64,000 nt of DNA from Caldalkalibacillus uzonensis (GTDB lineage Bacteria > Bacillota > Bacilli > Caldalkalibacillales > Caldalkalibacillaceae): the NCBI RefSeq assembly GCF_030814135.1, contig NZ_JAUSUQ010000007.1, positions 62,001 through 126,000 on the forward strand, written 5' to 3'. Position numbers and translations under genes: made by a program. The notes beneath the pieces are model-generated. The model was given only the letters and a program-made list of their open reading frames with translations. It was not told the origin of the DNA and did not search any database. Within the stretch, counting starts at the first letter, position 1. Each line of letters starts with the position of its first letter. This document shows positions 1 through 64,000 of this stretch, piece by piece.

Positions 1-1110
1 CAGCGCTTCTTCCACCGGAACGTACGTGTAGCCAAGGTCTCGGGCCACCGCTTCATAGGTGATGGAACCGCCAGCTACATTGACACCTTTTTTCAGGGAT
101 GGATTATCCAGAACAGCCTGCTTGACACCTTTGTTGGCCATTTGCAAGGCATAAGGCACAGTCACATTGGTTAAGGCAATGGTAGACGTTCTGGGCACTG
201 CTCCAGGCATGTTGGCCACAGCATAATGAACGACACCGTGTTTGACAAAAATGGGATCATCGTGAGTGGTGATGCGATCCACCGTCTCAAAGATACCACC
301 TTGGTCTACAGCCACATCGACCACAACCGACCCTGCTTCCATGGAACGGATCATTTCTTCAGTCACCAGTTTTGGCGCCTTGGCCCCTGGAATCAGCACG
401 GCACCAATCACCAGATCCGAGTCTTGCACCGCTTCCGCAATGTTGTAGGGGTTGGACATTAGCGTATTGATGCTGGAGCCAAAAATGTCATCCAATTGGC
501 GCAAACGTTCAGCGTTCAAGTCGATAATCGTGACGTCAGCTCCCAAGCCGACGGCAATTTTGGCCGCGTTGGTTCCGACAACACCGCCGCCGATGATGGT
601 CACTTTACCCCGTTTAACGCCCGGTACACCACCCAAGAGAACACCTTTACCGCCTTTTGGTTTTTCCAGAAACTGAGCACCAATTTGGACTGCCATCCGT
701 CCGGCTACTTCACTCATGGGTGTCAACAATGGCAGGGTACGATTCACTTCTACTGTTTCATAAGCCACGGCAATAACGCCTTTCTCTGTTAATGCTTTGG
801 CCAGAGAAGGTTCAGCTGCCAAGTGAAGATAGGTGAACAGTACCAGCCCCTCACGGAAATAATCATATTCGGAAGGGAGCGGCTCTTTTACCTTCATGAT
901 CATCTCAGCCCGTCCCCATACTTCAGCAGCATCTTCAATAATCGTGGCGCCGGCCTGGGTATAAGCCTCATCACTGAAACCGCTTCCAACCCCGGCCCCT
1001 GATTGAATGATTACATTGTGTCCTGCATTGACAAAGGACATAACTCCAGCCGGTGTCAAGGCCACGCGATTTTCATTATTCTTGATTTCTTTCGGTACCC
1101 CAATAATCAT
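1..1110 (-). CDS. ald: Alanine dehydrogenase (3' end cut by window edge)
   Basis: Oxidatively deaminates L-alanine to pyruvate and ammonia with NAD+, allowing growth on alanine and feeding sporulation metabolism in bacilli. The reverse strand reads an uninterrupted frame from ATG at 1110, opening [17 protein letters not shown], the family's classic N-terminus. It ends in-frame at the window edge after 370 codons with ...YVPVEEAL, so only the last few residues and the stop are missing. A GGAGG site sits just before the ATG. The PucR-type gene next to it on the same strand resembles AdeR, the known activator of ald in Bacillus subtilis, which supports the call. About 160 bases separate the two genes and the regulator has its own terminator, so they are probably transcribed separately. 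Confidence 0.95.
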
Positions 1111-1245
1111 GTTCATCCCTCCATGATAAAGTTTTGATTGGGCAGCTGACGGATTGACCTAACCTTAATGCCTCCGAACCAAAAAGTCCTCTTTAAGTCA
1201 AAGTATAGAGGGATTGGTCTGTTTTTTCTTCGTGTAGAACAGAGA

Positions 1246-1285
1246 AAATAAAAAAGACCTTTTGTAGAAACCTACAAATGGCCTT
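1246..1285 (-). terminator. Rho-independent terminator overlapping the end of adeR
   Basis: On the reverse strand a stem (AAAGGCC..TTTGTAG / CTACAAA..GGTCTTT) with a four-base loop is followed by a run of T. The regulator's stop codon lies inside the stem, so coding sequence and terminator overlap. Confidence 0.8.
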
Positions 1286-2525
1286 TCTCATTGTATCGAT
1301 TGATTTTAAGATCAATATACAACATCATTTTTTGGTTGGGGTCCCTAAGATTAATCTCACCTATTTCAGCGATGCGTTTGAGCCGGTAGTTTAAAGTATT
1401 GACATGGATATGCAGTGCTTTAGCCGTTTCGTTCAAATTGTTATCTTTGTTAAGGTAAACATTCAGTGTTTTTACCAAATTACTGTTATGTTGTTGGTCA
1501 TATTCATAAAGTTTTTGCAAGGCGTGATTGACTGAACCGTCTCTCCGTCGTTTTTCGGCAATCACATCCAGGAACTGAAAGATGCCTAAATCCTGATACG
1601 TATAAATGTTCCGAGTTTCTTCGGCAAACTTATTTTTCATGTTCAGTACAAACAGCGCTTCTTTATAGCTTTTTTCAACAGCTGGCAATTGGCGCTGGAT
1701 GGATCCGCAGGCACCTGTCATGGAGGACACGCCGAAACGCTCTTTCATAAGGGCAGTACAGGAGGGGATAAACTGCCGGAAATCTTTATAGGGTGATTGG
1801 ATAGAATGAGGGGCCGCCAGCAGGATAAACTGCTGTCCGTCTGTGGTATTTAACACCGGCTTGATCCCCTGAGATGTTTTTAAAATATAGCTCATCTGAT
1901 TCTCCAGCTTGACATCCACATCCTGGGCAAACTGAAAAACAATCACGGTGGCCAGAGAAGGAAAAGTGATGTCCAGCTCGGCAAACTTTTCCTTGATCTC
2001 ATTCTCTGTACCAGCATGTCCGGTTAGCAGCTGCCATAGCAACTCCTGATGGCCTGCTTCCCGTTTATGTTTGCGGGCGTGCCGTTTCAGCAGCAGATTT
2101 TTGGCCGCTTCGGCTGCTTGCTTCAATAGAACCAATTTGTCATCATCAAGGGTTTGGTCCGTCTCCAGTGCCCAGATGTATCCCAGGACCTGTTCATTGT
2201 GGCGGATGGAAATCGCCACTCTGTTATCCAGACCAATATTGCTGATCCTCTCCACCCGGAGCGGTTCGCTGCTAGCCATCAGCGCAGGGATAACGCCGTT
2301 TTTCCACAAGCTGTTAATCACTTTTTCAGGTACCCGTCTGCCCATAATGGTGGCCGTCCGTGCCGGATCTGTCCGGTCGTCATGGGTGCTGTAAGCAAGC
2401 AGTCTGTGGTTGGCATCTTCTAAGGTGATGGGACAGGACAGCACATCACTAATGCAATCCACCAAGCTTTCCAGATCTCCATATATCCCTTTGAAAGGAT
2501 TGTGGTCCGGTGTGGCGCCCTTCAT
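1272..2525 (-). CDS. adeR: PucR/CdaR-family transcriptional activator, AdeR-like
   Basis: Probable activator of the neighbouring alanine dehydrogenase gene. The N-terminal two thirds resembles a GAF-like sensor region. The C-terminus has the PucR-family helix-turn-helix signature: LNVYLNKDNNLNETAKALHIH, then VNTLNYRLKRIAEIG. The start is placed at the ATG at 2525, preceded by AAGGGGG at good spacing. An upstream in-frame start at 2558 has no ribosome site. This gives 417 residues, normal for the family. In B. subtilis the PucR-type protein AdeR (YukF) sits beside ald and activates it. The same neighbourhood here makes that role likely, though the inducer cannot be read from sequence. Confidence 0.85.
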   Translation of the reverse strand: MKGATPDHNPFKGIYGDLESLVDCISDVLSCPITLEDANHRLLAYSTHDDRTDPARTATIMGRRVPEKVINSLWKNGVIPALMASSEPLRVERISNIGLDNRVAISIRHNEQVLGYIWALETDQTLDDDKLVLLKQAAEAAKNLLLKRHARKHKREAGHQELLWQLLTGHAGTENEIKEKFAELDITFPSLATVIVFQFAQDVDVKLENQMSYILKTSQGIKPVLNTTDGQQFILLAAPHSIQSPYKDFRQFIPSCTALMKERFGVSSMTGACGSIQRQLPAVEKSYKEALFVLNMKNKFAEETRNIYTYQDLGIFQFLDVIAEKRRRDGSVNHALQKLYEYDQQHNSNLVKTLNVYLNKDNNLNETAKALHIHVNTLNYRLKRIAEIGEINLRDPNQKMMLYIDLKINRYNEKGHL

Positions 2526-2776
2526 GTCCAACCCCCTTAGACAAAATAAACGAATCATGTCCGCTGTTCTCCGCTGTTCGGCAACTTACCAAATTCATCG
2601 CATCAGATGTGTTACTTTTATTTAAACTTAAAACAAGGGCGAAGATCAAGGTTATAAATTCCAATGCCCCTCATTTGCTTCAAACCTGTGATATACTATA
2701 GACTGGTTATGAGTTTTGCAGCGCAACCGACAATATGATGAAGATACAGAAAAAAATTGAAAGGTGGACAGGATAT

Positions 2777-4195
2777 ATGTCTAAACAACAAGTGGGTGTG
2801 ATCGGCTTAGCTGTCATGGGCAAAAATTTGGCCCTCAATATGGAGAGTAAAGGCTATAGCGTCTCCGTATATAACCGTTCACCGGAAAAAACCACAGCGT
2901 TTCTGGAGGAAGCCAAAGGTAAAAATGTCGTTGGTACATACAGTATTGAGGAATTTGTTGCATCACTGGAAAAACCGAGGAAAATCATGTTAATGGTCAA
3001 AGCGGGAGAAGCCACGGACGCGACTATTGAACAGCTCCTGCCTTACCTTTCTCCAGGTGATATTCTCATTGACGGCGGAAATGCTTTTTTTGAAGATACC
3101 ATCCGGCGATACAAGGCCTTGCGGGAGAAAGGCATTCACTTCATCGGGGCCGGTGTGTCCGGCGGTGAAGAGGGGGCTTTAAAAGGACCGGCCATCATGC
3201 CCGGCGGGGACAGGGAGGCCCACCAACTTGTTGCCCCTGTTTTTGAAGCCATTGCCGCCAAAGTGAATGGTGAGCCGTGCACCACCTATATTGGTCCGGA
3301 TGGAGCCGGACATTATGTGAAAATGGTGCATAACGGCATAGAGTACGGTGATATGCAGCTGATCGCTGAAGCATACCATCTGCTCAAGGAAGTGGCGGGT
3401 CTCAATACGCAGGAGCTGCATGAGACGTTTAGCGAGTGGAATAAGGGAGAGTTGGACAGTTATTTGATTGAAATTACCGCCGATATTTTTACCAAGCAAG
3501 ATCCTGAAACCGGGAACCCCATGGTGGATGTCATTTTGGATACGGCTGGGCAAAAAGGAACCGGGAAATGGACCAGTCAAAGCGCCCTGGATTTGGGGGT
3601 TCCGTTATCCATCATCACCCAGTCTGTCTTCTCCCGCTTCCTGTCAGCGCTGAAAGAAGAGCGGGTTCAAGCAAGCCAAGTGATTAGAGGCCCCCAACCT
3701 AAACAATATGACGGAAATAAGGAAGCGTTGATTGAATCGATCCGCCAAGCTTTGTATGCCAGTAAAATTTGTTCCTATGCCCAGGGGTTTGCTCAAATGC
3801 GAGCTGCATCCGAAGCCTATGATTGGAACTTGGATTACGGAGATATCGCTATGATTTTCAGAGGAGGTTGCATTATCCGGGCCCGTTTCTTGCATAACAT
3901 TAAGGAAGCTTTTGACCGTGACCCGGACCTCCCCAACCTGTTGCTGGACCCCTACTTTAAGGATGCAGTGGAGCGCTATCAGGAGGCGTGGCGGAACGTT
4001 GTCTCCACCGCGGTCCGTTACGGCATTCCGGTGCCGGCTTTTTCCAGTGCCCTGGCCTATTTTGACAGTTACCGCACGGAGCGTCTGCCTGCTAACTTGC
4101 TGCAAGCCCAGCGGGATTACTTTGGGGCTCATACCTTCCAGCGTGTGGATAAACCGGGCAGCTTCCATTTTGATTGGATGAAAAAACAGAAATAG
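2777..4195 (+). CDS. gnd: 6-phosphogluconate dehydrogenase, decarboxylating
   Basis: Converts 6-phosphogluconate to ribulose 5-phosphate and CO2 with NADP+ in the oxidative pentose phosphate pathway. It has the Rossmann nucleotide-binding start ([15 protein letters not shown]), the substrate-binding segment [19 protein letters not shown] and the catalytic helix [19 protein letters not shown] with its conserved Lys and His-Asn. The C-terminal all-helical domain is complete, for a total of 472 residues, the usual length. The start at 2777 follows AAGGTGG; an earlier in-frame ATG at 2735 has no comparable site. It is divergent from the adeR-like gene. An extended -10 box (TGATATACT) lies near 2690. 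Confidence 0.95.
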
Positions 4196-4224
4196 TAGAG
4201 AGGGCCGGATAAGGGGGATTTCAT

Positions 4225-5085
4225 ATGAAAATGCGCGTCTCTGCCGTTCAATATCATTTGCGTACGATTCACGATTTTCGTGAGTTTGCTGAACAAGTAA
4301 CCCATTACGTAAAAACAGCAGTTGAATATGAAGCCGAATTTGTATTGTTTCCTGAGTTTTTCACCACCCAATTAATGTCGATCCGGGATAAAGAGCACCC
4401 GCAGGGCTATTCCATACAAGAACTGGCCCTGTTTACGGACGATTACCTGGAGTTGTTCACCTCACTGGCCAAAGAACATGGCTTGTATATTGTTGGCGGC
4501 ACTCATGTGGTTGAAAAAGAAGGTAAGTTGTATAATACGGCTCACCTGTTTGATCCGGACGGCAGTGTGGCCACGCAGCCCAAGCTGCATATGACGCCAA
4601 CAGAAGAAGAGGATTGGAAATTAACCCCTGGTGATGATGTGCAGGTGTTCGATACAGAGAAAGGGGTTGTCGCCCTCTTGATCTGTTATGATATTGAATT
4701 TCCCGAAGTGGTCAGAATGGTAAGGGCAAAGGGAGCCAATGTGATCTTTTGTCCCTCCTGTACTGATGACCAGCACGGTTTTTACCGGGTGCGCTATACC
4801 GCACACGCCCGCGCGGTGGAAAATCAGGTCTACGTGGTAAACACCGGCACGGTGGGTGCGCTGCCTACAGTGGACTTTATGCGGGCCAATTATGGTCAGG
4901 CAGCAATGATCACGCCTAACGACATTCCCTTCCCGCCAAGAGGCATTCTCATGGAGGGAGAGGTCAATCAAGATATGGTGATTACCGCCGATCTTGACCT
5001 GGAACTGCTGGACAAAGTCCGCAACAATGGCGCGGTCCGCACCTGGCGTGACCGCCGGACCGATTTATATCCCGATTGGACTTAA
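4225..5085 (+). CDS. Carbon-nitrogen hydrolase (nitrilase superfamily amidase)
   Basis: Predicted cytoplasmic amidase or C-N hydrolase of the nitrilase superfamily. The Glu-Lys-Cys triad is visible: E44 in LFPEFF, K120 in QPKLHM and C154 in LLICYDIEFPE. Length 286 residues, normal for a single-domain member. The ATG at 4225 follows AAGGGGGA. A GNAT-family gene starts 16 bases after its stop. In B. subtilis YhcX the same two activities are fused in one chain, acetyltransferase first and hydrolase second. Here they are separate genes in the opposite order, which suggests a shared but unidentified substrate. The exact substrate is not deducible. Confidence 0.85.
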   Translation: MKMRVSAVQYHLRTIHDFREFAEQVTHYVKTAVEYEAEFVLFPEFFTTQLMSIRDKEHPQGYSIQELALFTDDYLELFTSLAKEHGLYIVGGTHVVEKEGKLYNTAHLFDPDGSVATQPKLHMTPTEEEDWKLTPGDDVQVFDTEKGVVALLICYDIEFPEVVRMVRAKGANVIFCPSCTDDQHGFYRVRYTAHARAVENQVYVVNTGTVGALPTVDFMRANYGQAAMITPNDIPFPPRGILMEGEVNQDMVITADLDLELLDKVRNNGAVRTWRDRRTDLYPDWT

Positions 5086-5100
5086 GGGGGGATGTGGGCA

Positions 5101-5772
5101 ATGTATAAAAAGCTTTATCTTCCCTATCATGGGAAAAACGCCCGGGTGGTTATCCGCAACTATACTGAGCAGGATTTTGCGGAACTGATCCGCATTCAAC
5201 AGGAAAGTTTTCCGCCTCCTTTTCCTTCTGAGCTGTGGTGGAATGTACAGCAACTAAATAATCATGTGACCATTTTTCCTGAGGGAGCCTTATGTGTGGA
5301 AGTGGAAGGAACACTAGCCGGATCAATGACAGGGCTCATTGTCCACTTTGATCGCCATCACCCTGCCCACACCTGGGAAGAGATAACGGATAACGGCTAC
5401 ATCACCAATCACAACCCCCAAGGCAACACCCTGTATGTGGTCGATATTTGTGTCCGGCCGGGATACCGTGGCCTTGATCTGGGCAAATGGCTCATGCAAT
5501 CCATGTATGAAGTGGTGGTGTACAAAGGGTTGGAGCGGCTGTTAGGCGGTGGCCGCATGCCCGGCTATCACAAACATGCCTCTCACTTATCAGCTGATCA
5601 ATACCTGCACAAAGTTGTGAACGGCGAGCTGAAGGACCCGGTGATCAGCTTTCTGCTCCGTTGTGGACGCACACCTTTGGGGGTCGTGCCCAATTATTTG
5701 GAGGATGAAGAGTCACACAACTATGCGGCTCTGATGGAATGGCGCAATCCCTTTTTGCAAAACGGAACATAA
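5101..5772 (+). CDS. GNAT-family N-acetyltransferase (YhcX N-domain-like)
   Basis: Predicted acyl-CoA-dependent N-acetyltransferase of 223 residues. The acetyl-CoA-binding core is recognisable in LYVVDICVRPGYRGLDLGKW, where VRPGYRGLDLG fits the (R/Q)xxGxG/A loop in a slightly altered form. A long C-terminal part (GGGRMPGYHKHA onward) is typical of the large YhcX-like acetyltransferase group. The start is placed at ATG 5101, about nine bases after the GGGGGG ribosome site; the in-frame ATG at 5092 lies too close to it. It is translated from the same transcript as the upstream nitrilase-family gene and is followed by a terminator, so the two form a bicistron. The substrate is unknown. Confidence 0.8.
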   Translation: MYKKLYLPYHGKNARVVIRNYTEQDFAELIRIQQESFPPPFPSELWWNVQQLNNHVTIFPEGALCVEVEGTLAGSMTGLIVHFDRHHPAHTWEEITDNGYITNHNPQGNTLYVVDICVRPGYRGLDLGKWLMQSMYEVVVYKGLERLLGGGRMPGYHKHASHLSADQYLHKVVNGELKDPVISFLLRCGRTPLGVVPNYLEDEESHNYAALMEWRNPFLQNGT

Positions 5773-5798
5773 GCATAAAGCTGTTAATAAAGTACCTT

Positions 5799-5846
5799 AG
5801 CTTGCAGACGACAAAGCATCAGGATCCAAGGGCTGCAAGCTTTTTT
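5799..5846 (+). terminator. Rho-independent terminator after the hydrolase-GNAT pair
   Basis: The inverted repeat AGCTTGCAG ... CTGCAAGCT encloses a loop of about 22 bases and is followed directly by TTTTTT. Confidence 0.75.
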
Positions 5847-5968
5847 GTTTTATATATGGTTTAATGATATGCTTCCAAAAGCTTATTTTCACTGGCATGG
5901 GACAACCACCGTTGCAGGATTTGTTGATATTCATAAGATGAGATATCAACGAGAAAGGAGGTTGGACC

Positions 5969-7276
5969 ATGTCAATGCTTTCCATTATTCGCTTTATTCT
6001 CGGATTTGGGTACAAGCTGGACCGCTCCCTGCGCAAGGTACTGCTCAAACCTTATCGTACCTTGCGCTGGATTCCTTGTTTATTGTACCCTCTGCTGGAG
6101 AAGATACTGAAGAAGACGGTTTCCCTTCCGGTGATTATTCAGTTTGACGAACAAAGTTTTCAAACCATGGATACGGTTATGGGTATAACCAGGCAATATT
6201 GGCGTTGCCGGATCAAGCACCGTTATCCTGCGGTAGGGTGCTGTTCAGCTGACTTAAATGTTGAAGCGATCGAAAAGCTGGTCACTGACTGTCCACAAGT
6301 GAAAAAAATCTTTTTTGACCGGGAAGTTCGTGCGCTCCTGGATGTGGCTTCTCCTGCCATCTTGGCCCATCGCGTGCATCGCCAAGGATTGACCGGAAAA
6401 GGAGTGACGATCGCCGTTATTGATACGGGGATTTATCCTCATCCTGATTTAATCAATCCAGAGAACCGGCTTGTTGCCTTTAAAGATTTTGTCAACCAGC
6501 GCACTGAACCTTATGATGACCATGGCCACGGGACTCATTGTGCCGGAGATGCTGTGTCCAATGGCTACAGTTCAAATGGCACATATACGGGTCCTGCGCC
6601 GGAAGCACAAGTGGTGGGTGTTAAAGTGCTAAATGGAATGGGGAGCGGCAACTTGTCCACGGTTATGGCCGGGGTACAGTGGTGTATCGATCATAAAGAA
6701 CAATATGGTATTGATATCATTTCAATGTCCCTGGGCAGCACGGCCACCCAGCCGGCCAAAGATGATCCACTGGTGCAAATAGTAGAAAAAGCTTGGCGAG
6801 CCGGCATCGTTGTCTGTGCGGCAGCGGGAAATGAAGGGCCGGAAGAAGGTACCATTGCCAGTCCGGGAATCAGCCCGCTGATTATCACCGTGGGTGCGAT
6901 GGATGATAAGGGAACAGTGACCCGTGAAGATGATGAGGTGGCACCGTTTTCCAGCCGGGGCCCCACCGTGGATCAAAAAGGAAAACCCGATCTTTTGGCT
7001 CCAGGTGTAAATATTATTTCCTGGCGCGCACCAGGTTCCTTTTTGGATAAAGCATCTAAATCCGGGTGGGTGGGAGAGTATTATATGACTATGTCGGGCA
7101 CATCTATGGCCACCCCCATTTGTGCCGGTGTGGCTGCGCTTATCCTAGAGCAACATCCCGGTCTGAGTCCGGACGAGGTGAAACGCAGGATGCTGGAGAC
7201 TGCACAAGATTGGGACTTGCCACCCCAGGTGCAAGGAAAAGGGTATGTGGACGCTGAGCAGGCAATAAGCATATAA
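5969..7276 (+). CDS. aprX: S8 subtilisin-like serine protease, AprX type
   Basis: Subtilase with all catalytic landmarks: Asp152 in AVIDTG, His187 in HGHGTHCAG, oxyanion Asn288 in AAAGNEG and Ser379 in SGTSMATP. Length 435 residues matches AprX of B. subtilis (about 442). The first 130 residues form a propeptide-like domain (PVIIQFDEQSF..., KIFFDREVRALLD). No classical signal peptide is evident: the N-terminus carries basic residues and hydrophobic patches but no clear cleavage site, consistent with the intracellular AprX group. ATG at 5969 follows AAAGGAGG at ideal spacing. It is a single-gene unit between two terminators. Its physiological substrates are unknown. Confidence 0.92.
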   Translation: MSMLSIIRFILGFGYKLDRSLRKVLLKPYRTLRWIPCLLYPLLEKILKKTVSLPVIIQFDEQSFQTMDTVMGITRQYWRCRIKHRYPAVGCCSADLNVEAIEKLVTDCPQVKKIFFDREVRALLDVASPAILAHRVHRQGLTGKGVTIAVIDTGIYPHPDLINPENRLVAFKDFVNQRTEPYDDHGHGTHCAGDAVSNGYSSNGTYTGPAPEAQVVGVKVLNGMGSGNLSTVMAGVQWCIDHKEQYGIDIISMSLGSTATQPAKDDPLVQIVEKAWRAGIVVCAAAGNEGPEEGTIASPGISPLIITVGAMDDKGTVTREDDEVAPFSSRGPTVDQKGKPDLLAPGVNIISWRAPGSFLDKASKSGWVGEYYMTMSGTSMATPICAGVAALILEQHPGLSPDEVKRRMLETAQDWDLPPQVQGKGYVDAEQAISI

Positions 7277-7289
7277 CGAGATGTAGACA

Positions 7290-7329
7290 GCGGGAAAACA
7301 GAACAAATGTTTTCTCGCCTTTTGTTTTT
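7290..7329 (+). terminator. Probable terminator after aprX
   Basis: The imperfect stem CGGGAAAACA / TGTTTTCTCG with a seven-base loop is followed by CCTTTTGTTTTT. Confidence 0.6.
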
Positions 7330-7452
7330 AATCCGGACTTATCTATAACTGTCATGGCTGGTTTTTTGAAAAAGAAAGCCCTTGTCATGCATGAGTGGCT
7401 GTCAAAAGGGAAAAATCTTTTAAAGAGCTATCATGCTGACAGGAGGGACCTT

Positions 7453-8502
7453 ATGGTCTATCTTTTATTTGCTATTTCCGCTGTTGTGACCATTATTGTT
7501 GCTGTGCGTTTGTCCACCTACGCGGATGTGATCAGTCATAAGACAGCATTTGGAGGTATGTTAATCGGTGCTGTTTTGCTCGCTATGGCAACATCCTTAC
7601 CTGAGGTAACGACCAGTGTAACCGCAGTGTTGATCAATAATCCCGATCTGGCCGTGGGTAATTTATTGGGCAGTAACTTATTTAATTTGTTGATCATTGC
7701 TGGATTTGACCTTTATTTTCGTCGTCGGCAAGGCTTCCTGCAGGCAACCCGGCCGCAAATATATACCGCTATCCTGGCCCTCTATCTCACCTTGGCTGTC
7801 TTTATATTCTTGCTTATCAAGTTTCCCTATAGCGTGTGGGGCGTGGGTTGGGATACGTTATTTCTTATCAGTGTTTACGGGGCAGGCATGGCTATGATTT
7901 CCCGGGTAAAAAAAGAGGACGGAGGCGAGAAAAAGCTTCCTCATTTACAGCGAAGCCCCATGTCTGTTCCCGGAGGAGGAGAGAAGAGACAGGAGTCGGT
8001 AAAGGATCCTTCCCGGGAGATCCCTGTGCGCCGGGCTTGGATTGGCTTCATTGTGGCTTCTATGATCATCCTGGTGGCTGGTTCAGTCTTAACCATGACC
8101 GGAGACCGGATCGCCGTTTTGACTGGCTTAGGCTCAACATTTGTAGGCAGCTTTTTGATTGCCGCTTCCACTTCATTGCCTGAATCTGTATCGGTTTACA
8201 TGGCTTTTCAACTGCGCAACTATCAATTGGCCATTGGCTCGATCTTGAGCAGTAATTTGTTCAACATCTTAATTCTAGGTGGCACGGATGTGTTTTTTCG
8301 TGCCGGACCTATTCTTTATGCAGCTGACGCAGCCCACCGTATCACAGCCATGTCAGGCATTGTTCTGCTGGGGCTTGTCCTCTACGCTCTGGGGCGCAGA
8401 CGGTCTCGTCCCCTGTTTTATCCCGTGCCATCTATTGTGCTGGTTTTACTCTATTTTGTCTACAGTTACTTCATTTTTCTCACTTCATCCAAACCGCAAT
8501 AA
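7453..8502 (+). CDS. CaCA-family sodium/calcium exchanger-like membrane protein
   Basis: Integral membrane cation antiporter of the Ca2+:cation superfamily. Two homologous halves carry the alpha-repeat signatures: AMATSLPEVTTS with GNLLGSNLFNLLII in the first, and AASTSLPESVSV with GSILSSNLFNILILGG in the second. The acidic residue in SLPE is the ion ligand. A polar, charged loop between the halves (around residues 155-195) is the cytoplasmic linker. The start is placed at ATG 7453, preceded by AGGAGGG at good spacing, giving 349 residues; an upstream in-frame start at 7354 lacks a ribosome site. Ion specificity (Ca2+/H+ versus Ca2+/Na+) cannot be told. Calcium or sodium handling would suit an alkaliphile. 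Confidence 0.85.
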   Translation: MVYLLFAISAVVTIIVAVRLSTYADVISHKTAFGGMLIGAVLLAMATSLPEVTTSVTAVLINNPDLAVGNLLGSNLFNLLIIAGFDLYFRRRQGFLQATRPQIYTAILALYLTLAVFIFLLIKFPYSVWGVGWDTLFLISVYGAGMAMISRVKKEDGGEKKLPHLQRSPMSVPGGGEKRQESVKDPSREIPVRRAWIGFIVASMIILVAGSVLTMTGDRIAVLTGLGSTFVGSFLIAASTSLPESVSVYMAFQLRNYQLAIGSILSSNLFNILILGGTDVFFRAGPILYAADAAHRITAMSGIVLLGLVLYALGRRRSRPLFYPVPSIVLVLLYFVYSYFIFLTSSKPQ

Positions 8503-8554
8503 TAGGTAAAAATAATGAAAGTGGAAGAGGGTTTTACCGCAAAATATTGTCTCT

Positions 8555-9559
8555 GTGGAAAACCGTTCCAGGGATCGGTTTCATCAAATTGGTTTTGAAT
8601 TAAACAAGATGGCGTTGGAGATCAAAGCGATTATGGCTGAATTGGCTTCCGCCTCGGAGTTGACTCAGGACATTAGCAGGAGTCAGGCCAAGGAAGCGGA
8701 CCAACTGGCCAAAACATTTGAAGACTTGTCTGCCATGACCCAAGAGTTTCAGTCTGGCACCCAACAGCAATTGGCTTCATTGGAAGAAGCGAATGCCATG
8801 ATACGAGAAATGCAACAGGCGATCGAAAGTTCACAGCACAACGCTGGAACCGCTTTAACATTAAGTGAACGGGCGTTTGCCACAGCAGATGAAGGGACCG
8901 CAGCTGTTCAAAAGGCGGAAGAGCATATGCAATATATCCGCCGTACGATACAAGAGACAGCTCAGGTGATTCACCGTGTTTCAGCTGACGCTAACGAAGT
9001 GCTGAATAAGGTATCTGCAATCACGGATATCGCCAAACAAACCAACTTGCTGGCTTTAAATGCTTCCATTGAAGCGGCCAGAGCGGGAGAACACGGGCAG
9101 GGATTTGCTGTCGTGGCCCAAGAGGTGCGCAAATTGGCTGAGGATACATCTTCTTTTGCCGCAAATATCATTGAGATTTTAAGTCAGACAGATGAACAGG
9201 TGAACTGTGCTGTCCGGCAAGTGGAAGCCAGTGTGCAAGCGATTGAGGAGGGTGTTGGCGTTATCAGTGAAACCGGTCAATCTATTACAGGACTGCATCA
9301 GATTGTTGAACAAACACGGGATCAGGTTGCGGACAATCACGAGCGGGCCACACAGTTAATTGATGAATGTACACAATTAAGCAAAATTATGGATGAACTG
9401 ACCCGCATCGCTGAGGACTTTACCCAATCAGCTGCGCAAACAGCAACAGCGATGGATGAACAGGTGAACACCGTTCAAGCTTTGGCCCAAGATGCCCAAA
9501 AGTTATCTGAACAGTCGGAGCAGTTGGATACTATTGTTCGACGGTTCCGCATTGAATGA
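8555..9559 (+). CDS. Soluble methyl-accepting chemotaxis-type signalling protein
   Basis: Chemotaxis transducer output module of 334 residues. The highly conserved hairpin tip is present ([24 protein letters not shown], then [16 protein letters not shown]), flanked by long heptad-patterned helices with Gln/Glu pairs typical of methylation sites. No transmembrane segment and no recognisable PAS, GAF or heme domain precedes it; the first 40 residues are a short amphipathic stretch. It is therefore a cytoplasmic transducer that must sense through another protein or an unrecognised N-terminal element. The start codon is GTG at 8555 without a strong ribosome site, so the exact start is uncertain. 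A terminator follows. Confidence 0.85.
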
Positions 9560-9589
9560 AAATCAAATGCAATGCCAAGCGTACATCTA

Positions 9590-9617
9590 AGCGTACATCT
9601 GTTGTACGCTTTTTTTA
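9590..9617 (+). terminator. Rho-independent terminator after the chemotaxis gene
   Basis: The stem AGCGTACA / TGTACGCT is followed by TTTTTTT. The left arm is part of a small direct repeat (GCGTACATCT twice, 9579-9600). Confidence 0.85.
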
Positions 9618-9651
9618 TGTTGAACCCAAATGAAAAATTTGAAAATTAATG

Positions 9652-9681
9652 TTGCTCATTCAAAAAGAGTTGTTATATAAT
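9652..9681 (+). promoter_or_regulatory. Sigma-A-like promoter upstream of the small zinc protein
   Basis: TTGCTC and TATAAT are separated by 18 bases. Just downstream (about 9692-9707) the interrupted palindrome AATACAATACTGTATT could be an operator in the initially transcribed region. The protein binding it, if any, is not known. Confidence 0.5.
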
Positions 9682-9763
9682 AGTATCAGATAATACAATA
9701 CTGTATTAGTACAGCTCGCCAGCAACATCCACACAACAAATCGTCAAGAGAGGAGGATAACAC

Positions 9764-9916
9764 ATGGATTGTCACCGCTGTGGCGGTCATGGCGATGTAG
9801 AGTGCCGGCATTGTCGCGGACAGGGTTTTATGAATCATGATACCCCTTGTCCCCATTGTCACGGTGAAGGGACCCACATTTGTCATACTTGTTTAGGCAA
9901 TGGCGCCATTGAATAA
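9764..9916 (+). CDS. Small DnaJ-like zinc-finger protein (50 aa)
   Basis: A 50-residue protein with AGAGGAGG eight bases before its ATG. It reads MDCHRCGGHGDVECRHCRGQG in its first half and has two more Cys-x-x-Cys motifs (CPHCHGEG and CHTCLGNG). That makes four CxxC(x)GxG-like units, the pattern of the DnaJ/Hsp40 cysteine-rich domain, which binds two zinc ions. It lacks J-domain and C-terminal chaperone parts. Similar free-standing minidomains include anti-TRAP of B. subtilis, but this protein does not resemble anti-TRAP outside the cysteine pattern. It is monocistronic with its own promoter. Possible roles are zinc buffering, redox chaperoning or protein-protein regulation; none can be chosen from sequence. 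Confidence 0.8.
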   Translation: MDCHRCGGHGDVECRHCRGQGFMNHDTPCPHCHGEGTHICHTCLGNGAIE

Positions 9917-9919
9917 AAA

Positions 9920-9978
9920 AGTGATCAACTTCCTGCAAGCCAAGCACAAACCCTTGACTGTGAGGATTGTTGATCACT
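9920..9978 (+). terminator. Long-loop inverted repeat after the zinc-finger gene
   Basis: Perfect ten-base arms AGTGATCAAC and GTTGATCACT enclose about 39 bases and are followed by GAGAAAAAAG rather than a T run. It may be a weak terminator or an mRNA-stabilising hairpin, or, since TGATCA is palindromic, a regulatory site. Confidence 0.35.
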
Positions 9979-10138
9979 GAGAAAAAAGAAGGGATTCAAT
10001 ATGACGTCAGGCGTCACACCTTATTTTAACATAATTTTTAACATAACAGAAATGTTTTCGAAAAATAGGGAGCATCGGATTGTTTGAGAAAATTTATAAT
10101 TATATTGAAATACAAATAATGGATAGGAGTGGGTTTTG

Positions 10139-11440
10139 ATGATAAACGAACAAGAACGTTTAGCCTTGGAGGAAAGCTGGAAAGCAGAGCGTTGGCAAGG
10201 GATTGAACGTCCTTATACGGCCGAGGATGTGTTGCGTCTGAGAGGTTCCGTAAAGATTGAGTACACGCTGGCCCGGTTGGGAGCAGAACGCTTGTGGGAA
10301 CTGGTTAACACCGAAGATTATGTCAATGCTTTGGGGGCCCTGACAGGTAACCAAGCCGTTCAGCAAGTGAAAGCAGGCTTAAAAGCCATTTACTTGAGCG
10401 GCTGGCAGGTGGCCGCTGATGCCAACCTAGCCGGTCACATGTATCCCGACCAAAGCTTATATCCGGCCAACAGTGTGCCCCATGTTGTCAAACGGATCAA
10501 TCAAGCTTTGCAAAGGGCCGATCAAATTGAGCATGCTGAAGGCAAGAGGGAGCGCTATTGGTTTGCCCCCATTGTGGCTGATGCTGAAGCTGGATTTGGT
10601 GGTCCGCTTAACGTGTTTGAGCTGATGAAAGCGATGATCGAGGCCGGTGCAGCAGGCGTTCACTTTGAAGATCAACTGGCCTCGGAGAAAAAATGCGGCC
10701 ACCTGGGCGGAAAAGTACTGTTACCCACCCAGCATGCGGTACGCAACCTGATTGCTGCCCGCCTGGCTGCCGATGTGATGGGGGTACCTACCGTGCTGAT
10801 TGCCCGTACGGATGCCAATGCCGCCCGGCTGTTGACCAGCGATGTGGATCCCTATGATCATCCTTTCTTGACCGGAGAGCGTTCACCTGAGGGTTACTAT
10901 TATGTGAGAGCCGGATTGGATCAAGCTATTGCCCGGGGATTGGCTTATGCCCCTTATGCCGATCTGATTTGGTGCGAAACATCAGAGCCTAACCTGGAGG
11001 AAGCCAGACAATTTGCCGCAGCCATTCATGAAAAGTTCCCGGGTAAACTGTTAGCTTACAACTGCTCCCCTTCCTTTAATTGGAAGAAAAAGCTGGACAA
11101 TGAGACCATTGTCAACTTCCAGAAAGAGTTGGCCGAAATGGGCTACAAGTTTCAATTTGTTACACTGGCCGGTTTTCATTCGCTCAATCACAGCATGTTT
11201 GAATTGGCCAGAGGGTATAAAGAGCGTGGCATGGCTGCCTACTCTGAACTGCAGCAAGCGGAATTTGCCAGCGAAAAATACGGTTACACCGCCACACGCC
11301 ACCAGCGTGAAGTGGGGACCGGATATTTCGACGATGTGGCCCAGGTGATCTCAGGAGGCACCACTTCCACAACAGCCCTTACCGGTTCAACAGAGGAAGA
11401 GCAATTTACCAGCTCCCACTATACACAAGTTAGGTCCTAA
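10139..11440 (+). CDS. aceA: Isocitrate lyase
   Basis: Cleaves isocitrate to glyoxylate and succinate, the first step of the glyoxylate shunt needed for growth on acetate or fatty acids. It has the active-site signature KKCGHLGGK, with the catalytic Cys at 186, and the metal-binding region around ADAEAGFGG. Length 433 residues, standard for the bacterial enzyme. The start is ATG 10139, spaced nine bases from AGGAG; a TTG lies one codon upstream. Malate synthase is not adjacent and not in the window. The upstream 220 bases hold the inverted repeat TGACG-TCAGG-CGTCA at 10002-10016, a possible operator. The enzyme fits functionally with the fatty-acid genes elsewhere in the window. Confidence 0.95.
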
Positions 11441-11445
11441 AAACT

Positions 11446-11513
11446 GCCCCCCTGCGAAACGGAAGCTGTGGACGAAGCCTAGTCTCCCAGCTCCGTAAGC
11501 AGGGGTTTTTTTG
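11446..11513 (+). terminator. Rho-independent terminator after aceA
   Basis: A two-part stem (CCCCTGC with GCAGGGG, and inner CGGAAGCT with AGCTCCG) is followed by TTTTTTT. Confidence 0.85.
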
Positions 11514-11579
11514 GTGAACAAAGGAGGCGGTGTTGTGTTACACTATGTTTAGAACACGAAGAATAAGAGGTGAAACTTA

Positions 11580-12056
11580 ATGGCTGAGACGATGGTAGGT
11601 CACTCCGTGCCAGATATCAGCTTGCCAGCATCTGATGGCAGGGAGGTTTCTCTGACCGACTTTCGCGGGCAATACTTGGTCCTGTACTTTTATCCAAAAG
11701 ATATGACTCCGGGCTGTACCACAGAAGCATGTGACTTTAGGGATTACCATCCATTGTTAGCAGAATTGGGCGTCAAGGTGATTGGTGTGAGTCCGGATGA
11801 TGTGCAGTCCCATGAAAAATTTATTCAAAAACACAATCTTCCCTTTCTGTTGTTGGCCGATACCGAGCAACGTCTGGCCAAACATTTTCAAGTGTGGACC
11901 TTAAAGAAAATGTATGGTAAGGAATATATGGGCATTGAGCGCTCTACGTTCCTCATTGACCGGGAAGGCAAGGTTGTCAAAGAGTGGCGCAAAGTGAAGG
12001 TTAAAGGGCATGTCCAAGAGGTTGTTCGTGCTGTTGAAGAACAAGTGACTCAGTAG
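11580..12056 (+). CDS. bcp: Thiol peroxidase of the Bcp/PrxQ family
   Basis: Thioredoxin-dependent peroxiredoxin that reduces H2O2 and organic hydroperoxides. It has the Bcp signature FYPKDMTPGCTTEACDFRD with peroxidatic Cys46 and resolving Cys51 five residues apart, as in PrxQ enzymes. Length 158 residues, typical. ATG at 11580 follows AAGAGGTG. It stands alone between the aceA terminator and the next acyl-CoA synthetase gene. Peroxide defence is a reasonable partner to fatty-acid and glyoxylate metabolism, but no shared transcript is evident. Confidence 0.93.
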   Translation: MAETMVGHSVPDISLPASDGREVSLTDFRGQYLVLYFYPKDMTPGCTTEACDFRDYHPLLAELGVKVIGVSPDDVQSHEKFIQKHNLPFLLLADTEQRLAKHFQVWTLKKMYGKEYMGIERSTFLIDREGKVVKEWRKVKVKGHVQEVVRAVEEQVTQ

Positions 12057-12147
12057 CCGGCTGCCCTGATGGCGGCCCCGTTTATTGGTTTTCAGTATAT
12101 AAATTTAGTCATGTTCATAAGTTAGTCCTGCAGGGAGGGGATCAGTG

Positions 12148-14130
12148 ATGAGTGCGAGGGATTTTTCATCTACCGATGAGCGTTTGAATGAGTTTAAGCA
12201 CTTTCCTGTGGCATGGGAGCCAAGCGAAAAGGGCAAAACCGAAGCTAATCTCACTCAATTTATGCAGCAGTATGGCATTAAAGATTTAAACCATTTGCTG
12301 CAAAAGTCGGCGGAAGATTTGGAATGGTTTTATGAGGCTGTGTTGAAAGCGCTTCAAATTCAATGGCATCAACCTTACCAACAAGTGGTCGACCTTTCCA
12401 AAGGCAGTCAGTGGCCCCGCTGGTTTGTCGGCGGCAAAACCAACTTAGTGGATAATTGCCTTGAAAAACATATTGAAAACGGAAAGGGAGACCACCTGGC
12501 CCTGATCTGGGAGGGGGAGCCGGGGGATGTGTGCCGCCGGACCTATGCTGAATTAAGCCGGGAGGTTACCGGGCTGGCTGCAGGATTGAAGAAACTGGGC
12601 ATTAAGAAGGGAGACAGGATCGGCATCTTTCTGCCCATGCTGCCCCAGACCCCTGTAGCTCTGTTTGCCTGTGCCAAAATAGGGGCTATTGTCATTCCGA
12701 TCTTCTCCGGTTATGCGGCCGATGCAGTGGCTAAACGCCTGGAAGATTGTGGCGCTAAGTTGTTGATTACAGCCGATGGCTACTACCGGCGAGGACGGAC
12801 CGTCAACATGAAAGCGGTCGCTGATCAAGCCGTTCAAGCGGTCCCCTCTGTGAAGCATCAAGTGGTGGTCAAACGCGCCGGTCAAGACGTGGACTGGGTC
12901 AAGGGACGGGATATCTGGTATGATGACCTGTTTGATGTTAACGAAACAGCAGAAACAGCATCAATGGCCAGTGATGAACCGTTTATGATTATCTATACGT
13001 CTGGAACAACGGGGCGGCCCAAGGGAACCGTGCATACTCATGTGGGTTTTCCCATCAAAAATGGCATTGATATGTATTTCAGTTTTGATGTCAAGGAAAC
13101 AGATCGCATCTTTTGGTTGACAGATATCGGTTGGATGATGGGGCCGTGGCTGTTCCTGGGCACAACCATGCACGGAGCTGCTATGGTTTTATATGAAGGC
13201 ACGCCGGATTATCCTCACCCAGAGCGGATGTGGCAATTAATCGAGGATCATCAGGTAAGCATTTTGGGCATCGCTCCGACTGTCATCCGTGCCCTGATGA
13301 ATCACGGGGACGAATGGACGGCTCGCTACCCCTTGTCCTCCCTGCGCCTTCTGGGCTCTACTGGTGAACCCTGGACGGCCAAATCGTGGCAATGGTTCCT
13401 AGAAAAAGTGGGACGGGGACGCTGTCCGATTATTAACTATTCTGGGGGAACAGAAGTGTCTGGGGGTATCTTAGGTTGTTATCCTACTTTGCCGCTTAAA
13501 CCATGTTGCTTCCATGGTCCTTTGCCCGGCATAGTGGCCGATGTGGTCGATGAACAGGGGCAATCGGTTGTCGGCTCGGTTGGCGAACTTGTTGTGCGCA
13601 AACCGTTTGTAGGCATGACCCAGTCGTTCTGGCAGGATGATGAACGTTATGTGGACACATATTGGTCTAAATGGCCTGATGTATGGGCCCACAGCGACTG
13701 GGCAGCTGTTGATGAGGAAGGGTTCTGGTACATTTTGGGCCGTGCGGATGATACGATCAAGGTGGCCGGTAAACGGGTGGGTCCCTCCGAAATTGAATCG
13801 GCTGTTTCTGAGCACCCTGCCGTCAGTGCAGCTGCTGCAATCGGAGTGCCGGATGAGGTTAAAGGCGAAGTGCCTGTGTTGTTTGTCATCCTCCGCTCAG
13901 GGCATGAACCGTCTGAAGCATTACAACGGGAATTAGTGGAGCAAGTGACCAGCCGTTTGGGTAAAGCACTTAAACCGAACCGAATTTGTTTTGTCGATGA
14001 TCTGCCCCGCACGCGCAATGCTAAAATCCAGCGGCGCCTCATCCGGTCCAAATATTTGGGACAATCGTTGGGCGATACGTCAGCCTTGGAAAATCCCCAG
14101 TCCTTGGAACAGATTAAACCTCTTGAGTAA
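12148..14130 (+). CDS. AMP-forming acyl-CoA synthetase (acetyl/propionyl-CoA synthetase-like)
   Basis: Activates a short carboxylic acid to its CoA thioester through an acyl-adenylate. It contains the AMP-binding P-loop IIYTSGTTGRPKGTVHTH, the Gly-Trp region (WLTDIGWMMGPW), the hinge/core motif GRADDTIKVAGKRVGP and the C-terminal catalytic lysine in RTRNAKIQRR. Residues 10-80 match the N-terminal extension of acetyl-CoA synthetases. At 660 residues it is full length for that group, but the sequence is divergent from canonical AcsA, so substrate preference (acetate, propionate, acetoacetate or other) is open. The start is ATG 12148 behind CAGGGAGGGG; a GTG sits one codon earlier. It is monocistronic. 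Confidence 0.88.
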   Translation: MSARDFSSTDERLNEFKHFPVAWEPSEKGKTEANLTQFMQQYGIKDLNHLLQKSAEDLEWFYEAVLKALQIQWHQPYQQVVDLSKGSQWPRWFVGGKTNLVDNCLEKHIENGKGDHLALIWEGEPGDVCRRTYAELSREVTGLAAGLKKLGIKKGDRIGIFLPMLPQTPVALFACAKIGAIVIPIFSGYAADAVAKRLEDCGAKLLITADGYYRRGRTVNMKAVADQAVQAVPSVKHQVVVKRAGQDVDWVKGRDIWYDDLFDVNETAETASMASDEPFMIIYTSGTTGRPKGTVHTHVGFPIKNGIDMYFSFDVKETDRIFWLTDIGWMMGPWLFLGTTMHGAAMVLYEGTPDYPHPERMWQLIEDHQVSILGIAPTVIRALMNHGDEWTARYPLSSLRLLGSTGEPWTAKSWQWFLEKVGRGRCPIINYSGGTEVSGGILGCYPTLPLKPCCFHGPLPGIVADVVDEQGQSVVGSVGELVVRKPFVGMTQSFWQDDERYVDTYWSKWPDVWAHSDWAAVDEEGFWYILGRADDTIKVAGKRVGPSEIESAVSEHPAVSAAAAIGVPDEVKGEVPVLFVILRSGHEPSEALQRELVEQVTSRLGKALKPNRICFVDDLPRTRNAKIQRRLIRSKYLGQSLGDTSALENPQSLEQIKPLE

Positions 14131-14159
14131 GAATAAAGTACCCAATGAGTCTGTAGCGC

Positions 14160-14187
14160 TACCCTCGCCACTACATAGGCGAGGGTA
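14160..14187. terminator. Perfect 10-bp hairpin downstream of the acyl-CoA synthetase gene
   Basis: TACCCTCGCC, an eight-base loop and GGCGAGGGTA form a perfect stem, followed by AATAAAT rather than a T run. It probably ends the upstream transcript. Confidence 0.5.
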
Positions 14188-14276
14188 AATAAATCTGTGT
14201 AAACAAAGGGTTTATCAACCAAAAGTCCTAAGAATATGGTTCCAATATACTATTATTTTTTATTTTTTAAAATTAT

Positions 14277-14305
14277 TTGAAATATGCTAGAAAGTATGGT
14301 ATAAC
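14277..14305 (+). promoter_or_regulatory. Sigma-A-type promoter for the repeat-peptide gene
   Basis: TTGAAA, 17 bases, TATAAC. Transcription from here would leave a 5' leader of about 200 bases before the peptide start at 14510. The 380-base gap between genes (14131-14509) otherwise holds the hairpin at 14160, the mini-ORF at 14351 and A+T-rich sequence with no other feature I can support. Confidence 0.55.
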
Positions 14306-14350
14306 TTTATTAGACATATTTATCCAAAACATACATGGAACGGAGGTGAG

Positions 14351-14392
14351 TTGACAAACACTGCACTACAAAACCGTCACTTATTGACATGA
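14351..14392 (+). CDS. Possible 13-residue leader peptide
   Basis: A TTG codon sits four bases after GGAGG within CGGAGGTGAG, and reads MTNTALQNRHLLT before TGA. The ribosome site is near-perfect although the spacing is short. It lies in the predicted 5' leader of the repeat-peptide gene, so it could be a regulatory uORF or coincidence. TTGACA appears twice here (14351 and 14384), so these bases may instead be promoter elements. Confidence 0.2.
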   Translation: MTNTALQNRHLLT

Positions 14393-14509
14393 AGTAGCAA
14401 AGTTTGCGTCAGTGTTGGACAAGCCATTATCATTTACATACAACTAGAATTACACATAGATAAATCTTGTTAACACAAAAATTTGCTTTTGTGGGAGGTA
14501 CCGAAGTAT

Positions 14510-14731
14510 ATGAAAACAATGATGAAGGTGTTTGCGTCTGGGTTTGCTGTTGTGTTGATATTATGGGGGATATTTGTGGTCGTAGGTTTTGATGGACAAC
14601 CTGTTGCTAAACCCATTGACATGGATCCAGGACCAGCAAGTCAGGAGCTGGCCACCCCTATTGATATGGATCCCGGTCCAGCCAGTCACTACCTCGCTCG
14701 ACCCATCGATATGGATCCTGGTCCGGCTTAA
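14510..14731 (+). CDS. Secreted multi-copy signalling-peptide precursor (three PIDMDPGPA units)
   Basis: A 73-residue pre-peptide. Residues 1-7 include two lysines and residues 8-26 are a hydrophobic segment (FASGFAVVLILWG...), forming a Sec signal or anchor. The rest contains PIDMDPGPA at residues 35-43, 50-58 and 65-73, exactly 15 residues apart, with variable linkers between; the last copy is the C-terminus. The copies are identical in protein but differ at the third base of seven of nine codons, so selection acts on the peptide. ATG 14510 follows GGGAGGT. An HTH-TPR regulator gene begins 272 bases downstream. The arrangement fits export, processing and re-import of a short pheromone (Phr/PapR/NprX style). 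A RiPP precursor is an alternative, but no modifying enzyme is nearby. Confidence 0.75.
   Translation: MKTMMKVFASGFAVVLILWGIFVVVGFDGQPVAKPIDMDPGPASQELATPIDMDPGPASHYLARPIDMDPGPA
14612..14728 (+). repeat. Three 27-bp repeat units with 45-bp period encoding PIDMDPGPA
   Basis: Copies at 14612-14638, 14657-14683 and 14702-14728. Codons 1, 2, 3, 6, 7, 8 and 9 vary among copies but only synonymously; ATG and GAT (codons 4 and 5) are invariant. The linkers SQELAT and SHYLAR differ. Confidence 0.95.
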
Positions 14732-14780
14732 CTTGTGATCTGTGGATGTGACTATGTAAACAATCCTATAGGCCATAGAA

Positions 14781-14816
14781 CAAAAGCACCGTGAAAAAAC
14801 GGTGCTTTTGTCATCT
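14781..14816 (+). terminator. Rho-independent terminator after the peptide gene
   Basis: A perfect twelve-base stem CAAAAGCACCGT / ACGGTGCTTTTG with a six-base loop. Its T-rich 3' arm ends the peptide transcript before the regulator gene, so the two genes are transcribed separately. Confidence 0.85.
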
Positions 14817-15003
14817 TGGTTTTCATGGTAGAAAATGTTAGAATTTAATATAAGTACTTGGCCAAGCTTGGGTGTTATTATTTTTAATTTTTAAAATCTG
14901 ATGAGAAAAGGACATCCATGTTAAACTTTGTTTAGGAGAGAGAGGCAATATACGATAGACAGATTATATAGATTATATATTTTGGAAAAAGGAAGGGCAT
15001 GAC

Positions 15004-16305
15004 ATGCATATTGGCAAGCGCATCGCCAAACTCCGCCGTGCACAGCAGTTATCGTTGATTGACCTAGCAGATGAGCACTTGTCCAAAAATGAATTGTTTT
15101 TAATTGAAGCAGGCCACCACCTTCCAAGACAGGCTGTCTTGGAAGACCTGGCTCGAAAATTGAATGTCCCTGCTCATTATCTGCTGCGTTTTGACCAGGA
15201 AAATGCGCTTTTGATGAAACAGCTGAGGCAATTACATTTGGAACTGGATGAGGGGCGAGTCCAAAAAGCGGAAGTGTTACTCAAGGAGATTGATCAAACC
15301 TATCCGTATATCTCCTCTGTGGAACAGGAACTCTATTTTTTGTTGCTTAAGAATTACCTCTATATCCATACAAAAGAGGCCTCCCTGGCGGTTAAATTCT
15401 TCGATGAACAGATTGCTCCTTTGGTGGATGGCACTACAGCTACGCAGTGGCCCTGTTCCCCTTCCATTGTTAACCTGTATTACTTTGTTCAGGGCCGCAT
15501 TCTTCAATATATGTACAGATATGAGGAAAGCAACCGCTTTTTTTACAAACTGTTGGAGCAGCCGCTTGATGAACGCCAACAAGCTCGGGTGCTTTATAAT
15601 ATTGCTCGCAATTACTATTTTTTAAATGATTTTGATCAAGCCAACACTTATGGTTATAATGCCCTGCCGCTCGCCCTCAAACACCATATATGGTCATTGG
15701 TCACGCAAACGTATATCTTGATCGGCATGATTAGCAGGAAATTAAAAGATTATGAAACAGCAGAGGAATTTTACAAGCGGGCCTTGGAGTTGACAGAATT
15801 ACATGAAATGGTTGAATTCCAGACTTATGTTTTAAATAATTTGGGAAGTTTATGTCACGATCAAGAAAAATACCGGGAAAGTCTGACCTACTTTCAAAAA
15901 GGATTGTATTTATCCAAGTATATTGCTAATCCACAACTGATCATCAGCTATTATAATGTGTTGGAGACTTTTTTGCTTCTTAATGAATATGAGGAGTTTA
16001 ATTGGCTTATGGATGAAGCCAAGGAGAATTGTAAGGATGAGAAGGACAGGTATCTGCTCCAGATTTTAGAGGCCAAAAAATTCCATCAAGCAGGGGATAT
16101 CAAGATGTATGAAATGTTGATGGAAAAATGCATTAACTATTTCGCCCGTAAAAATATGTTGTCTTATATATTGGATGAAATTGAGCAGCTGGCGGATCAT
16201 TTTGCAAAACAGAAAAACCATGCTAAGGCCAAACACTATACTATGCTGTTACACAATGCTACCCATTCAGTTGGAGCACACCAAGATACAATGCCCCAGC
16301 CTTAA
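15004..16305 (+). CDS. HTH-TPR transcriptional regulator, RRNPP-like (putative peptide receptor)
   Basis: A 433-residue cytoplasmic regulator. Residues 1-60 form an XRE-type helix-turn-helix (IGKRIAKLRRAQQLSLIDLA, then LSKNELFLIEAG, LARKLNVPAHYLL). The rest is helical and built of TPR-like pairs, for example RVLYNIARNYYFLNDFDQAN, KLKDYETAEEFYKRALEL and NLGSLCHDQEKYRESLTYFQ. This architecture and size match PlcR, NprR and other RRNPP peptide-responsive regulators. The pre-peptide gene immediately upstream is the obvious ligand candidate. Upstream lie a ten-base palindrome CTTGGCCAAG (14857-14866), a possible operator, and a short direct repeat AGATTATAT near 14963. ATG 15004 follows GGAAGGGC. 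No phosphatase residues of Rap proteins could be identified. Ligand pairing is inferred. Confidence 0.85.
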   Translation: MHIGKRIAKLRRAQQLSLIDLADEHLSKNELFLIEAGHHLPRQAVLEDLARKLNVPAHYLLRFDQENALLMKQLRQLHLELDEGRVQKAEVLLKEIDQTYPYISSVEQELYFLLLKNYLYIHTKEASLAVKFFDEQIAPLVDGTTATQWPCSPSIVNLYYFVQGRILQYMYRYEESNRFFYKLLEQPLDERQQARVLYNIARNYYFLNDFDQANTYGYNALPLALKHHIWSLVTQTYILIGMISRKLKDYETAEEFYKRALELTELHEMVEFQTYVLNNLGSLCHDQEKYRESLTYFQKGLYLSKYIANPQLIISYYNVLETFLLLNEYEEFNWLMDEAKENCKDEKDRYLLQILEAKKFHQAGDIKMYEMLMEKCINYFARKNMLSYILDEIEQLADHFAKQKNHAKAKHYTMLLHNATHSVGAHQDTMPQP

Positions 16306-16328
16306 GATGTGTTAACCAAGCATATATG

Positions 16329-16378
16329 TTAACCAACTTATTTTTTAGGTTGATATTAACTCCCGCTCTCCCTATAAT
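16329..16378 (+). promoter_or_regulatory. BirA operator overlapping the bioY promoter
   Basis: TTAACC, 13 bases, GGTTGA matches the BirA box of B. subtilis (TTAACC-N13-GGTTAA) except one base of the right arm. The right arm overlaps the -35 of a strong promoter, TTGATA-N17-TATAAT (16350-16378). A second GTTAACCAA lies just upstream at 16311. Biotin-charged BirA would block transcription. Confidence 0.75.
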
Positions 16379-16429
16379 GAGAATAGTAGATGTTAAAGTC
16401 TAAGTTGAATTGAATGGGAGTTGGGAGAA

Positions 16430-16999
16430 ATGAAGCTGAAAGATATGATGTATGTGGCATTATTTGCAGCGGTAACAGCAGCGCTGGGTTTATTGCCCCC
16501 CATTCCCCTGCCGTTTACCCCTGTGCCTATCACCTCACAAACTTTAGGAGTCATGTTAGCCGGTGCTATTTTGGGTGCCCGCCTGGGTAGTTTAAGTTTG
16601 CTCTTATTTGTGTTTCTTGTGGCTGTCGGTGCTCCTGTTTTAACCGGCGGACGGGGGGGACTGCCGATTATACTGGGTCCCAGCGGAGGGTACATATTAA
16701 GCTGGCCTATAGCCGCTTTTGTCATTGGCTTTTTGGTGGAACGTTTTTGGAGCCGTTTAAATGTGTGGAAGGTGTTTGTATTCAATATTTTGGGAGGCAT
16801 GATCGTCATTTATGCGGCAGGTATTCCCTACCAGGCTTTTGTTACAGATTTGCCTTTGCAAGCAACAGCCCTCTCTGCTGTGGCCTATCTTCCGGGCGAC
16901 CTGCTCAAGGCGTTGATTGCCGCGTTGGTGGCTGTCAAAATAAAACAGGTCCGTCCATTCATACAACCGCGCATGGCCAATCGCTCCTCTTCTCAATAA
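16430..16999 (+). CDS. bioY: Biotin transporter substrate-binding subunit BioY
   Basis: S-component of an ECF-type biotin importer, a 189-residue membrane protein with about six hydrophobic segments. Family hallmarks include the N-terminal ALFAAVTAALG, the loop PFTPVPITSQTLGVMLAG and GGPSGGYILSWP-like sequence (LGPSGGYILSWPIAAF). ATG 16430 follows a GGGAG site. The BirA box in the promoter independently supports a biotin role. No ECF ATPase or EcfT gene is adjacent, so the module must be shared with genes outside the window or BioY works alone. Biosynthetic bio genes are absent here. Confidence 0.93.
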   Translation: MKLKDMMYVALFAAVTAALGLLPPIPLPFTPVPITSQTLGVMLAGAILGARLGSLSLLLFVFLVAVGAPVLTGGRGGLPIILGPSGGYILSWPIAAFVIGFLVERFWSRLNVWKVFVFNILGGMIVIYAAGIPYQAFVTDLPLQATALSAVAYLPGDLLKALIAALVAVKIKQVRPFIQPRMANRSSSQ

Positions 17000-17024
17000 T
17001 CTGCTCCTTATTCACTTTTGTGAC

Positions 17025-17055
17025 AAGGTTTGTCCCGATAAGGGCAAACCTTTTA
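17025..17055 (+). terminator. Rho-independent terminator after bioY
   Basis: AAGGTTTGTCCC, loop GATA, then AGGGCAAACCTT with one bulge, followed by TTTATT. Confidence 0.75.
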
Positions 17056-17123
17056 TTCTAGCTACTAGAATCACAGCTAGGCGGTTTTTACCTCCTGCCA
17101 ACAAATCAGAGGTGACATGGTGA

Positions 17124-18110
17124 ATGATGCTAACTGCACCGATCTTAAGTCATGCTAAACACTATCCTAATAAACCGGCAATAAGGACGGGGAGCCAGGA
17201 GGTGGTCTATGGGCAATTGGCAGCTGATATCATGACAATTGCCTCCTGGTTAAGGCAGGGAAGCATCTGTACTCAGCTCCAAACCAAAGCGGACTGGCCT
17301 GTTTCGGTCCTGTTTATTGTCCCTACCATGGCCGCAGCAATCATGCAGGAATTGGAACATCGGGAGGAAGTACCGACTGCCCATCATCTGCAAAAAATCA
17401 TTTCTTCAGGAGCAAAATGGCAAGCAGTGGACAAACGTAAACTGGGCACGTTTTTTCCGCACACGGGCTTGTATGAATTTTATGGTGCTTCCGAATTAAG
17501 TTTTGTGAGTGTGCTCTCTCCCCAAGATCAGCTGTCTAGAGGCGCTTCCGTTGGCCGCCCCTTTTACGGGGTAGAGATCTCCATTCGCAATCAAGATGGG
17601 CAGGAAGTGGCCCCGGGGGAAGTCGGTCAAGTGTATGTTAAAAGTGACATGTTTTTTTCCGGGTATGTCCACGATCAACAGGCAACCCAAGAAGTGTTAC
17701 AAGGGGAATGGGCCACTGTTGGAGATGTGGGAACTGTCGACGAAGACGGCTATTTGTATCTTGTCGGACGGGCTAAAAACATGATCATTAGCGGCGGGTT
17801 GAATGTTTATCCCGAAGAAGTGGAACGGGTCTTGAAACAGCTGCCCTGCATTGAAGAAGCCGCCGTGATTGGTGTACCTGACGATTATTGGGGAGAGAAG
17901 GTGGCAGCTGTTGTTAAGTTCAGAACAGGTGAGCGTCTGGAGCAAGAGGAGATCAGGCAGTATGTCAGGCAATATCTGGCCCGCTACAAGTGCCCCCGGG
18001 AGATTATTGAAGTATCCACCTTTCCTTATACATCTAGCGGGAAAATTGCCCGGCGCAAGTTACAGGAGATGATTCTGGCCCAAAAGCATGGCAACAATGT
18101 GCGCACTTAA
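17124..18110 (+). pseudogene. Acyl-CoA synthetase with large internal in-frame deletion
   Basis: Reads as a long-chain/MenE-type AMP-forming acyl-CoA ligase but only 328 residues, where about 480-520 is usual. Residues 1-50 match the family start (HAKHYPNKPAIRTGSQEVVYG). After about residue 55 the sequence jumps to the middle of the enzyme (SVLFIVPTMAAAIM). Roughly 150 residues are missing, including the ATP-binding P-loop (T/S-SGTTG). Later motifs are intact: YEFYGASELS, GDVGTVDEDGYLYLVGRAKNMIISGG (in part) and the catalytic lysine region SSGKIARRKL. Without the P-loop it should not adenylate substrates. The frame is open, so it may be a recent deletion or an assembly collapse. It is followed closely by a similarly damaged thiolase gene. 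Confidence 0.8.
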
Positions 18111-18159
18111 CAATGAGCAGCCCCTGGTCAGCAGGGGATGTGGCAGTAAGAAGGGTCCT

Positions 18160-19101
18160 ATGAACAACAAAGCAGTGATTGTAGAGGCGAAGCGCACGCC
18201 CATTGGTAAGGTGGGAGGGATGTTAAAAGATGTTTCTCCTGAACAATTGGCTGCCCATGTGATGAAAGCCCTCATTTCCGAATGCGGCCTGTCTTTTGGT
18301 CAAGTAGATGAAGTGATCTTGGGCAATGCCACCGGTCCCGGCGGCAACCTGGCCCGTCTGGCATTGTTGACTGCCGGTTTTCCGGTAGAGGTGCCCGGAG
18401 TCACAGTTGACCGACAGTGCGGTTCCGGTTTGGAAGCGGTCAATCTGGCTGCCCGTCTCATACAGGCCGGAGCTGGAGAGTTTTATGTAGCTGGAGGGGT
18501 AGAAAGCACCAGTCAGGCCCCTTGGAAAATAGAAAAGCCGGCCTCTCTTTACAAAGGGGCACCACGTCTGTTTACCCGGACCCGCTTTTCTCCTGTGTTT
18601 AGGGAAAACGGAACGGTGACGGCTGGGAATGCCTGTCCGATTAATGATGGTGCGGCAGTGCTCCTGGTCATGTCCGAACGTAAAGCCCGTGAACTGGGAC
18701 TTGTCCCGGTGCTGGAGTTTGTGGATGCGGTTTCAGCCGGCGTCGATCCCAATCTGTTAGGCATTGGTCCCGTTCCTGCTGTGAAAAAGCTGCTTGAACG
18801 GCAGGGTATGACCGTGGATGAGATCGATTTGGTTGAGTTTAATGAAGCATTTGCCTCACAAGTAATCGCCTCCTTGCGGGAATTGGGGATTCCCTGGGAC
18901 AAGGTGAACGTGGGCGGCGGCGCTATTGCCCTGGGCCACCCGTATGGGGCCTCTGGCGCCATCTTGGTGACAAGGTTGGTGACAAGGTTGGTGACGGAGA
19001 TGTCGCTGCATCAAGCCACCTGGGGCCTGGCTACGTTAGGCATTGGCGGTGGGCTGGGCTTGGCTACCTTGTTTAAACGTTACATACAGGACACCTGTTA
19101 A
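18160..19101 (+). pseudogene. Acetyl-CoA acetyltransferase (thiolase) with internal deletion
   Basis: Thiolase-like, 313 residues from ATG 18160 against a usual length near 390. The nucleophilic Cys is present (DRQCGSGLEAV) and so is the His loop (GHPYGASGA). Sequence jumps from RTRFSP directly to VFRENGTVTAGNACPINDGAA, losing about 70-80 residues of the loop domain. The second catalytic Cys, normally C-I/S-GGG near the C-terminus, is replaced by Gly (LGIGGGLG). A 12-base tandem duplication (TTGGTGACAAGG, about 18965-18990) inserts LVTR repeats. These changes argue for loss of activity. It lies 50 bases after the deleted acyl-CoA ligase; the pair was probably a fatty-acid or ketone module. 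A terminator follows. Confidence 0.8.
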
Positions 19102-19117
19102 CAAAGCAGGCAATCAG

Positions 19118-19154
19118 GCCACGGACAAGCCGTTTGGCTCCGTGGTTATTTTTT
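19118..19154 (+). terminator. Rho-independent terminator after the thiolase remnant
   Basis: CCACGGA / TCCGTGG stem with inner AAGCCGTTTGGCT, then TTATTTTTTG. Confidence 0.75.
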
Positions 19155-19159
19155 GAAAA

Positions 19160-19194
19160 GTGGTATAGACAACTAAACAACTAGATGTTATACT
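19160..19194 (+). promoter_or_regulatory. nagABR promoter with NagR (dre-like) operator
   Basis: TAGACA-N17-TATACT promoter (19166-19194). Its -35 lies inside GTGGTATAGACAACT, which resembles the dre site bound by NagR/YvoA in B. subtilis (core TGGTATAGACCA). The third gene of the operon encodes a NagR-like GntR protein, so autoregulation by GlcNAc-6-P or GlcN-6-P is likely. Confidence 0.65.
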
Positions 19195-19238
19195 TGGATT
19201 GAAAGGGGTTACACAAAGAGATCAAACTGAAGGGTGAA

Positions 19239-20420
19239 ATGTTCATGGCGGCAAATAGCATGGTGATTAGCGGAGGAACAATCGTGACCGGGGAGAAGGT
19301 GATTCATGACGGACACGTCATCGTGGAGGGAGACAAAATTGCAGCCGTAAGTGATACGCCCTATGGGGAAGCAGAGACCAGTGTAAAAGTGATACACCTC
19401 AATGACAGCGATTTCCTTTTCCCTGGTTTTATTGATGTGCATATTCATGGTGTTGCAGGTGCCGATGTGATGGATGGCACCCGGGAGGCTTTGCAAACCA
19501 TTGCCCAAGCGTTGCCTGCCGAGGGAACAACCAGCTTTTTAGCGACGACCATCACCCAAAGTGACGACGCCATTTCCCAAGCAGTTCAAAATGTTCACCA
19601 GTATATGAACGATCCTGCACCGGGGGCAGAGGTACTGGGCATTCACCTGGAAGGTCCGTTCATCAGTGAACGCCATCCAGGGGCCCAGCCCAAAGGGCAT
19701 ATTGTCCCCCCTTGTGTGGAGACGTTTGCGAAGTGGGAAAAATTGTCTGGAGAAAAGATCCGGTTGGTGACGCTGGCTCCGGAAGAAGATGAGGGACTTG
19801 CGCTGGTCAAATATTTAAAAGGGAGGGGGGTCATCATTTCAGTTGGCCACTCCCATGCCACTTATGCGCAAGTGTCCCAAGCTGTGCAATATGGCCTGTC
19901 TCATGCTGCGCACCTGTTTAATGCCATGCGTCCCCTTCACCATCGTGAACCGGGAGTTGTTGGAGCCGTTTTTTTGCATCCTGACATCACGGCAGAGATT
20001 ATCTTTGATCATGTGCATGTCAAGCAGGAAGTGGTGCAGCTGGCCTACAACATCAAAGGTCCGGAAAAGATGATCCTGATTACGGATGCCATACGGGCTA
20101 AGGGGTTGGGGGACGGTGCCTATGACCTGGGGGGCCAAACGGTGACCGTAAAAGAGAACAGAGCGCTCTTGGCAGATGGCACGCTGGCTGGCAGCATGCT
20201 TAAAATGAATGAGGCTGTCAGACATGCCAGCAGGTTGAACGGCTGTGACCTTGTGGATCTTGTCAAGCTGTCCTCTCTTAATGCAGCCCACAAATTAGGC
20301 ATCGCCCACCGCAAGGGAAGTATAGCCCCAGGAAAAGATGCTGATTTGGTTGTGCTAGATCAAGATTTCAACGTACAGCAAACCATCTGTCGCGGACAGC
20401 TGATCTATGACAGGAAATGA
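19239..20420 (+). CDS. nagA: N-acetylglucosamine-6-phosphate deacetylase
   Basis: Removes acetate from GlcNAc-6-phosphate to give GlcN-6-phosphate, from imported chitin sugar or cell-wall recycling. Amidohydrolase fold with the metal and catalytic elements visible: PGFIDVHIHG, GIHLEGPFIS with metal-binding Glu, SVGHSHATY, SHAAHLFNAMRP and the catalytic Asp in LITDAIRA. 393 residues, normal. ATG 19239 follows AAGGGTGAA. Its 3' end overlaps or abuts nagB, consistent with the nagA-nagB-nagR operon order of bacilli. Confidence 0.95.
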   Translation: MFMAANSMVISGGTIVTGEKVIHDGHVIVEGDKIAAVSDTPYGEAETSVKVIHLNDSDFLFPGFIDVHIHGVAGADVMDGTREALQTIAQALPAEGTTSFLATTITQSDDAISQAVQNVHQYMNDPAPGAEVLGIHLEGPFISERHPGAQPKGHIVPPCVETFAKWEKLSGEKIRLVTLAPEEDEGLALVKYLKGRGVIISVGHSHATYAQVSQAVQYGLSHAAHLFNAMRPLHHREPGVVGAVFLHPDITAEIIFDHVHVKQEVVQLAYNIKGPEKMILITDAIRAKGLGDGAYDLGGQTVTVKENRALLADGTLAGSMLKMNEAVRHASRLNGCDLVDLVKLSSLNAAHKLGIAHRKGSIAPGKDADLVVLDQDFNVQQTICRGQLIYDRK

Positions 20421-20430
20421 GGTGAGTACG

Positions 20431-21186
20431 GTGGAGATTATCTATGCCCGTGATTATGAGCAACTAAGCAAGCAAGCAGCGCGATATGTCTACCAGTTCG
20501 TGGCCAGCCGCCCTAAGGTGACCCTCGGCTTGCCTACCGGGGAAACTCCCATCGGCTTTTATCGCGAGCTGGTTGCTTTGCACCGGGATAACCCACTTCA
20601 ACTGGGCGGCATGGTCACCTTTAACCTTGATGAATACCTTGGCTTACCGCCCCAGTCACCCCAAAGTTATCATTCCTACATGAACCGGCATCTGTTTGAA
20701 CCTTTGGGTTTGCCCCTTGAACAAACCCATATTCCCGATGGTTTGGCCAAGGACCCTGAAGCAGAATGCCAGCGGTATGAGGAAGAAATCAGGCGGCACG
20801 GTGGTCTGGACCTTGTGATTTTAGGTGTGGGGCGGAACGGGCATATTGGGTTTAACGAACCTGGCACCTCATTCGACCGGAGAACCCATGTTGTCACGCT
20901 GGCGGAAAGTACCCGGCAGGCAAATGCGCGCTTTTTCCCTTCTCTTGAAGATGTGCCCACTCAGGCTATTACCATGGGCATTGCCACCATTTTGGAAGCG
21001 GACGAAATCATTCTCTTGGCCAGCGGCTCTAAAAAAGCGGAGGCTGTTTATCACTTAATAGAAGGTCACAAGGTGACTGAACAGTGGCCGGTCACAGCAT
21101 TAAAGCGTCATGACCGCGTTACCGTATTCTTAGACCGGGAAGCAGCGGCCTTGTTATCTACAGCAAAGGAGACGAGTGCACCATGA
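20431..21186 (+). CDS. nagB: Glucosamine-6-phosphate deaminase
   Basis: Converts GlcN-6-phosphate to fructose-6-phosphate and ammonia, delivering amino sugars to glycolysis. Motifs: LGLPTGETPIGFYREL (phosphate loop), FNLDEYLGL with catalytic Asp, and ILGVGRNGHIGFNEPG. About 251 residues. Start choice: GTG 20431 (VEIIYARDYEQLS) aligns with the usual NagB N-terminus and follows GAGGTGAG. An in-frame ATG at 20407 overlaps the end of nagA and would add eight residues. The 3' end overlaps the nagR start by four bases (ATGA). Confidence 0.95.
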   Translation: MEIIYARDYEQLSKQAARYVYQFVASRPKVTLGLPTGETPIGFYRELVALHRDNPLQLGGMVTFNLDEYLGLPPQSPQSYHSYMNRHLFEPLGLPLEQTHIPDGLAKDPEAECQRYEEEIRRHGGLDLVILGVGRNGHIGFNEPGTSFDRRTHVVTLAESTRQANARFFPSLEDVPTQAITMGIATILEADEIILLASGSKKAEAVYHLIEGHKVTEQWPVTALKRHDRVTVFLDREAAALLSTAKETSAP

Positions 21187-21905
21187 TTGATAAAGACTCT
21201 CCCATTCCGATCTATTACCAGCTCGAAGAACTGATTCGCACCCAGATTGAGAATGAGGCCTTACAGCCGGGAGACCTGATTCCTTCTGAGCGGGAACTGG
21301 CCGAACAATATCACATTAGCCGCATGACTGTCCGTCAAGCGATCACCAATCTGGTTAACGAAGGTTTGCTGGTCAGAAAGAAGGGCAAAGGTACCTTTGT
21401 GGCTGAGAGGAAAATTGAGCAGCCTTTGTCAAAGTTAAGGGGATTTTCGGAAGATATGCGCAGCCTGGGTATGGTACCGGAAACAAAGCTCCTTGAATTT
21501 AAAGAAGTACCGGCTCCTATTAAAGTAAGCCGGGAGTTGCATATTAAAAGGGGGGATTTGGTCTATCAGATCAGCCGTCTGCGTTTGGCCGATGGGCGCC
21601 CCATGGCCTGCGAAGTAGCCTATTTGTCTAAACAGCGTATACACGGGTTGACGGAAGAGACTGTGAAAGGATCGCTATACCAGTACATTGAACAGGAGCT
21701 TAAGCTGAAAATTGAACGGGCAATTCAAAGTTTAGAGCCCAGTGTTGCTTTTAAACAGGAGAGCCAACTATTGGAGATTGCCGAGCAAGCACCGGTTTTA
21801 CTCATGAGACGAACCACCTATTTAAGTGACGGGACGCCGTTTGAGTATGTCAAGTCTGTGTACCGGGGAGACCGGTATAAGTTTGTAATTGAGATGTATC
21901 GTTAA
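21183..21905 (+). CDS. nagR: GntR/HutC-family repressor NagR
   Basis: Transcriptional regulator of amino-sugar use, 240 residues. The winged HTH is IPIYYQLEELIRTQIENEAL...PSERELAEQYHISRMTVRQAI, followed by a UTRA effector domain (LRGFSEDMRSLG, LVYQISRLRLADGRPMACEVAYL). It overlaps nagB by four bases, indicating translational coupling. By homology it binds dre sites and is released by GlcNAc-6-P/GlcN-6-P. A dre-like site overlaps the nagA promoter. It may also influence the PTS operon starting 60 bases later, since no strong terminator separates them. Confidence 0.92.
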   Translation: MIDKDSPIPIYYQLEELIRTQIENEALQPGDLIPSERELAEQYHISRMTVRQAITNLVNEGLLVRKKGKGTFVAERKIEQPLSKLRGFSEDMRSLGMVPETKLLEFKEVPAPIKVSRELHIKRGDLVYQISRLRLADGRPMACEVAYLSKQRIHGLTEETVKGSLYQYIEQELKLKIERAIQSLEPSVAFKQESQLLEIAEQAPVLLMRRTTYLSDGTPFEYVKSVYRGDRYKFVIEMYR

Positions 21906-21967
21906 TTTTGCGAAGGAAATTCCAAAAAAAGGAGTTCACTTTAAATGTCTAAGTGGAGGATTAGATC

Positions 21968-22405
21968 ATGCACTTTTTAACACAGGAACTTATACAGCTT
22001 GATGCCAAGGTAAACAACGCCAAAGAAGCTATTGAACAGGCGGGCAAACTATTGTTAGATCAACAGTTGATCAATGAGTCCTATATACAAGCCATGATCG
22101 ATTCTTATGAACAAAACGGGCCTTATTTTGTATTGGCTCCTCACATTGCTTTGCCACATGCCAGGCCTGAAGATGGAGCTAAACAGGCAGCCGTATCCAT
22201 GCTGCAATTAAAAAAACCTGTACCATTTGGTCACCCTAATAATGATCCGGTCTCTCTCGTCTTTGCTTTAGCAGCAGGATCCAACAATGAACATATTTTG
22301 GTCTTAAAAAAATTGTCTACACTCCTGGGGAATGAAGAAATCAGATATAAATTTATGACAGCTAAAAACTATGAAGACTTACAAAGTGTGATAGAGGGGG
22401 ATTGA
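21968..22405 (+). CDS. PTS EIIA component (mannitol/fructose/ascorbate type)
   Basis: Phosphotransfer protein of 145 residues that passes phosphate from HPr to EIIB. The active histidine is His64 in ALPHARPEDG, the PTS_EIIA_2 signature. It is the first gene of a set IIA-IIB-IIC with the order and size of the Ula (L-ascorbate) family; IIB starts four bases after its stop. The substrate is unknown: the downstream enzymes differ from the ula pathway, so L-ascorbate is not assumed. A GGAGGA site precedes ATG 21968. Confidence 0.88.
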   Translation: MHFLTQELIQLDAKVNNAKEAIEQAGKLLLDQQLINESYIQAMIDSYEQNGPYFVLAPHIALPHARPEDGAKQAAVSMLQLKKPVPFGHPNNDPVSLVFALAAGSNNEHILVLKKLSTLLGNEEIRYKFMTAKNYEDLQSVIEGD

Positions 22406-22408
22406 AAG

Positions 22409-22678
22409 ATGAAAATCTTAGCAGTATGTGGATTGGGTCAAGGCACAAGTTTAATTTTACGTATGAATATTGAAGAGGTGTTAAACGAGGCAGGAGTAGA
22501 CGCAGAGGTGGAGCATGTGGATGTTTCGGCAGCTTCAGGGGTTGAGGCGGACTATATCTTAACAAGCAATGAGCTGGCTCAAAGCCTCCAAGGACATCAA
22601 GCCAAAATTTTGGTTGTTAACAACTACTTTGACATAGAAGAAATCAAGCGGGTGTTAAGCCAAAATCGAGTGATCTAA
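22409..22678 (+). CDS. PTS EIIB component (lactose/ascorbate type)
   Basis: A small IIB protein of 89 residues with a P-loop-like phosphocysteine: Cys7 in AVCGLGQGTSLIL. The Ser/Thr-rich loop fits the UlaB/SgaB group. It accepts phosphate from the adjacent EIIA and donates it to sugar transported by the EIIC encoded next. Tightly packed with its neighbours (3 and 30 bases), so almost certainly cotranscribed. Confidence 0.88.
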   Translation: MKILAVCGLGQGTSLILRMNIEEVLNEAGVDAEVEHVDVSAASGVEADYILTSNELAQSLQGHQAKILVVNNYFDIEEIKRVLSQNRVI

Positions 22679-22708
22679 ACTATCTTGATGAGGGGAGGAG
22701 AATTTGTG

Positions 22709-24004
22709 ATGGATATTGTAAGATGGATTGCCACTAATGTATTTGGGGAACCGGCGATCTTGTTAGGTTTTATCGTATTTTTGGGTTTATTGTTGCAGAA
22801 GAAGTCAATCAGTCAGCTGATGAGCGGAACATTCAAAGCAATTATTGGTTTCCTGATTATTGGAGCAGGTGCTAGCATTATTGTAAACGCTTTATTGATT
22901 TTTGAACCTATGTGGAAAGAAGTGTTCAATCTTGAAGGTCCTTCCTTAGGAGAGTTTATGGGTCAAGAGGCATTTAGTGCCAAATATGGCGGAGCCGTTA
23001 CATTGGCCATGGCCATCGGCTTTTTGATTAATGTTTTCTTGGCACGGTTTACTAAGCTAAAATATATCTATTTGACCGGTCATATGATGTTTTGGACCAC
23101 TATTATTTTTGCCGGTATTGTTGTACACACCGTAGGAGATGTTCCTTTTATCAGACTTGTTATTTTCTTATCCGTTATTATGGGTATTTACTGGACAGTT
23201 CAGCCGGCCTTAACCCAACCCTTTATGCGTAAGATTATTGGCAATGACAACATCGCCCTTGGTCATACCTCTGCTTCTGTTGCTTTATTGGGGGCACTGC
23301 TAGGGAAACTGTTTGGCAACAAGGAGAACGATTCTGAAAAGTTAAAAGTCCCTAAAGGACTGGAATTTCTGCGAGATTCCAATGTGATCACAGCCTTAAC
23401 CATGGGTATTTTATTCATGGTTGGTGCCTTTATTCTGGCCGGAAAAGGAACCCCAGGCGCCCAAGAGCTAATGGCTGAAGCGGGTGATCAAAGTTTCTTC
23501 GTCTATGCTTTTATTCAGGCGGTTAAGTTTGCAGCCGGCATTTCCGTTGTACTGATGGGAGTACGTATGTTTGTCGGTGAATTGGTTCCAGCTTTTAAAG
23601 GAATTGCGACTAAACTTGTTCCTGGAGCCAAACCCGCCCTCGATGTACCTGTCATTTATCCTTACGCTCCCAATGCCGTTATTCTCGGATTTTTGGGTGC
23701 TTTTATCGGAGCTTTGTTATGGCTTGTGGTCATAGGTAAAACTGTTGCCTACGTCTTTGTGCCGACGATGATCGTGTTGTTCTTCCATGGAGCTGCGGCC
23801 GGCGTATTTGGTAATGCCACGGGCGGGGTAAGAGGTGCATTACTCGGCGGCTTCATGACAGCAACAGTTGTCGCTTGGGGTCAGTTTGTGATGGTCAGAA
23901 TGTTGATCGGAGACACCATCCCTGATACGGCTATGTGGGCAGCTGACTCCGATATGTTTATTCTGGGTCCTGTGATTCGCTTCTTGGCTCAATTATTTTT
24001 CTAA
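22709..24004 (+). CDS. PTS EIIC permease, UlaA/SgaT family
   Basis: Membrane permease with about ten or eleven hydrophobic segments, 431 residues. It begins VRWIATNVFGEPAILLGFIVFLG and has the conserved GFLIIGAGASIIVNAL and HGAAAGVFGNATGG segments of the UlaA family. The start is ATG 22709 after GGGGAGGAG; the in-frame ATG at 22685 is less likely. It should import and phosphorylate an ascorbate-like or other acidic/lactone sugar together with the two preceding genes. A GC hairpin follows before the enzyme genes. Confidence 0.9.
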   Translation: MDIVRWIATNVFGEPAILLGFIVFLGLLLQKKSISQLMSGTFKAIIGFLIIGAGASIIVNALLIFEPMWKEVFNLEGPSLGEFMGQEAFSAKYGGAVTLAMAIGFLINVFLARFTKLKYIYLTGHMMFWTTIIFAGIVVHTVGDVPFIRLVIFLSVIMGIYWTVQPALTQPFMRKIIGNDNIALGHTSASVALLGALLGKLFGNKENDSEKLKVPKGLEFLRDSNVITALTMGILFMVGAFILAGKGTPGAQELMAEAGDQSFFVYAFIQAVKFAAGISVVLMGVRMFVGELVPAFKGIATKLVPGAKPALDVPVIYPYAPNAVILGFLGAFIGALLWLVVIGKTVAYVFVPTMIVLFFHGAAAGVFGNATGGVRGALLGGFMTATVVAWGQFVMVRMLIGDTIPDTAMWAADSDMFILGPVIRFLAQLFF

Positions 24005-24021
24005 ACTAAATGGAACAGAGC

Positions 24022-24046
24022 GAAGGGCAGTGGTGACTGCCCTTTC
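24022..24046 (+). other. Intra-operon hairpin between permease and lactonase genes
   Basis: AAGGGCAG, loop TGGTGA, CTGCCCTT. No T run, so it more likely stabilises upstream mRNA or attenuates partially than acts as a full terminator. Confidence 0.45.
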
Positions 24047-24092
24047 TCCACATAACAAAATACGTTTGAAGATGGTAAAGAGGGGGAATAAA

Positions 24093-25085
24093 ATGAGCTT
24101 CATCCGGACACTTCAAGGGGATATTTGTCCTGAACAGTTAGGTTTTACCTATGCCCATGAACATATCGTTTGCCGTCCCCCTTACTGGTTGGAAAAGGGG
24201 GAAGATGACTTACTATTAGATGATCAACAAAAATCAGAGCGTGACGTGTTTGATTTTAAGCGGCATGGCGGAAAGGCCATTGTCGATGCCACAGCGGTCG
24301 ACTATGGAAGAGATGTGCAGGCTGTCAAACAAATTGCCGACCAAACTGGCGTTTATATTATCGGCACAGCCGGCTTTAATAAAAGCTTTTTATGGCAGGC
24401 ACGTCTCCCAGATAGGCTCAAGCTGATAATCGGAGATTATTCTACTTTTGAAGAATGGATTGATCAGAGCTCTATCAATGCATTAACAGAGTTTGTGGTG
24501 CGTGAAGTGGAAGAAGGGCTTGAGGGTACGCCTTATAAAGGGGGGCAGGTCAAATTTGGCACAGGCTATAACTCTATTACTCCACTGGAAGAGAAAACGA
24601 TCCGCGCTGTAGCCCGTGCTCATCATGAAACAAAGGCCCCCATTCACTCCCATACAGAAATGGGAACCATGGCATTGGAGCAGATTGAGATTCTCAGATC
24701 TGAAAATGTGGAGCCTAGTTACGTTAGTTTCGGACATATGGATCGCAACCCTGATCCATATTATCATGAGCAGATTGCTAAAACAGGAGCATATTTATGT
24801 TTTGACGGTATTGGCAAGATCAAATACGCCCCAGAGAGCACAAGAATTGACCTTATTTTGCAACTGGTGCAAAAAGGGTATGAGGATCAAATCCTCATCA
24901 GCGGAGATACAGCTAGAAAAAGCTATTACAAGCATTATGGGCATGGACTTGGCTTAGCTTATATTATTTCCAAATGGGTTCCGCGGTTCATTGATGAGGC
25001 TGAACGCAGGGGATTTGATGGAGAAACCTTGGTCAAAAAGTTTTTTGTTGCGAATCCAGCCCGGTGCTTTGCTTTTAAAAAGTAA
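24093..25085 (+). CDS. Phosphotriesterase-family lactonase (phospho-sugar lactonase-like)
   Basis: Metal-dependent hydrolase of the phosphotriesterase (PHP/COG1735) family, 330 residues. Binuclear-metal ligands are visible: HEH in TYAHEHIV, the carbamylated-Lys candidate in GGQVKFGTGY, His in IHSHTEMG, His in FGHMDRN and Asp in ISGDTARK. Members beside Ula-type PTS genes are known to hydrolyse phosphorylated sugar lactones, so that is the likely chemistry: opening the lactone of the imported, phosphorylated substrate. The start is ATG 24093 after GAGGGGGA. Together with the creatininase and SIS genes it forms the catabolic part of the operon. Confidence 0.85.
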   Translation: MSFIRTLQGDICPEQLGFTYAHEHIVCRPPYWLEKGEDDLLLDDQQKSERDVFDFKRHGGKAIVDATAVDYGRDVQAVKQIADQTGVYIIGTAGFNKSFLWQARLPDRLKLIIGDYSTFEEWIDQSSINALTEFVVREVEEGLEGTPYKGGQVKFGTGYNSITPLEEKTIRAVARAHHETKAPIHSHTEMGTMALEQIEILRSENVEPSYVSFGHMDRNPDPYYHEQIAKTGAYLCFDGIGKIKYAPESTRIDLILQLVQKGYEDQILISGDTARKSYYKHYGHGLGLAYIISKWVPRFIDEAERRGFDGETLVKKFFVANPARCFAFKK

Positions 25086-25115
25086 GGCTCATTTTTAGCA
25101 CAGGAGATGATGCCT

Positions 25116-25853
25116 ATGCAATTTGCTTACACTAACTCGGAAATAGTTCGTCAACTGATTAAGGAAAAGTCGATTGCCATTTTACCGATTGGTGCCATTG
25201 AAGCACACGGACCTCATCTCCCCTTAGGTACGGATAATATACTGGCCGAAGCCTTGGCTAACCGGCTTGCCCAGCAAGTTGATGCCTTTGTTTTACCCAC
25301 TTTACCCTACGGACAAGTATGGAGCCTGCGCCATTTTGCGGGCAGTATTAATGTCAGTAATGATTCGTTGATTAATCTTTTGTGTGACATAGGCCAAAGT
25401 TTGTCTGAGCAGGGATTTAAAATATTTGTTATCGTTAATGGTCATCTAGGAAACCAGATGGCGTTAAAAGAGGTGACAAGAAAGCTGTATGATTTGTGTC
25501 CAGAGTTGAAAACATTCGCTTTCTTTTATCCCGGGACGGGAAAAATCATCGAAGAATTAAGGGAGTCGCAAGCGGTTCATCACACCTTCTTTCACGCGGA
25601 TGAAATTGAAACTTCGTTAATGCTGTATGTGGCAGAGGATCGGGTTGACATGAACAAAGCAATTAAAAACATACCCAATGTACCGGAGGAAGTCGATTAT
25701 ACGCCTATGTCGTGGGAGCAGTTTACTGATGTTCCTGTCCTGGGTGATGCCACATTGGCCGCAAAAGAAAAGGGGAAGCGGATAATTGAGGTAGCCGTTG
25801 AAAAGATGGCCAATTTGATCCGCCAAGCAGAAAAGGAAAGAACACAATCATAG
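25116..25853 (+). CDS. Creatininase-family amidohydrolase
   Basis: Predicted metal-dependent amide hydrolase, 245 residues. Family motifs: PIGAIEAHGPHLPLGTDN with Glu, His and Asp ligands, VNGHLGNQ and the metal-binding acidic run HADEIETS. Creatininase relatives open cyclic amides, act on formamidopyrimidines or deformylate intermediates. Here the gene follows the lactonase and precedes a SIS protein in a PTS operon, suggesting action on an amide or cyclic amide of a phosphorylated sugar. The start is placed at ATG 25116, eight bases after CAGGAG. The substrate is inferred only loosely. Confidence 0.82.
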   Translation: MQFAYTNSEIVRQLIKEKSIAILPIGAIEAHGPHLPLGTDNILAEALANRLAQQVDAFVLPTLPYGQVWSLRHFAGSINVSNDSLINLLCDIGQSLSEQGFKIFVIVNGHLGNQMALKEVTRKLYDLCPELKTFAFFYPGTGKIIEELRESQAVHHTFFHADEIETSLMLYVAEDRVDMNKAIKNIPNVPEEVDYTPMSWEQFTDVPVLGDATLAAKEKGKRIIEVAVEKMANLIRQAEKERTQS

Positions 25854-25866
25854 GGAGGTTTTGAAA

Positions 25867-26601
25867 ATGATGCAGCAGTATATTAAGCGGATCAAAGCCC
25901 TTATTGCTGAGTTGGAACAGGGACAAAAGGTAAACATGCGCAAGGCAGCTGAAAAAGTCGCCGAGGGCTTGGCCAAGGGTGGGATCATTCAGCTCTTTGG
26001 GGCTGGTCATTCTCACCTCTTAGCCGAAGAAGTGTTTTACCGTGCGGGAGGCCTGGTGCCGGTCAAGCCCATTTTTGAAGAGAGATTGATGCTTCATCAA
26101 GGGGCGGTCCGTTCATCCCGGCTGGAAAAACAATGTGGCTACGCCGATACGTTTATACAAGATCAAGACATTCGTGAGCATGATGTCGTTTTTGTCATTT
26201 CCACCTCCGGACGCAATCCAGTCCCGATCGATGTGGCGCTTGCCGCCAAGGAGAAAAGGGCGTACGTGATCGGCATCACCTCGCTTACGTATTCTCGCAG
26301 CCAGCCGTCCCGTCACCCTAGTGGCCAGCGTTTGTATGAAGTTGTTGATCTCACCATTGACAATTTAAGTGTAAAAGGGGATGCCATCTTAACACATGAA
26401 AAACTGTCTGCACCTTTTGGCCCCAGTTCTACTGTGATGGGAGCCATCATTTTGAATAGTGTTTTTGCGGAGGCGATTCACCTTTTACTAGAACAAGGCA
26501 TCGAGCCGCCCGTCTTTTTAAGCGGTAACCTGGACGGGGCGGAGGCACACAACCAAGCTTTGATAGAAAAGTATCGGGAGCGGATTCCTTTGTTGTCCTA
26601 A
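25867..26601 (+). CDS. SIS-domain phosphosugar-binding protein (UPF0309-like)
   Basis: A single sugar-isomerase (SIS) domain protein of 244 residues, with the phosphosugar-binding segments LFGAGHSHLLAEEVFYRAGG and VVFVISTSGRNPVPIDVA and no DNA-binding domain. Members isomerise, deaminate or cleave phospho-aminosugars. Last gene of the PTS operon, 13 bases after the creatininase gene, start ATG 25867 behind AGGGAGG. It probably performs the sugar-phosphate step that joins the pathway to central metabolism. An amino-sugar substrate would also explain the neighbouring nag operon, but this is inference. Confidence 0.85.
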   Translation: MMQQYIKRIKALIAELEQGQKVNMRKAAEKVAEGLAKGGIIQLFGAGHSHLLAEEVFYRAGGLVPVKPIFEERLMLHQGAVRSSRLEKQCGYADTFIQDQDIREHDVVFVISTSGRNPVPIDVALAAKEKRAYVIGITSLTYSRSQPSRHPSGQRLYEVVDLTIDNLSVKGDAILTHEKLSAPFGPSSTVMGAIILNSVFAEAIHLLLEQGIEPPVFLSGNLDGAEAHNQALIEKYRERIPLLS

Positions 26602-26731
26602 CACACCTATATCCGCATGGCCGCTTCCGTCCGGCGCTAATCCTTGGCCGACATAAAGGTACCACCGTCTGTTTCTCTCTGCTATAATGGAGGAAAATTT
26701 CACCTAGCAGACCCTAAAGGAGAGAAACCCC

Positions 26732-27865
26732 ATGACAATTAAGCCCAAAACAACGCCGATCTATCAAACGTCTGTGTTTACCTTTGAGGATTTGAACGAG
26801 CTGGAAGCCTATTTTGAACAACCGTCCACAGCCTATATGTACACACGTTTTGCCAATCCCAACTCTGATGAGCTGGCCGCTGCGGTCAAAGCGTTGGAAC
26901 AAGGTGCTGACGCCGTCGTCACGTCTTCAGGCATGTCCGCTATTTTGACGGCTGTGCTGACATTCTGTGAAAGCGGAGACCACCTGCTTTGTGCCGAAGA
27001 GATTTATGGCGGATCCAGCGTTCTCCTGTCGCGGGAGTTGAAGCGGCTGGGGATTACTGTGACCTATGTGCCACTGGACGCCATGGATGATTTATCTCCT
27101 TATGTCACAACGAAATCCAAAATGCTATTAACCGAAACGATGACCAATCCTTTTCTCAATGTACAGGATATTAAAACGCTAGCTGCCGAATGCCATCGCC
27201 TGGGGCTGAAACTGGTGGTGGACAATACCTTCGCCACTCCTGTCTTGACCCGCCCCCTCACACTAGGAGCGGATATGGTCATTCACAGTGCGACCAAGTA
27301 TCTATCAGGACACAGTGATGTGACGGCCGGGGTAGTGGTGGCCCAAACAGAGACGGATGGCAGACGGGCCCGGGAGATCGTGGTTCATTACGGACTTAAT
27401 CTGAGTCCTTTTGAAAGCTGGCTGGCCGCCCGTGGCCTCAAAACCTTGCACTTGCGTGTGAAGCAGCACAGTGTCAACGCCTTGGCCATTGCCCGGTATT
27501 TGGACCGTCATCCGCGGGTCAAACGGGTATACTACCCTGGCCTGGAGTCCCATCCTCACCATCAGCTGGCCAAACGGCAGGGAAACGGTTTATTCGGGGG
27601 GATGCTCTCGTTTGTTATTGATGATGATCCGGATACCGTTAACCGCTTTATGCGTGCCCTCACCCTCATTCCCTTTGCTCCTTCTTTGGCGGGTGTTAAT
27701 TCTTCACTTTCCCATCCGTTAAAGACTTCTCACCGCGCATTAACACCCGAGCAGCAGGACAAGCTGGGGATCACCATGGGTTTGATCCGTTTGTCTGTGG
27801 GAATTGAAGAGGTGGAGGAGCTGATCGCTGATGTGGAACAAGCGTTAGAAGCCATGAATGATTAA
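26732..27865 (+). CDS. PLP-dependent Cys/Met metabolism enzyme (cystathionine gamma-lyase / methionine gamma-lyase family)
   Basis: Trans-sulfuration family enzyme of 377 residues. The PLP lysine lies in HSATKYLSGHSDVTAG. Substrate and cofactor motifs include YTRFANPNSDELAAAV, SSGMSAILTAVL, VDNTFATP and the C-terminal LIRLSVGIEEVEELI. The group contains cystathionine gamma-synthase, gamma-lyase and methionine gamma-lyase, which cannot be separated by eye. ATG 26732 follows AAAGGAGAG; a TATAAT is at about 26683. It is monocistronic; no S-box riboswitch or T-box is evident in the 130-base upstream gap, which argues mildly against a biosynthetic synthase. Confidence 0.9.
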   Translation: MTIKPKTTPIYQTSVFTFEDLNELEAYFEQPSTAYMYTRFANPNSDELAAAVKALEQGADAVVTSSGMSAILTAVLTFCESGDHLLCAEEIYGGSSVLLSRELKRLGITVTYVPLDAMDDLSPYVTTKSKMLLTETMTNPFLNVQDIKTLAAECHRLGLKLVVDNTFATPVLTRPLTLGADMVIHSATKYLSGHSDVTAGVVVAQTETDGRRAREIVVHYGLNLSPFESWLAARGLKTLHLRVKQHSVNALAIARYLDRHPRVKRVYYPGLESHPHHQLAKRQGNGLFGGMLSFVIDDDPDTVNRFMRALTLIPFAPSLAGVNSSLSHPLKTSHRALTPEQQDKLGITMGLIRLSVGIEEVEELIADVEQALEAMND

Positions 27866-28002
27866 AGGGTGTCCAATCAGGACGGCTTTTTTCTTTTGGG
27901 AAAAATAGGATATTCCTTCCGGTATGCTTGGTGTGACTCTTTTACAAACTATATTTAGATTGAAGTAAAAAAGGCAGATACACATAAGGAAGGAGTTCTA
28001 GT

Positions 28003-28818
28003 ATGAAGCACAGCAAAAGGTTTATCATGGTGCTGTTTTGTTTTATACTTATTTCTCACCTGGCCTGCGTTCAGTCTGCCGGTGCAGATAGTTGGTCCAA
28101 CAAAGCCATTCACTGGGGATTTAAAAAAAGTACAGATCACCAACCTCCGTCAGCAGAAAAAGAGTGGGATCAGCTGTTAGAGCAGTATGGTGGCTTTTAC
28201 TTGGGCGATACCTCCAAACGGGAGGTTTATCTGACCTTTGATAACGGTTATGAGAACGGGTATACGGCCCGCATTTTGGACGTGCTCAAAGAGAAACAGG
28301 TCCCAGCCGCTTTTTTCGTCACTGGCCACTATTTGAAAGATCAGCCTGACTTAGTCAAACGCATGGTGAAAGAAGGGCATATTGTGGGCAACCACAGCTG
28401 GTCCCATCCAGATATGACCCAGGTCAGCGATGACCGGCTGATCAAAGAGCTGGTCCGTGTGGAGCAAGAATTTGAACGGATCACGGGAGTTAAGGGGATG
28501 AACTACCTCCGCCCGCCCCGGGGGATCTTTAGTGAACGCACCCTCGCCCTTTCCCAAAAGCTGGGCTATCGCAACGTGTTCTGGTCCCTCGCCTTTGTCG
28601 ATTGGCAAATTGACAGGCAGCGGGGCTGGCGCTATGCCTATGACAATATTATGCAGCAGATTCATCCCGGAGCTGTTGTGTTGCTGCACACTGTTTCAAG
28701 GGACAATGCGGAAGCACTGCCCCGGGTTATCGATGATTTGCGGGCACAGGGCTATGAATTTAAAAGTTTGGATGATCTGGTGATGGACAGTTTATGGGAT
28801 GCATATAACGTAAAGTGA
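28003..28818 (+). CDS. pdaA: Delta-lactam-biosynthetic polysaccharide deacetylase PdaA
   Basis: Deacetylates N-acetylmuramic acid in spore cortex peptidoglycan, a step towards muramic-delta-lactam needed for germination. It has an N-terminal signal peptide (residues about 6-28, ending near QSAGA). The NodB domain shows VYLTFDNGYENGYTARILD, FFVTGHYLKDQPDLV, HIVGNHSWSHPDMT with metal His pair and LRPPRGIFSE. The DNG in place of the usual DDG is characteristic of PdaA. Length 271 residues. ATG 28003 follows AAGGAG. Its presence supports an endospore-forming host. Confidence 0.94.
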   Translation: MKHSKRFIMVLFCFILISHLACVQSAGADSWSNKAIHWGFKKSTDHQPPSAEKEWDQLLEQYGGFYLGDTSKREVYLTFDNGYENGYTARILDVLKEKQVPAAFFVTGHYLKDQPDLVKRMVKEGHIVGNHSWSHPDMTQVSDDRLIKELVRVEQEFERITGVKGMNYLRPPRGIFSERTLALSQKLGYRNVFWSLAFVDWQIDRQRGWRYAYDNIMQQIHPGAVVLLHTVSRDNAEALPRVIDDLRAQGYEFKSLDDLVMDSLWDAYNVK

Positions 28819-28819
28819 G

Positions 28820-28845
28820 CGGCTCTTGAACAGAGCCGTTTTTTG
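28820..28845 (+). terminator. Rho-independent terminator after pdaA
   Basis: CGGCTC, seven-base loop, GAGCCG, TTTTTTG. Confidence 0.85.
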
Positions 28846-28941
28846 TTGCAGGAATATTTTACTAGGTCATGACTCATTGCATAAAGAACACATGTTTGCA
28901 TATAATGGGAACAAAGTTTCTCTTTAAGGGAGGAAGCAGTG

Positions 28942-29298
28942 ATGAAACCGAACAAAATTACGCCAGGGTCCAATCTGATGTGGGAATCAAGTCGCTGGAT
29001 GCTTCCCGAACATAAGGAAGCTTTGCAGAAGTTAAAACAAGAACAAAGTCGCCAAAAAAGACCGGTTCTAGATGAGCAGCAAGTGGAAGAGATTAATGAT
29101 AAGTTACGGCAATCATTGCAATTCCATCTGCCAGTGACGGTTTGTTTATTTGGAGAATTTAAAAACCGGGAAGTGAAAGGCGTGGTGAAGAGAATCAATC
29201 CCGCGCTCGGACAGGTGAAGCTCGTCAATGATCAGGAGGAGGAATGGCTCTCCTTTCAAGACATTTTTGATGTCAGCATTGAAGATGATTGGGAATGA
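28942..29298 (+). CDS. YolD-like family protein
   Basis: A 118-residue hydrophilic protein with the YolD-family N-terminal pattern (ITPGSNLMWESSRWMLPEHKEAL) and a small beta-rich C-terminal half (GVVKRINPALGQVKLVN). YolD-like proteins occur widely in bacilli; some are linked to SOS response genes such as uvrX or dinB-like polymerases, but no polymerase gene is next to this one. Start ATG 28942 (GTG one codon before) behind GGGAGG. Function unknown. Confidence 0.75.
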   Translation: MKPNKITPGSNLMWESSRWMLPEHKEALQKLKQEQSRQKRPVLDEQQVEEINDKLRQSLQFHLPVTVCLFGEFKNREVKGVVKRINPALGQVKLVNDQEEEWLSFQDIFDVSIEDDWE

Positions 29299-29347
29299 CG
29301 TACTGGTGAAAGCAGTGGAGGACACATCACCTTTTCATATGCGTTAA

Positions 29348-29394
29348 AAGGCCTGCATCGTTCGGAACCACAGGCCTAGTCTGTTTTTCTTATT
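29348..29394 (+). terminator. Terminator after the YolD-like gene
   Basis: AGGCCTG / CAGGCCT stem with a 15-base loop, followed by AGTCTGTTTTT. Confidence 0.65.
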
Positions 29395-29480
29395 TTTATA
29401 ATTTTTAAAAATATAATACGCACATATAAAATTTTCCTTTATAATCAACAATACAGCTATCGTTTTGAATAAGGAGAAAT

Positions 29481-29521
29481 AAAAAGACAGGTGATCCTGA
29501 TCTTGGACTCCCTGTCTTTTT
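29481..29521 (-). terminator. Terminator of the sodium channel gene
   Basis: The stem AAAAAGACAGG / CCTGTCTTTTT has T runs on both strands. On the reverse strand it lies just past the channel gene's stop. Confidence 0.8.
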
Positions 29522-29535
29522 AGTGGATATGTTGT

Positions 29536-30411
29536 TCAACTGGAAGAATGGGATTGATGATTTTTTAAATCACGGAGCAATTGGCGCAGTTCTTTGATCT
29601 CGTTGCGCAGTTGCTTAATCTCTTCATCTGAAACCGAGTGGTCGGCAGAGACACGCTGATGAGGTTGTTGCTCCTCTTCTGCTTCCTCCGTTTCAGCCCG
29701 TTCCACATTACTGACAATGACCCCGACAAACAGGTTAAAAATAACGAACGTTCCTACTAGGATAAAAGTAACAAAGTAGATCCAGGACCAGAATACTTCA
29801 GCCATAATGGGACGCATCACCCCGCTGGCCCAAGACTCCAGGGTAACAACCTGGAACAACGTGATCAGCGAGAGGTGTAACGAACCGAAATACTCAGGGG
29901 CCACATCCCGGAACAAGAAGGTGCCTATGACGGCGAAAATATAAAAGATTAAGCCCATCAACAACATGATGTTGCCCAAAGCGGGGATGGTATACAAAAG
30001 GGCGCTGACCAACTTGCGCAGGGATGGAATAACCGTGACGGCCCGCAACAGGCGCAACACACGCAGGACACGCAACACAGTCACGAATTGAGCCCCAACA
30101 AACAGATGCCCGCTGGCAACGATCAGGAAATCAAAGACATTCCAACTGTCTTTAAAAAACTGATACCTCGGTCTTATAGCTACCAGTTTCAAGATAATCT
30201 CAACTGTAAAAACCCACAATATAATCCGGTCAATCAGATAAAACCAGTCCCGATAAGGCTTATAGATCCCGGGGTACGTCTCCATTCCGATCACGATGGC
30301 GTTAATGACAATCAGCACAACAATGGCAGAAGTAAAACGGGGATGATGAACGAACCAATCACACCAAGTTTCTAGGCGATATTTCATATTAGAGTGACGT
30401 TGCTGTGACAT
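29536..30411 (-). CDS. Voltage-gated sodium channel (NaChBac/NavBac family)
   Basis: Single-domain six-transmembrane ion channel, 291 residues, assembling as a tetramer. S4 voltage sensor at about 111-134: TVLRVLRVLRLLRAV, with Arg every third residue. Selectivity filter TLESWAS at 190-196, identical to the motif of NaChBac and alkaliphile Nav channels, so Na+ rather than Ca2+ selectivity is expected. A C-terminal heptad coiled coil (EEIKQLRNEIKELRQLLRDL) follows S6, as in the NaChBac tetramerisation helix. ATG 30411 lies seven bases after GGAGG. In alkaliphilic Bacillus these channels bring in Na+ for pH homeostasis, motility and chemotaxis; the same role is likely here. Confidence 0.93.
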   Translation of the reverse strand: MSQQRHSNMKYRLETWCDWFVHHPRFTSAIVVLIVINAIVIGMETYPGIYKPYRDWFYLIDRIILWVFTVEIILKLVAIRPRYQFFKDSWNVFDFLIVASGHLFVGAQFVTVLRVLRVLRLLRAVTVIPSLRKLVSALLYTIPALGNIMLLMGLIFYIFAVIGTFLFRDVAPEYFGSLHLSLITLFQVVTLESWASGVMRPIMAEVFWSWIYFVTFILVGTFVIFNLFVGVIVSNVERAETEEAEEEQQPHQRVSADHSVSDEEIKQLRNEIKELRQLLRDLKNHQSHSSS

Positions 30412-30623
30412 GGTCATTCCTCCAAAATGTCGGCTTACAGTTAAACTGTGCTATGGCTAGAATGCACCCATGTCATGTAGTATAGCACAAATGGCCATAA
30501 AAGAAGGATGAAAAAAAGACTGACAAACAGTCTCTCTGACAAGCCGTTTTTAAACACAGGAAAACCGCAAGCAAGGCCTAAGGGGACCGGAGCCCGGGAT
30601 GGGCGACTTGGGGGCTCCTCAGC

Positions 30624-31043
30624 CTAAACACGCTGAAACTTGTCCACCACCACTTTTAATATGTCTTCCACCGCTTTGCGTTTGCTGCCATGTAAGCGCG
30701 TAAGCTTGAAAAGGAGTGTTTTCAACTCCTTGTGGGTGGCCAGATACCGGATAACCTCCAGTAATTCTTCATCTGCTTGCTGATCCGACAAATGATAACG
30801 TTCTTTCACTTCACGCAGCAATTGCTGCGTGTGATAGACTTTACCAATCAATGAATCAATACTAATCTCAAACAACTCACTCAGTTTAATTACAGCCTGC
30901 AAATCTGGTACGAGCAGTCCATTTTCCCATTTGGAGAGAACCGAGCGGGAGATGTTAATCCGATCGGCCAGTTCTTGCTGGGTCCAGCCCAGTTTTTCCC
31001 GATAGTAACGAATATTTTCAGCTAATGTATTCACGATTATCAC
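30624..31043 (-). CDS. XRE-family transcriptional regulator
   Basis: A 139-residue DNA-binding protein. Residues 5-65 form a clear helix-turn-helix (ENIRYYREKLGWTQQELADR, then ISRSVLSKWENGLLVPDLQA). The remaining 70 residues are helical and charged with no known domain. It starts with GTG at 31043, or at an in-frame GTG four codons later; neither ribosome site is decisive. It is divergent from the Spo0E-like gene. A GC-rich inverted repeat GGAGCCC / GGGGCTCC near 30589-30618 may end its transcript. Target genes unknown. Confidence 0.82.
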   Translation of the reverse strand: MIIVNTLAENIRYYREKLGWTQQELADRINISRSVLSKWENGLLVPDLQAVIKLSELFEISIDSLIGKVYHTQQLLREVKERYHLSDQQADEELLEVIRYLATHKELKTLLFKLTRLHGSKRKAVEDILKVVVDKFQRV

Positions 31044-31237
31044 CAGTCATTTCGTCTCTGTAGTTATAAATGATTTTCAGTACTCTTCCTTTGAGTTTAG
31101 CATCGTTAACGGTCAGAGCAGTCTGGAAATATGGTCCTGTTTTGAACATGTGGTATAATGTTCCTAATAAGAGCATATGCGAGACTGGCAACTGGTGATC
31201 TGCTTTTAAACGAATTAGGAATGAAGGGAATAGTTAT

Positions 31238-31390
31238 ATGAAGTTGTTGGAACAAATTGAAAAATTACGCAAAAAATTGAACCAAGCAGCAGCTCATAAA
31301 TCTTTAACAGATGAAGAGGTGTTAAAAATCAGCCAGGAACTGGACCGGCTTATCCTGCAGTACATAAAATCTCAGGAGCAGTCAGAGTAA
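31238..31390 (+). CDS. Spo0E-like sporulation regulatory protein
   Basis: A 50-residue protein, MKLLEQIEKLRKKLNQA at its start and the family signature SQELDRLI near residue 32-39. Spo0E-type phosphatases dephosphorylate Spo0A~P and so delay sporulation. The small size and helix-hairpin arrangement fit the family. The ATG at 31238 lies in GAAGGGAATAGTTATATG. An extended -10 promoter element (TGGTATAAT, 31151-31159) lies about 80 bases upstream. Confidence 0.85.
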   Translation: MKLLEQIEKLRKKLNQAAAHKSLTDEEVLKISQELDRLILQYIKSQEQSE

Positions 31391-31539
31391 ACGGTTGGCG
31401 GATGGTTGGGGCATTGGCTGAGATAGATCACATTGAGCTGGATCAGGTGAACATAATAGGGAATCGCCTGCATGTTAGCAGAGATTTTTCCAAAAAACCT
31501 GTGCTCGCCAGTAAAAGATCAATTGTGTAAACATCATTA

Positions 31540-31584
31540 AAAAAATGGCCAGCCTTCTGTCATAAAAAGGCTGGTCACTTTTTT
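31540..31584. terminator. Bidirectional terminator between Spo0E-like and lytic transglycosylase genes
   Basis: AAAAAATGGCCAGCCTT ... AAGGCTGGTCACTTTTTT: an approximately 12-base stem with T runs usable from both directions. Confidence 0.8.
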
Positions 31585-31592
31585 AACTATGC

Positions 31593-32372
31593 TTAGACGG
31601 TCTGCTTTAACTGTTGGTAAGTGTGAAGCACATTGTGGACATAGTTTTGAGTCTCCCTGAAAGGAGGGATGCCTCCATACTTGTCCACATTGCCTGGGCC
31701 AGCATTGTACGCCGCCAGAGCCAGGCGGATGTCACCGTTATAACGGTCCAGCATCCGGCGCAGATAACGGGCACCACCATCAATGTTTTGGGCAGGGTCA
31801 TAGGGGTTTTGCACGCCCATCTCCCGGGCAGTTCCAGGCATGAGCTGCATCAAGCCCATGGCCCCGGCCCGGCTTTTGGCCCGGGGGTTAAAGTTGGACT
31901 CACGATGGATCACTGCAGCAATCAGCAACGGGTCCACCTTAAAACGTTCAGCTGCTTGCTCAATGTATGTGGTAAACGTTTCAGCCCCTTTTCTCAACCA
32001 TTGCAGAGGCTGATTTAAACCAACAGGCTTGTCCGGCACCTGCTGGGCATACATGTCCGCTGCCCGGGCAGCAGGCTTAGAATTAGAATGAAATGAGTGC
32101 GTGGAAGCGGTAAGCCACTCACCAGCGCTTCCCATATGGCCAGCGTTTAACACAGGGAACCCTGGCGCCGACCCATAAAAAGCTGGTTCAACGCCGGCAT
32201 CCATAAGTATAGAAGATGGCTGCTCTTGAAGATATTGTTCAAACACACGGGCAAAATGAGTATGCAAATTGATGGTATGAACATCGCCTATCTCTTTAGG
32301 GCTTTCCCTTTGTGGATGGATTTGCCGTAACAGTTGTAGCTCCAAGAGAGGCTGCCAAAAGGGGCTGTTCAC
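31593..32372 (-). CDS. Lytic transglycosylase, SLT-domain (YjbJ-like)
   Basis: Cleaves glycan strands of peptidoglycan to anhydromuramyl products. The C-terminal half is a goose-lysozyme/SLT fold: catalytic Glu in [28 protein letters not shown] and [18 protein letters not shown]. The N-terminal 130 residues are low in conserved sequence. No signal peptide is visible at the N-terminus ([14 protein letters not shown]), so export route or cytoplasmic location is unclear; similar secretion-signal-free SLT proteins are common in bacilli. The start is GTG at 32372 behind GGAAGGAG at eight bases. Confidence 0.88.
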
Positions 32373-32521
32373 GTTGGCTGCTCCTTCCGCTATGAAATCG
32401 AGAAGACAGACTTTTCTTCATTATAGCACCACTTTCTTCTTCACACAATGAAACAGAGGTAGACTCAGTAAGAATATAACGCTGAGCAGATTCTCCTCAC
32501 TAAAAACGGGATGGGAGTCGT

Positions 32522-33727
32522 TTAAGACTTCTCTTTTATCTCCTTAAGCTCCTTCAAGGAATAGAAGGTACCCCGCCAGTAAATGCCGCCTTGTTTCAGT
32601 GTGATCAGCACTGAGCGCACAATGATGCCCAGAAAAAGGAGAGCAGAGGCAGGAAATAAAAATAGATCAACCCCAATGTGCCCGCTCAGTTTAAAAGTGT
32701 GGGCAGCATATAAGCCAAGGATCATTACTACCGTGAGCAAGTACAGCCACATAAGCCAGCCGCTGAACAGCCATACGGCAACAAAAGGAAAGATGAAACA
32801 CACAAACTGGGCGACACAAGCGGCTCCGGCCAACCACAAACTGTAGCCGAGTCCGGCAAAACTGTTTTTCTCCAGTCCCCGAACAGCGGAAGGCAGATCC
32901 GGATACCATTCCACGCTCAGATGATCGAGTGCGGTTAAGAACCTCTGCTTCAAACCTGCTTGCTTCACTTTGAGGCCCAGCTGAAGATCATCATCAGGAC
33001 GCGTGGCCAGGCTGCGATGAGTGCCGATTTTCTCATAGGCGCTCTTCCGCATCATGTTAAAAGCACCGATCCCCATTCCTTTTTTGAGTTGCTTGTCATT
33101 GTTTGCTTTCCAGGGCTGAAAAAACAGCATGAACGAAAAGAAAAAATAGCGGACAAACATCCGGAGCAGCAAAGGTTTGGCCATGATTTTTGGAGACAGG
33201 GTTAAATGATCAACCTTGTGAGTGTCCATATAGTTCACGGCGTCGCTAAGCACAGATGGTTCAAAGCAGACATCGGCATCCGTAAACAGCAGATAGTCCC
33301 CCTTAACAGACAGATACCCTTGGTAAAGGGCATGATTTTTTCCCAACCATCCTTCAGGCAATGTTGTGACGTGCCTCACGATTAACGGGATACGGCTATG
33401 CTGATTTGCCCAGCCCTTTAATTTTTCCAACTTGGCCCCTGTCTCATCCCGGGAACGGTCGTTAATCACAATGACTTCGGTACAGGGATAATCTTGACGC
33501 AAGAGACGTTGTACGGTCTCTACAATGGTGTGCCCCTCATCTTTGGCGGCAATAATGACAGAGACAGTGGCTCCCGACCGAACAGGCGTCTTTGTGCGGG
33601 GCAGGGACTTAAGCGCGGGCAAGCCACGTATACTTTCGTAAGCGATATACAGCCAGTACCCCAGGGTGAGGATGGCGAGCAAGACGATGAACAGCATGTG
33701 CCCAAAATCTCCTTTCATTAAATTCAT
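32522..33727 (-). CDS. Membrane-bound family 2 glycosyltransferase
   Basis: An up to 401-residue membrane glycosyltransferase. An N-terminal anchor (LFIVLLAILTLGYWLYIAY) precedes the GT-A domain: VSVIIAAKDEGHTIVETV, VIVINDRSRDET, LLFTDADVCFEPS (DxD) and the acceptor-site RPDDDLQLG. The C-terminus has three or more hydrophobic helices. Closest in layout to CrtQ/YkcC-like enzymes that glycosylate lipids or carotenoid acids; no carotenoid genes are adjacent. Start uncertain: ATG 33727 has no ribosome site, whereas ATG 33697 lies 11 bases after AAAGGAG and would remove ten residues. Confidence 0.83.
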   Translation of the reverse strand: MNLMKGDFGHMLFIVLLAILTLGYWLYIAYESIRGLPALKSLPRTKTPVRSGATVSVIIAAKDEGHTIVETVQRLLRQDYPCTEVIVINDRSRDETGAKLEKLKGWANQHSRIPLIVRHVTTLPEGWLGKNHALYQGYLSVKGDYLLFTDADVCFEPSVLSDAVNYMDTHKVDHLTLSPKIMAKPLLLRMFVRYFFFSFMLFFQPWKANNDKQLKKGMGIGAFNMMRKSAYEKIGTHRSLATRPDDDLQLGLKVKQAGLKQRFLTALDHLSVEWYPDLPSAVRGLEKNSFAGLGYSLWLAGAACVAQFVCFIFPFVAVWLFSGWLMWLYLLTVVMILGLYAAHTFKLSGHIGVDLFLFPASALLFLGIIVRSVLITLKQGGIYWRGTFYSLKELKEIKEKS

Positions 33728-33799
33728 TTTAATCTAGTCTGGGTTCGTTTAAAATAAAAATAAAAAGATCAAGTTATGTTTGTGCAGGAAAGGGGCAAC

Positions 33800-35149
33800 A
33801 TGGTGAGCCACATTCTGACCCAAAAGCTGGATGAAGAAAAAGTGTTTAAAGATCCTGTCCATCGCTATGTCCATGTGTATGACAAACTGATCTGGGACCT
33901 GATCAACACCTCCGAGTTTCAGCGCTTGCGGCGCATCCGCCAATTGGGAACCAGCTATGTGACATTTCATGGCGCAGAACACAGCCGTTTTAATCATTCT
34001 CTGGGTGTGTACGAAGTAATGCGCCGTATTTTGGAAAAGTTTATGACCCGCCCTGCCTGGCAAGAGGCAATGCCGGGGTGGAGTGAAGAGGACCGCATGT
34101 TGTGTTTGTGTGCCGCTCTTTTGCATGATGTAGGCCATGGCCCTTTCTCCCATAGTTTCGAAAAAGTGTTTAACACCGATCATGAAGAATGGACAGGCAA
34201 GATTTTACTAGGGGAGACTGAAATCAATCAGGTCTTAAAACAGGTGTCGGACGACTTTCCCCACAAAGTGAATGAAGTGATTGCCAAAACGTATGAGAAC
34301 AAATTGGTGGTCAGCCTCATCTCCAGTCAGATCGATGCCGACCGCATGGACTACCTGTTGAGGGATGCTTATTATACGGGGGTCAATTACGGCAACTTTG
34401 ATTTGGAGCGTATTTTGCGGGTGATGCGCCCCCACGAGGAGTATGCGGTGATCAAATACAGCGGCATGCATGCCGTTGAAGATTACATCATGTCCAGGTA
34501 CCAGATGTACTGGCAGGTTTATTTTCACCCGGTGACACGCAGCGCGGAAGTGATTTTGCGCAAAATTTTCAAACGAGTCAAAGATCTGTATGACGAGGGT
34601 TATGACTTTAACTGCCAACCTCATCTGCTGAAGGGGTTTTTAGAAGAAAAAATGGACCTAAAGGACTATTTAAGGCTGGATGAAAGCACAATCCTGTACT
34701 ACTTTCAGATGTGGGTGGAAGAAGGGGATAGCATTCTGGCCGACTTGTGTGATAGATTTATAAATAGACGACTATTCAAGTACGTGGAATTTAATCCGTC
34801 CATCCATATGCGTCTGTATTCCGAGCTGGAGCAGCTCTTTAGACAGGCAGGCGTCAATCCCGATTATTATTTGGAATTTGAGTCTTCTTCCGACCTGCCC
34901 TATGATTACTACCGCCCCGGCGAAGAAGGGGAGCGCTTGCCTATCCATCTATTAATGCCTGGCGGGGAATTAAGGGAGCTGTCGCGGGCGTCTCATATTG
35001 TGCAGGCGGTTTCGGGCAAAGCGCAGACGGATCACAAGATTTATTTTGCCCAAGACCTGCTGGAAGAACGGGAGCAAGCGGGTTGCCGGGATGTGGTGGC
35101 CAAGATCAGACAAGCCCTGAGGGATGCGGAAAAGAGCGGAGCAAGATAA
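33800..35149 (+). CDS. ywfO: HD-domain phosphohydrolase YwfO
   Basis: dNTP triphosphohydrolase-like HD protein of 449 residues. The HD motif is complete: SRFNHSLGVYEV (first His), LLHDVGHGPFSHSFE (His-Asp) and a later Asp in SSQIDADRMDYLLRDA. Start ATG 33800 behind AAAGGGG; an upstream in-frame ATG at 33776 is weaker. ywgA follows within 13 bases, the same pair order as in B. subtilis. Substrate (dNTPs or another nucleotide) is not settled for the family. Confidence 0.9.
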   Translation: MVSHILTQKLDEEKVFKDPVHRYVHVYDKLIWDLINTSEFQRLRRIRQLGTSYVTFHGAEHSRFNHSLGVYEVMRRILEKFMTRPAWQEAMPGWSEEDRMLCLCAALLHDVGHGPFSHSFEKVFNTDHEEWTGKILLGETEINQVLKQVSDDFPHKVNEVIAKTYENKLVVSLISSQIDADRMDYLLRDAYYTGVNYGNFDLERILRVMRPHEEYAVIKYSGMHAVEDYIMSRYQMYWQVYFHPVTRSAEVILRKIFKRVKDLYDEGYDFNCQPHLLKGFLEEKMDLKDYLRLDESTILYYFQMWVEEGDSILADLCDRFINRRLFKYVEFNPSIHMRLYSELEQLFRQAGVNPDYYLEFESSSDLPYDYYRPGEEGERLPIHLLMPGGELRELSRASHIVQAVSGKAQTDHKIYFAQDLLEEREQAGCRDVVAKIRQALRDAEKSGAR

Positions 35150-35162
35150 AGGGGGACGTACA

Positions 35163-35669
35163 GTGTTAAAGGAACATGCCAAGCTAATGTGTTTGCTGCA
35201 GCAGGCCGGGGAGATCAGCGGCCGCAAAAAGCTGCAGAAAATCGTGTATATCTCCAAAAAGTTTAAGTTTGACTTTGGTGAACGGTTTAACTTCCACTTT
35301 TACGGTCCGTATTCCGAGGAGTTAAGTCTTAAAATGGAGGAGTTACATAACCTGGGGTTTATCAGTGAGGATAAGGAGCACAAAAGCGGTTATACCCAGT
35401 ATACGTACCGGTTGAGCGAAAAGGGAGAGGAATTTTTGCGCCTGTATCCAACGGAGATCAAGGGGCTAGAGCCTTTTGTGCGCCGGCTGAATCAGGAGAG
35501 CTCGCGCTTCTTGGAACTGGTTTCCACTCTCCTCTACTTTGATCATCTGCCCCAAGAGGAATTGATCAGCAAGGTGCAGAAAGTGAAAAGCAAACAAAAG
35601 TACACCGATGAAGAGGTGCACAAGGCGCTCAAGTTTATTGATGAACTGCGTGCTCTCTGCCATGTATGA
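35163..35669 (+). CDS. ywgA: YwgA-family protein
   Basis: A 168-residue protein, mostly helical with a small winged-helix-like core (LMCLLQQAGEISGRKKLQKIVYI, FHFYGPYSEELSLKMEELHNLG). It starts at GTG 35163, eight bases after AAGGGGG. Cotranscribed with ywfO. The pattern (phage-like GepA/SocA resemblance in the first half) hints at a protein-interaction or anti-toxin-like fold, but the function is unknown. Confidence 0.78.
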   Translation: MLKEHAKLMCLLQQAGEISGRKKLQKIVYISKKFKFDFGERFNFHFYGPYSEELSLKMEELHNLGFISEDKEHKSGYTQYTYRLSEKGEEFLRLYPTEIKGLEPFVRRLNQESSRFLELVSTLLYFDHLPQEELISKVQKVKSKQKYTDEEVHKALKFIDELRALCHV

Positions 35670-35778
35670 CGACCGGTTAACTGTGAACGTTTTGTGACAT
35701 TATATCAACAGGGGATACGACTGGCTTCAAAAAGAGTAAAATGAAATTGAAGTCGCTAACATAAATAGACTGGGACAG

Positions 35779-35813
35779 CCAAAAGGCAGGAGGGATCACT
35801 CCTGCCTTTTGGC
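35779..35813. terminator. Bidirectional terminator between ywgA and pbpG
   Basis: CCAAAAGGCAGGAG, four-base loop, then an approximate inverse CTCCTGCCTTTTGG. T-rich on both strands; serves the convergent genes. Confidence 0.8.
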
Positions 35814-35858
35814 GTATGAACGGGATGGTCTGGCTAGGATGTTGGTCTGTCTGGAGGA

Positions 35859-37937
35859 TTAAGACTGGGGAGGTTCATTGGCTTGCGGTTCCCGCCACCA
35901 TTGTTTTAACCGTTGCCAGAAAGAAGCCGATTCATCCACTTCCAGCGGTTCGGGGATGGTATCAGGATCCGGCAAGTGCTCCGTACAAACGTCCACTGGT
36001 TCCGTGCCCTTTTTAAAATACAACAACCGTTTTACAGGACAGTGCTCGGTGGCCAGAAGTCCGTTCTCCGGATTAATATATGTACCGACAACACCGTTCG
36101 GGACAGGAAATAGTGCAGGGGGCTGATCAGCCAGCGCCTTCTCCAGGAAATGGGCCCACAGGGTGGCTGCCAGCCGCCCGTCATTGTTATGGTTGATCAG
36201 GCGGTTTTGGTCATAGCCCACCCACACGCCGGCCACCAGCTGGGGGGTAAAGCCGATCATCCAGGCATCCGTGTCGGTGGAACCGGTTTTACCTGCTGTG
36301 GGCCGGTTTAAAATGGAAGCCACCCGGTGACCGGTCCCCCCCTCTTCAAACACATGCTCCAACATGCGGTTGAGGATGAAGGTGTTATTGGGGTCCAGGA
36401 TGGACATCAGCCGGGGCTCTTCATGGACAAGGATGTTGCCGTGACGGTCTTCAATTTTAGTAATGGCCAGCGGTTCCGCCTGCACACCTTGATTGGCAAA
36501 AGCTGCATAGCCCTTCACCATTTCCAGCAAGGTGACGTTTTGAGCTCCCAGGGCCAGGGCAGGCAGGGGGTTAAAAGGGCGGTCAAACCCAAAGCGGTGA
36601 AGGGTGTCCACGAAGGTCTCTTCACCAAGATGCATGATCGTCTTGACTGCATAGATATTGTCTGAACGGGCAATGGCCTGTTCCAGGGTGATATAGTCAT
36701 TGGCATAGTGGTCATTGAAGTTGCGGGGGGTATAAGTGGCCCGCCCGTTATCGTAGGTAAAGGTGGTCGGCTCGCTTTTCATCAGCGTTACCGGGGTAAA
36801 GCCGTGTTCCAGAGCAGCATAGTATAAAAAAGGTTTAATGGAAGACCCCGGATGACGTTCAGCCAGCACCCGGTTAAACTGGGACTCCCCATAGTCCCGT
36901 CCCCCCACCATGGCCTTGATATACCCCGTGCGAGGGTCAAGGGCTAAAAGTGCGCCTTGTAAAGGCCGGTCAGCGGGCATATGTTTCTCAAACAAGTTTT
37001 CGGCCAGACGTTGCATATCGGCATCAAGGGTGGTGTAAATGTGCAAACCCCCGTGATCAAAAACGTCTTCTGTAATGCCATAGCGCTCCAGCGCCTGCTG
37101 GCGGACAAAATCCCGGAAATAAGGGGCCAGATTGGCATCTTGGCGGTGTTCTTCGGCGGAAATAAGTGATAGTGGCTCGGCTGCCGCTTCCTCCCGTTCG
37201 GCCGTCCTGATATAGCCCTGTTCTTCCATCAGGCGTAAGATCAGCTCCTGCCGTGATTTGGCATTATCGTAATTCAGCCAAGGGGAATAATAACGCGGCC
37301 CTTTGGGGATGCCGGCCAAGAGGGCGCTTTCTGCCAGAGTCAGCTCTCTGGCTGACTTGCCGAAATACAGATTGGCGGCCGCTTCAACGCCATAGGCGGA
37401 ATGCCCGAAATAGATTTGATTTAAATAGTGCTCCAGAATTTGTGTTTTGGACAGGTGCAGTTCAAGTTGAATGGTATATAGTGCTTCTTTCAGTTTTCGC
37501 TCCCATGTTTTGCTGTGGTCCAGGTATAAATTGCGGGCCAACTGCTGGGTGATGGTACTGGCCCCTTCTGTATAGGCACGGCTCTGGATATTGGCCACGA
37601 TGGCACCGCCAATACGTTTGGGATCAAAGCCAAAGTGTTGGTAAAAGCGCTGATCTTCCACAGCAATAAACGCTTGCAACAAGTGAGGGGGCAGTTCTTC
37701 GATCGGGACAAATGTCCGGTTTTGGCCTTGATAGATTTGGTCAATGATTTCCCCGTCAGCAGAGTAAATCGTCGTTGTCTCCTGAATTTGAAACGGGGGC
37801 AAGGGCTGTGAGCGTAAATATAATAAACTTAAGAGCAGAATAGAGGACAGCAAGATGGTCATGATAAATGTAAACAAAAGAACTTTGGTCAGCCATTTCA
37901 AAAAGCGGACCAGCCACGATTCATGGATGACTTCCAT
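35859..37937 (-). CDS. pbpG: Class A penicillin-binding protein (PbpG-like)
   Basis: Bifunctional peptidoglycan synthase with an N-terminal membrane anchor (residues about 14-40). The glycosyltransferase 51 domain shows AVEDQRFYQHFG (catalytic Glu), EGASTITQQLARNLYL and RKLKEALYTIQLE. The transpeptidase has SSIKPF (Ser nucleophile), SDN and KTGSTD boxes. About 692 residues from ATG 37937, which follows GGGGGG at good spacing; an in-frame start at 38006 lacks one. In B. subtilis pbpG (ywhE) lies next to speE-speB and its product acts in sporulation. The same order here supports the assignment. Confidence 0.93.
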   Translation of the reverse strand: MEVIHESWLVRFLKWLTKVLLFTFIMTILLSSILLLSLLYLRSQPLPPFQIQETTTIYSADGEIIDQIYQGQNRTFVPIEELPPHLLQAFIAVEDQRFYQHFGFDPKRIGGAIVANIQSRAYTEGASTITQQLARNLYLDHSKTWERKLKEALYTIQLELHLSKTQILEHYLNQIYFGHSAYGVEAAANLYFGKSARELTLAESALLAGIPKGPRYYSPWLNYDNAKSRQELILRLMEEQGYIRTAEREEAAAEPLSLISAEEHRQDANLAPYFRDFVRQQALERYGITEDVFDHGGLHIYTTLDADMQRLAENLFEKHMPADRPLQGALLALDPRTGYIKAMVGGRDYGESQFNRVLAERHPGSSIKPFLYYAALEHGFTPVTLMKSEPTTFTYDNGRATYTPRNFNDHYANDYITLEQAIARSDNIYAVKTIMHLGEETFVDTLHRFGFDRPFNPLPALALGAQNVTLLEMVKGYAAFANQGVQAEPLAITKIEDRHGNILVHEEPRLMSILDPNNTFILNRMLEHVFEEGGTGHRVASILNRPTAGKTGSTDTDAWMIGFTPQLVAGVWVGYDQNRLINHNNDGRLAATLWAHFLEKALADQPPALFPVPNGVVGTYINPENGLLATEHCPVKRLLYFKKGTEPVDVCTEHLPDPDTIPEPLEVDESASFWQRLKQWWREPQANEPPQS

Positions 37938-38097
37938 TGGCAATCCCCCCATATGTTGCGATATGTGACGACTAAGTGATACTGCTAACAGTATGGGGAA
38001 GATCAAACCGTTTTATACGAATAAGAGACTTGCATTTTTAGAAAGGTTGGCTATAATTGCTTTGTTGGTGACGAAAAACACAAGGGGTGAATAAGGA

Positions 38098-38925
38098 GTG
38101 GAATTGTGGTTTACCGAACTGCAAACCAAAGCACACGGTATCACTACCAAAGTAAAGCAAACGTTACATAGTGAAGAGACAAAATATCAACAACTTGATG
38201 TTATAGAGACTGAAGAATTTGGCACCATGCTCGTTTTGGACGGGATGGTGATGACAACCGATAAAGATGAGTTTGTCTACCATGAAATGATGAGCCACGT
38301 CCCTTTGATGACCCATCCGCAGCCTAAAAAAGTGCTGGTGGTTGGCGGAGGTGACGGGGGAACGATCCGGGAAGTACTGAAACATCCCAGTGTAGAGAAA
38401 GCGGTCCTGGTGGAAATTGACGGCCAAGTGATCGAGTACTCTAAAAAGTTTCTGCCCAATATTGCCAAAGAGCTGGATAATCCTCGTGTAGAGGTGCTGG
38501 TAGATGACGGATTTATGCATATCCACCAGCATAAAAACGCATACGACGTCATTATGGTCGACTCCACCGAGCCGGTCGGACCGGCAGCCAAGCTGTTTGA
38601 AAAAGGTTTTTATCAGGGAATTTACGAGGCTTTGACTGCGGATGGGATGTTTGTCGCCCAAACAGACAACCCCTGGTTTCACGGGGACTTGATCCGTAAA
38701 GTGTTTGCCGATGTGAAGGACATTTTCCCCATTACCCGCTTGTACACTTGCAACATTCCCACCTATCCCAGCGGAATGTGGACCTTCACCATCGGCTCCA
38801 AAAAGTATGATCCTTTAAGCGCGAGCTTGCCGGGACAACTGGACTTTGAAACCAAATACTACACGCCTGAGGTACATCAAGCGGCGTTTGCATTGCCCAA
38901 ATTTGTTAAGGATTTAATCGAGTAG
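38098..38925 (+). CDS. speE: Spermidine synthase (polyamine aminopropyltransferase)
   Basis: Transfers the aminopropyl group from decarboxylated S-adenosylmethionine to putrescine. Rossmann methyltransferase-like fold: [16 protein letters not shown] and the acceptor-site [14 protein letters not shown] with catalytic Asp. 275 residues, standard. GTG 38098 is preceded by AAGGGGTG. Followed 88 bases later by agmatinase, the enzyme that makes putrescine, the usual speE-speB pair of bacilli. Confidence 0.95.
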
Positions 38926-39013
38926 GCCTTGGTATAGGAACGGTCCCCACATTTTCATCCCGGGGATAAGATGAATCAGGATTTTTACAGACAGGGCCTG
39001 AAGGAGGATGACC

Positions 39014-39886
39014 ATGCGTTTTGATGAAGCCTATTCGGGGCAGGTGTTTATCGCCAGCCATCCTCATTATGAGGAAAGTGAAGCGGTGATCTATGGCATG
39101 CCTATGGATTTCACAGTCAGCTTCCGGCCAGGATCACGCTTTGGTCCAGCCCGCATCAGGGAAGTGTCTATCGGTTTGGAAGAGTACAGCCCCTATTTGG
39201 ACCGTCATCTTCAAGACATCCGCTTTTTTGATGCCGGAGATATTCCGCTGCCTTTCGGCAATCCGGCCCGCAGTTTAGACATGATTGCTGACTTTGTGCG
39301 CAAGGTGCTGCAGGATGGCAAATTTCCCCTGGGCCTGGGCGGAGAGCATCTGGTTACCTGGCCCATCATTCAGGAAGTCCAGTGCCGGTTTAAGGATGTT
39401 TATCTCATCCATATCGATGCCCATGCCGATTTGCGGGAAGAGTATGAGGGTGAGCCGCTCTCTCATGCCACGCCCATCAGAAAAGCATGCCAGCTGTTGG
39501 GGCCGGAGAGGGTCTATTCGTTCGGTATCCGTTCCGGAACACGGGAAGAATTTCAGTATGGGCGGGAATCCGGCATGCATTTTTACCCCTTTGAAGTGGT
39601 CAAACCATTAAAAGAAGCACTGCCCTCAATGGCCGGAAAAAAAGTTTACGTGACCATTGACATTGATGTGTTGGATCCTGCTTTTGCCCCGGGAACGGGC
39701 ACAGCTGAAGCAGGAGGAATCAGTTCCACTGAACTCTTGGAAGCGATCCATTTGCTAGCTAAAGCTGATGTTGATATCGTGGGTGCGGATCTGGTGGAGG
39801 TGGCACCTGTGTATGATCCGACAGAAAAAACACAGATTGTCGCTTCCAAGCTGGTACGAGAGATGCTGCTGGGCTGGGTCAAATAA
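39014..39886 (+). CDS. speB: Agmatinase
   Basis: Hydrolyses agmatine to putrescine and urea with a binuclear manganese centre. Ligand motifs: GGEHLVTWP, HIDAHADLREEYEG and TIDIDVLDPAFAPGTGTAEAGG, all complete. 290 residues; ATG 39014 is seven bases after GGAGG (an ATG two codons upstream lies too close). Its product is the substrate of the preceding speE enzyme. Arginine decarboxylase is not in the window. Confidence 0.95.
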   Translation: MRFDEAYSGQVFIASHPHYEESEAVIYGMPMDFTVSFRPGSRFGPARIREVSIGLEEYSPYLDRHLQDIRFFDAGDIPLPFGNPARSLDMIADFVRKVLQDGKFPLGLGGEHLVTWPIIQEVQCRFKDVYLIHIDAHADLREEYEGEPLSHATPIRKACQLLGPERVYSFGIRSGTREEFQYGRESGMHFYPFEVVKPLKEALPSMAGKKVYVTIDIDVLDPAFAPGTGTAEAGGISSTELLEAIHLLAKADVDIVGADLVEVAPVYDPTEKTQIVASKLVREMLLGWVK

Positions 39887-40001
39887 AACTGCTGTGCTGG
39901 GCAAAATTTAAGTTCAAAAGGTTAACTGGTCCCTCAACGTCAGGGTTGTGTCAAGTGATTGATGCTATGCTATAATAGAGCCAAATCCCATATATTGACC
40001 T

Positions 40002-40096
40002 GTTCCACTAGGGGTGCCCGCAGGCGGGCTGAGAGGGGCAGTTGCCCCAACCCTTTGAACCTGATCTGGGTCATGCTAGCGGAGGAAAGTGGAACA
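40002..40096 (+). ncRNA. TPP riboswitch (THI element)
   Basis: Closing stem GTTCCAC ... GTGGAAC, with the conserved thi-box core GGGGTGCCCG...GGCTGAGA near the 5' side and CCCTTTGAACCTGATCTGGGTCATGC...GCGGAGGAA on the 3' side. A promoter with extended -10 TGCTATAAT precedes it (about 39967-39975). It controls the thiamine transporter gene that follows, reducing expression when thiamine pyrophosphate is plentiful. Confidence 0.97.
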
Positions 40097-40168
40097 GAAA
40101 TGGCCTTTCAGGTTGTCCATACATGGGGTCAGCTGTTGGCAATCTGGTATGGATACATTTCTGTCTCG

Positions 40169-40196
40169 ACCACTCCTCCTTTGGAGTGGTTTTTTA
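40169..40196 (+). terminator. Terminator of the TPP riboswitch expression platform
   Basis: ACCACTCC, loop, GGAGTGGT, then TTTTTT, about 70 bases after the aptamer and before thiT. It forms the OFF state. Confidence 0.88.
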
Positions 40197-40227
40197 TGTA
40201 GTTACACTTAAAATGGAGGGGAGAATG

Positions 40228-40776
40228 ATGGAACGAGAACGTCTGCTTATTATGGTGGAAACAGCTGTTATGGCTGCTGTAGCCTATGTATTCAGTTTTA
40301 TTAAATTTGGAGCGTTATGGGCCTACGGAGGCTCAATTTCACTGGTTATGGTACCGATCTTTGTACTGGCTTTGCGCCGGGGATTGACGGCAGGTTTGAT
40401 CGCTGGACTCATTGTGGGTATCATAAAGGTAGTGCAGGGTGGTTATGTGGTGCATCCCGTGCAGTTGGTGCTGGATTATCCTTTGGCTTACGCCCTGTTG
40501 GGAACAGCAGGTCTGTTTGCCCTTCATAAGACCCGCGCTTCCGGGAAAATGATGGGGTTGGCTGCAATTGGCATTGTGCTGGCTTCAGGATTGCGTTTTC
40601 TCAGTCATTTTATCTCTGGTGTGGTATGGTTTGGGGCTTATGCCCCTGAAGGAATGCCTGTGGCCACCTATTCTGCCTTGTACAATCTGTCCTATTTATT
40701 ACCAGAAATGATCATTAGTTTAGTGATTATGATTTTATTGATCAAAATGCGTCCCCAACTTTTCAAAGTTAGGTGA
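40228..40776 (+). CDS. thiT: Thiamine transporter ThiT (ECF S-component)
   Basis: Energy-coupling-factor S-subunit for thiamine, about 182 residues with six hydrophobic segments. Family features: AYVFSFIKFGALWAYGGSISLVMVPIF, the region RRGLTAGLIAGLIVGIIKV and the Trp-rich ISGVVWFGAYAPEG. A TPP riboswitch with terminator lies upstream. Start ATG 40228 (or 40225, one codon earlier) follows GGAGGGG. ECF energising subunits are not adjacent. Stop lies four bases before ywiB, so the pair is probably cotranscribed. Confidence 0.94.
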   Translation: MERERLLIMVETAVMAAVAYVFSFIKFGALWAYGGSISLVMVPIFVLALRRGLTAGLIAGLIVGIIKVVQGGYVVHPVQLVLDYPLAYALLGTAGLFALHKTRASGKMMGLAAIGIVLASGLRFLSHFISGVVWFGAYAPEGMPVATYSALYNLSYLLPEMIISLVIMILLIKMRPQLFKVR

Positions 40777-40780
40777 TGAG

Positions 40781-41221
40781 ATGCGTGAAAAACAATCAGT
40801 GATGTTAAATATTCATGTCCAAACTTTTGAACACGGTCAACCGGTGGATGAGCAGGTTGAAACAGTGCCGGGAATGTTGTATCGCAAAGGAAAGGTCTAT
40901 TATCTCAAATATATAGAGCATAGTGAAGAAGGCCCCATTAATACGACGTTGAAGCTGGAGGAAGACCGGTTGACGGTGATCCGTCATGGCGCGGCCAGCA
41001 TGAACCATGTGTACCGGCCGGGCACCACCACACGAGGCATCTACCATACGCCGTATGGACCGTTACACATGGAGACCCATACCACCGCCTATCGGTTTAA
41101 ACCGCTGGCCACTATCTCAGAACAGCAAGGGGAACTGCATTGGGCTTATTATTTGTCTCTTAATGGCAATGGCGTAAGTGATATCCACTTTACCCTGACG
41201 CTCACAGCCAGGGCGCCATGA
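40781..41221 (+). CDS. ywiB: DUF1934/YwiB-family beta-barrel protein
   Basis: A 146-residue protein of the YwiB family (calycin-like beta-barrel of unknown ligand). It has the typical pattern VQTFEHGQPVDEQVETVPG, MLYRKGKVYYLKY and TTRGIYHTPYGPLHMETHT. Start ATG 40781 behind AGGTGATGAG. Its last 20 bases overlap the end of the convergent cardiolipin synthase gene. Cotranscription with thiT is plausible but functional linkage is unknown. Confidence 0.88.
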   Translation: MREKQSVMLNIHVQTFEHGQPVDEQVETVPGMLYRKGKVYYLKYIEHSEEGPINTTLKLEEDRLTVIRHGAASMNHVYRPGTTTRGIYHTPYGPLHMETHTTAYRFKPLATISEQQGELHWAYYLSLNGNGVSDIHFTLTLTARAP

Positions 41222-42575
41222 TGAGTGACAACTGTGTCGCCGCCTTAGCCCATAACGGCTGACGGTATAACTGCTCAGGAAGAAGGGGCTTACAGTCCTT
41301 TAAATCCTGCTTAAAAATGGTTTCCATCCGTTGGCAAATATGACGGTCATAAATAAACAACCCGGCTTCAAAGCTGTAATAAAAACTGCGCCGGTCCAAA
41401 TTAACACTGCCGATATTGGCGATATAATTGTCCACTAAGGCAATCTTGGCATGGTAAAAACCTTTCTCGTACAAATAGATTTCCACGCCAGCGGGCAACA
41501 ATTGTTTGTGAAAATGGAAGGAAGCATAGTGGGCCAGAGGATTGTCTGTCCGTTTGGGTACGATCAGCTTAACTTCGATCCCTCTTTTTCTGGCCTGTTT
41601 CAAGGCCTCGATCATTTCCTGATCGGGGACGAAGTAGGGGGTGCCCAGCCAGACCCGCTCTTTGGCCGCACAAATCACTTTAAGATAACTGTCCTTGGCC
41701 ATGGAGCGGGTCATATCCGGACCGCTGGGCACCACCTGGGCCAAGATGGTTCCTTGATCATGCTGCTGGGTTTCTTCTGTGGTAAACGTGGGGAAAAACT
41801 GCTCGTTTTCCTCCAGCAATTCCCCTGTGGTATAGTACCAGTCTGTAGCAAAAATACGCTGCATAAGTAATACACTTTCCCCTTCAATCAACAGGTGCAC
41901 ATCTCGCCAGAAGCCTGTATTGGGGTCACGATGTACATATTCATCCCCTACATTCAAACCCCCCGTAAAGGCAACGTTGCCATCAATCACCACAATTTTG
42001 CGGTGATTGCGGAAGTTCATGTACGGCAAAAAGCGCAGCCGGGGAGGGGTAAAGACGCTGCACTGAATACCCCGCTTTTGTAACTCCTTAAACCTTTTCC
42101 CGCCAATCAGTGAATGGCTGCCCACGCCGTCAACCAAGAGACGGACCTGAACCCCTTCCTGTACTTTTTGTTCCAGTTTCTCAAACAGTTTATTAGAGAT
42201 ATGATCGTTCTGCACCGTGTAGAACAGGATGTGCACATGATGTTTCGCCTTTGCTATTTCCTCAAACAAAGCGGGAAACAACTCTTCTCCGTTATTCAGA
42301 ATGCGCAAGCGGTCATTTTGGGTGAGGGGAAAATCAGTGTTTGCTTTAATAAACTGCAACACCTCAGTGTGGAGTTCCAGTTTAAAGCGTTGTTCAGCTT
42401 CCTTGACCGAAAGGCGTTCATTGAGATTGTGTCTGACGCGCTGGAACAAGCGCCCGTCTGCCTGTTCCTTTTTTTGAAATTGCCGGCGCAAGTATACATG
42501 CTGTCCCGCCACATAGAGGGCGGCCAGGCCGATTATACCGATCACAATCACTAAGATGATTAGCAGGGTCAACAT
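41202..42575 (-). CDS. cls: Cardiolipin synthase (phospholipase D family)
   Basis: Condenses two phosphatidylglycerols to cardiolipin and glycerol at the membrane. Two HKD-type motifs: HRKIVVIDGNVAFTGG (first) and HAKIALVDNYIANIGSVNLDRRSF (second). An N-terminal transmembrane segment (LTLLIILVIVIGIIGLAALYV) is followed by the PLD-like core; 457 residues. ATG 42575 follows AAAGGAGATG. Convergent with ywiB. Cardiolipin is important for alkaliphile membranes, which would suit this host. Confidence 0.95.
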   Translation of the reverse strand: MLTLLIILVIVIGIIGLAALYVAGQHVYLRRQFQKKEQADGRLFQRVRHNLNERLSVKEAEQRFKLELHTEVLQFIKANTDFPLTQNDRLRILNNGEELFPALFEEIAKAKHHVHILFYTVQNDHISNKLFEKLEQKVQEGVQVRLLVDGVGSHSLIGGKRFKELQKRGIQCSVFTPPRLRFLPYMNFRNHRKIVVIDGNVAFTGGLNVGDEYVHRDPNTGFWRDVHLLIEGESVLLMQRIFATDWYYTTGELLEENEQFFPTFTTEETQQHDQGTILAQVVPSGPDMTRSMAKDSYLKVICAAKERVWLGTPYFVPDQEMIEALKQARKRGIEVKLIVPKRTDNPLAHYASFHFHKQLLPAGVEIYLYEKGFYHAKIALVDNYIANIGSVNLDRRSFYYSFEAGLFIYDRHICQRMETIFKQDLKDCKPLLPEQLYRQPLWAKAATQLSLIMAPWL

Positions 42576-42643
42576 GGATCATCTCCTTTATGGCGTTCCA
42601 AGGCATGCGTATCTTATAGTATTGGAGATGACCGTTCAAAATA

Positions 42644-43213
42644 TCACTCCGGAAGGCGAACTTTGCTGTTTTTCAAGATGTGTCCGTCATAGCGGAACTC
42701 ACCCAGCCAGGTTTCTTTCTTTACAATTGCTTTTTGGCAGCACTGGCTGCGGTAACGGGAGGTGTTTAAGCGCCGGCGTATTCCCAGGTAACGTTCACAG
42801 CCTTGGCAATACAGTTTATAGGCTTTCTGAGGAAGTTGCACGCGCTGAGTGGAGATGGCCCCTACGCGTTTTAATTCCTGTTCAAAGACAGGATGATGGT
42901 CTTGATAGGGCTGGCCTTGAATAAATAAATGATAATGGCATAACTCATGCAACAAAACAGCGACGAAAATGTCCCTGTCAATCCATTGGGCGGCGTATTT
43001 GCTCAGCTCAATTTTGAGGGGTGTCCGTTTCCCACTTTGTTCAGTAAACAAGAAGCGGCCCATGGTTCTCCTCAGGCGCCCGTTCCAGGCAACAGGAATC
43101 TGGCACGGCTTTCCCCAAAAGTGGAGGGACAGTTTGTTGGCCAGCCGCTTTAATTTTTGGGGGTCCATATCAACGGTACGTTTGGGTGTCTCGTGTTCAG
43201 GCATTGTGATCAT
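42644..43213 (-). CDS. SprT-like zinc metalloprotease-domain protein
   Basis: A 189-residue SprT/YpuI-like protein. The zinc motif HELCHYHLF sits in AVLLHELCHYH with a downstream His (GQPYQDHHPVFEQE). A C-terminal zinc ribbon has Cys pairs (CQGCERYLGIRRR, then CCQKAI). It starts at ATG 43213 behind AAGGGGAAGGA. No substrate is known for bacterial SprT proteins; DNA-protein crosslink repair by analogy with Spartan is only a suggestion. Confidence 0.85.
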   Translation of the reverse strand: MITMPEHETPKRTVDMDPQKLKRLANKLSLHFWGKPCQIPVAWNGRLRRTMGRFLFTEQSGKRTPLKIELSKYAAQWIDRDIFVAVLLHELCHYHLFIQGQPYQDHHPVFEQELKRVGAISTQRVQLPQKAYKLYCQGCERYLGIRRRLNTSRYRSQCCQKAIVKKETWLGEFRYDGHILKNSKVRLPE

Positions 43214-43362
43214 GTTCCTTCCCCTTTTGCTGCTTAATCCTAGTTTACCATGAACAGCGAGCAGCAACGCACCCATATGTGAAGTGTGGTCCATGTCAGA
43301 ACAGCAGGTGTTGATGTTCTATTGAAACAATAGGCCTAATGTTATAATTGAGAAAGATTGAA

Positions 43363-43446
43363 ATGGACCATTTACGAATTGAACAGTTATTGCATCAGGC
43401 CGACCAAGCACTGTATCATGACAAAGAGGTCATGCACAACAGGTAA
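43363..43446 (+). pseudogene. GGDEF-domain C-terminal remnant
   Basis: A 27-residue ORF whose stretch LLHQADQALYHDKEVMHNR matches the C-terminal helix of GGDEF (diguanylate cyclase) domains (ADxALYxAKxxGRNR). Nothing else of the domain is present. A TATAAT with a TTGAAA 15 bases upstream precedes it. Likely a decayed fragment; the surrounding intergenic region (43214-43508) holds nothing else recognised. Confidence 0.5.
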
Positions 43447-43508
43447 TAACTTATTATCTGTAAGCCAACAAGTACCTGACCAACACGTAAACAGGAGGTC
43501 TCCTTGAA

Positions 43509-44453
43509 ATGATCAAGCCTTTGGCGTTAAGCCTCACTCCAACACCCTTGCACCCACTGGAGCGTTTGAGTGAAGATTTGGGGGTGGAAATCTGGATCAA
43601 GCGGGATGATCTGACCGGATCCATCGTGACGGGAGGAAATAAAATCCGCAAGCTGGGGTATATTATGGCTGATGCCTTAGCTCAAGAGGCCGACACCGTG
43701 CTCACCACAGGGGGACCGCAGTCTAACCACGCCAAAGCGACAGCTGCTGTCGCCGTGCAGGTGGGCTTAAAACCGGTGCTGGTGCTGGCTGGACGTGATC
43801 CCGGCCAGCGACGGGCCAATTTGTTTTTCAACCATCTCCTCGGGGCAGATATTCGTTTCAGCGGAGCCCGTACGGCGGAAGAGATGGAGGCTGCGCTGGA
43901 AGAGGCTTATCAGTCCCTTGTCCAAGAGGGACACAGGCCCTATTTAATTCCTATCGGCGGTTCCAACGGCTTGGGTGCCTTAGGTTATGTAGATGCCTAT
44001 CAAGAGTTGGGGGAACATGATTTTGACTTGATTGTGGTAACTGCCGGAAGCGGGGGGACGTTTGCCGGTCTGTTTTTGGCTAATGAACGGGCCGGACGGT
44101 ATGACTCAACCCGCATCTTGGGAATCAGCCCCTGGCTGCCCGCACCCGATATCGCCGACAGAATCAAGCGCTGCATTTATGAATGTGAACCGGCCTGGGA
44201 AGAGAAGGAGTTACTGCTTGATGATGCCTATATCGGTCCCGGTTATGGCAAGCTGACGGCAGAAGCCCAGGCAGCCATTATAAATCTGGCCCGCCTGGAA
44301 GCGATTATTCTGGATCATGTCTACACCGGCAAAGCGATGGCAGCCCTGATCGATTATATTGAAACAGGAAAAATCAGCCCCAATGAGAAAGTGCTCTTTT
44401 GGCATACAGGAGGAGCGCCGGGGCTGTTGGCCATACAGGACCGGTTTTTTTAA
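43509..44453 (+). CDS. D-cysteine desulfhydrase / ACC deaminase-family PLP enzyme
   Basis: A fold-type II PLP enzyme of 314 residues. The PLP lysine is in GGNKIRKL, followed by TTGGPQSNHAKATAAVA and TAGSGGTFAGLFLA. This is the D-cysteine desulfhydrase / 1-aminocyclopropane-1-carboxylate deaminase group. Bacillus members are usually D-cysteine desulfhydrases producing pyruvate, H2S and ammonia; the substrate is not proven. ATG 43509 after GGAGG, with a longer than usual 11-base spacing. Confidence 0.85.
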   Translation: MIKPLALSLTPTPLHPLERLSEDLGVEIWIKRDDLTGSIVTGGNKIRKLGYIMADALAQEADTVLTTGGPQSNHAKATAAVAVQVGLKPVLVLAGRDPGQRRANLFFNHLLGADIRFSGARTAEEMEAALEEAYQSLVQEGHRPYLIPIGGSNGLGALGYVDAYQELGEHDFDLIVVTAGSGGTFAGLFLANERAGRYDSTRILGISPWLPAPDIADRIKRCIYECEPAWEEKELLLDDAYIGPGYGKLTAEAQAAIINLARLEAIILDHVYTGKAMAALIDYIETGKISPNEKVLFWHTGGAPGLLAIQDRFF

Positions 44454-44666
44454 GGCAGTTAAAGTTGAGCGTTAAAATTCTATCCCACAGAGGTCTTTTC
44501 CTTGCCAATCAGTTAGACCCTCAATTTCTAAAAAGCAAATGTCCTTGATTTAATTTCTAATAATAATAATTCATTGCCTGTATTTGTAAGAAATAAACAT
44601 TGAATTTTCTTAACATAAATATAAAACTAAGTCCTAATCATGATTCTGAACGGAAGGGGAATTAGA

Positions 44667-44873
44667 GTGAATAGAACTATTAAACTGACTGATGAACTGT
44701 CGATTCATATTTATGCATTTTCAGACTATATTACATGTGTGGAGGTGATGATAAATGGTCAACTATTCAATGTTTTCTGTTCAGAAAATACCTGTATTGA
44801 AGAACTGTTATGTGAACGGGATTGGATAGTTAGTTACATTAATAATAATGTGAATCAATCTAATGATTTTTGA
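44667..44873 (+). CDS. Hypothetical 68-aa protein
   Basis: Opens NRTIKLTDELSIHIYAFSDY with a GTG at 44667, eight bases after AAGGGG. Mixed hydrophobic and acidic, no signal or membrane helix and no known domain. Its start-site sequence is reasonable, but A+T-rich DNA raises the chance of random frames. It ends 17 bases before the broken EamA gene and may share its transcript. Confidence 0.4.
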   Translation: MNRTIKLTDELSIHIYAFSDYITCVEVMINGQLFNVFCSENTCIEELLCERDWIVSYINNNVNQSNDF

Positions 44874-44889
44874 GAAAGAAGTGGGAGAA

Positions 44890-45796
44890 ATGTTTCTTGG
44901 TGTTGTCTTTGCGTTATTGAGCGCAGTATTTTTTTTCTTCTAATTTTATTTTAGTACAATTGGGAATGAGGAGAAGTAAGAACGACGACGGTGTGTTGAT
45001 AAACATTGCGATTAACGTTCTTGTTTTAGGACTTATTTACTTAATAGTTTTTTTTAAGAGGGAAAATTCAATATCTTTAACATTGTCGGGAATCACAGCT
45101 TTTGTTATTGCTGGTCTCTTTACTAGCTTTTTGGGGAGATCATCCGTATTTGCGGGTATACGCAGAATTGGCTCGTCAAGAGCGGCAGCCATTAAAAACT
45201 CGTCCCCCATTTTTACTATTTTATTTGCATTATTATTTTTGAAAGAATCCATCACTTGGTTAAATGCGTTAGGAATATTGTTTATACTTACAGGGTTGTG
45301 GCTAACCGGTTATGAACAATGGCGAAAAAACGGTTTTTCTATCAAAGGACAGATATGGATTGGAATGGCCTTTGCTGTGCTTGCGGCTTTTTCTTTTGGA
45401 ACTGGTTTCGCCATAAGAAAAATGGGTATGGAACAGGTTCCAGACCCATTTTTGGGAGCATTAATCGGGGCTATAGTTGCCTTAAAAGCTTATTGTATTT
45501 TTTTAGCTGCAAAACGTCGGTTACTGCTTACGGTTAAATTGCAGTTTCAACAATTTAATTTGTACTATTTGCTGGCCGGATTTGCAACTTGTTTAGGCTC
45601 GTTAACTTTTTTTATTTCAGCATATTTCACACAAGTCTCTTATACAGCCACTTTAACTGCTATAGAACCAGTTCTTACTTTGCTACTTTCTTACATTTTT
45701 TTGAAAGAACAAGAGAAAATTCAACTGATGGTGATAATCAGTGCTGTATTTATTTTTTTGGGAATTATGATATTAACCATTTCATCTTTATTATAA
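44890..45796 (+). pseudogene. EamA/DMT-type transporter gene disrupted by a poly-T frameshift
   Basis: A ten-transmembrane drug/metabolite transporter. The reading frame starts at ATG 44890 (MFLGVVFALLSAV) behind GTGGGAGAA and stops almost at once at TAA inside FFFF-stop. Restoring one base in the run of eight T at 44928-44935 continues it as FFSSNFILVQLGMRR and on to 45796 with the normal EamA repeats (LGFGTG-like AFSFGTGFAIRKMGM). So a +1 indel in a homopolymer breaks it. Sequencing error, phase variation or real decay are all possible. Substrate unknown. Confidence 0.8.
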
Positions 45797-45869
45797 ATAT
45801 TGATACAGGGCAATTCAGTATTGTAAAATGAGGAAAAATTATATATGCATTCGCTGGAGGGCATTCAAG

Positions 45870-46709
45870 ATGTACTACAAAAAGCTCGAGTTGCCTGAAA
45901 CCGAAGTGTATTTATATGAAAGTATACATTCCAAAGGTGAACATGTTTCCGAACATTATCACAATGTATATCAAATTTTATATGCGTTGGATGGGGAAGG
46001 AACAATTATTTTGGACGGGAGAGAGTATGTATTTTCGAAGGATTGTATTGTTTTAATAGTACCTAACTCCGTTCACTCCATCCAGGCCCATACTAAATTA
46101 GCTGTTTTGGTATTTGCTTTTTCCAGAATGGCTTTAGGTTTGTTTGGAGAGCAAGGTATTCTTAACATTTTTAATAATAAATCAAAACATTATGAGCTGG
46201 ATCCTTTTACTGCTAGTGAAGTGAGACAACTGCTGCGGAAAATGTTATTTGAACAAACAGATTATGATTATTTATGTCAATTTGCCACGCCTGTTTATCT
46301 TTTAGAGACGTTATTAATCTTGGCAAGATTGCACACTGTGACTAGATGTAATGATGCCAATGAAATGAGATCTTTGCGTATTCGAGAATATATCAATACA
46401 CACTACTTTGAAAATATAACCGCGCAACATTTAGCCTCTCGTTTTGGTATTTCCACCCGCTACATGAATGATATATTTAAAGCGAAGTTCAATGAAACTC
46501 CCCTCCAATACTTGCAAAAAGTTAGAATTAACCGTGCTAAAGAACTATTGCTCGAGACAGATAAAGATATTATCTCGATTTGTTTTGAAGTGGGTTATGA
46601 ATCGTTAAGTACTTTTTATCGAACCTTCAGAAATCTTACAGGTATCTCACCAAACAAATTTCGGACCTCTCAAGTATATAGTAATCATAAAGTTTCGTTC
46701 CATAATTAA
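45870..46709 (+). CDS. AraC-family transcriptional regulator
   Basis: A 279-residue regulator with an N-terminal cupin sensor (SEHYHNVYQILYALDGEGTI, VLIVPNSVHSI) and a C-terminal double HTH (ITAQHLASRFGISTRYMNDIF, then DIISICFEVGYESLSTFYRTFRNLTGISP). The two conserved AraC signatures are intact. The start is ATG 45870, nine bases after CTGGAGGG; an in-frame start 14 codons upstream is less supported. It sits just ahead of the TRAP transporter operon and is its likely activator, with the transported compound or a derivative as inducer. Confidence 0.9.
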   Translation: MYYKKLELPETEVYLYESIHSKGEHVSEHYHNVYQILYALDGEGTIILDGREYVFSKDCIVLIVPNSVHSIQAHTKLAVLVFAFSRMALGLFGEQGILNIFNNKSKHYELDPFTASEVRQLLRKMLFEQTDYDYLCQFATPVYLLETLLILARLHTVTRCNDANEMRSLRIREYINTHYFENITAQHLASRFGISTRYMNDIFKAKFNETPLQYLQKVRINRAKELLLETDKDIISICFEVGYESLSTFYRTFRNLTGISPNKFRTSQVYSNHKVSFHN

Positions 46710-46803
46710 GAATTTTTTCTTATATCAATAAGAATAGAAGGTTGTAGTAATTTAAAAATAAAAATAAATGCTGTTCTATTTTTGTGAAGAGAGGGGTCAT
46801 AAA

Positions 46804-47868
46804 ATGATGATTAAGAACAACCTTCTATTTTCAATAATCTTGTTAATAGCAATAGTATTAGCGGGATGTGGAGATTCTTCAGTAAGCAGTACCGATGACG
46901 GTAATCAACAAGATATTGAGTCGAAAGTAGATGAAGGGAATAACGAGGAATATGTAATTAATTTTGCTCATGTGGTAAGATCCAGCACCGCAAAGGGGCA
47001 GGCAGCGGAAAAGTTCGCCGAACTTATAGAGGCTAGAACAGATGGCAGAATTAAAGTGGAGGTTTATCCTGACTCTCAATTGGGAAATGACAGAGAAATT
47101 ACGGAACAGATGCAATCTGGAACGATTCAAATGAATGCACCTTTTACGGGCGTACTACCATCCTTTGTACCACAATTCCAAGTGTTTGATTTGCCTTTCT
47201 TATTTAATGACAGAGATGTTGCTTACAAAGCCATGCACGGTGAATTGGGAGTTTTATTAAACGAATATTTGAGTCAACAAGGATTACGAGCCTTAGGATA
47301 TTGGGATGGCGGATTTAAACATTTAACCAACTCTGTTAGACCTATAGAAAAACCAGAGGATATGGAGGGTTTGAAGTTTCGAGCTTCTCAAAGTCCATTG
47401 CTTATTGCGCAATTCAGAGCTTTAGATGCCGGAGGAGTATCGATTGATTTCTCTGAGTTATATACAGCTCTGCAAAACAAAACGGTAGATGGACAAGAAA
47501 ATCCTTTATCTAATATTGTTAGCCAAAAGTTTTATGAAGTCCAAGATTATTTGACATTGAGTGCACATGGGTATATGGGATATGTTTGGTTGATTAGTGA
47601 AAATTTCTATCAACAACTCCCCGATGATCTTAAGCAAATCCTTGAAGAGGTAGCTAAAGAGGTGACCGAGTGGCAGTGGGAGCAAGCAGCTGCAAATGAA
47701 GAAAAATACATGGAAGAATTAAAGGCTTCGGGAATACAAATAACTGAACTAACGCCTGAAAACCGGGAAGCATTCATTCAAGCCACAAGAAGTGTATATG
47801 ATGAGTTTATGGAAATCGAAGGTAGCGAACAACTTCTAGAAGCGGTTCGCAAAGCAAGTGGAAATTAA
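46804..47868 (+). CDS. TRAP transporter substrate-binding protein (DctP family)
   Basis: Extracytoplasmic lipoprotein receptor: signal with lipobox ...IVLAGCG near residue 22, then a DctP-type fold beginning YVINFAHVVRSSTAKGQAAEKFAELI. TRAP hallmarks: FVPQFQVFDLPFLFNDRD, GGFKHLTNSVRPIEKPEDMEGLKFR, and the substrate-carboxylate Arg (MEGLKFRAS). 354 residues from ATG 46804. Most DctP receptors bind acidic sugars, uronates or keto acids. The operon's downstream enzymes suggest a sugar or polyol acid, but the ligand is unknown. Confidence 0.92.
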   Translation: MMIKNNLLFSIILLIAIVLAGCGDSSVSSTDDGNQQDIESKVDEGNNEEYVINFAHVVRSSTAKGQAAEKFAELIEARTDGRIKVEVYPDSQLGNDREITEQMQSGTIQMNAPFTGVLPSFVPQFQVFDLPFLFNDRDVAYKAMHGELGVLLNEYLSQQGLRALGYWDGGFKHLTNSVRPIEKPEDMEGLKFRASQSPLLIAQFRALDAGGVSIDFSELYTALQNKTVDGQENPLSNIVSQKFYEVQDYLTLSAHGYMGYVWLISENFYQQLPDDLKQILEEVAKEVTEWQWEQAAANEEKYMEELKASGIQITELTPENREAFIQATRSVYDEFMEIEGSEQLLEAVRKASGN

Positions 47869-47924
47869 ATACCGATTTTAGATGAGGACGGTGAAAGCCG
47901 TCCCATTTTTCAAGTGAGGGTGAT

Positions 47925-48455
47925 GTGATAAAGATGCGTAAACTGAATTATTTTTTGAATCACATTGAGGAATACATTGGTGTATTCTCGCTTATATTTT
48001 CTTCTTTTCTAGTTTTTGTACAAGTTGTTTTGCGTTATATATTTAATTACTCTTTATATTGGTCTGAAGAGGTCGTCAGATATTTAATCATTTGGTTTAT
48101 TTTTATTGGAAGCAGTATGGCTGTTAGGGAAAAAGCCCATGCTGCTGTAGACGTTGTCGTTATGTATTTGCCAATTGCACTTAGGACGGTTTTTGTTGCA
48201 ATCGCTAACACTCTTGCTATTATATTCTGCGTGATTCTTATTTATTCCGGTATGAAAAACGTTTTTAATGTAATGGAATTTGGGACAGTAACTCCTTCCC
48301 TCGGGATCCCCATGTACATTCCTTATTTGGCTATACCTGTAGGTGCTACTTTAATGCTAATTCGCTTTATTCAGATCCTCTTCCAGGATATGAAGGGTAT
48401 TTGGTCGGGACAAAAGGCTGTAGATGACACGATGGAAAAGGGGACGAAAATATAA
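47925..48455 (+). CDS. TRAP transporter small membrane subunit (DctQ)
   Basis: A four-helix membrane protein of about 176 residues with the DctQ pattern (EEYIGVFSLIFSSFLVFVQVVLRYIF, EEVVRYLIIWFIFIGSSMAVREKAHAAV). Start GTG 47925 (or ATG 47934) after GAGGGTG. Its stop overlaps the DctM ATG by one base, indicating coupled translation. Its role is to assemble with the DctM subunit. Confidence 0.9.
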   Translation: MIKMRKLNYFLNHIEEYIGVFSLIFSSFLVFVQVVLRYIFNYSLYWSEEVVRYLIIWFIFIGSSMAVREKAHAAVDVVVMYLPIALRTVFVAIANTLAIIFCVILIYSGMKNVFNVMEFGTVTPSLGIPMYIPYLAIPVGATLMLIRFIQILFQDMKGIWSGQKAVDDTMEKGTKI

Positions 48456-49723
48456 TGATATTTATCATTTTCATTATTTTGTTGCTACTAAGTACTCCGA
48501 TTGCAGTTGCGATAGGTTTGACATGTGTTATAGCCATGTTAAAGAGCAATGCTTCCATTGATGTGCTTGCTAGGACGATGTTTTCAGGAATAGATTCATT
48601 TGCGTTAATGGCTATCCCTTTTTTTATCTTTGCCGGAGATCTTATGTTGGCTGGGGGAACTTCAAAAAGACTGATAGATATGGCCAAGAAATGGGTGGGA
48701 TGGACTACAGGCGGTTTGCCCATTGCCGGTGTCTTGTCGTCGATGTTTTTTGCAGCCTTATCCGGGTCTAGTCCTGCAACAGTAGCTGCAATTGGTAGTG
48801 TTATGATTCCATCTTTAAAAGAAGCAAGGTATTCTCCAACTTTTGCGGTAGGTTTAATGTGTGCGTCAGGATCATTAGGGATTATCATACCGCCAAGTAT
48901 TACACTCTTGGTTTACGGTGTGGTTGCAGAAGTTTCTATAGGTAAATTATTTATTGCTGGTATTATCCCTGGAGTATTTATTGGAATTGTATTAATAGTG
49001 GTTAGTTACTTTATAGCAAAGAAAGAAGGACATCAGCCAGACCAAAGGGCAAGTCTTAGGGAAGTATGGGAATCTACCAAAAATGCGTTTTGGGGAATAA
49101 TAATGCCTGTCATTGTACTGGGAGGCATTTACAAAGGGATATTCACACCAACGGAGGCAGCTGCAATAGCTATTATTTATAGTCTATTTATTGGCTTTGT
49201 TATTTATAAAGAGCTGACTTTTAAAGAGTTGTTTAGGGTGGCAAAACGCTCAGTCGTTACTTCTTCTATGGTTATGTTTGTCATTGCTGTTGCCAAAGTG
49301 TTTAGTTGGTATTTGACGTTCGAAAGAATTCCCACAGAGATTGCGGCTCAGTTAGTACAACTGTCATCATCACCTGTAATGATTTTAATACTCATTAACA
49401 TTTTACTCCTTATCGTTGGGATGTTTATGGACGCAAGTGCCGCTGTTTTAATTCTTGTTCCTCTATTATTACCTATCGTGATTGAAATGGGAATTAGCCC
49501 TATACATTTTGGGATTATTATGATTGTTAATTTGGCCATAGGCATGTTAACACCACCGTTTGGCTTGAATCTTTTTGTTGCTTCAGGGGTTAGTAAAATA
49601 CCGTTAACTCAGGTTACTAAGGGAGCTTTACCATTTATTATCGTGCTTATACTTGCTTTATTAGTTATAACTTTTGTTCCTCAATTGTCTACTTTTTTGC
49701 CTGAATTTGTTTATGAGAATTGA
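48455..49723 (+). CDS. TRAP transporter large membrane subunit (DctM)
   Basis: The channel subunit, 422 residues and about twelve helices: PIAVAIGLTCVIAML, FFAALSGSSPATVAAIGSVMIPSLKE (the conserved G-S-G-S region), CASGSLGIIIPPSITLLVYG, IGMLTPPFGLNLFV. It couples uptake of the substrate handed over by the DctP protein to the sodium gradient, a sensible energy source in an alkaliphile. The final gene of the transporter; a 212-base gap precedes the next ORF. Confidence 0.93.
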   Translation: MIFIIFIILLLLSTPIAVAIGLTCVIAMLKSNASIDVLARTMFSGIDSFALMAIPFFIFAGDLMLAGGTSKRLIDMAKKWVGWTTGGLPIAGVLSSMFFAALSGSSPATVAAIGSVMIPSLKEARYSPTFAVGLMCASGSLGIIIPPSITLLVYGVVAEVSIGKLFIAGIIPGVFIGIVLIVVSYFIAKKEGHQPDQRASLREVWESTKNAFWGIIMPVIVLGGIYKGIFTPTEAAAIAIIYSLFIGFVIYKELTFKELFRVAKRSVVTSSMVMFVIAVAKVFSWYLTFERIPTEIAAQLVQLSSSPVMILILINILLLIVGMFMDASAAVLILVPLLLPIVIEMGISPIHFGIIMIVNLAIGMLTPPFGLNLFVASGVSKIPLTQVTKGALPFIIVLILALLVITFVPQLSTFLPEFVYEN

Positions 49724-49935
49724 CAGGTGTGTGCAATATATCATATCCGTCCTTTTTATAATATAAGTCATTGCTCCTTATCAGCTAATAGAACTTCCGA
49801 CTTTAGGAAATTGTTTCTCATAACTGTAAGATATGAAGGTAAAGTTTAGTTAGAATGAAACAGAGCTTACGCAATAAAGAATTGTTCTTAATGGTTGTTG
49901 AAAAACCTTAAATGAAATGAGAAAGGGGTAATGAC

Positions 49936-51102
49936 ATGGCAACACATACTATAGGTATTATTATGAATGGTGTTACTGGTCGGATGGGAACTAACCAGCA
50001 TTTAATTCGGTCAATCTTAGCTATTCGAAACCAAGGTGGTGTTACGTTATCGAATGGTGATGTGATTATGCCTGATCCAATTCTCGTCGGGAGAAATGAG
50101 AACAAAATACAGGCGTTGGCGGAAGCACACAATATCTCTCGGTGGAGTACAGATCTTGATCAATGCTTAAATGACCCATATAATCTCATTTACTTCGATT
50201 CCCAAACAACTGTGCGTCGGGCTCAAGATTTAAAAAAAGCTATTGCTGCAGGAAAACATGTTTATTGTGAAAAACCAACTGCTACCAGCTTGGAGGAATC
50301 ACTCCATTTGGCCAGACTAGCTAATGATGCAGGTGTGAAAAACGGAGTAGTGCAAGATAAATTATTCCTTCCGGGCTTACTTAAATTAAAAAGATTGATT
50401 GATTCTGGATTTTTTGGTCGAATTCTTTCTGTGCGCATAGAATTTGGATATTGGGTATTTGAGGGAAACTGGCAACCGGCACAGCGTCCATCGTGGAATT
50501 ATCGTAAAGAGGACGGTGGAGGAATTATTATTGACATGTTTCCTCATTGGCGTTACTTGCTTGATAATTTGTTTGGAACTGTTAAAGCAGTTTCGTGCCT
50601 TGGTATCACCCATATACCCAAGAGGGTAGATGAACTAGGGAACACATACGAATGTACAGCAGATGATGCTGCGTACGCTACTTTTGAGTTGGAAGGAGGC
50701 ATTATTGCACAAGTCAATTCTTCTTGGGCTGTAAGAGTTAACAGAGATGATTTGTTCACCATACAAGTAGATGGTACTGAAGGAAGTGCCGTTGCTGGTT
50801 TACGTGATTGCAAAGTACAGCATCGTGTCAACACTCCAAAACCAGTATGGAACCCTGATATGCCTAATCCTATAAATTTTAGAGAGCAGTGGCAAGTCAT
50901 TCCTGACAATCAAATCTTTGATAATGCGTTTAAAGTTCAATGGGAAATGTTTTTGAAACATGTAGTGGCCGATGAGCCATATACACTTGATTTGCTAGAA
51001 GGGGCAAAAGGTACACAACTTGCCGAACTGGGATTGCTTTCTTGGAAAGAACGGCGTTGGGTTGACGTGCCAGAGCTTTCTATCGGAGGAGTTAAGGTAT
51101 GA
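49936..51102 (+). CDS. Gfo/Idh/MocA-family oxidoreductase
   Basis: NAD(P)-dependent dehydrogenase for sugar or polyol hydroxyls, 388 residues. The N-terminal Rossmann domain (TIGIIMNGVTGRMGTNQHLIRS, with a variant nucleotide loop) precedes the family core: GKHVYCEKPTATSLEES, including catalytic Lys, then GGGIIIDMFPHWRYLLDNLFG with the conserved His. A GGTAATGACATGG start site follows AAAGG. A start-overlap (four bases) joins it to the DUF993 gene, so they are translationally coupled. The substrate is unknown; oxidation of a sugar or glycoside is inferred. Confidence 0.85.
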   Translation: MATHTIGIIMNGVTGRMGTNQHLIRSILAIRNQGGVTLSNGDVIMPDPILVGRNENKIQALAEAHNISRWSTDLDQCLNDPYNLIYFDSQTTVRRAQDLKKAIAAGKHVYCEKPTATSLEESLHLARLANDAGVKNGVVQDKLFLPGLLKLKRLIDSGFFGRILSVRIEFGYWVFEGNWQPAQRPSWNYRKEDGGGIIIDMFPHWRYLLDNLFGTVKAVSCLGITHIPKRVDELGNTYECTADDAAYATFELEGGIIAQVNSSWAVRVNRDDLFTIQVDGTEGSAVAGLRDCKVQHRVNTPKPVWNPDMPNPINFREQWQVIPDNQIFDNAFKVQWEMFLKHVVADEPYTLDLLEGAKGTQLAELGLLSWKERRWVDVPELSIGGVKV

Positions 51103-52265
51103 TTGGCACATCATTAAAATTGCCTCGTGCAGATGGTACTTTGTACACCTATAAACCCGGTTACGGAGCTCCGTTTGTAGTACCTAAAGGAAAGTTTAAA
51201 AGCAGAGTGGCTTTCGCTGCTGCACATGTTGTATGTAATCCTTTAGCTGATACAGATCCTTTATCCAATGCACAGATTGATTGGGAAAATACTTTGGCAT
51301 ATCGTAGATATTTGTGGTCCATGGGAATGTCGGTTGCGGAGGCAATGGATACCGCTCAGCGGGGAATGGGTCTTAATTGGGTTCAGGCAAAGGAATTAAT
51401 CAAACGTTCAGTTGCCGAGGCACAAGCTGTTGGCGGTCAAATTGCTTGTGGTGCGGGTACTGATCATTTAGCTCCCAATCCTGACATTACAGTAGAAGAA
51501 GTGGAGGCTGCTTACGAAGAACAAGTCTCATTTGTTGAAGAGGTAGGTGGTCAGGTTATTTTAATGGCAAGTCGTGCACTTGCCGCTTGTGCAAAAGGGC
51601 CTGAAGAATACGAGAGAGTGTATGGAAAAATATTAAGCCAAGTTTCCCAGCCTGTCATACTGCATTGGCTTGGCGACATGTTTGATCCTGCATTGACTGG
51701 TTATTGGGGCCACAAAGACTTGGATTCTGCCATGGATGTCTGCTTACGTATTATACGAGACAATGCAGACAAAGTGGATGGTATAAAACTTTCCTTACTT
51801 GATGCTGAAAAGGAAATTAAGATGCGTCGTCTCTTACCCGAGGGAGTCAAAATGTATACCGGTGATGACTTTAATTATCCGGAACTCATTCTTGGAGATA
51901 AACAAGGGTATAGTCACGCGTTACTAGGAATCTTTGATGCGATTGCTCCAGCTGCAGCAGCTGCGCTACATGCCCTGGATGAAGGGGACGTTCATAAATA
52001 CAATTCCCTTATGAATCAAACGGTGCCGTTGTCACGGCATATATTCCAGAAACCGACTTATTCCTATAAAACCGGCATAGTTTTTATGGCTTACCTTAAC
52101 GGACATCAATCTCATTTTAGAATGATTGGTGGCCAGGAAGGCGCTCGTTCAATTGTCCATCTTTCGGAACTTTTTGTACTAGCAGATCGTGCAGGACTTT
52201 TATCTGATCCAGATTTAGCAACAGAAAGAATGCGGCTCGTATTAGAGTTGGCCGGTATACGATAG
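51099..52265 (+). CDS. DUF993-family TIM-barrel protein
   Basis: A 388-residue protein of the DUF993 / dihydrodipicolinate-synthase-like group, beginning LPRADGTLYTYKPGYGAPFVVP and containing AFAAAHVVCNPLADTDPLSN, WSMGMSVAEAMDTAQRGMGLNW, GQIACGAGTDHLAPNPDITVEEVEAAYEEQ and DKVDGIKLSLLDAEKEIKMRRLLPEGVKMYTGDDFNYPELI. Lys-255-like positions (KLSLLD) could serve as a Schiff-base aldolase lysine but are not proven. No function is established that I know of. It is translated coupled with the upstream oxidoreductase and precedes a sugar isomerase; a role in C-C cleavage of an oxidised sugar is a reasoned guess. Confidence 0.8.
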   Translation: MIGTSLKLPRADGTLYTYKPGYGAPFVVPKGKFKSRVAFAAAHVVCNPLADTDPLSNAQIDWENTLAYRRYLWSMGMSVAEAMDTAQRGMGLNWVQAKELIKRSVAEAQAVGGQIACGAGTDHLAPNPDITVEEVEAAYEEQVSFVEEVGGQVILMASRALAACAKGPEEYERVYGKILSQVSQPVILHWLGDMFDPALTGYWGHKDLDSAMDVCLRIIRDNADKVDGIKLSLLDAEKEIKMRRLLPEGVKMYTGDDFNYPELILGDKQGYSHALLGIFDAIAPAAAAALHALDEGDVHKYNSLMNQTVPLSRHIFQKPTYSYKTGIVFMAYLNGHQSHFRMIGGQEGARSIVHLSELFVLADRAGLLSDPDLATERMRLVLELAGIR

Positions 52266-52278
52266 GAGGAGATGGATA

Positions 52279-53100
52279 ATGGATCAATTTCAAAACATAG
52301 AGCGTCTTAGTCTTAATCAAATTACAACGGAAAAGTGGAACATTCGTGAGGCTGTAGATGGTTGTGCAAGGGCCGGTATTCCATGGATTGGTTTGTGGCG
52401 TCATAAAATTAAAGAATTGGGGTTGCCTGGAAGTAAAAGATTACTAAGAGATGCAGGTCTTAAGGTTTCTAGTTTGTGTCGCGGGGGAATGTTTCCTGCT
52501 GCAACAGCTACGGAACGTCAAAAAAGGCTGGATGATAATCGACGTGCAGTGGAGGAAGCTGCCGAGCTTGGAACAGATGTACTTGTATTGGTGTGTGGGC
52601 CTGCACCGGATCGTGATATTGGTGCTGCTCGAAAGATGGTTGAAGAGAGCATAGGAGAATTAGTACCCTATGCCAAATCTTACGGGGTCAAGTTAGGTAT
52701 TGAACCGTTGCATCCGATGTATGCAGCAGAGCGATGTGTCATCGTAACAATGGAAGAGGCCAATACTCTGGCCGAACAATATCAACCTGATGAAGTTGGT
52801 GTTGTAGTAGATGTGTTTCATGTTTGGTGGGATCGTAATTTATACAAACAAATTTCTCGTGCCAAAGACAGAATATTGGGCTTTCACGTTTCAGACTGGA
52901 TTGTACCTACACCCGATTTGTTGATGGGACGTGGCATGATGGGAGATGGTGTCATTGAATTGCGGAAGATTCGGAAAGCGGTTGAAGCAGCAGGATATGA
53001 CGGGCCAATAGAAGTGGAAATTTTTAATCATGACATTTGGAACACACCCGGGGATCAAGTGCTCGAGTTGATGAAAGAGCGTTATTTAGAACACTGTTGA
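52279..53100 (+). CDS. Sugar phosphate isomerase/epimerase (AP-endonuclease-2 fold)
   Basis: A xylose-isomerase-like TIM-barrel protein of 273 residues. Metal-ligand acidic and His residues are visible in GIEPLHPMYAAERCVIV, VVVDVFHVWWD and GFHVSDW...GRGMMGDGVIELRKI, EVEIFNHDIWN. It starts at ATG 52279 with GGAGGAG. Third gene of the cassette; probably isomerises or epimerises an intermediate, or eliminates from a keto sugar. Isomerases of this fold routinely pair with Gfo/Idh dehydrogenases. Confidence 0.87.
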   Translation: MDQFQNIERLSLNQITTEKWNIREAVDGCARAGIPWIGLWRHKIKELGLPGSKRLLRDAGLKVSSLCRGGMFPAATATERQKRLDDNRRAVEEAAELGTDVLVLVCGPAPDRDIGAARKMVEESIGELVPYAKSYGVKLGIEPLHPMYAAERCVIVTMEEANTLAEQYQPDEVGVVVDVFHVWWDRNLYKQISRAKDRILGFHVSDWIVPTPDLLMGRGMMGDGVIELRKIRKAVEAAGYDGPIEVEIFNHDIWNTPGDQVLELMKERYLEHC

Positions 53101-53166
53101 TTTGCTCAACAAATGAAATGTTCAAGTACCATAAGTGGCTAGCAAGCTGAACGAATGAACATCGGA

Positions 53167-53264
53167 AAAGCTGTATGAGAGAAAGCTTCACGTACGGTTG
53201 ATGAGGGAGAGCTGAAAGAAGTAAGGCGACCTTGCGGTGGCCAGAAAATTTCAGCTTTTTTCAT
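53167..53264 (+). mobile_element. Putative group II intron 3'-end remnant (domain V-like) acting as a terminator
   Basis: AGCTGTATG...GAAAG...CACGTACGGTT at 53168-53200 matches the fold and sequence of intron domain V (AGC triad, GNRA-like loop, CGTACGG 3' strand). It is followed by GATGAGGGAG and a long hairpin AGCTGAAA ... TTTCAGCT (53209-53257) that could be domain VI and ends in TTTTTT. No reverse transcriptase or 5' end is present. It lies just after the isomerase operon and would also serve as its terminator. Chance resemblance is possible. Confidence 0.45.
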
Positions 53265-53329
53265 GGCAAAGAATGAGAAATGTTAAGGGAGTTATGAGAG
53301 TTTCTAAGTGCGGAGCCATAACAACAACA

Positions 53330-53560
53330 TTACTTCAACTTTATTGCCTTTTTTAATCGGTAAACATCATTCTCTAACGCCCACTGTTTTTCGGCAAGCA
53401 AGTCGATGCTATCCTTCATCTTTTCCTGAGTGACTTCAATTTGGGTCAGCCGTTCCTCAATGCGGTCTAGTCGTTCCTCGATACGGTCTAGCCGTGCATT
53501 GGTGTTTTTGATCTGCTCAGATAACTCCCTTATCGCTTGTAAAATGATCTTTTCATCCAT
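53330..53560 (-). CDS. Small coiled-coil protein
   Basis: A 76-residue protein with repeated RLDRIEERLDRIEERLTQIE-type 7/11-residue periods, predicted to be almost entirely a coiled coil. ATG 53560 follows GAGGTGAAACGG; a GTG three codons upstream is also open. No membrane or signal segment. Similar small coiled coils occur near phage or transport genes, but no function can be given. Confidence 0.6.
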   Translation of the reverse strand: MDEKIILQAIRELSEQIKNTNARLDRIEERLDRIEERLTQIEVTQEKMKDSIDLLAEKQWALENDVYRLKKAIKLK

Positions 53561-53684
53561 CCGTTTCACCTCATATTTTTTACTATCATTTTACGTTTAA
53601 AACGGTAATATTTAAAGCATTTTTTGACGTAAGTTGATGTTAGCCGTTTTCTTTCGCAGGATGATATCAGGCCCCATCCCTTGT

Positions 53685-55098
53685 TTACCCTGTTTTGATC
53701 ATTCCTGTTTCGATATAGGTGACTTCTCCAGTGTGGGCATCTATTTTTTCAATGATTTTTCCGTCTCTCTCTTTGTAATCGGGGACATAGACAAGGTGAT
53801 ACACATGAGGCTCATCAAACCGTTTGACAGCCCAGGTCAGTTTCATATCTAAGTTTGCAAAAAACTGGTTGGTTGCCTCCTCTAGTGAGATGGCAGGATC
53901 GGGTCAAGCTTTTGCAATTGGGCTTCCTGCCTGGTTGTCAAACGTGTGACGGAGCATTCGCGAATGAGTCCGCTATATTTTCCCACATGAATATGGGCTT
54001 GCCTTTCTTCCAGCAAGCGTCCGCGATAATGGCGGTAAAAATAGAAGAGTTGGGTGGGCTCCAACACAATTGAATGCTTTGCTGCTTCGGTGTCATCTTC
54101 ATGAGGCTCATGTTCTTCTTCTACTACAGCAGGCTCTTCTAATAGATATTTGTCATGGATCGATCCCTCCACCAGTTCCAGGTAGTGCAGGGCTTTCTCT
54201 GTTAACACCTCAAGGGGTAAAGGTTCCGCTTGGCGTTCCAGATACGGTTCAAAGGGCAAATTGCATTGACTGAAATGAGCGTGTTCATCGTTATAAATGG
54301 AAATCAGGCCCTCCTCTTCATCTTCCTCAGCTGCCACAGGATCCACCCAGCGCACAGTGCCGTCTTCATCACGCTTTTTCACTAACTTTTCAGACACACC
54401 CAGCATGGGTTCCAACGATACAGCTGGAGTAACTGGCGAAATTCGCTGCCGGGGGTACTCCTCAGCTTCCATAAATGTGGTCATCGTTTCTATGTGTCTG
54501 GAAAGATTAACGGCTATGATGTTATCATTTGGCCCATACACTAGTTGCACTTTGCTATTATCATCAACATCAATGTACAGGCGGATAAACCCAGCCTCCC
54601 GCAACTTATCTTCCGCTGTTTCCTTCGTGATCATCGTTTCCGGGTAAAGCAGTTTATACTCCGTTTGTCCCAGATGGCCAGAGGTCAGTTCTCCACTTTT
54701 TGAAAACCAGAGCATCAACCAGTGTGAGGAATAGAGATACCAAGTTTCGGATCACGCTCTTGGTAAAGCACCATATAATGTTCATCGTCACATTCGTTCA
54801 TCATTACAAAATAAACTTCTTTTTCCACAAATGCTTGTACAAATGCTTCTGCCCTTTGTAATATCGTCTCTATTTGTTTCGTTGCATCCATCCCCTTGCC
54901 AATAGCCTGCTCCATTTCCATTTCAGCATCTTCGCATTTGTCATAACACAAAAATCTTCCATTTTCATCAAAGGTGATTGTGCCGTACACCTCTCCCGTT
55001 TCTTCATCAACAACTTCGTATGACCACTCCGTTTTAGCAATTTGCAGCGGACGATTGATACCAAGCACAGGCTGTAATTTTCTTAAAATATGTTCCAT
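53685..55098 (-). pseudogene. YcdB/YcdC-like gene split by two frameshifts
   Basis: Three reverse-strand frames follow each other: 55098-54715 (127 aa, MEHILRKLQPVLGI...), 54718-53882 (278 aa, MMLWFSKSGELTSGHLGQTEY...) and an open tail to a TAA at 53685 (DPAISLEEATNQFF... to GMIKTG). Joined with one base inserted near 54720 (PHTG-LMLWFSKSGE) and a shift near 53895 (KLDP-AISLEEA), they give one about 470-residue protein with two YcdB/PepSY-like halves. Each junction reads smoothly across. TGATG overlap at the first break could mimic translational coupling, but domain continuity argues for frameshift. Start ATG 55098 follows GGAGGATG. Confidence 0.72.
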
Positions 55099-55175
55099 TT
55101 ACATCCTCCTCTAACTATTTCTAACTGCCGCTCTTGAAGCGGGACAGAACATTCATCTTGCTGTGCCAGCTGTGT

Positions 55176-56579
55176 CTAAAACTCCGCATAGGAAAACAAG
55201 GTGGGCCCGTCATCTATATCACAAGCTTGCTTCCCTTTCACCTTCTTCTCCAAACGGTTGATGCGCTTCATCAAGTCGGCTTCAGCCTGTTGGGGGGTAT
55301 GGCCAAGCAAGCGCTTGTGTTGTTTCCAGCGTGCATAAGCCTGGCGGGCATAGGTCAAAGCTTTCTCGTTATCCCCAAATTTATGCTCGTACAGTTTGGC
55401 ACACTCAATCAAAATTTTCAGGCCGTATGGATGTTTGTCAACGGGAAGAGAGTCCCACAGCTCTAAAGCTTTCTCATAATTCCCCCGTTTTTTGTATAAG
55501 CTGGCCAGTTGATGGGCAACGGGCACATAGAGGTGATGGCCGGCAGAAAGTGAAGCCAGCAGTTCTTCATAGCAGTTTTGGGCCGGTTCCTCTTGCCCTA
55601 ACTGTTCCAGCCAGCGGCCCAATTCAACTTTTTCCTCTGCTGTATATGCCCGCCGCCCCAAGACAAGGGAGGATAGATGAATATACAAGCTGATCAAAGA
55701 CAAAACATCCCATTCGTTATGGCGGAACACGCCTTTGATCGTTTCGGGACAGGGGTCTTGCAGGTAGTCAAAGTACAACATGGGAGCTAAATAACCAGCT
55801 GTGTCTCCCTTGCGCCGGATGGACAGTTTGTGTTCTTCAACCACCGCCAGGCGGCAGGAGAGCAGTTCTTGTTTCCACAGCCGCCGGGCTGCATGCAACA
55901 GATCGAAATGGCCGAAGCGGGGCAGCTTAGGGACCCGCTCCCGGACAAAGGTGTGCCGTGTCTTCACTTGTGGCCAGTCAAACGCTTTGCCGTTATAGGT
56001 GACCAGATTTTTCAGGTCACGGACATCCTGCAAAAATCCATGGTAAAACGCTGCTTCATGAGCGGGGCCGGGCAGGAAAAACTGGGTGATATGCACATGA
56101 TCCCGTTTCAGCCGGGCATAGCCCAGCAAAAAAATGGTGTTGCCTGTGCCACTGCCCAAACCTGTGGTTTCAGTATCAAAAAAGAGCAGATCTTCTGCCT
56201 CAAGAGATTGGGCTCGTGGCTCCCCTTCATTCTTTGCACCCCGGTTAAAAGTAGACAGGGGATGGGAAAAGGCAAGGTCATTCCACTGCTGAACAACCTC
56301 TTTGAGCTCTCCAAGCGGGTATAAGCCGTGTTGGTAATCCAACGGATAAGTGATCGTACGTACCAGGGCATACTCATCGTCCAGTACATAGGGGTGAGTA
56401 TTGAACCTTGCCCAGTTCTCTCGATGGGGAATGTCCGGTTGTCCGGCTTCCAGCTGCTGTCCGGCGTCATGTAAAGTTGGCTGGGTGGTCTGTACGTTTG
56501 GTTGTCCTGTTTTGGCCGGGTGTTGTTTCTCCACCGTGAGATGGCTTTTCAACCGGTTCAGCTTCCCTTTAAGTGACAA
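55176..56579 (-). CDS. mrfB: 3'-5' exonuclease MrfB (YprB)
   Basis: Metal-dependent DEDD exonuclease of the mitomycin-repair pair, 467 residues. RNase H-like core: LLFFDTETTGLGSGTGNTIFLLGY (Asp-x-Glu), NGKAFDWPQVKTRHTF, HNEWDVLSLISLYIHL (Asp). A helical TPR-like C-terminus follows (YEELLASLSAGHHLYVP...). The start is TTG 56579, eleven bases inside the preceding mrfA gene. In B. subtilis MrfA helicase and MrfB exonuclease act in nucleotide excision-independent repair of DNA crosslinks; the same pair occurs here, overlapping, so the function is likely shared. Confidence 0.9.
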   Translation of the reverse strand: MSLKGKLNRLKSHLTVEKQHPAKTGQPNVQTTQPTLHDAGQQLEAGQPDIPHRENWARFNTHPYVLDDEYALVRTITYPLDYQHGLYPLGELKEVVQQWNDLAFSHPLSTFNRGAKNEGEPRAQSLEAEDLLFFDTETTGLGSGTGNTIFLLGYARLKRDHVHITQFFLPGPAHEAAFYHGFLQDVRDLKNLVTYNGKAFDWPQVKTRHTFVRERVPKLPRFGHFDLLHAARRLWKQELLSCRLAVVEEHKLSIRRKGDTAGYLAPMLYFDYLQDPCPETIKGVFRHNEWDVLSLISLYIHLSSLVLGRRAYTAEEKVELGRWLEQLGQEEPAQNCYEELLASLSAGHHLYVPVAHQLASLYKKRGNYEKALELWDSLPVDKHPYGLKILIECAKLYEHKFGDNEKALTYARQAYARWKQHKRLLGHTPQQAEADLMKRINRLEKKVKGKQACDIDDGPTLFSYAEF

Positions 56580-58881
56580 GGCGGATCCCTTCTCCCCGAA
56601 TGATGTTCAGCAGGGCCATGGCCAACTGCTTGCGGCTGGCGCTGCTATTCTCCCTTATATCTGCACCATCTGCGGCCCCTACACAGGAAGGACAGCCGCT
56701 CTCACACGGACAGCGGAGAATGACTCGTTCCACTTCTTGCAAAATCTTACCGATGCTTTGGTAAACCTGCTCGCTCAAGCCAATGCCCCCGGGATAGCGG
56801 TCGTACAGAAAAATCGTAGGCTGCTCATTATGCACCGCTTTCACTTGCGGAGTGACAAATAAATCTTGGGGATCACACATCACGTAAAATGAAGCCACGT
56901 GTCTCAATATATGGGCTAAACCGACCAACCCTTGCTCCAGGCGGGCTTCACCGTAAGTGTTCAGGAGATGGGCAGGCAGGCTGACCCAGGCAGCCGTGGT
57001 GTGCAACTCTTCTTCCGGCAAATGAATGGGACCGGAACCAATGTTTTCATGGGTTTCAAATTTGATTTTCTTAAAAATAGTAGCCATGGCATTGACGGTT
57101 ACGTCACCGTACGCGAAGGAGACGCCCCTCTCTTCGCGCTGTTTATCCACTTCCAGCACTTTGAGCTGCACGGCCAGATTGGCATCGGTGTAATAATTAA
57201 CGTTCACTTCCCGCACGTATGCTTTTTTCTGTTCGTAATCCAGTTTTTCCACCTGATATTGTTTGCCTTGATGCAGGTATATTGCCTCATCATGCAACAA
57301 GGTCATAGCGCTGAACCGGTCCATTTCCCCGATCACTTGCACATTGGGGGCCTCTGTCTGATCGATAATCACCACATTTTCTTGGGAGGCCGAGCGCAGG
57401 CTGATGTTATGGGCCGGAAAGGAGTCGTTCATCCAGTACCATTTGTTTTTCTGGTAATGCAGCACCTGTTCTTCGGCCAGAAAATGAAGGATTTCTTCAA
57501 TCTCCACTCCTTCAAAAGTCTCGCCTTGACGAAAAGGAAGCTCATAAGCGGCACATTTAATATGATCAACCAGAATAATCAAGTTGTCCGGCTGGATGCG
57601 GGCGGTTTCCGGATTCCGTTCAAAAATAAACTCCGGATGTTGCATCACATACTGATTCAGGGGAGACGAGCTGCCCACCAGGAAGACGACCGATTCGTCC
57701 TGACGCCGGCCGGCCCGCCCGGCTTGCTGCCACAGGCTGGCGATCGTTCCTGGATAGCCGGTCAAGACGCAGGCCTGCAGCTGTCCGATGTCCACGCCCA
57801 GTTCCAAGGCATTGGTGCTGACAACACAGCGAATATTCCCATTTCTTAAGCCGCTTTCAATTTCCCGCCGTTCTTTGGGCAGATACCCTCCCCGGTAGGC
57901 GCGGATGGATTTGGGCCCCAGTTCGTTCTGCACCAGCTGGCGGAGGTAATGCAAGATGACCTCCACTTTGACCCGGCTTCTGGCAAACACGATGGTTTGG
58001 ATCCCGTTTTTTAAGAACAGGCTGGCAATCCGCCGGGCTTCAAGCGTGGCGCTGTGGCGAATGTTTAACGGCTTATTGACCACCGGCGGATTATACAGGA
58101 TAAAATGTTTCCTCCCCCTGGGGGCGCCGTTGTTGTCAACCAGCACCATGGGTTCACCGGTGAGCTGCTCAGCCAGCTCCTTGGGGTTGGCAATGGTGGC
58201 TGAGGTGCAGAAAAACTGGGGCGAACTGCCGTAAAAGCGGCAGATCCGCTTCAGGCGGCGCAGCACATTGGCCACATGGCTGCCGAAAACCCCCCGGTAG
58301 GTGTGCAATTCATCTATCACGACATACTTCAGGTTTTCAAACAGGGCAACCCATTTGGTGTGATGGGGCAGGATAGCCGCATGAAGCATATCTGGATTAG
58401 TCAAGACCACATGTCCCGCTTGGCGGATCACTTGCCGAATATTGGCTGGCGTGTCACCATCATAGGTATGGGTTTTAATGTCTGCGTTCATGTCGTCCAC
58501 AAAAGTTTGCAATTCCGCTTTCTGATCCTGGGCCAAAGCTTTGGTCGGAAACAGATATAATGCTCTGGTGTGGGGATTGTTAGCAATAGCATTTAAAACA
58601 GGCAGATTGTAGCACAGTGTTTTGCCCGAAGCTGTCGGGGTGACAGCGACAAAACTTTTGCCTGCCAGAGCCGCTTCCAAGGCCGTGGCTTGGTGCGTGT
58701 ACAGTGCCTTGATGCCCCGTTGTTCCAGGGCTTTCCGCACTGTGGGGTGCAACGCCTCAGGAAACGGGGCATATCTTGCCTCTTGGGAAGGTAATGTAAC
58801 CCACTCCACAATGTGGTCAGCAAAGGCCGGTTCTTGCTTTAACTCTTCCAGAAGTTGGGCAACGTTTTTTCTGGTGTACAC
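56569..58881 (-). CDS. mrfA: DEAD/DEAH-box helicase MrfA (YprA)
   Basis: A superfamily-2 DNA helicase of 770 residues. Motifs in order: TPTASGKTLCYNLPV (Walker A), VIDELHTYRG (DExH-type motif II), CTSATIANP (motif III), TIVFARSRVKVEVI, STNALELGVDIG, GRAGRRQDES (motif VI). The C-terminal zinc cluster CPCESGCPSCVGA is present. Partner MrfB overlaps its 3' end by eleven bases. Start ATG 58881. The pair forms a bicistronic DNA repair operon on the reverse strand. Confidence 0.93.
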   Translation of the reverse strand: MYTRKNVAQLLEELKQEPAFADHIVEWVTLPSQEARYAPFPEALHPTVRKALEQRGIKALYTHQATALEAALAGKSFVAVTPTASGKTLCYNLPVLNAIANNPHTRALYLFPTKALAQDQKAELQTFVDDMNADIKTHTYDGDTPANIRQVIRQAGHVVLTNPDMLHAAILPHHTKWVALFENLKYVVIDELHTYRGVFGSHVANVLRRLKRICRFYGSSPQFFCTSATIANPKELAEQLTGEPMVLVDNNGAPRGRKHFILYNPPVVNKPLNIRHSATLEARRIASLFLKNGIQTIVFARSRVKVEVILHYLRQLVQNELGPKSIRAYRGGYLPKERREIESGLRNGNIRCVVSTNALELGVDIGQLQACVLTGYPGTIASLWQQAGRAGRRQDESVVFLVGSSSPLNQYVMQHPEFIFERNPETARIQPDNLIILVDHIKCAAYELPFRQGETFEGVEIEEILHFLAEEQVLHYQKNKWYWMNDSFPAHNISLRSASQENVVIIDQTEAPNVQVIGEMDRFSAMTLLHDEAIYLHQGKQYQVEKLDYEQKKAYVREVNVNYYTDANLAVQLKVLEVDKQREERGVSFAYGDVTVNAMATIFKKIKFETHENIGSGPIHLPEEELHTTAAWVSLPAHLLNTYGEARLEQGLVGLAHILRHVASFYVMCDPQDLFVTPQVKAVHNEQPTIFLYDRYPGGIGLSEQVYQSIGKILQEVERVILRCPCESGCPSCVGAADGADIRENSSASRKQLAMALLNIIRGEGIRLVT

Positions 58882-58965
58882 CGTTCTTTCTCACTCTCCC
58901 ACTAACATGCCGTTCAGATTGCTCAACCCCATTGTAGCGAATGGGTGTTCGTTTGGCAAATCTGT

Positions 58966-59820
58966 TTACTGTGCTTGATGTTGATGCACCACCAGCTGCG
59001 GAAAGGGAATGTCAATACCCTCCTGATCAAAGCGTTCTTTGACCATTTTTCTTAATTTGCGGGCCAAGGCCCAATGCGTCATGGGACGGCAGGGGACGGT
59101 GATACGGATGACAACTTCTGATTCACCCAGATCCTGCACACCCAACACGCTGGGATCACCCACCACATCTTCTTCAGTTTGGGCAAACTCAGCCAACAAC
59201 TTTTCCAGCACTTGCTCCGCTCTGTTAATGGGGGTATCGTAGGAGATGCCCACGTCTAATACAGCGACGGCGTTTTCCCGGGAATAGTTGGTCACTTCGG
59301 TGATATGCCCATTGGGAATGATATGCACCTGTCCCGTAAATTCTTTTATTTTAGTGATGCGCAGGCCAAATTCTTGCACTGTTCCGGTATATTGGCCAAT
59401 AGTGACAAAATCCCCCACGGAAAACTGGTCCTCCAGCAAGATAAAAAAACCGCTCAGCACATCACGGACCAAATTTTGGGCGCCAAAACCGACCGCCAGT
59501 CCCACAATACCCAAGCCGGCTAAAACAGGCCCGATGCTGAAACCCAATTCAGCCAAAATGACCAGAATAGCTATAAAATAAATCACATTGCGCAATACGC
59601 TGTTGAGCAGACTCTGAATTGTTTGCTGCCGTTCACTGGGCAAGGATAAGAAGCGGTTGTGACGGACAGTAAGCAGCTTGTGTACCATACGTTGGCCAAG
59701 GCTGATCACCAGGCGGGCCAATAACATAATCACCACAATTTTGAGCAGCACATAGCCTGCTTGCACCCAAAAGGCACCGCTGGTTAATAGCGCTACCACA
59801 GCATACATGGCCTCATCCAT
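58966..59820 (-). CDS. Small-conductance mechanosensitive channel (MscS family)
   Basis: An MscS-type channel of 284 residues. Transmembrane helices at about 8-70 precede the pore helix (VLAGLGIVGLAVGFGAQNLVRDVLSGFFIL), rich in Gly-Ala, and the cytoplasmic beta-domain with VGDFVTIGQYTGTVQEFGLRITKIK. It opens under hypo-osmotic shock. ATG 59820 lies seven bases after GGAGGAGG. Equivalent to YkuT in bacilli; it stands alone divergent from the fad cluster. Confidence 0.92.
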   Translation of the reverse strand: MDEAMYAVVALLTSGAFWVQAGYVLLKIVVIMLLARLVISLGQRMVHKLLTVRHNRFLSLPSERQQTIQSLLNSVLRNVIYFIAILVILAELGFSIGPVLAGLGIVGLAVGFGAQNLVRDVLSGFFILLEDQFSVGDFVTIGQYTGTVQEFGLRITKIKEFTGQVHIIPNGHITEVTNYSRENAVAVLDVGISYDTPINRAEQVLEKLLAEFAQTEEDVVGDPSVLGVQDLGESEVVIRITVPCRPMTHWALARKLRKMVKERFDQEGIDIPFPQLVVHQHQAQ

Positions 59821-59950
59821 TGGCAAACCTCCTCCACTTATGTCAGTACTGTAAAATTAAGTTGTGGTCATATTTCTTAGACATACCCCACGGAGCCCAA
59901 AATTAAACCCTGATTATCAGCAAACATCATTTCCACAAATTTGCCCAAAA

Positions 59951-59983
59951 ATGAATGACTATTCATTCACTGTGTGTTATAAT
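59951..59983 (+). promoter_or_regulatory. FadR operator and promoter of the fad cluster
   Basis: ATGAATGACTATTCATTCAC at 59951-59970 matches the FadR box of Bacillus (TGAATGA-N4-TCATTCA). It overlaps the -35 of a TATAAT (59978-59983) promoter. Long-chain acyl-CoA would relieve repression. Confidence 0.85.
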
Positions 59984-60059
59984 AGAAGCGCAACTGTCAG
60001 TAAATTAAAAATTTAAAGTGACAGGAACGCTCTTGACTGTTATAATAAACATAAGTTAC

Positions 60060-60076
60060 AGAATGAGCGTTCAGTC
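60060..60076 (+). promoter_or_regulatory. Second FadR-like half-site in the fadF leader
   Basis: GAATGAGCGTTCAGTC resembles the FadR box in its left arm and imperfectly in the right. It lies between promoter and fadF start, where binding would act as a roadblock. Confidence 0.5.
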
Positions 60077-60110
60077 GAAAAGTTGTGTATCGAACGAAGG
60101 AGGCGACAAC

Positions 60111-62261
60111 ATGAGCGGACTCGCTATTCTTAATCTTATTGCTTTTTTTGCCGTTTTGGCTTATGTCCTCTACCTGTTCACCCATATCCTGTACAGCCGT
60201 TATCTGTACCTTAAACTGGGACAGGAAGTGGACTTCAAACAAGCCTTCAAAGAGCGGCTGAACGAGATTCTGGTGCAAGTGTTTGGCCACTCCAAACTGT
60301 TTAAAGACAAAAAAAGCGGGATCATGCACTTTGTCATGTTTTACGGCTTTATCATTCTCCAGTTCGGGGCCATCGACCTGATCGGCAAAGGCTTGAGCGG
60401 CAACCCTTATTGGTTAAAAGAGCTTGTTTTTGGCAGCGCTTACGGGGCCTTTGTCTTTATGCAGGAGATCACCGTCCTGCTGATTATCCTGGCGGCCGGC
60501 TATGCCTTCTACCGCCGCTTTATTGAAAAACTGCCGCGTTTAAAGCGCAACTTTAAGGCCAGCCTGGTCATCATCTTTCTTTTCTCCTTAATGCTGACCG
60601 TGCTCTTTTCCTTGACCATGGAAGCGGTGATGCTGATCCATAAGGACCATCTCAGCGGCTATACCCTGGCCCATCCGGTGACCTCTCTTCTGGCGGGCGG
60701 CCTGACAGGCTTATCCGGGGGCGCAGCCACAACCCTGTTTTACATCTTCTGGTGGGCCCATAACCTGGTGCTGTTCTCCTTCTTGATCTATGTGCCGCAA
60801 TCGAAGCACTTCCACCTGATCATGGCACCGGTCAACATCTTCTTAAAGCGCATGGATCCGCCGGGGAAACTGAACAGCATCGACTTTGAAGAAGAAAGCG
60901 CGGAAGAATTTGGAGTAGGAAAAATCGAAAACTTCACTCAAAAACAGCTGATGGACCTGTACGCCTGTGTGGAGTGCGGCCGCTGCACCAACGTCTGTCC
61001 GGCGGCAGGCACCGGTAAAATGCTCAGCCCCATGGACATGATCGTCAAACTGCGCGACCACCTGACCGAAAAGGGGGCAGCCATCACCTCCCGCACCCCG
61101 TGGATGCCGGCCTTTGCCTTCAAGGGCACTACGGCCAACCAGCTGGCTTCCGCCACCGCCACCGTGTCAGAGGCCGAAAACGAAGCGGCCGCCTCAGCGG
61201 AAGCCAAACTGGAACATGCGGGCTATGACAAACAGCTGATCGGCGATGTGATGACCGCAACGGAACTGTGGGCCTGTACCACCTGCCGCAACTGTGAAGA
61301 AGTGTGTCCCGTGGGCAACGAACACGTGGACAAAATTGTGGACATGCGCCGCTACTTGGTCATGACCCAGGGTGACATGCCTGCTGAAGCTACCCGCGTC
61401 TTTAACAACATTGAGCGGCAAAGCAACCCTTGGGGGTTAAACCGTAAAGAGCGCATCGACTGGCGGGATGAGCGAGACGACATCCATGTACCTACCGTTA
61501 AGGAAGTCGATGACTTCGAGTATCTGTGGTTTGTGGGCTCCATGGCCAGCTACGACAACCGCAACAAAAAAGTGGCCCAAGCCTTGGCCAAAATATTGAA
61601 TACCGCTGGTGTTTCCTTTGCCATCCTGGGCAACGAAGAGAAAAACTCCGGGGACACCCCGCGCCGCATGGGCAACGAATACCTGTTTCAGCAGCTGTGT
61701 ATGGAGAACATCGCCACCTTTGAAAAATACAACGTGAAGAAAATTGTGACCGCCTGTCCGCACACCTACAACATTCTCAAAAACGAATACCCGGACTTTG
61801 GCTTGCAGGCGGAAGTGATCCACCACACCGAACTGATCTGGCAGCTGATCAAGAAAGGGCGTCTCAAGTTGGGCAAGGAGATCAACCAGCGCATCACTTA
61901 CCATGACTCCTGTTATCTGGGCCGCTACAACGGCGTGTACGACATCCCCCGGGAGATCCTAAAAGCGATCCCCGGCGTAGAACTGGTGGAAATGGAGCGC
62001 AACCGTGACTTAGGTATGTGCTGCGGTGCCGGAGGTGGCATGATGTGGCTGGAAGAAGACCAGGGCAAACGGGTCAACCTGGCCCGCACTGAGCAAGCCT
62101 TAGCCGTCAAACCGGATACCATCTCCAGTGCCTGTCCGTACTGTTTGACCATGATGAGTGACGGCACCAAGATGCTGGAAGTGGAAGACAGCATCGCCAC
62201 CAAGGATATTGCCGAGATCGTGGTCGAGGCCTTGGATACAGAGCAAGCTATGGTGCATTAA
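60111..62261 (+). CDS. fadF: Iron-sulfur oxidoreductase FadF-like (heterodisulfide reductase-like)
   Basis: A membrane-bound 716-residue protein: an N-terminal membrane portion (about residues 1-250, several helices resembling nitrate-reductase gamma), then two 4Fe-4S ferredoxin sites (CVECGRCTNVCP, CTTCRNCEEVCP) and two CCG domains (YHDSCYLGRYN, MCCGAGGGMMW). Acyl-CoA dehydrogenase electrons probably pass from ETF through it to the quinone pool. ATG 60111 follows GAAGGAGGCG; an upstream in-frame start at 60018 lies within the leader with the operator-like site. First gene of the fad cluster in the window. Confidence 0.9.
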   Translation: MSGLAILNLIAFFAVLAYVLYLFTHILYSRYLYLKLGQEVDFKQAFKERLNEILVQVFGHSKLFKDKKSGIMHFVMFYGFIILQFGAIDLIGKGLSGNPYWLKELVFGSAYGAFVFMQEITVLLIILAAGYAFYRRFIEKLPRLKRNFKASLVIIFLFSLMLTVLFSLTMEAVMLIHKDHLSGYTLAHPVTSLLAGGLTGLSGGAATTLFYIFWWAHNLVLFSFLIYVPQSKHFHLIMAPVNIFLKRMDPPGKLNSIDFEEESAEEFGVGKIENFTQKQLMDLYACVECGRCTNVCPAAGTGKMLSPMDMIVKLRDHLTEKGAAITSRTPWMPAFAFKGTTANQLASATATVSEAENEAAASAEAKLEHAGYDKQLIGDVMTATELWACTTCRNCEEVCPVGNEHVDKIVDMRRYLVMTQGDMPAEATRVFNNIERQSNPWGLNRKERIDWRDERDDIHVPTVKEVDDFEYLWFVGSMASYDNRNKKVAQALAKILNTAGVSFAILGNEEKNSGDTPRRMGNEYLFQQLCMENIATFEKYNVKKIVTACPHTYNILKNEYPDFGLQAEVIHHTELIWQLIKKGRLKLGKEINQRITYHDSCYLGRYNGVYDIPREILKAIPGVELVEMERNRDLGMCCGAGGGMMWLEEDQGKRVNLARTEQALAVKPDTISSACPYCLTMMSDGTKMLEVEDSIATKDIAEIVVEALDTEQAMVH

Positions 62262-62340
62262 CTAGGAATGACCAACGATTAATGAAAGCTGGATCAATTA
62301 AAGCTATAAATACAAGAGGCTAAACACATGTTGCCGTTCA

Positions 62341-62362
62341 CCCGATGCTAAACAGGCATCGG
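62341..62362 (+). other. Hairpin between fadF and the thiolase gene
   Basis: CCCGATGC, loop TAAACAG, GCATCGGG with no T run; likely an mRNA-processing or weak attenuator hairpin. Confidence 0.45.
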
Positions 62363-62383
62363 GTTACGGTCATCACAGCAAAA

Positions 62384-62401
62384 CTGAATGAGCGTTCAGT
62401 C
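62384..62401 (+). promoter_or_regulatory. FadR-like site upstream of the thiolase gene
   Basis: TGAATGAGCGTTCAGTC lies 20 bases before the thiolase start. The same sequence occurs in the fadF leader (60062), so one regulator probably controls both transcripts. Confidence 0.6.
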
Positions 62402-62419
62402 TAAAGGAGGTCCATATCA

Positions 62420-63607
62420 GTGTTCAGTACTGTGATTGTCAGTGCGTCACGTACACCTATCGGCAAATTTGGAGGCGTTTTCAAAATGGTGCCCGCTGTG
62501 GAACTAGGGGCAGTTACCTTAAAGGAAACATTGGCTCGGGCAGCCTGGTCTCCTCAGCAAGTGGACCAGGTGATCATGGGTATGGTGCTCCAAGGGGGAG
62601 CAGGACAAATTCCTTCCCGTCAGGCAGCCAGAAAAGCAGGCCTTCCCTGGGAGGTGCAAAGTGAAACTGTCAACAAGGTATGTGCTTCCGGCTTGCGGGC
62701 GGTGACGCTGGCTGATCAAATCATCCGTGCTGGTGATGCCGAAGTGATTCTGGCTGGAGGCATGGAAAGCATGAGCCAGGCACCTTACATCCTGCCCAAA
62801 GCCCGCTGGGGACAGCGCATGGGTGACCAACCTGTTGTCGACCTCATGATTCATGATGGGCTGACTTGTGCTTTTGATCAGGTGCACATGGCTGTTCATG
62901 GCAGTCATGTGGCCGCTGAGTATGCCATTGACCGAGAGGCCCAGGATGAATGGGCTTTGCGCAGCCATCAGCGCGCCGTTGAGGCCACGGAAAAAGGCTG
63001 GTTTAAGGAAGAGATTGTGCCGGTTACGGTGCAAGAGGGTAAGCAGGAGCCGAGAGTGGTGGATATAGATGAAGCACCGCGCAAGGATACCAGTTTGGAG
63101 GCCTTGGCCAAATTGCCGCCTGTGTTCACCTTGGACGGAACCATTACCGCCGGCAATGCTCCCGGTGTGAACGATGGCGCCAGTTCCTTGTTGCTGATGT
63201 CGGAAAGACGCGCAAAACAGGAAGGCAAGCGGCCGTTAGCTACCATACTGGGCCATGCTCAAGTGGCGGATGCAGCGCCGTATATTGCCCGTACTCCGGC
63301 GCTGGCCATCCAGAAACTGTTGGCCAAAACCGGTTACAGTCTGGAGCAGATTGACCTGTTGGAGGTCAATGAAGCCTTTGCTGCCGTGATTTTAACCAGC
63401 GGTAAAATTGTCGGCTGGGATGAGGAAAAAGTGAATGTCCATGGCGGCGCCATTGCCTTGGGGCATCCCATCGGTGCCAGCGGGGCACGGATTTTAACCA
63501 CATTGATTTACGCGCTCCGGCGCCGGGGCGGTGGTTTGGGCATTGCCGCCATCTGCAGCGGGGCAGCCCAAGGAGATGCCATTCTGATCCGAGTGGATGG
63601 GGAATAG
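62420..63607 (+). CDS. mmgA: Acetyl-CoA C-acetyltransferase (thiolase, MmgA-like)
   Basis: A thiolase of 395 residues, the normal length. Nucleophile Cys in [11 protein letters not shown], His in GHPIGASGA and second Cys in ICSGAAQG; the full loop domain is present, unlike the truncated copy at 18160. GTG 62420 follows AAAGGAGG at nine bases. The following gene is a 3-hydroxyacyl-CoA dehydrogenase, so it functions in fatty-acid beta-oxidation or butyrate metabolism. A FadR-like site sits just upstream. Confidence 0.93.
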
Positions 63608-63654
63608 TTGCAGGAAATAAACAACCCAGACTGGATGAAGAAGGAGGTCATAAC

Positions 63655-64000
63655 ATGGAGATTAAAAACATGATGGTGATCGGAGCAGGCCAAATGGGCT
63701 CAGGCATTGCTCAGGTGGTGGCTCAGGCAGGAATTAAAGTGTTCTTACAGGATGTGAAAGATGATTTTCTAAACCGTGGTTTGGGGCGTATTCGCTCCAA
63801 CCTTGACCGCCAAGTGCAAAAAGGCAGAATGTCAGAGGAGGAAAAAGAGGTTATCCTGCACCGTATTGAATTAACTACTGATGTGGCCGACGGGAAAGAG
63901 GTGGATATGGTCATTGAGGCTGCAGTGGAAAACATGGAGGTTAAGAAAAATATTTTTACCCGCCTGGATGATATTACGCCAGAACATGCCATCTTGGCCA
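63655..64000 (+). CDS. 3-hydroxyacyl-CoA dehydrogenase (5' part; truncated by window end)
   Basis: NAD-binding domain start: MVIGAGQMGSGIAQVVAQAG (Rossmann G-x-G-x-x-G) and TTDVADGKEVDMVIEAAVENMEVK with catalytic-domain features beginning. 115 codons are visible. ATG 63655 follows AAGGAGG. Likely MmgB/Hbd type, oxidising 3-hydroxybutyryl-CoA or longer. Its frame continues past the window. Confidence 0.9.
   Translation, partial: MEIKNMMVIGAGQMGSGIAQVVAQAGIKVFLQDVKDDFLNRGLGRIRSNLDRQVQKGRMSEEEKEVILHRIELTTDVADGKEVDMVIEAAVENMEVKKNIFTRLDDITPEHAILA

Follow-up and report, generated by a model that had tools for sequence, protein, structure and literature searches.

The window, that is, the whole stretch of 64,000 nucleotides of Caldalkalibacillus uzonensis DNA that was analysed, carries on its + strand the gene of a 73-aa propeptide (14510-14731), with a charged start, a hydrophobic segment and three copies of the nonamer PIDMDPGPA, and, as its direct neighbour, the gene of a 433-aa regulator with an HTH and nine TPRs (15004-16305), a predicted RRNPP(A) receptor. 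The two very probably form an RRNPP(A)-type quorum-sensing pair of the HTH-nine-TPR (NprR-like) kind, in which the propeptide would be exported, cut, re-imported and bound by the regulator. A pheromone/receptor pair of the RRNPP type had been proposed in an earlier note on this DNA, and the proposal is now backed by the fold of the regulator, its anchoring Asn, the selection on the nonamer and the Phr-like ORFs found at 21 of 29 homologous loci against 0 of 60 controls. The signal sequence, which was not found in any other genome of the 151 searched, and the upstream placement of its gene with a hairpin of its own look new; the receptor class, multi-copy precursors and the DPG motif in other RRNPPA peptides are already known. 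With this pair, the RRNPP(A) systems gain a new signal sequence and also a group of receptors, spread over several Bacilli, that are often accompanied by peptides with [DE][VP]G-x-P. We find the number of copies less interesting than the position of the signal gene, upstream and with a hairpin, and the receptor left an orphan in a congener.

In the proposed mechanism, the propeptide would leave the cell by means of its hydrophobic N terminus and be cut extracellularly to yield as many as three identical peptides, each lying within PIDMDPGPA or overlapping it, a step suggested by the selection on the nonamer and by the maturation of other repeated Phr precursors. The peptide could be re-imported by an oligopeptide permease, for which the source genome of 3.88 Mb offers candidate binding proteins (eight matches to SBP_bac_5 oligopeptide-binding proteins, at least one of them a fragment), and would then settle in the TPR groove of the regulator, with N279, whose position is conserved, as its anchor. 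Binding would alter the DNA binding of the regulator and hence the transcription of its targets; peptide binding activates NprR and PlcR and inhibits AimR. Signal and receptor could be expressed separately.

The regulator and its relatives in other Bacilli

The earlier note had described a regulator of 433 aa with HTH and TPRs beside the peptide, and this description agrees with the results obtained here. Pfam matched the protein to TPR families down to E 5e-15 (TPR_12), its HTH matches lying below their cut-offs, and no NCBIfam model scored above its cut-off. The AlphaFold2 model (29 sequences; pLDDT 92.5, pTM 0.87) presents N-terminal HTH helices and then nine further helix pairs, as counted by eye. 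The leading fold matches among solved structures are Rap proteins and NprR, in particular RapJ with its pheromone (4gyo_A; Z 31.1, rmsd 4.2 over 342 residues) and NprR (5dbk_B; Z 30.5, rmsd 3.5 A over 340 residues), but unrelated TPR proteins such as LGN also reach a Z of about 25, and the fold alone therefore does not settle the class of the regulator.

When the family profile was compared with the PDB, NprR was matched over profile positions 66-412, which is the whole TPR region (E 1e-28), RapF with E 1e-26, and PlcR from position 3 onwards, thus across the HTH as well (E 8e-14), with designed consensus TPR proteins outscoring NprR through their repeats. NprR and Rap were brought up only by the family profile and not by the single regulator sequence, for which the matches listed comprised TPR proteins, designed or eukaryotic, and hits to the HTH only, NprR and Rap being absent among them. 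The peptide-anchoring Asn conserved in RRNPP receptors, N227 in RapF (PMC3601957), falls in a nearly invariant column and corresponds to N279 of the regulator, as read by eye from printed alignments.

At E <= 0.001, matches to the regulator turned up in 37 of 101 genomes; many of these are weak and cover it only in part. Wider genome searches at class and family level added further homologues and the plasmid collection one, and the search of the genome contig collection (12 pattern stretches) found no relative. The neighbourhood was counted at 29 loci, namely the homologues with E <= 3.2e-20 from the genome searches and the one plasmid locus, the weaker homologues L010-L031, L035 and L036 being left out. 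A Phr-like ORF was defined as one of 28-100 aa with a basic start, a hydrophobic segment and a Shine-Dalgarno sequence, starting <=60 bp from the regulator stop. Such an ORF lies directly downstream at 21 of the 29 loci, which do not amount to 21 independent events because several of the loci are closely related, and it starts -4 to +17 bp from the regulator stop. The control consisted of 60 ORFs of >=150 aa in the window, not all of them necessarily genes; none is followed by a Phr-like ORF.

The script found no downstream peptide at the remaining eight loci (L003, L004, L005, L006, L007, L008, L032 and L048). At L007 a clear downstream peptide with two copies of SINPAYLAVDAGDVDLM is recognizable by eye and falls outside the 21 because its Shine-Dalgarno sequence lies beyond the limits of the script, and at L032 (G034:C26) a pheromone-like frame with GDVGWPQ and no ordinary start codon, 3' of the regulator, was not counted. 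At L005 (G011) and L006 (G051), in genomes assigned to different genera and with no recognisable peptide, the printed beginnings and ends of the two regulators are identical in sequence, possibly through a recent transfer. Among the weaker homologues scanned for small ORFs, a Phr-like ORF of 38 aa lies just downstream of the L036 regulator, and no adjacent one was found at L010-L014, L019, L025 and L035. A 42-aa signal-peptide-like ORF at L011 (MKKGLVASALIFILSISFMNPLNDGGG...; 1108-1236, + strand) is convergent with its regulator (1501-2751, - strand), possibly another unusual peptide placement.

Receptor-peptide pairs were thus recognized at L007, L009, L043-L045, L047 and L049-L064, with regulators 22-31% identical to the one studied here. 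Like the pair of the window, they have a small Phr-like ORF, many show [DE][VP]G-x-P themes, and L055 and L007 are multi-copy; unlike it, they have the peptide directly downstream and with other sequences. In particular, [DE]VG-x-PH occurs in the peptides of L045, L051, L052, L054, L055 and L060-L064, and GDPGVPE or GEPGIPE in those of L043 and L044. The ORF of 72 aa directly after the L055 regulator (G541) contains four copies of NPNSEVGDPHSV, a richer copy multiplication than three within the same receptor family. Supplementary tables apart, the literature searched contained no paper on a receptor group with [DE][VP]G-x-P peptides and none of five motifs of the relatives' peptides; the pair or its relatives, for example as "subfamily 21" of Alkalihalobacilli, may be listed in published supplementary tables.

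Absence of the peptide beside homologous regulators had been named beforehand as a finding that would speak against the pair. The exact peptide is indeed absent there, including beside a same-genus orthologue with 72% identity, but Phr-like peptides accompany 21 of the 29 regulators, and since the peptides of the relatives differ among themselves too, we do not read this absence as a refutation.

Gene arrangement and the same-genus orthologue

The 272 bp between the two genes contain a terminator-like hairpin of 13 pairs (14780-14811, + strand). The segment 14770-14822 folds with -27.2 kcal/mol (z -8.2), and none of 200 shuffles was equally stable. Against the "perfect terminator" claimed at first, the T-run 3' of the stem is poor, and a terminator scan of the region found one site against a shuffle mean of 2.0, that is, not above chance. 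Upstream of the peptide gene, a candidate promoter TTGAAA-N17-TATAAC (14277-14305, + strand) was read by eye inside a conserved block (14254-14332), and the scan of the region did not list it. The peptide gene, which has a hairpin and probably a promoter to itself, could be expressed separately from that of the receptor.

The leader of the peptide gene also contains a short frame, MTNTALQNRHLLT (14351-14392), with a strong GGAGGTGA site and a TTG start, which could be a leader peptide or due to chance. An operator common to both genes, considered because the AT-rich segment 14252-14283 resembles 14877-14900, was rejected, as 62 of 1000 shuffles scored as high. Rfam returned no family above threshold in 12000-18500.

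The regulator of another genome of the genus (G001) is 72% identical to that of the window, and the block 14254-14332 is found upstream of it as well (80% in blastn, across 80 columns; the alignment scores 87, whereas 300 single-base shuffles reached at most 47). The block lies about 194 bases from the regulator in G001 and 671 in the window, and G001 has no peptide gene there; a copy elsewhere in G001 was not found by pattern search, and the protein search gave only a weak match (E 0.35). The stretch that stands in place of the peptide gene includes 73-84 bases that recur at two other places in G001 and once in G000 (78% identity); this dispersed repeat is probably the debris of a mobile element. 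We infer that the peptide gene was lost in G001, with a gain in the lineage of the window as a possible alternative.

This arrangement bears on whether the two genes belong together. Counting against the pair, the peptide lies upstream, 272 bp off and behind a hairpin, whereas the peptides of the counted relatives are directly downstream; moreover, the G001 orthologue persists without it. It is possible to imagine from these observations that the three-copy peptide is indeed exported as a signal but read by another protein, and that the adjacent regulator is an orphan or the reader of another peptide, placed beside it fortuitously. We regard this explanation as unlikely, considering that the regulator has just one match in the source genome at E <= 0.001, that the family leads one to expect such a peptide gene next to an RRNPP-type receptor, and that the block upstream of the peptide is also kept upstream of the G001 regulator.

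Taking peptide and regulator as the pair, we can ask what became of the receptor in the congener. The G001 regulator is intact, and its comparison with that of the window gives a dS of 0.85 and a dN of 0.18 (dN/dS about 0.2), which implies that the regulators were constrained for most of their divergence, even though the loss could still be recent. A second G001 regulator (L047 / L033, G001:C63, 1766-3001), 31% identical, has its own 56-aa Phr-like ORF downstream, and the congener therefore need not be deaf to RRNPP signals generally.

It is possible to hypothesize, with considerable doubt, that the three-copy signal gene, lying upstream with a promoter and a terminator of its own, forms a unit uncoupled from its receptor, is ancestral to the genus and disappeared from a sister species in which the receptor persists. 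If this were true, the sister species would be a natural "eavesdropper", which hears but cannot speak, and the species pair would allow a direct test. With the signal present here and the receptor kept without a signal gene in the congener, the two represent a simple natural test case for eavesdropping. PMC9765709 discusses receptors that lack a pheromone gene nearby as eavesdroppers.

Downstream of the regulator follows a bioY-like (biotin-transporter-like) gene at about 16421. Between the window and L037, the regulator-bioY stretch is 78% identical and a nagA-nagB-like stretch at about 19132-21000 is 96% identical, a contrast in sequence identity that suggests recombination between species. 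In addition, the window has at 17124-19101 two ORFs, one acyl-CoA-ligase-like with 328 aa and one thiolase-like with 337 aa, which are absent between bioY and nagA in L037; both look short for their families and are perhaps decaying genes.

The propeptide and its repeated nonamer

The propeptide ORF starts with an ATG preceded by the Shine-Dalgarno sequence GGGAGGT and encodes MKTMMKVFASGFAVVLILWGIFVVVGFDGQPVAK-PIDMDPGPA-SQELAT-PIDMDPGPA-SHYLAR-PIDMDPGPA. The three nonamers, all on the + strand, occupy residues 35-43 (14612-14638), 50-58 (14657-14683) and 65-73 (14702-14728), the last being the C terminus of the protein, so that a peptide of 73 aa with a hydrophobic segment and three identical nonamers spaced 15 residues apart, the last one terminal, is confirmed as it had been described.

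The 27-base copies of the nonamer differ at seven sites, every one of them a third codon position, which require at least nine substitutions, and all 16 pairwise nucleotide differences (5, 6 and 5) are synonymous. When neutral evolution was simulated in a simple way, with nine random substitutions, the residues came out identical in all copies in 3 of 200,000 runs. In the three 6-codon stretches between or before the nonamers, the nucleotide differences lie instead mostly in codons with a changed residue (pairwise counts of synonymous and residue-changing differences, 2/6, 2/9 and 0/10). Since the 45-nt repeat units have only 29-32 of 45 nucleotides in common, the duplication is not recent. 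The restriction of the nonamer differences to synonymous ones, next to spacers with residue changes, indicates at the sequence level that PIDMDPGPA is kept identical by selection while the spacers drift, and hence that a functional peptide lies within or overlaps the nonamer. That the copies have diverged only synonymously narrows down what the mature peptide is likely to be, ahead of any experiment.

The hydrophobic stretch spans about residues 7-26 (Kyte-Doolittle mean 2.7 over residues 7-25), and inspection of the 73-aa sequence revealed no textbook signal-peptidase cleavage site. Together with a weak match in Pfam, to the family YfjL_N (E 0.011, short of its cut-off), these features would also suit a small protein that spans the membrane once, carries a repeated extracellular tail and is never processed into a signal. 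Such a protein appears quite improbable in view of the residue-level selection on three copies among drifting spacers, the position of the last copy exactly at the C terminus, the neighbouring regulator with its Rap/NprR-like fold and the comparable repeated precursors beside relatives.

As regards its distribution, the pattern PIDMDPG was found only in the own genome among 151, and the full nonamer in no viral contig; PIDMDPGP gave single matches in four stretches of the genome contigs (Paraburkholderia, Chloroflexi, Bacteroidetes and Pantoea). The 73-aa protein had no match in phages and, at E <= 1, matches in 33 of 150 other relatives, the best with E 0.0015. The four loci followed up among these did not look pheromone-like, namely frames opposite a LysM-repeat ORF (L069), a 681-aa ORF that is apparently a spore-germination protein (L070) and a 438-aa ORF (L075), and an ORF of 111 aa (L072). 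PIDMDPGPA, IDMDPG and DMDPGP were not found in the literature searched, supplementary tables apart, and this result and the absence from the other genomes of the 151 are consistent with the initial statement that no described pheromone has such a sequence. The rarity of the pattern, in no other of the 151 genomes and elsewhere as single matches in four unrelated stretches, might evoke a functionless chance ORF with a tandem duplication, which the wholly synonymous divergence of nonamers in units duplicated long ago makes extremely improbable.

Comparison with known RRNPP(A) systems

Reading the two genes as a pheromone and its receptor, we compared them with the published systems. The criteria given for RRNPP(A) systems in PMC10075063 are a propeptide of 10-100 aa with Sec export and a receptor of 250-500 aa with TPRs, encoded by adjacent genes, and the 73 aa and 433 aa found here fall within these ranges. 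For the spacing of receptor and propeptide, the same source reports -50 to 191 bp in reference systems and a default range of -60 to 400 bp (PMC10075063), so that the 272 bp of the window lie outside the former and inside the latter. The pheromone genes of Bacillales are described as "immediately downstream" of the receptor (PMC9765709).

The three identical copies, considered unusual at first sight, are not so in the light of published work. Up to six repeated mature peptides occur in AimR, NprR, PlcR and Rap precursors, with repeats in all 17 of the unusually large propeptides of NprR systems (PMC9765709); up to eight copies per precursor are reported in PMC11343458, and duplications in Rap-Phr and NprX in PMC5199041. 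Four copies at L055 and two at L007 point in the same direction.

AimR-AimP and the Paenibacillaceae subfamily 08 are likewise RRNPPA receptors with DPG peptides, a motif widespread among them (PMC12700828) and contained in PIDMDPGPA. However, AimR structures match the regulator less well (Z about 20), and no phage genes were noticed by eye among the ORFs of 8000-24000. Rap-Phr systems, including those with the repeated Phr3T and Phr105, share the TPR groove fold and the conserved anchoring Asn, and their multi-copy precursors were shown to yield active peptides (PMC11343458); different from the regulator of the window, Rap proteins have no DNA-binding HTH.

The NprR-NprX system of the Bacillus cereus group likewise has repeated precursors, according to PMC9765709. 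NprR shares with the regulator of the window the HTH and nine TPRs and is its best-scoring natural match in the PDB profile search, as well as a top fold match. The two regulators are, however, only about 20% identical, and the pheromone gene of NprR lies immediately downstream, whereas that of the window lies upstream behind a hairpin. The sequence of NprX, with its core SKPDIVG, is unrelated to that of the nonamer.
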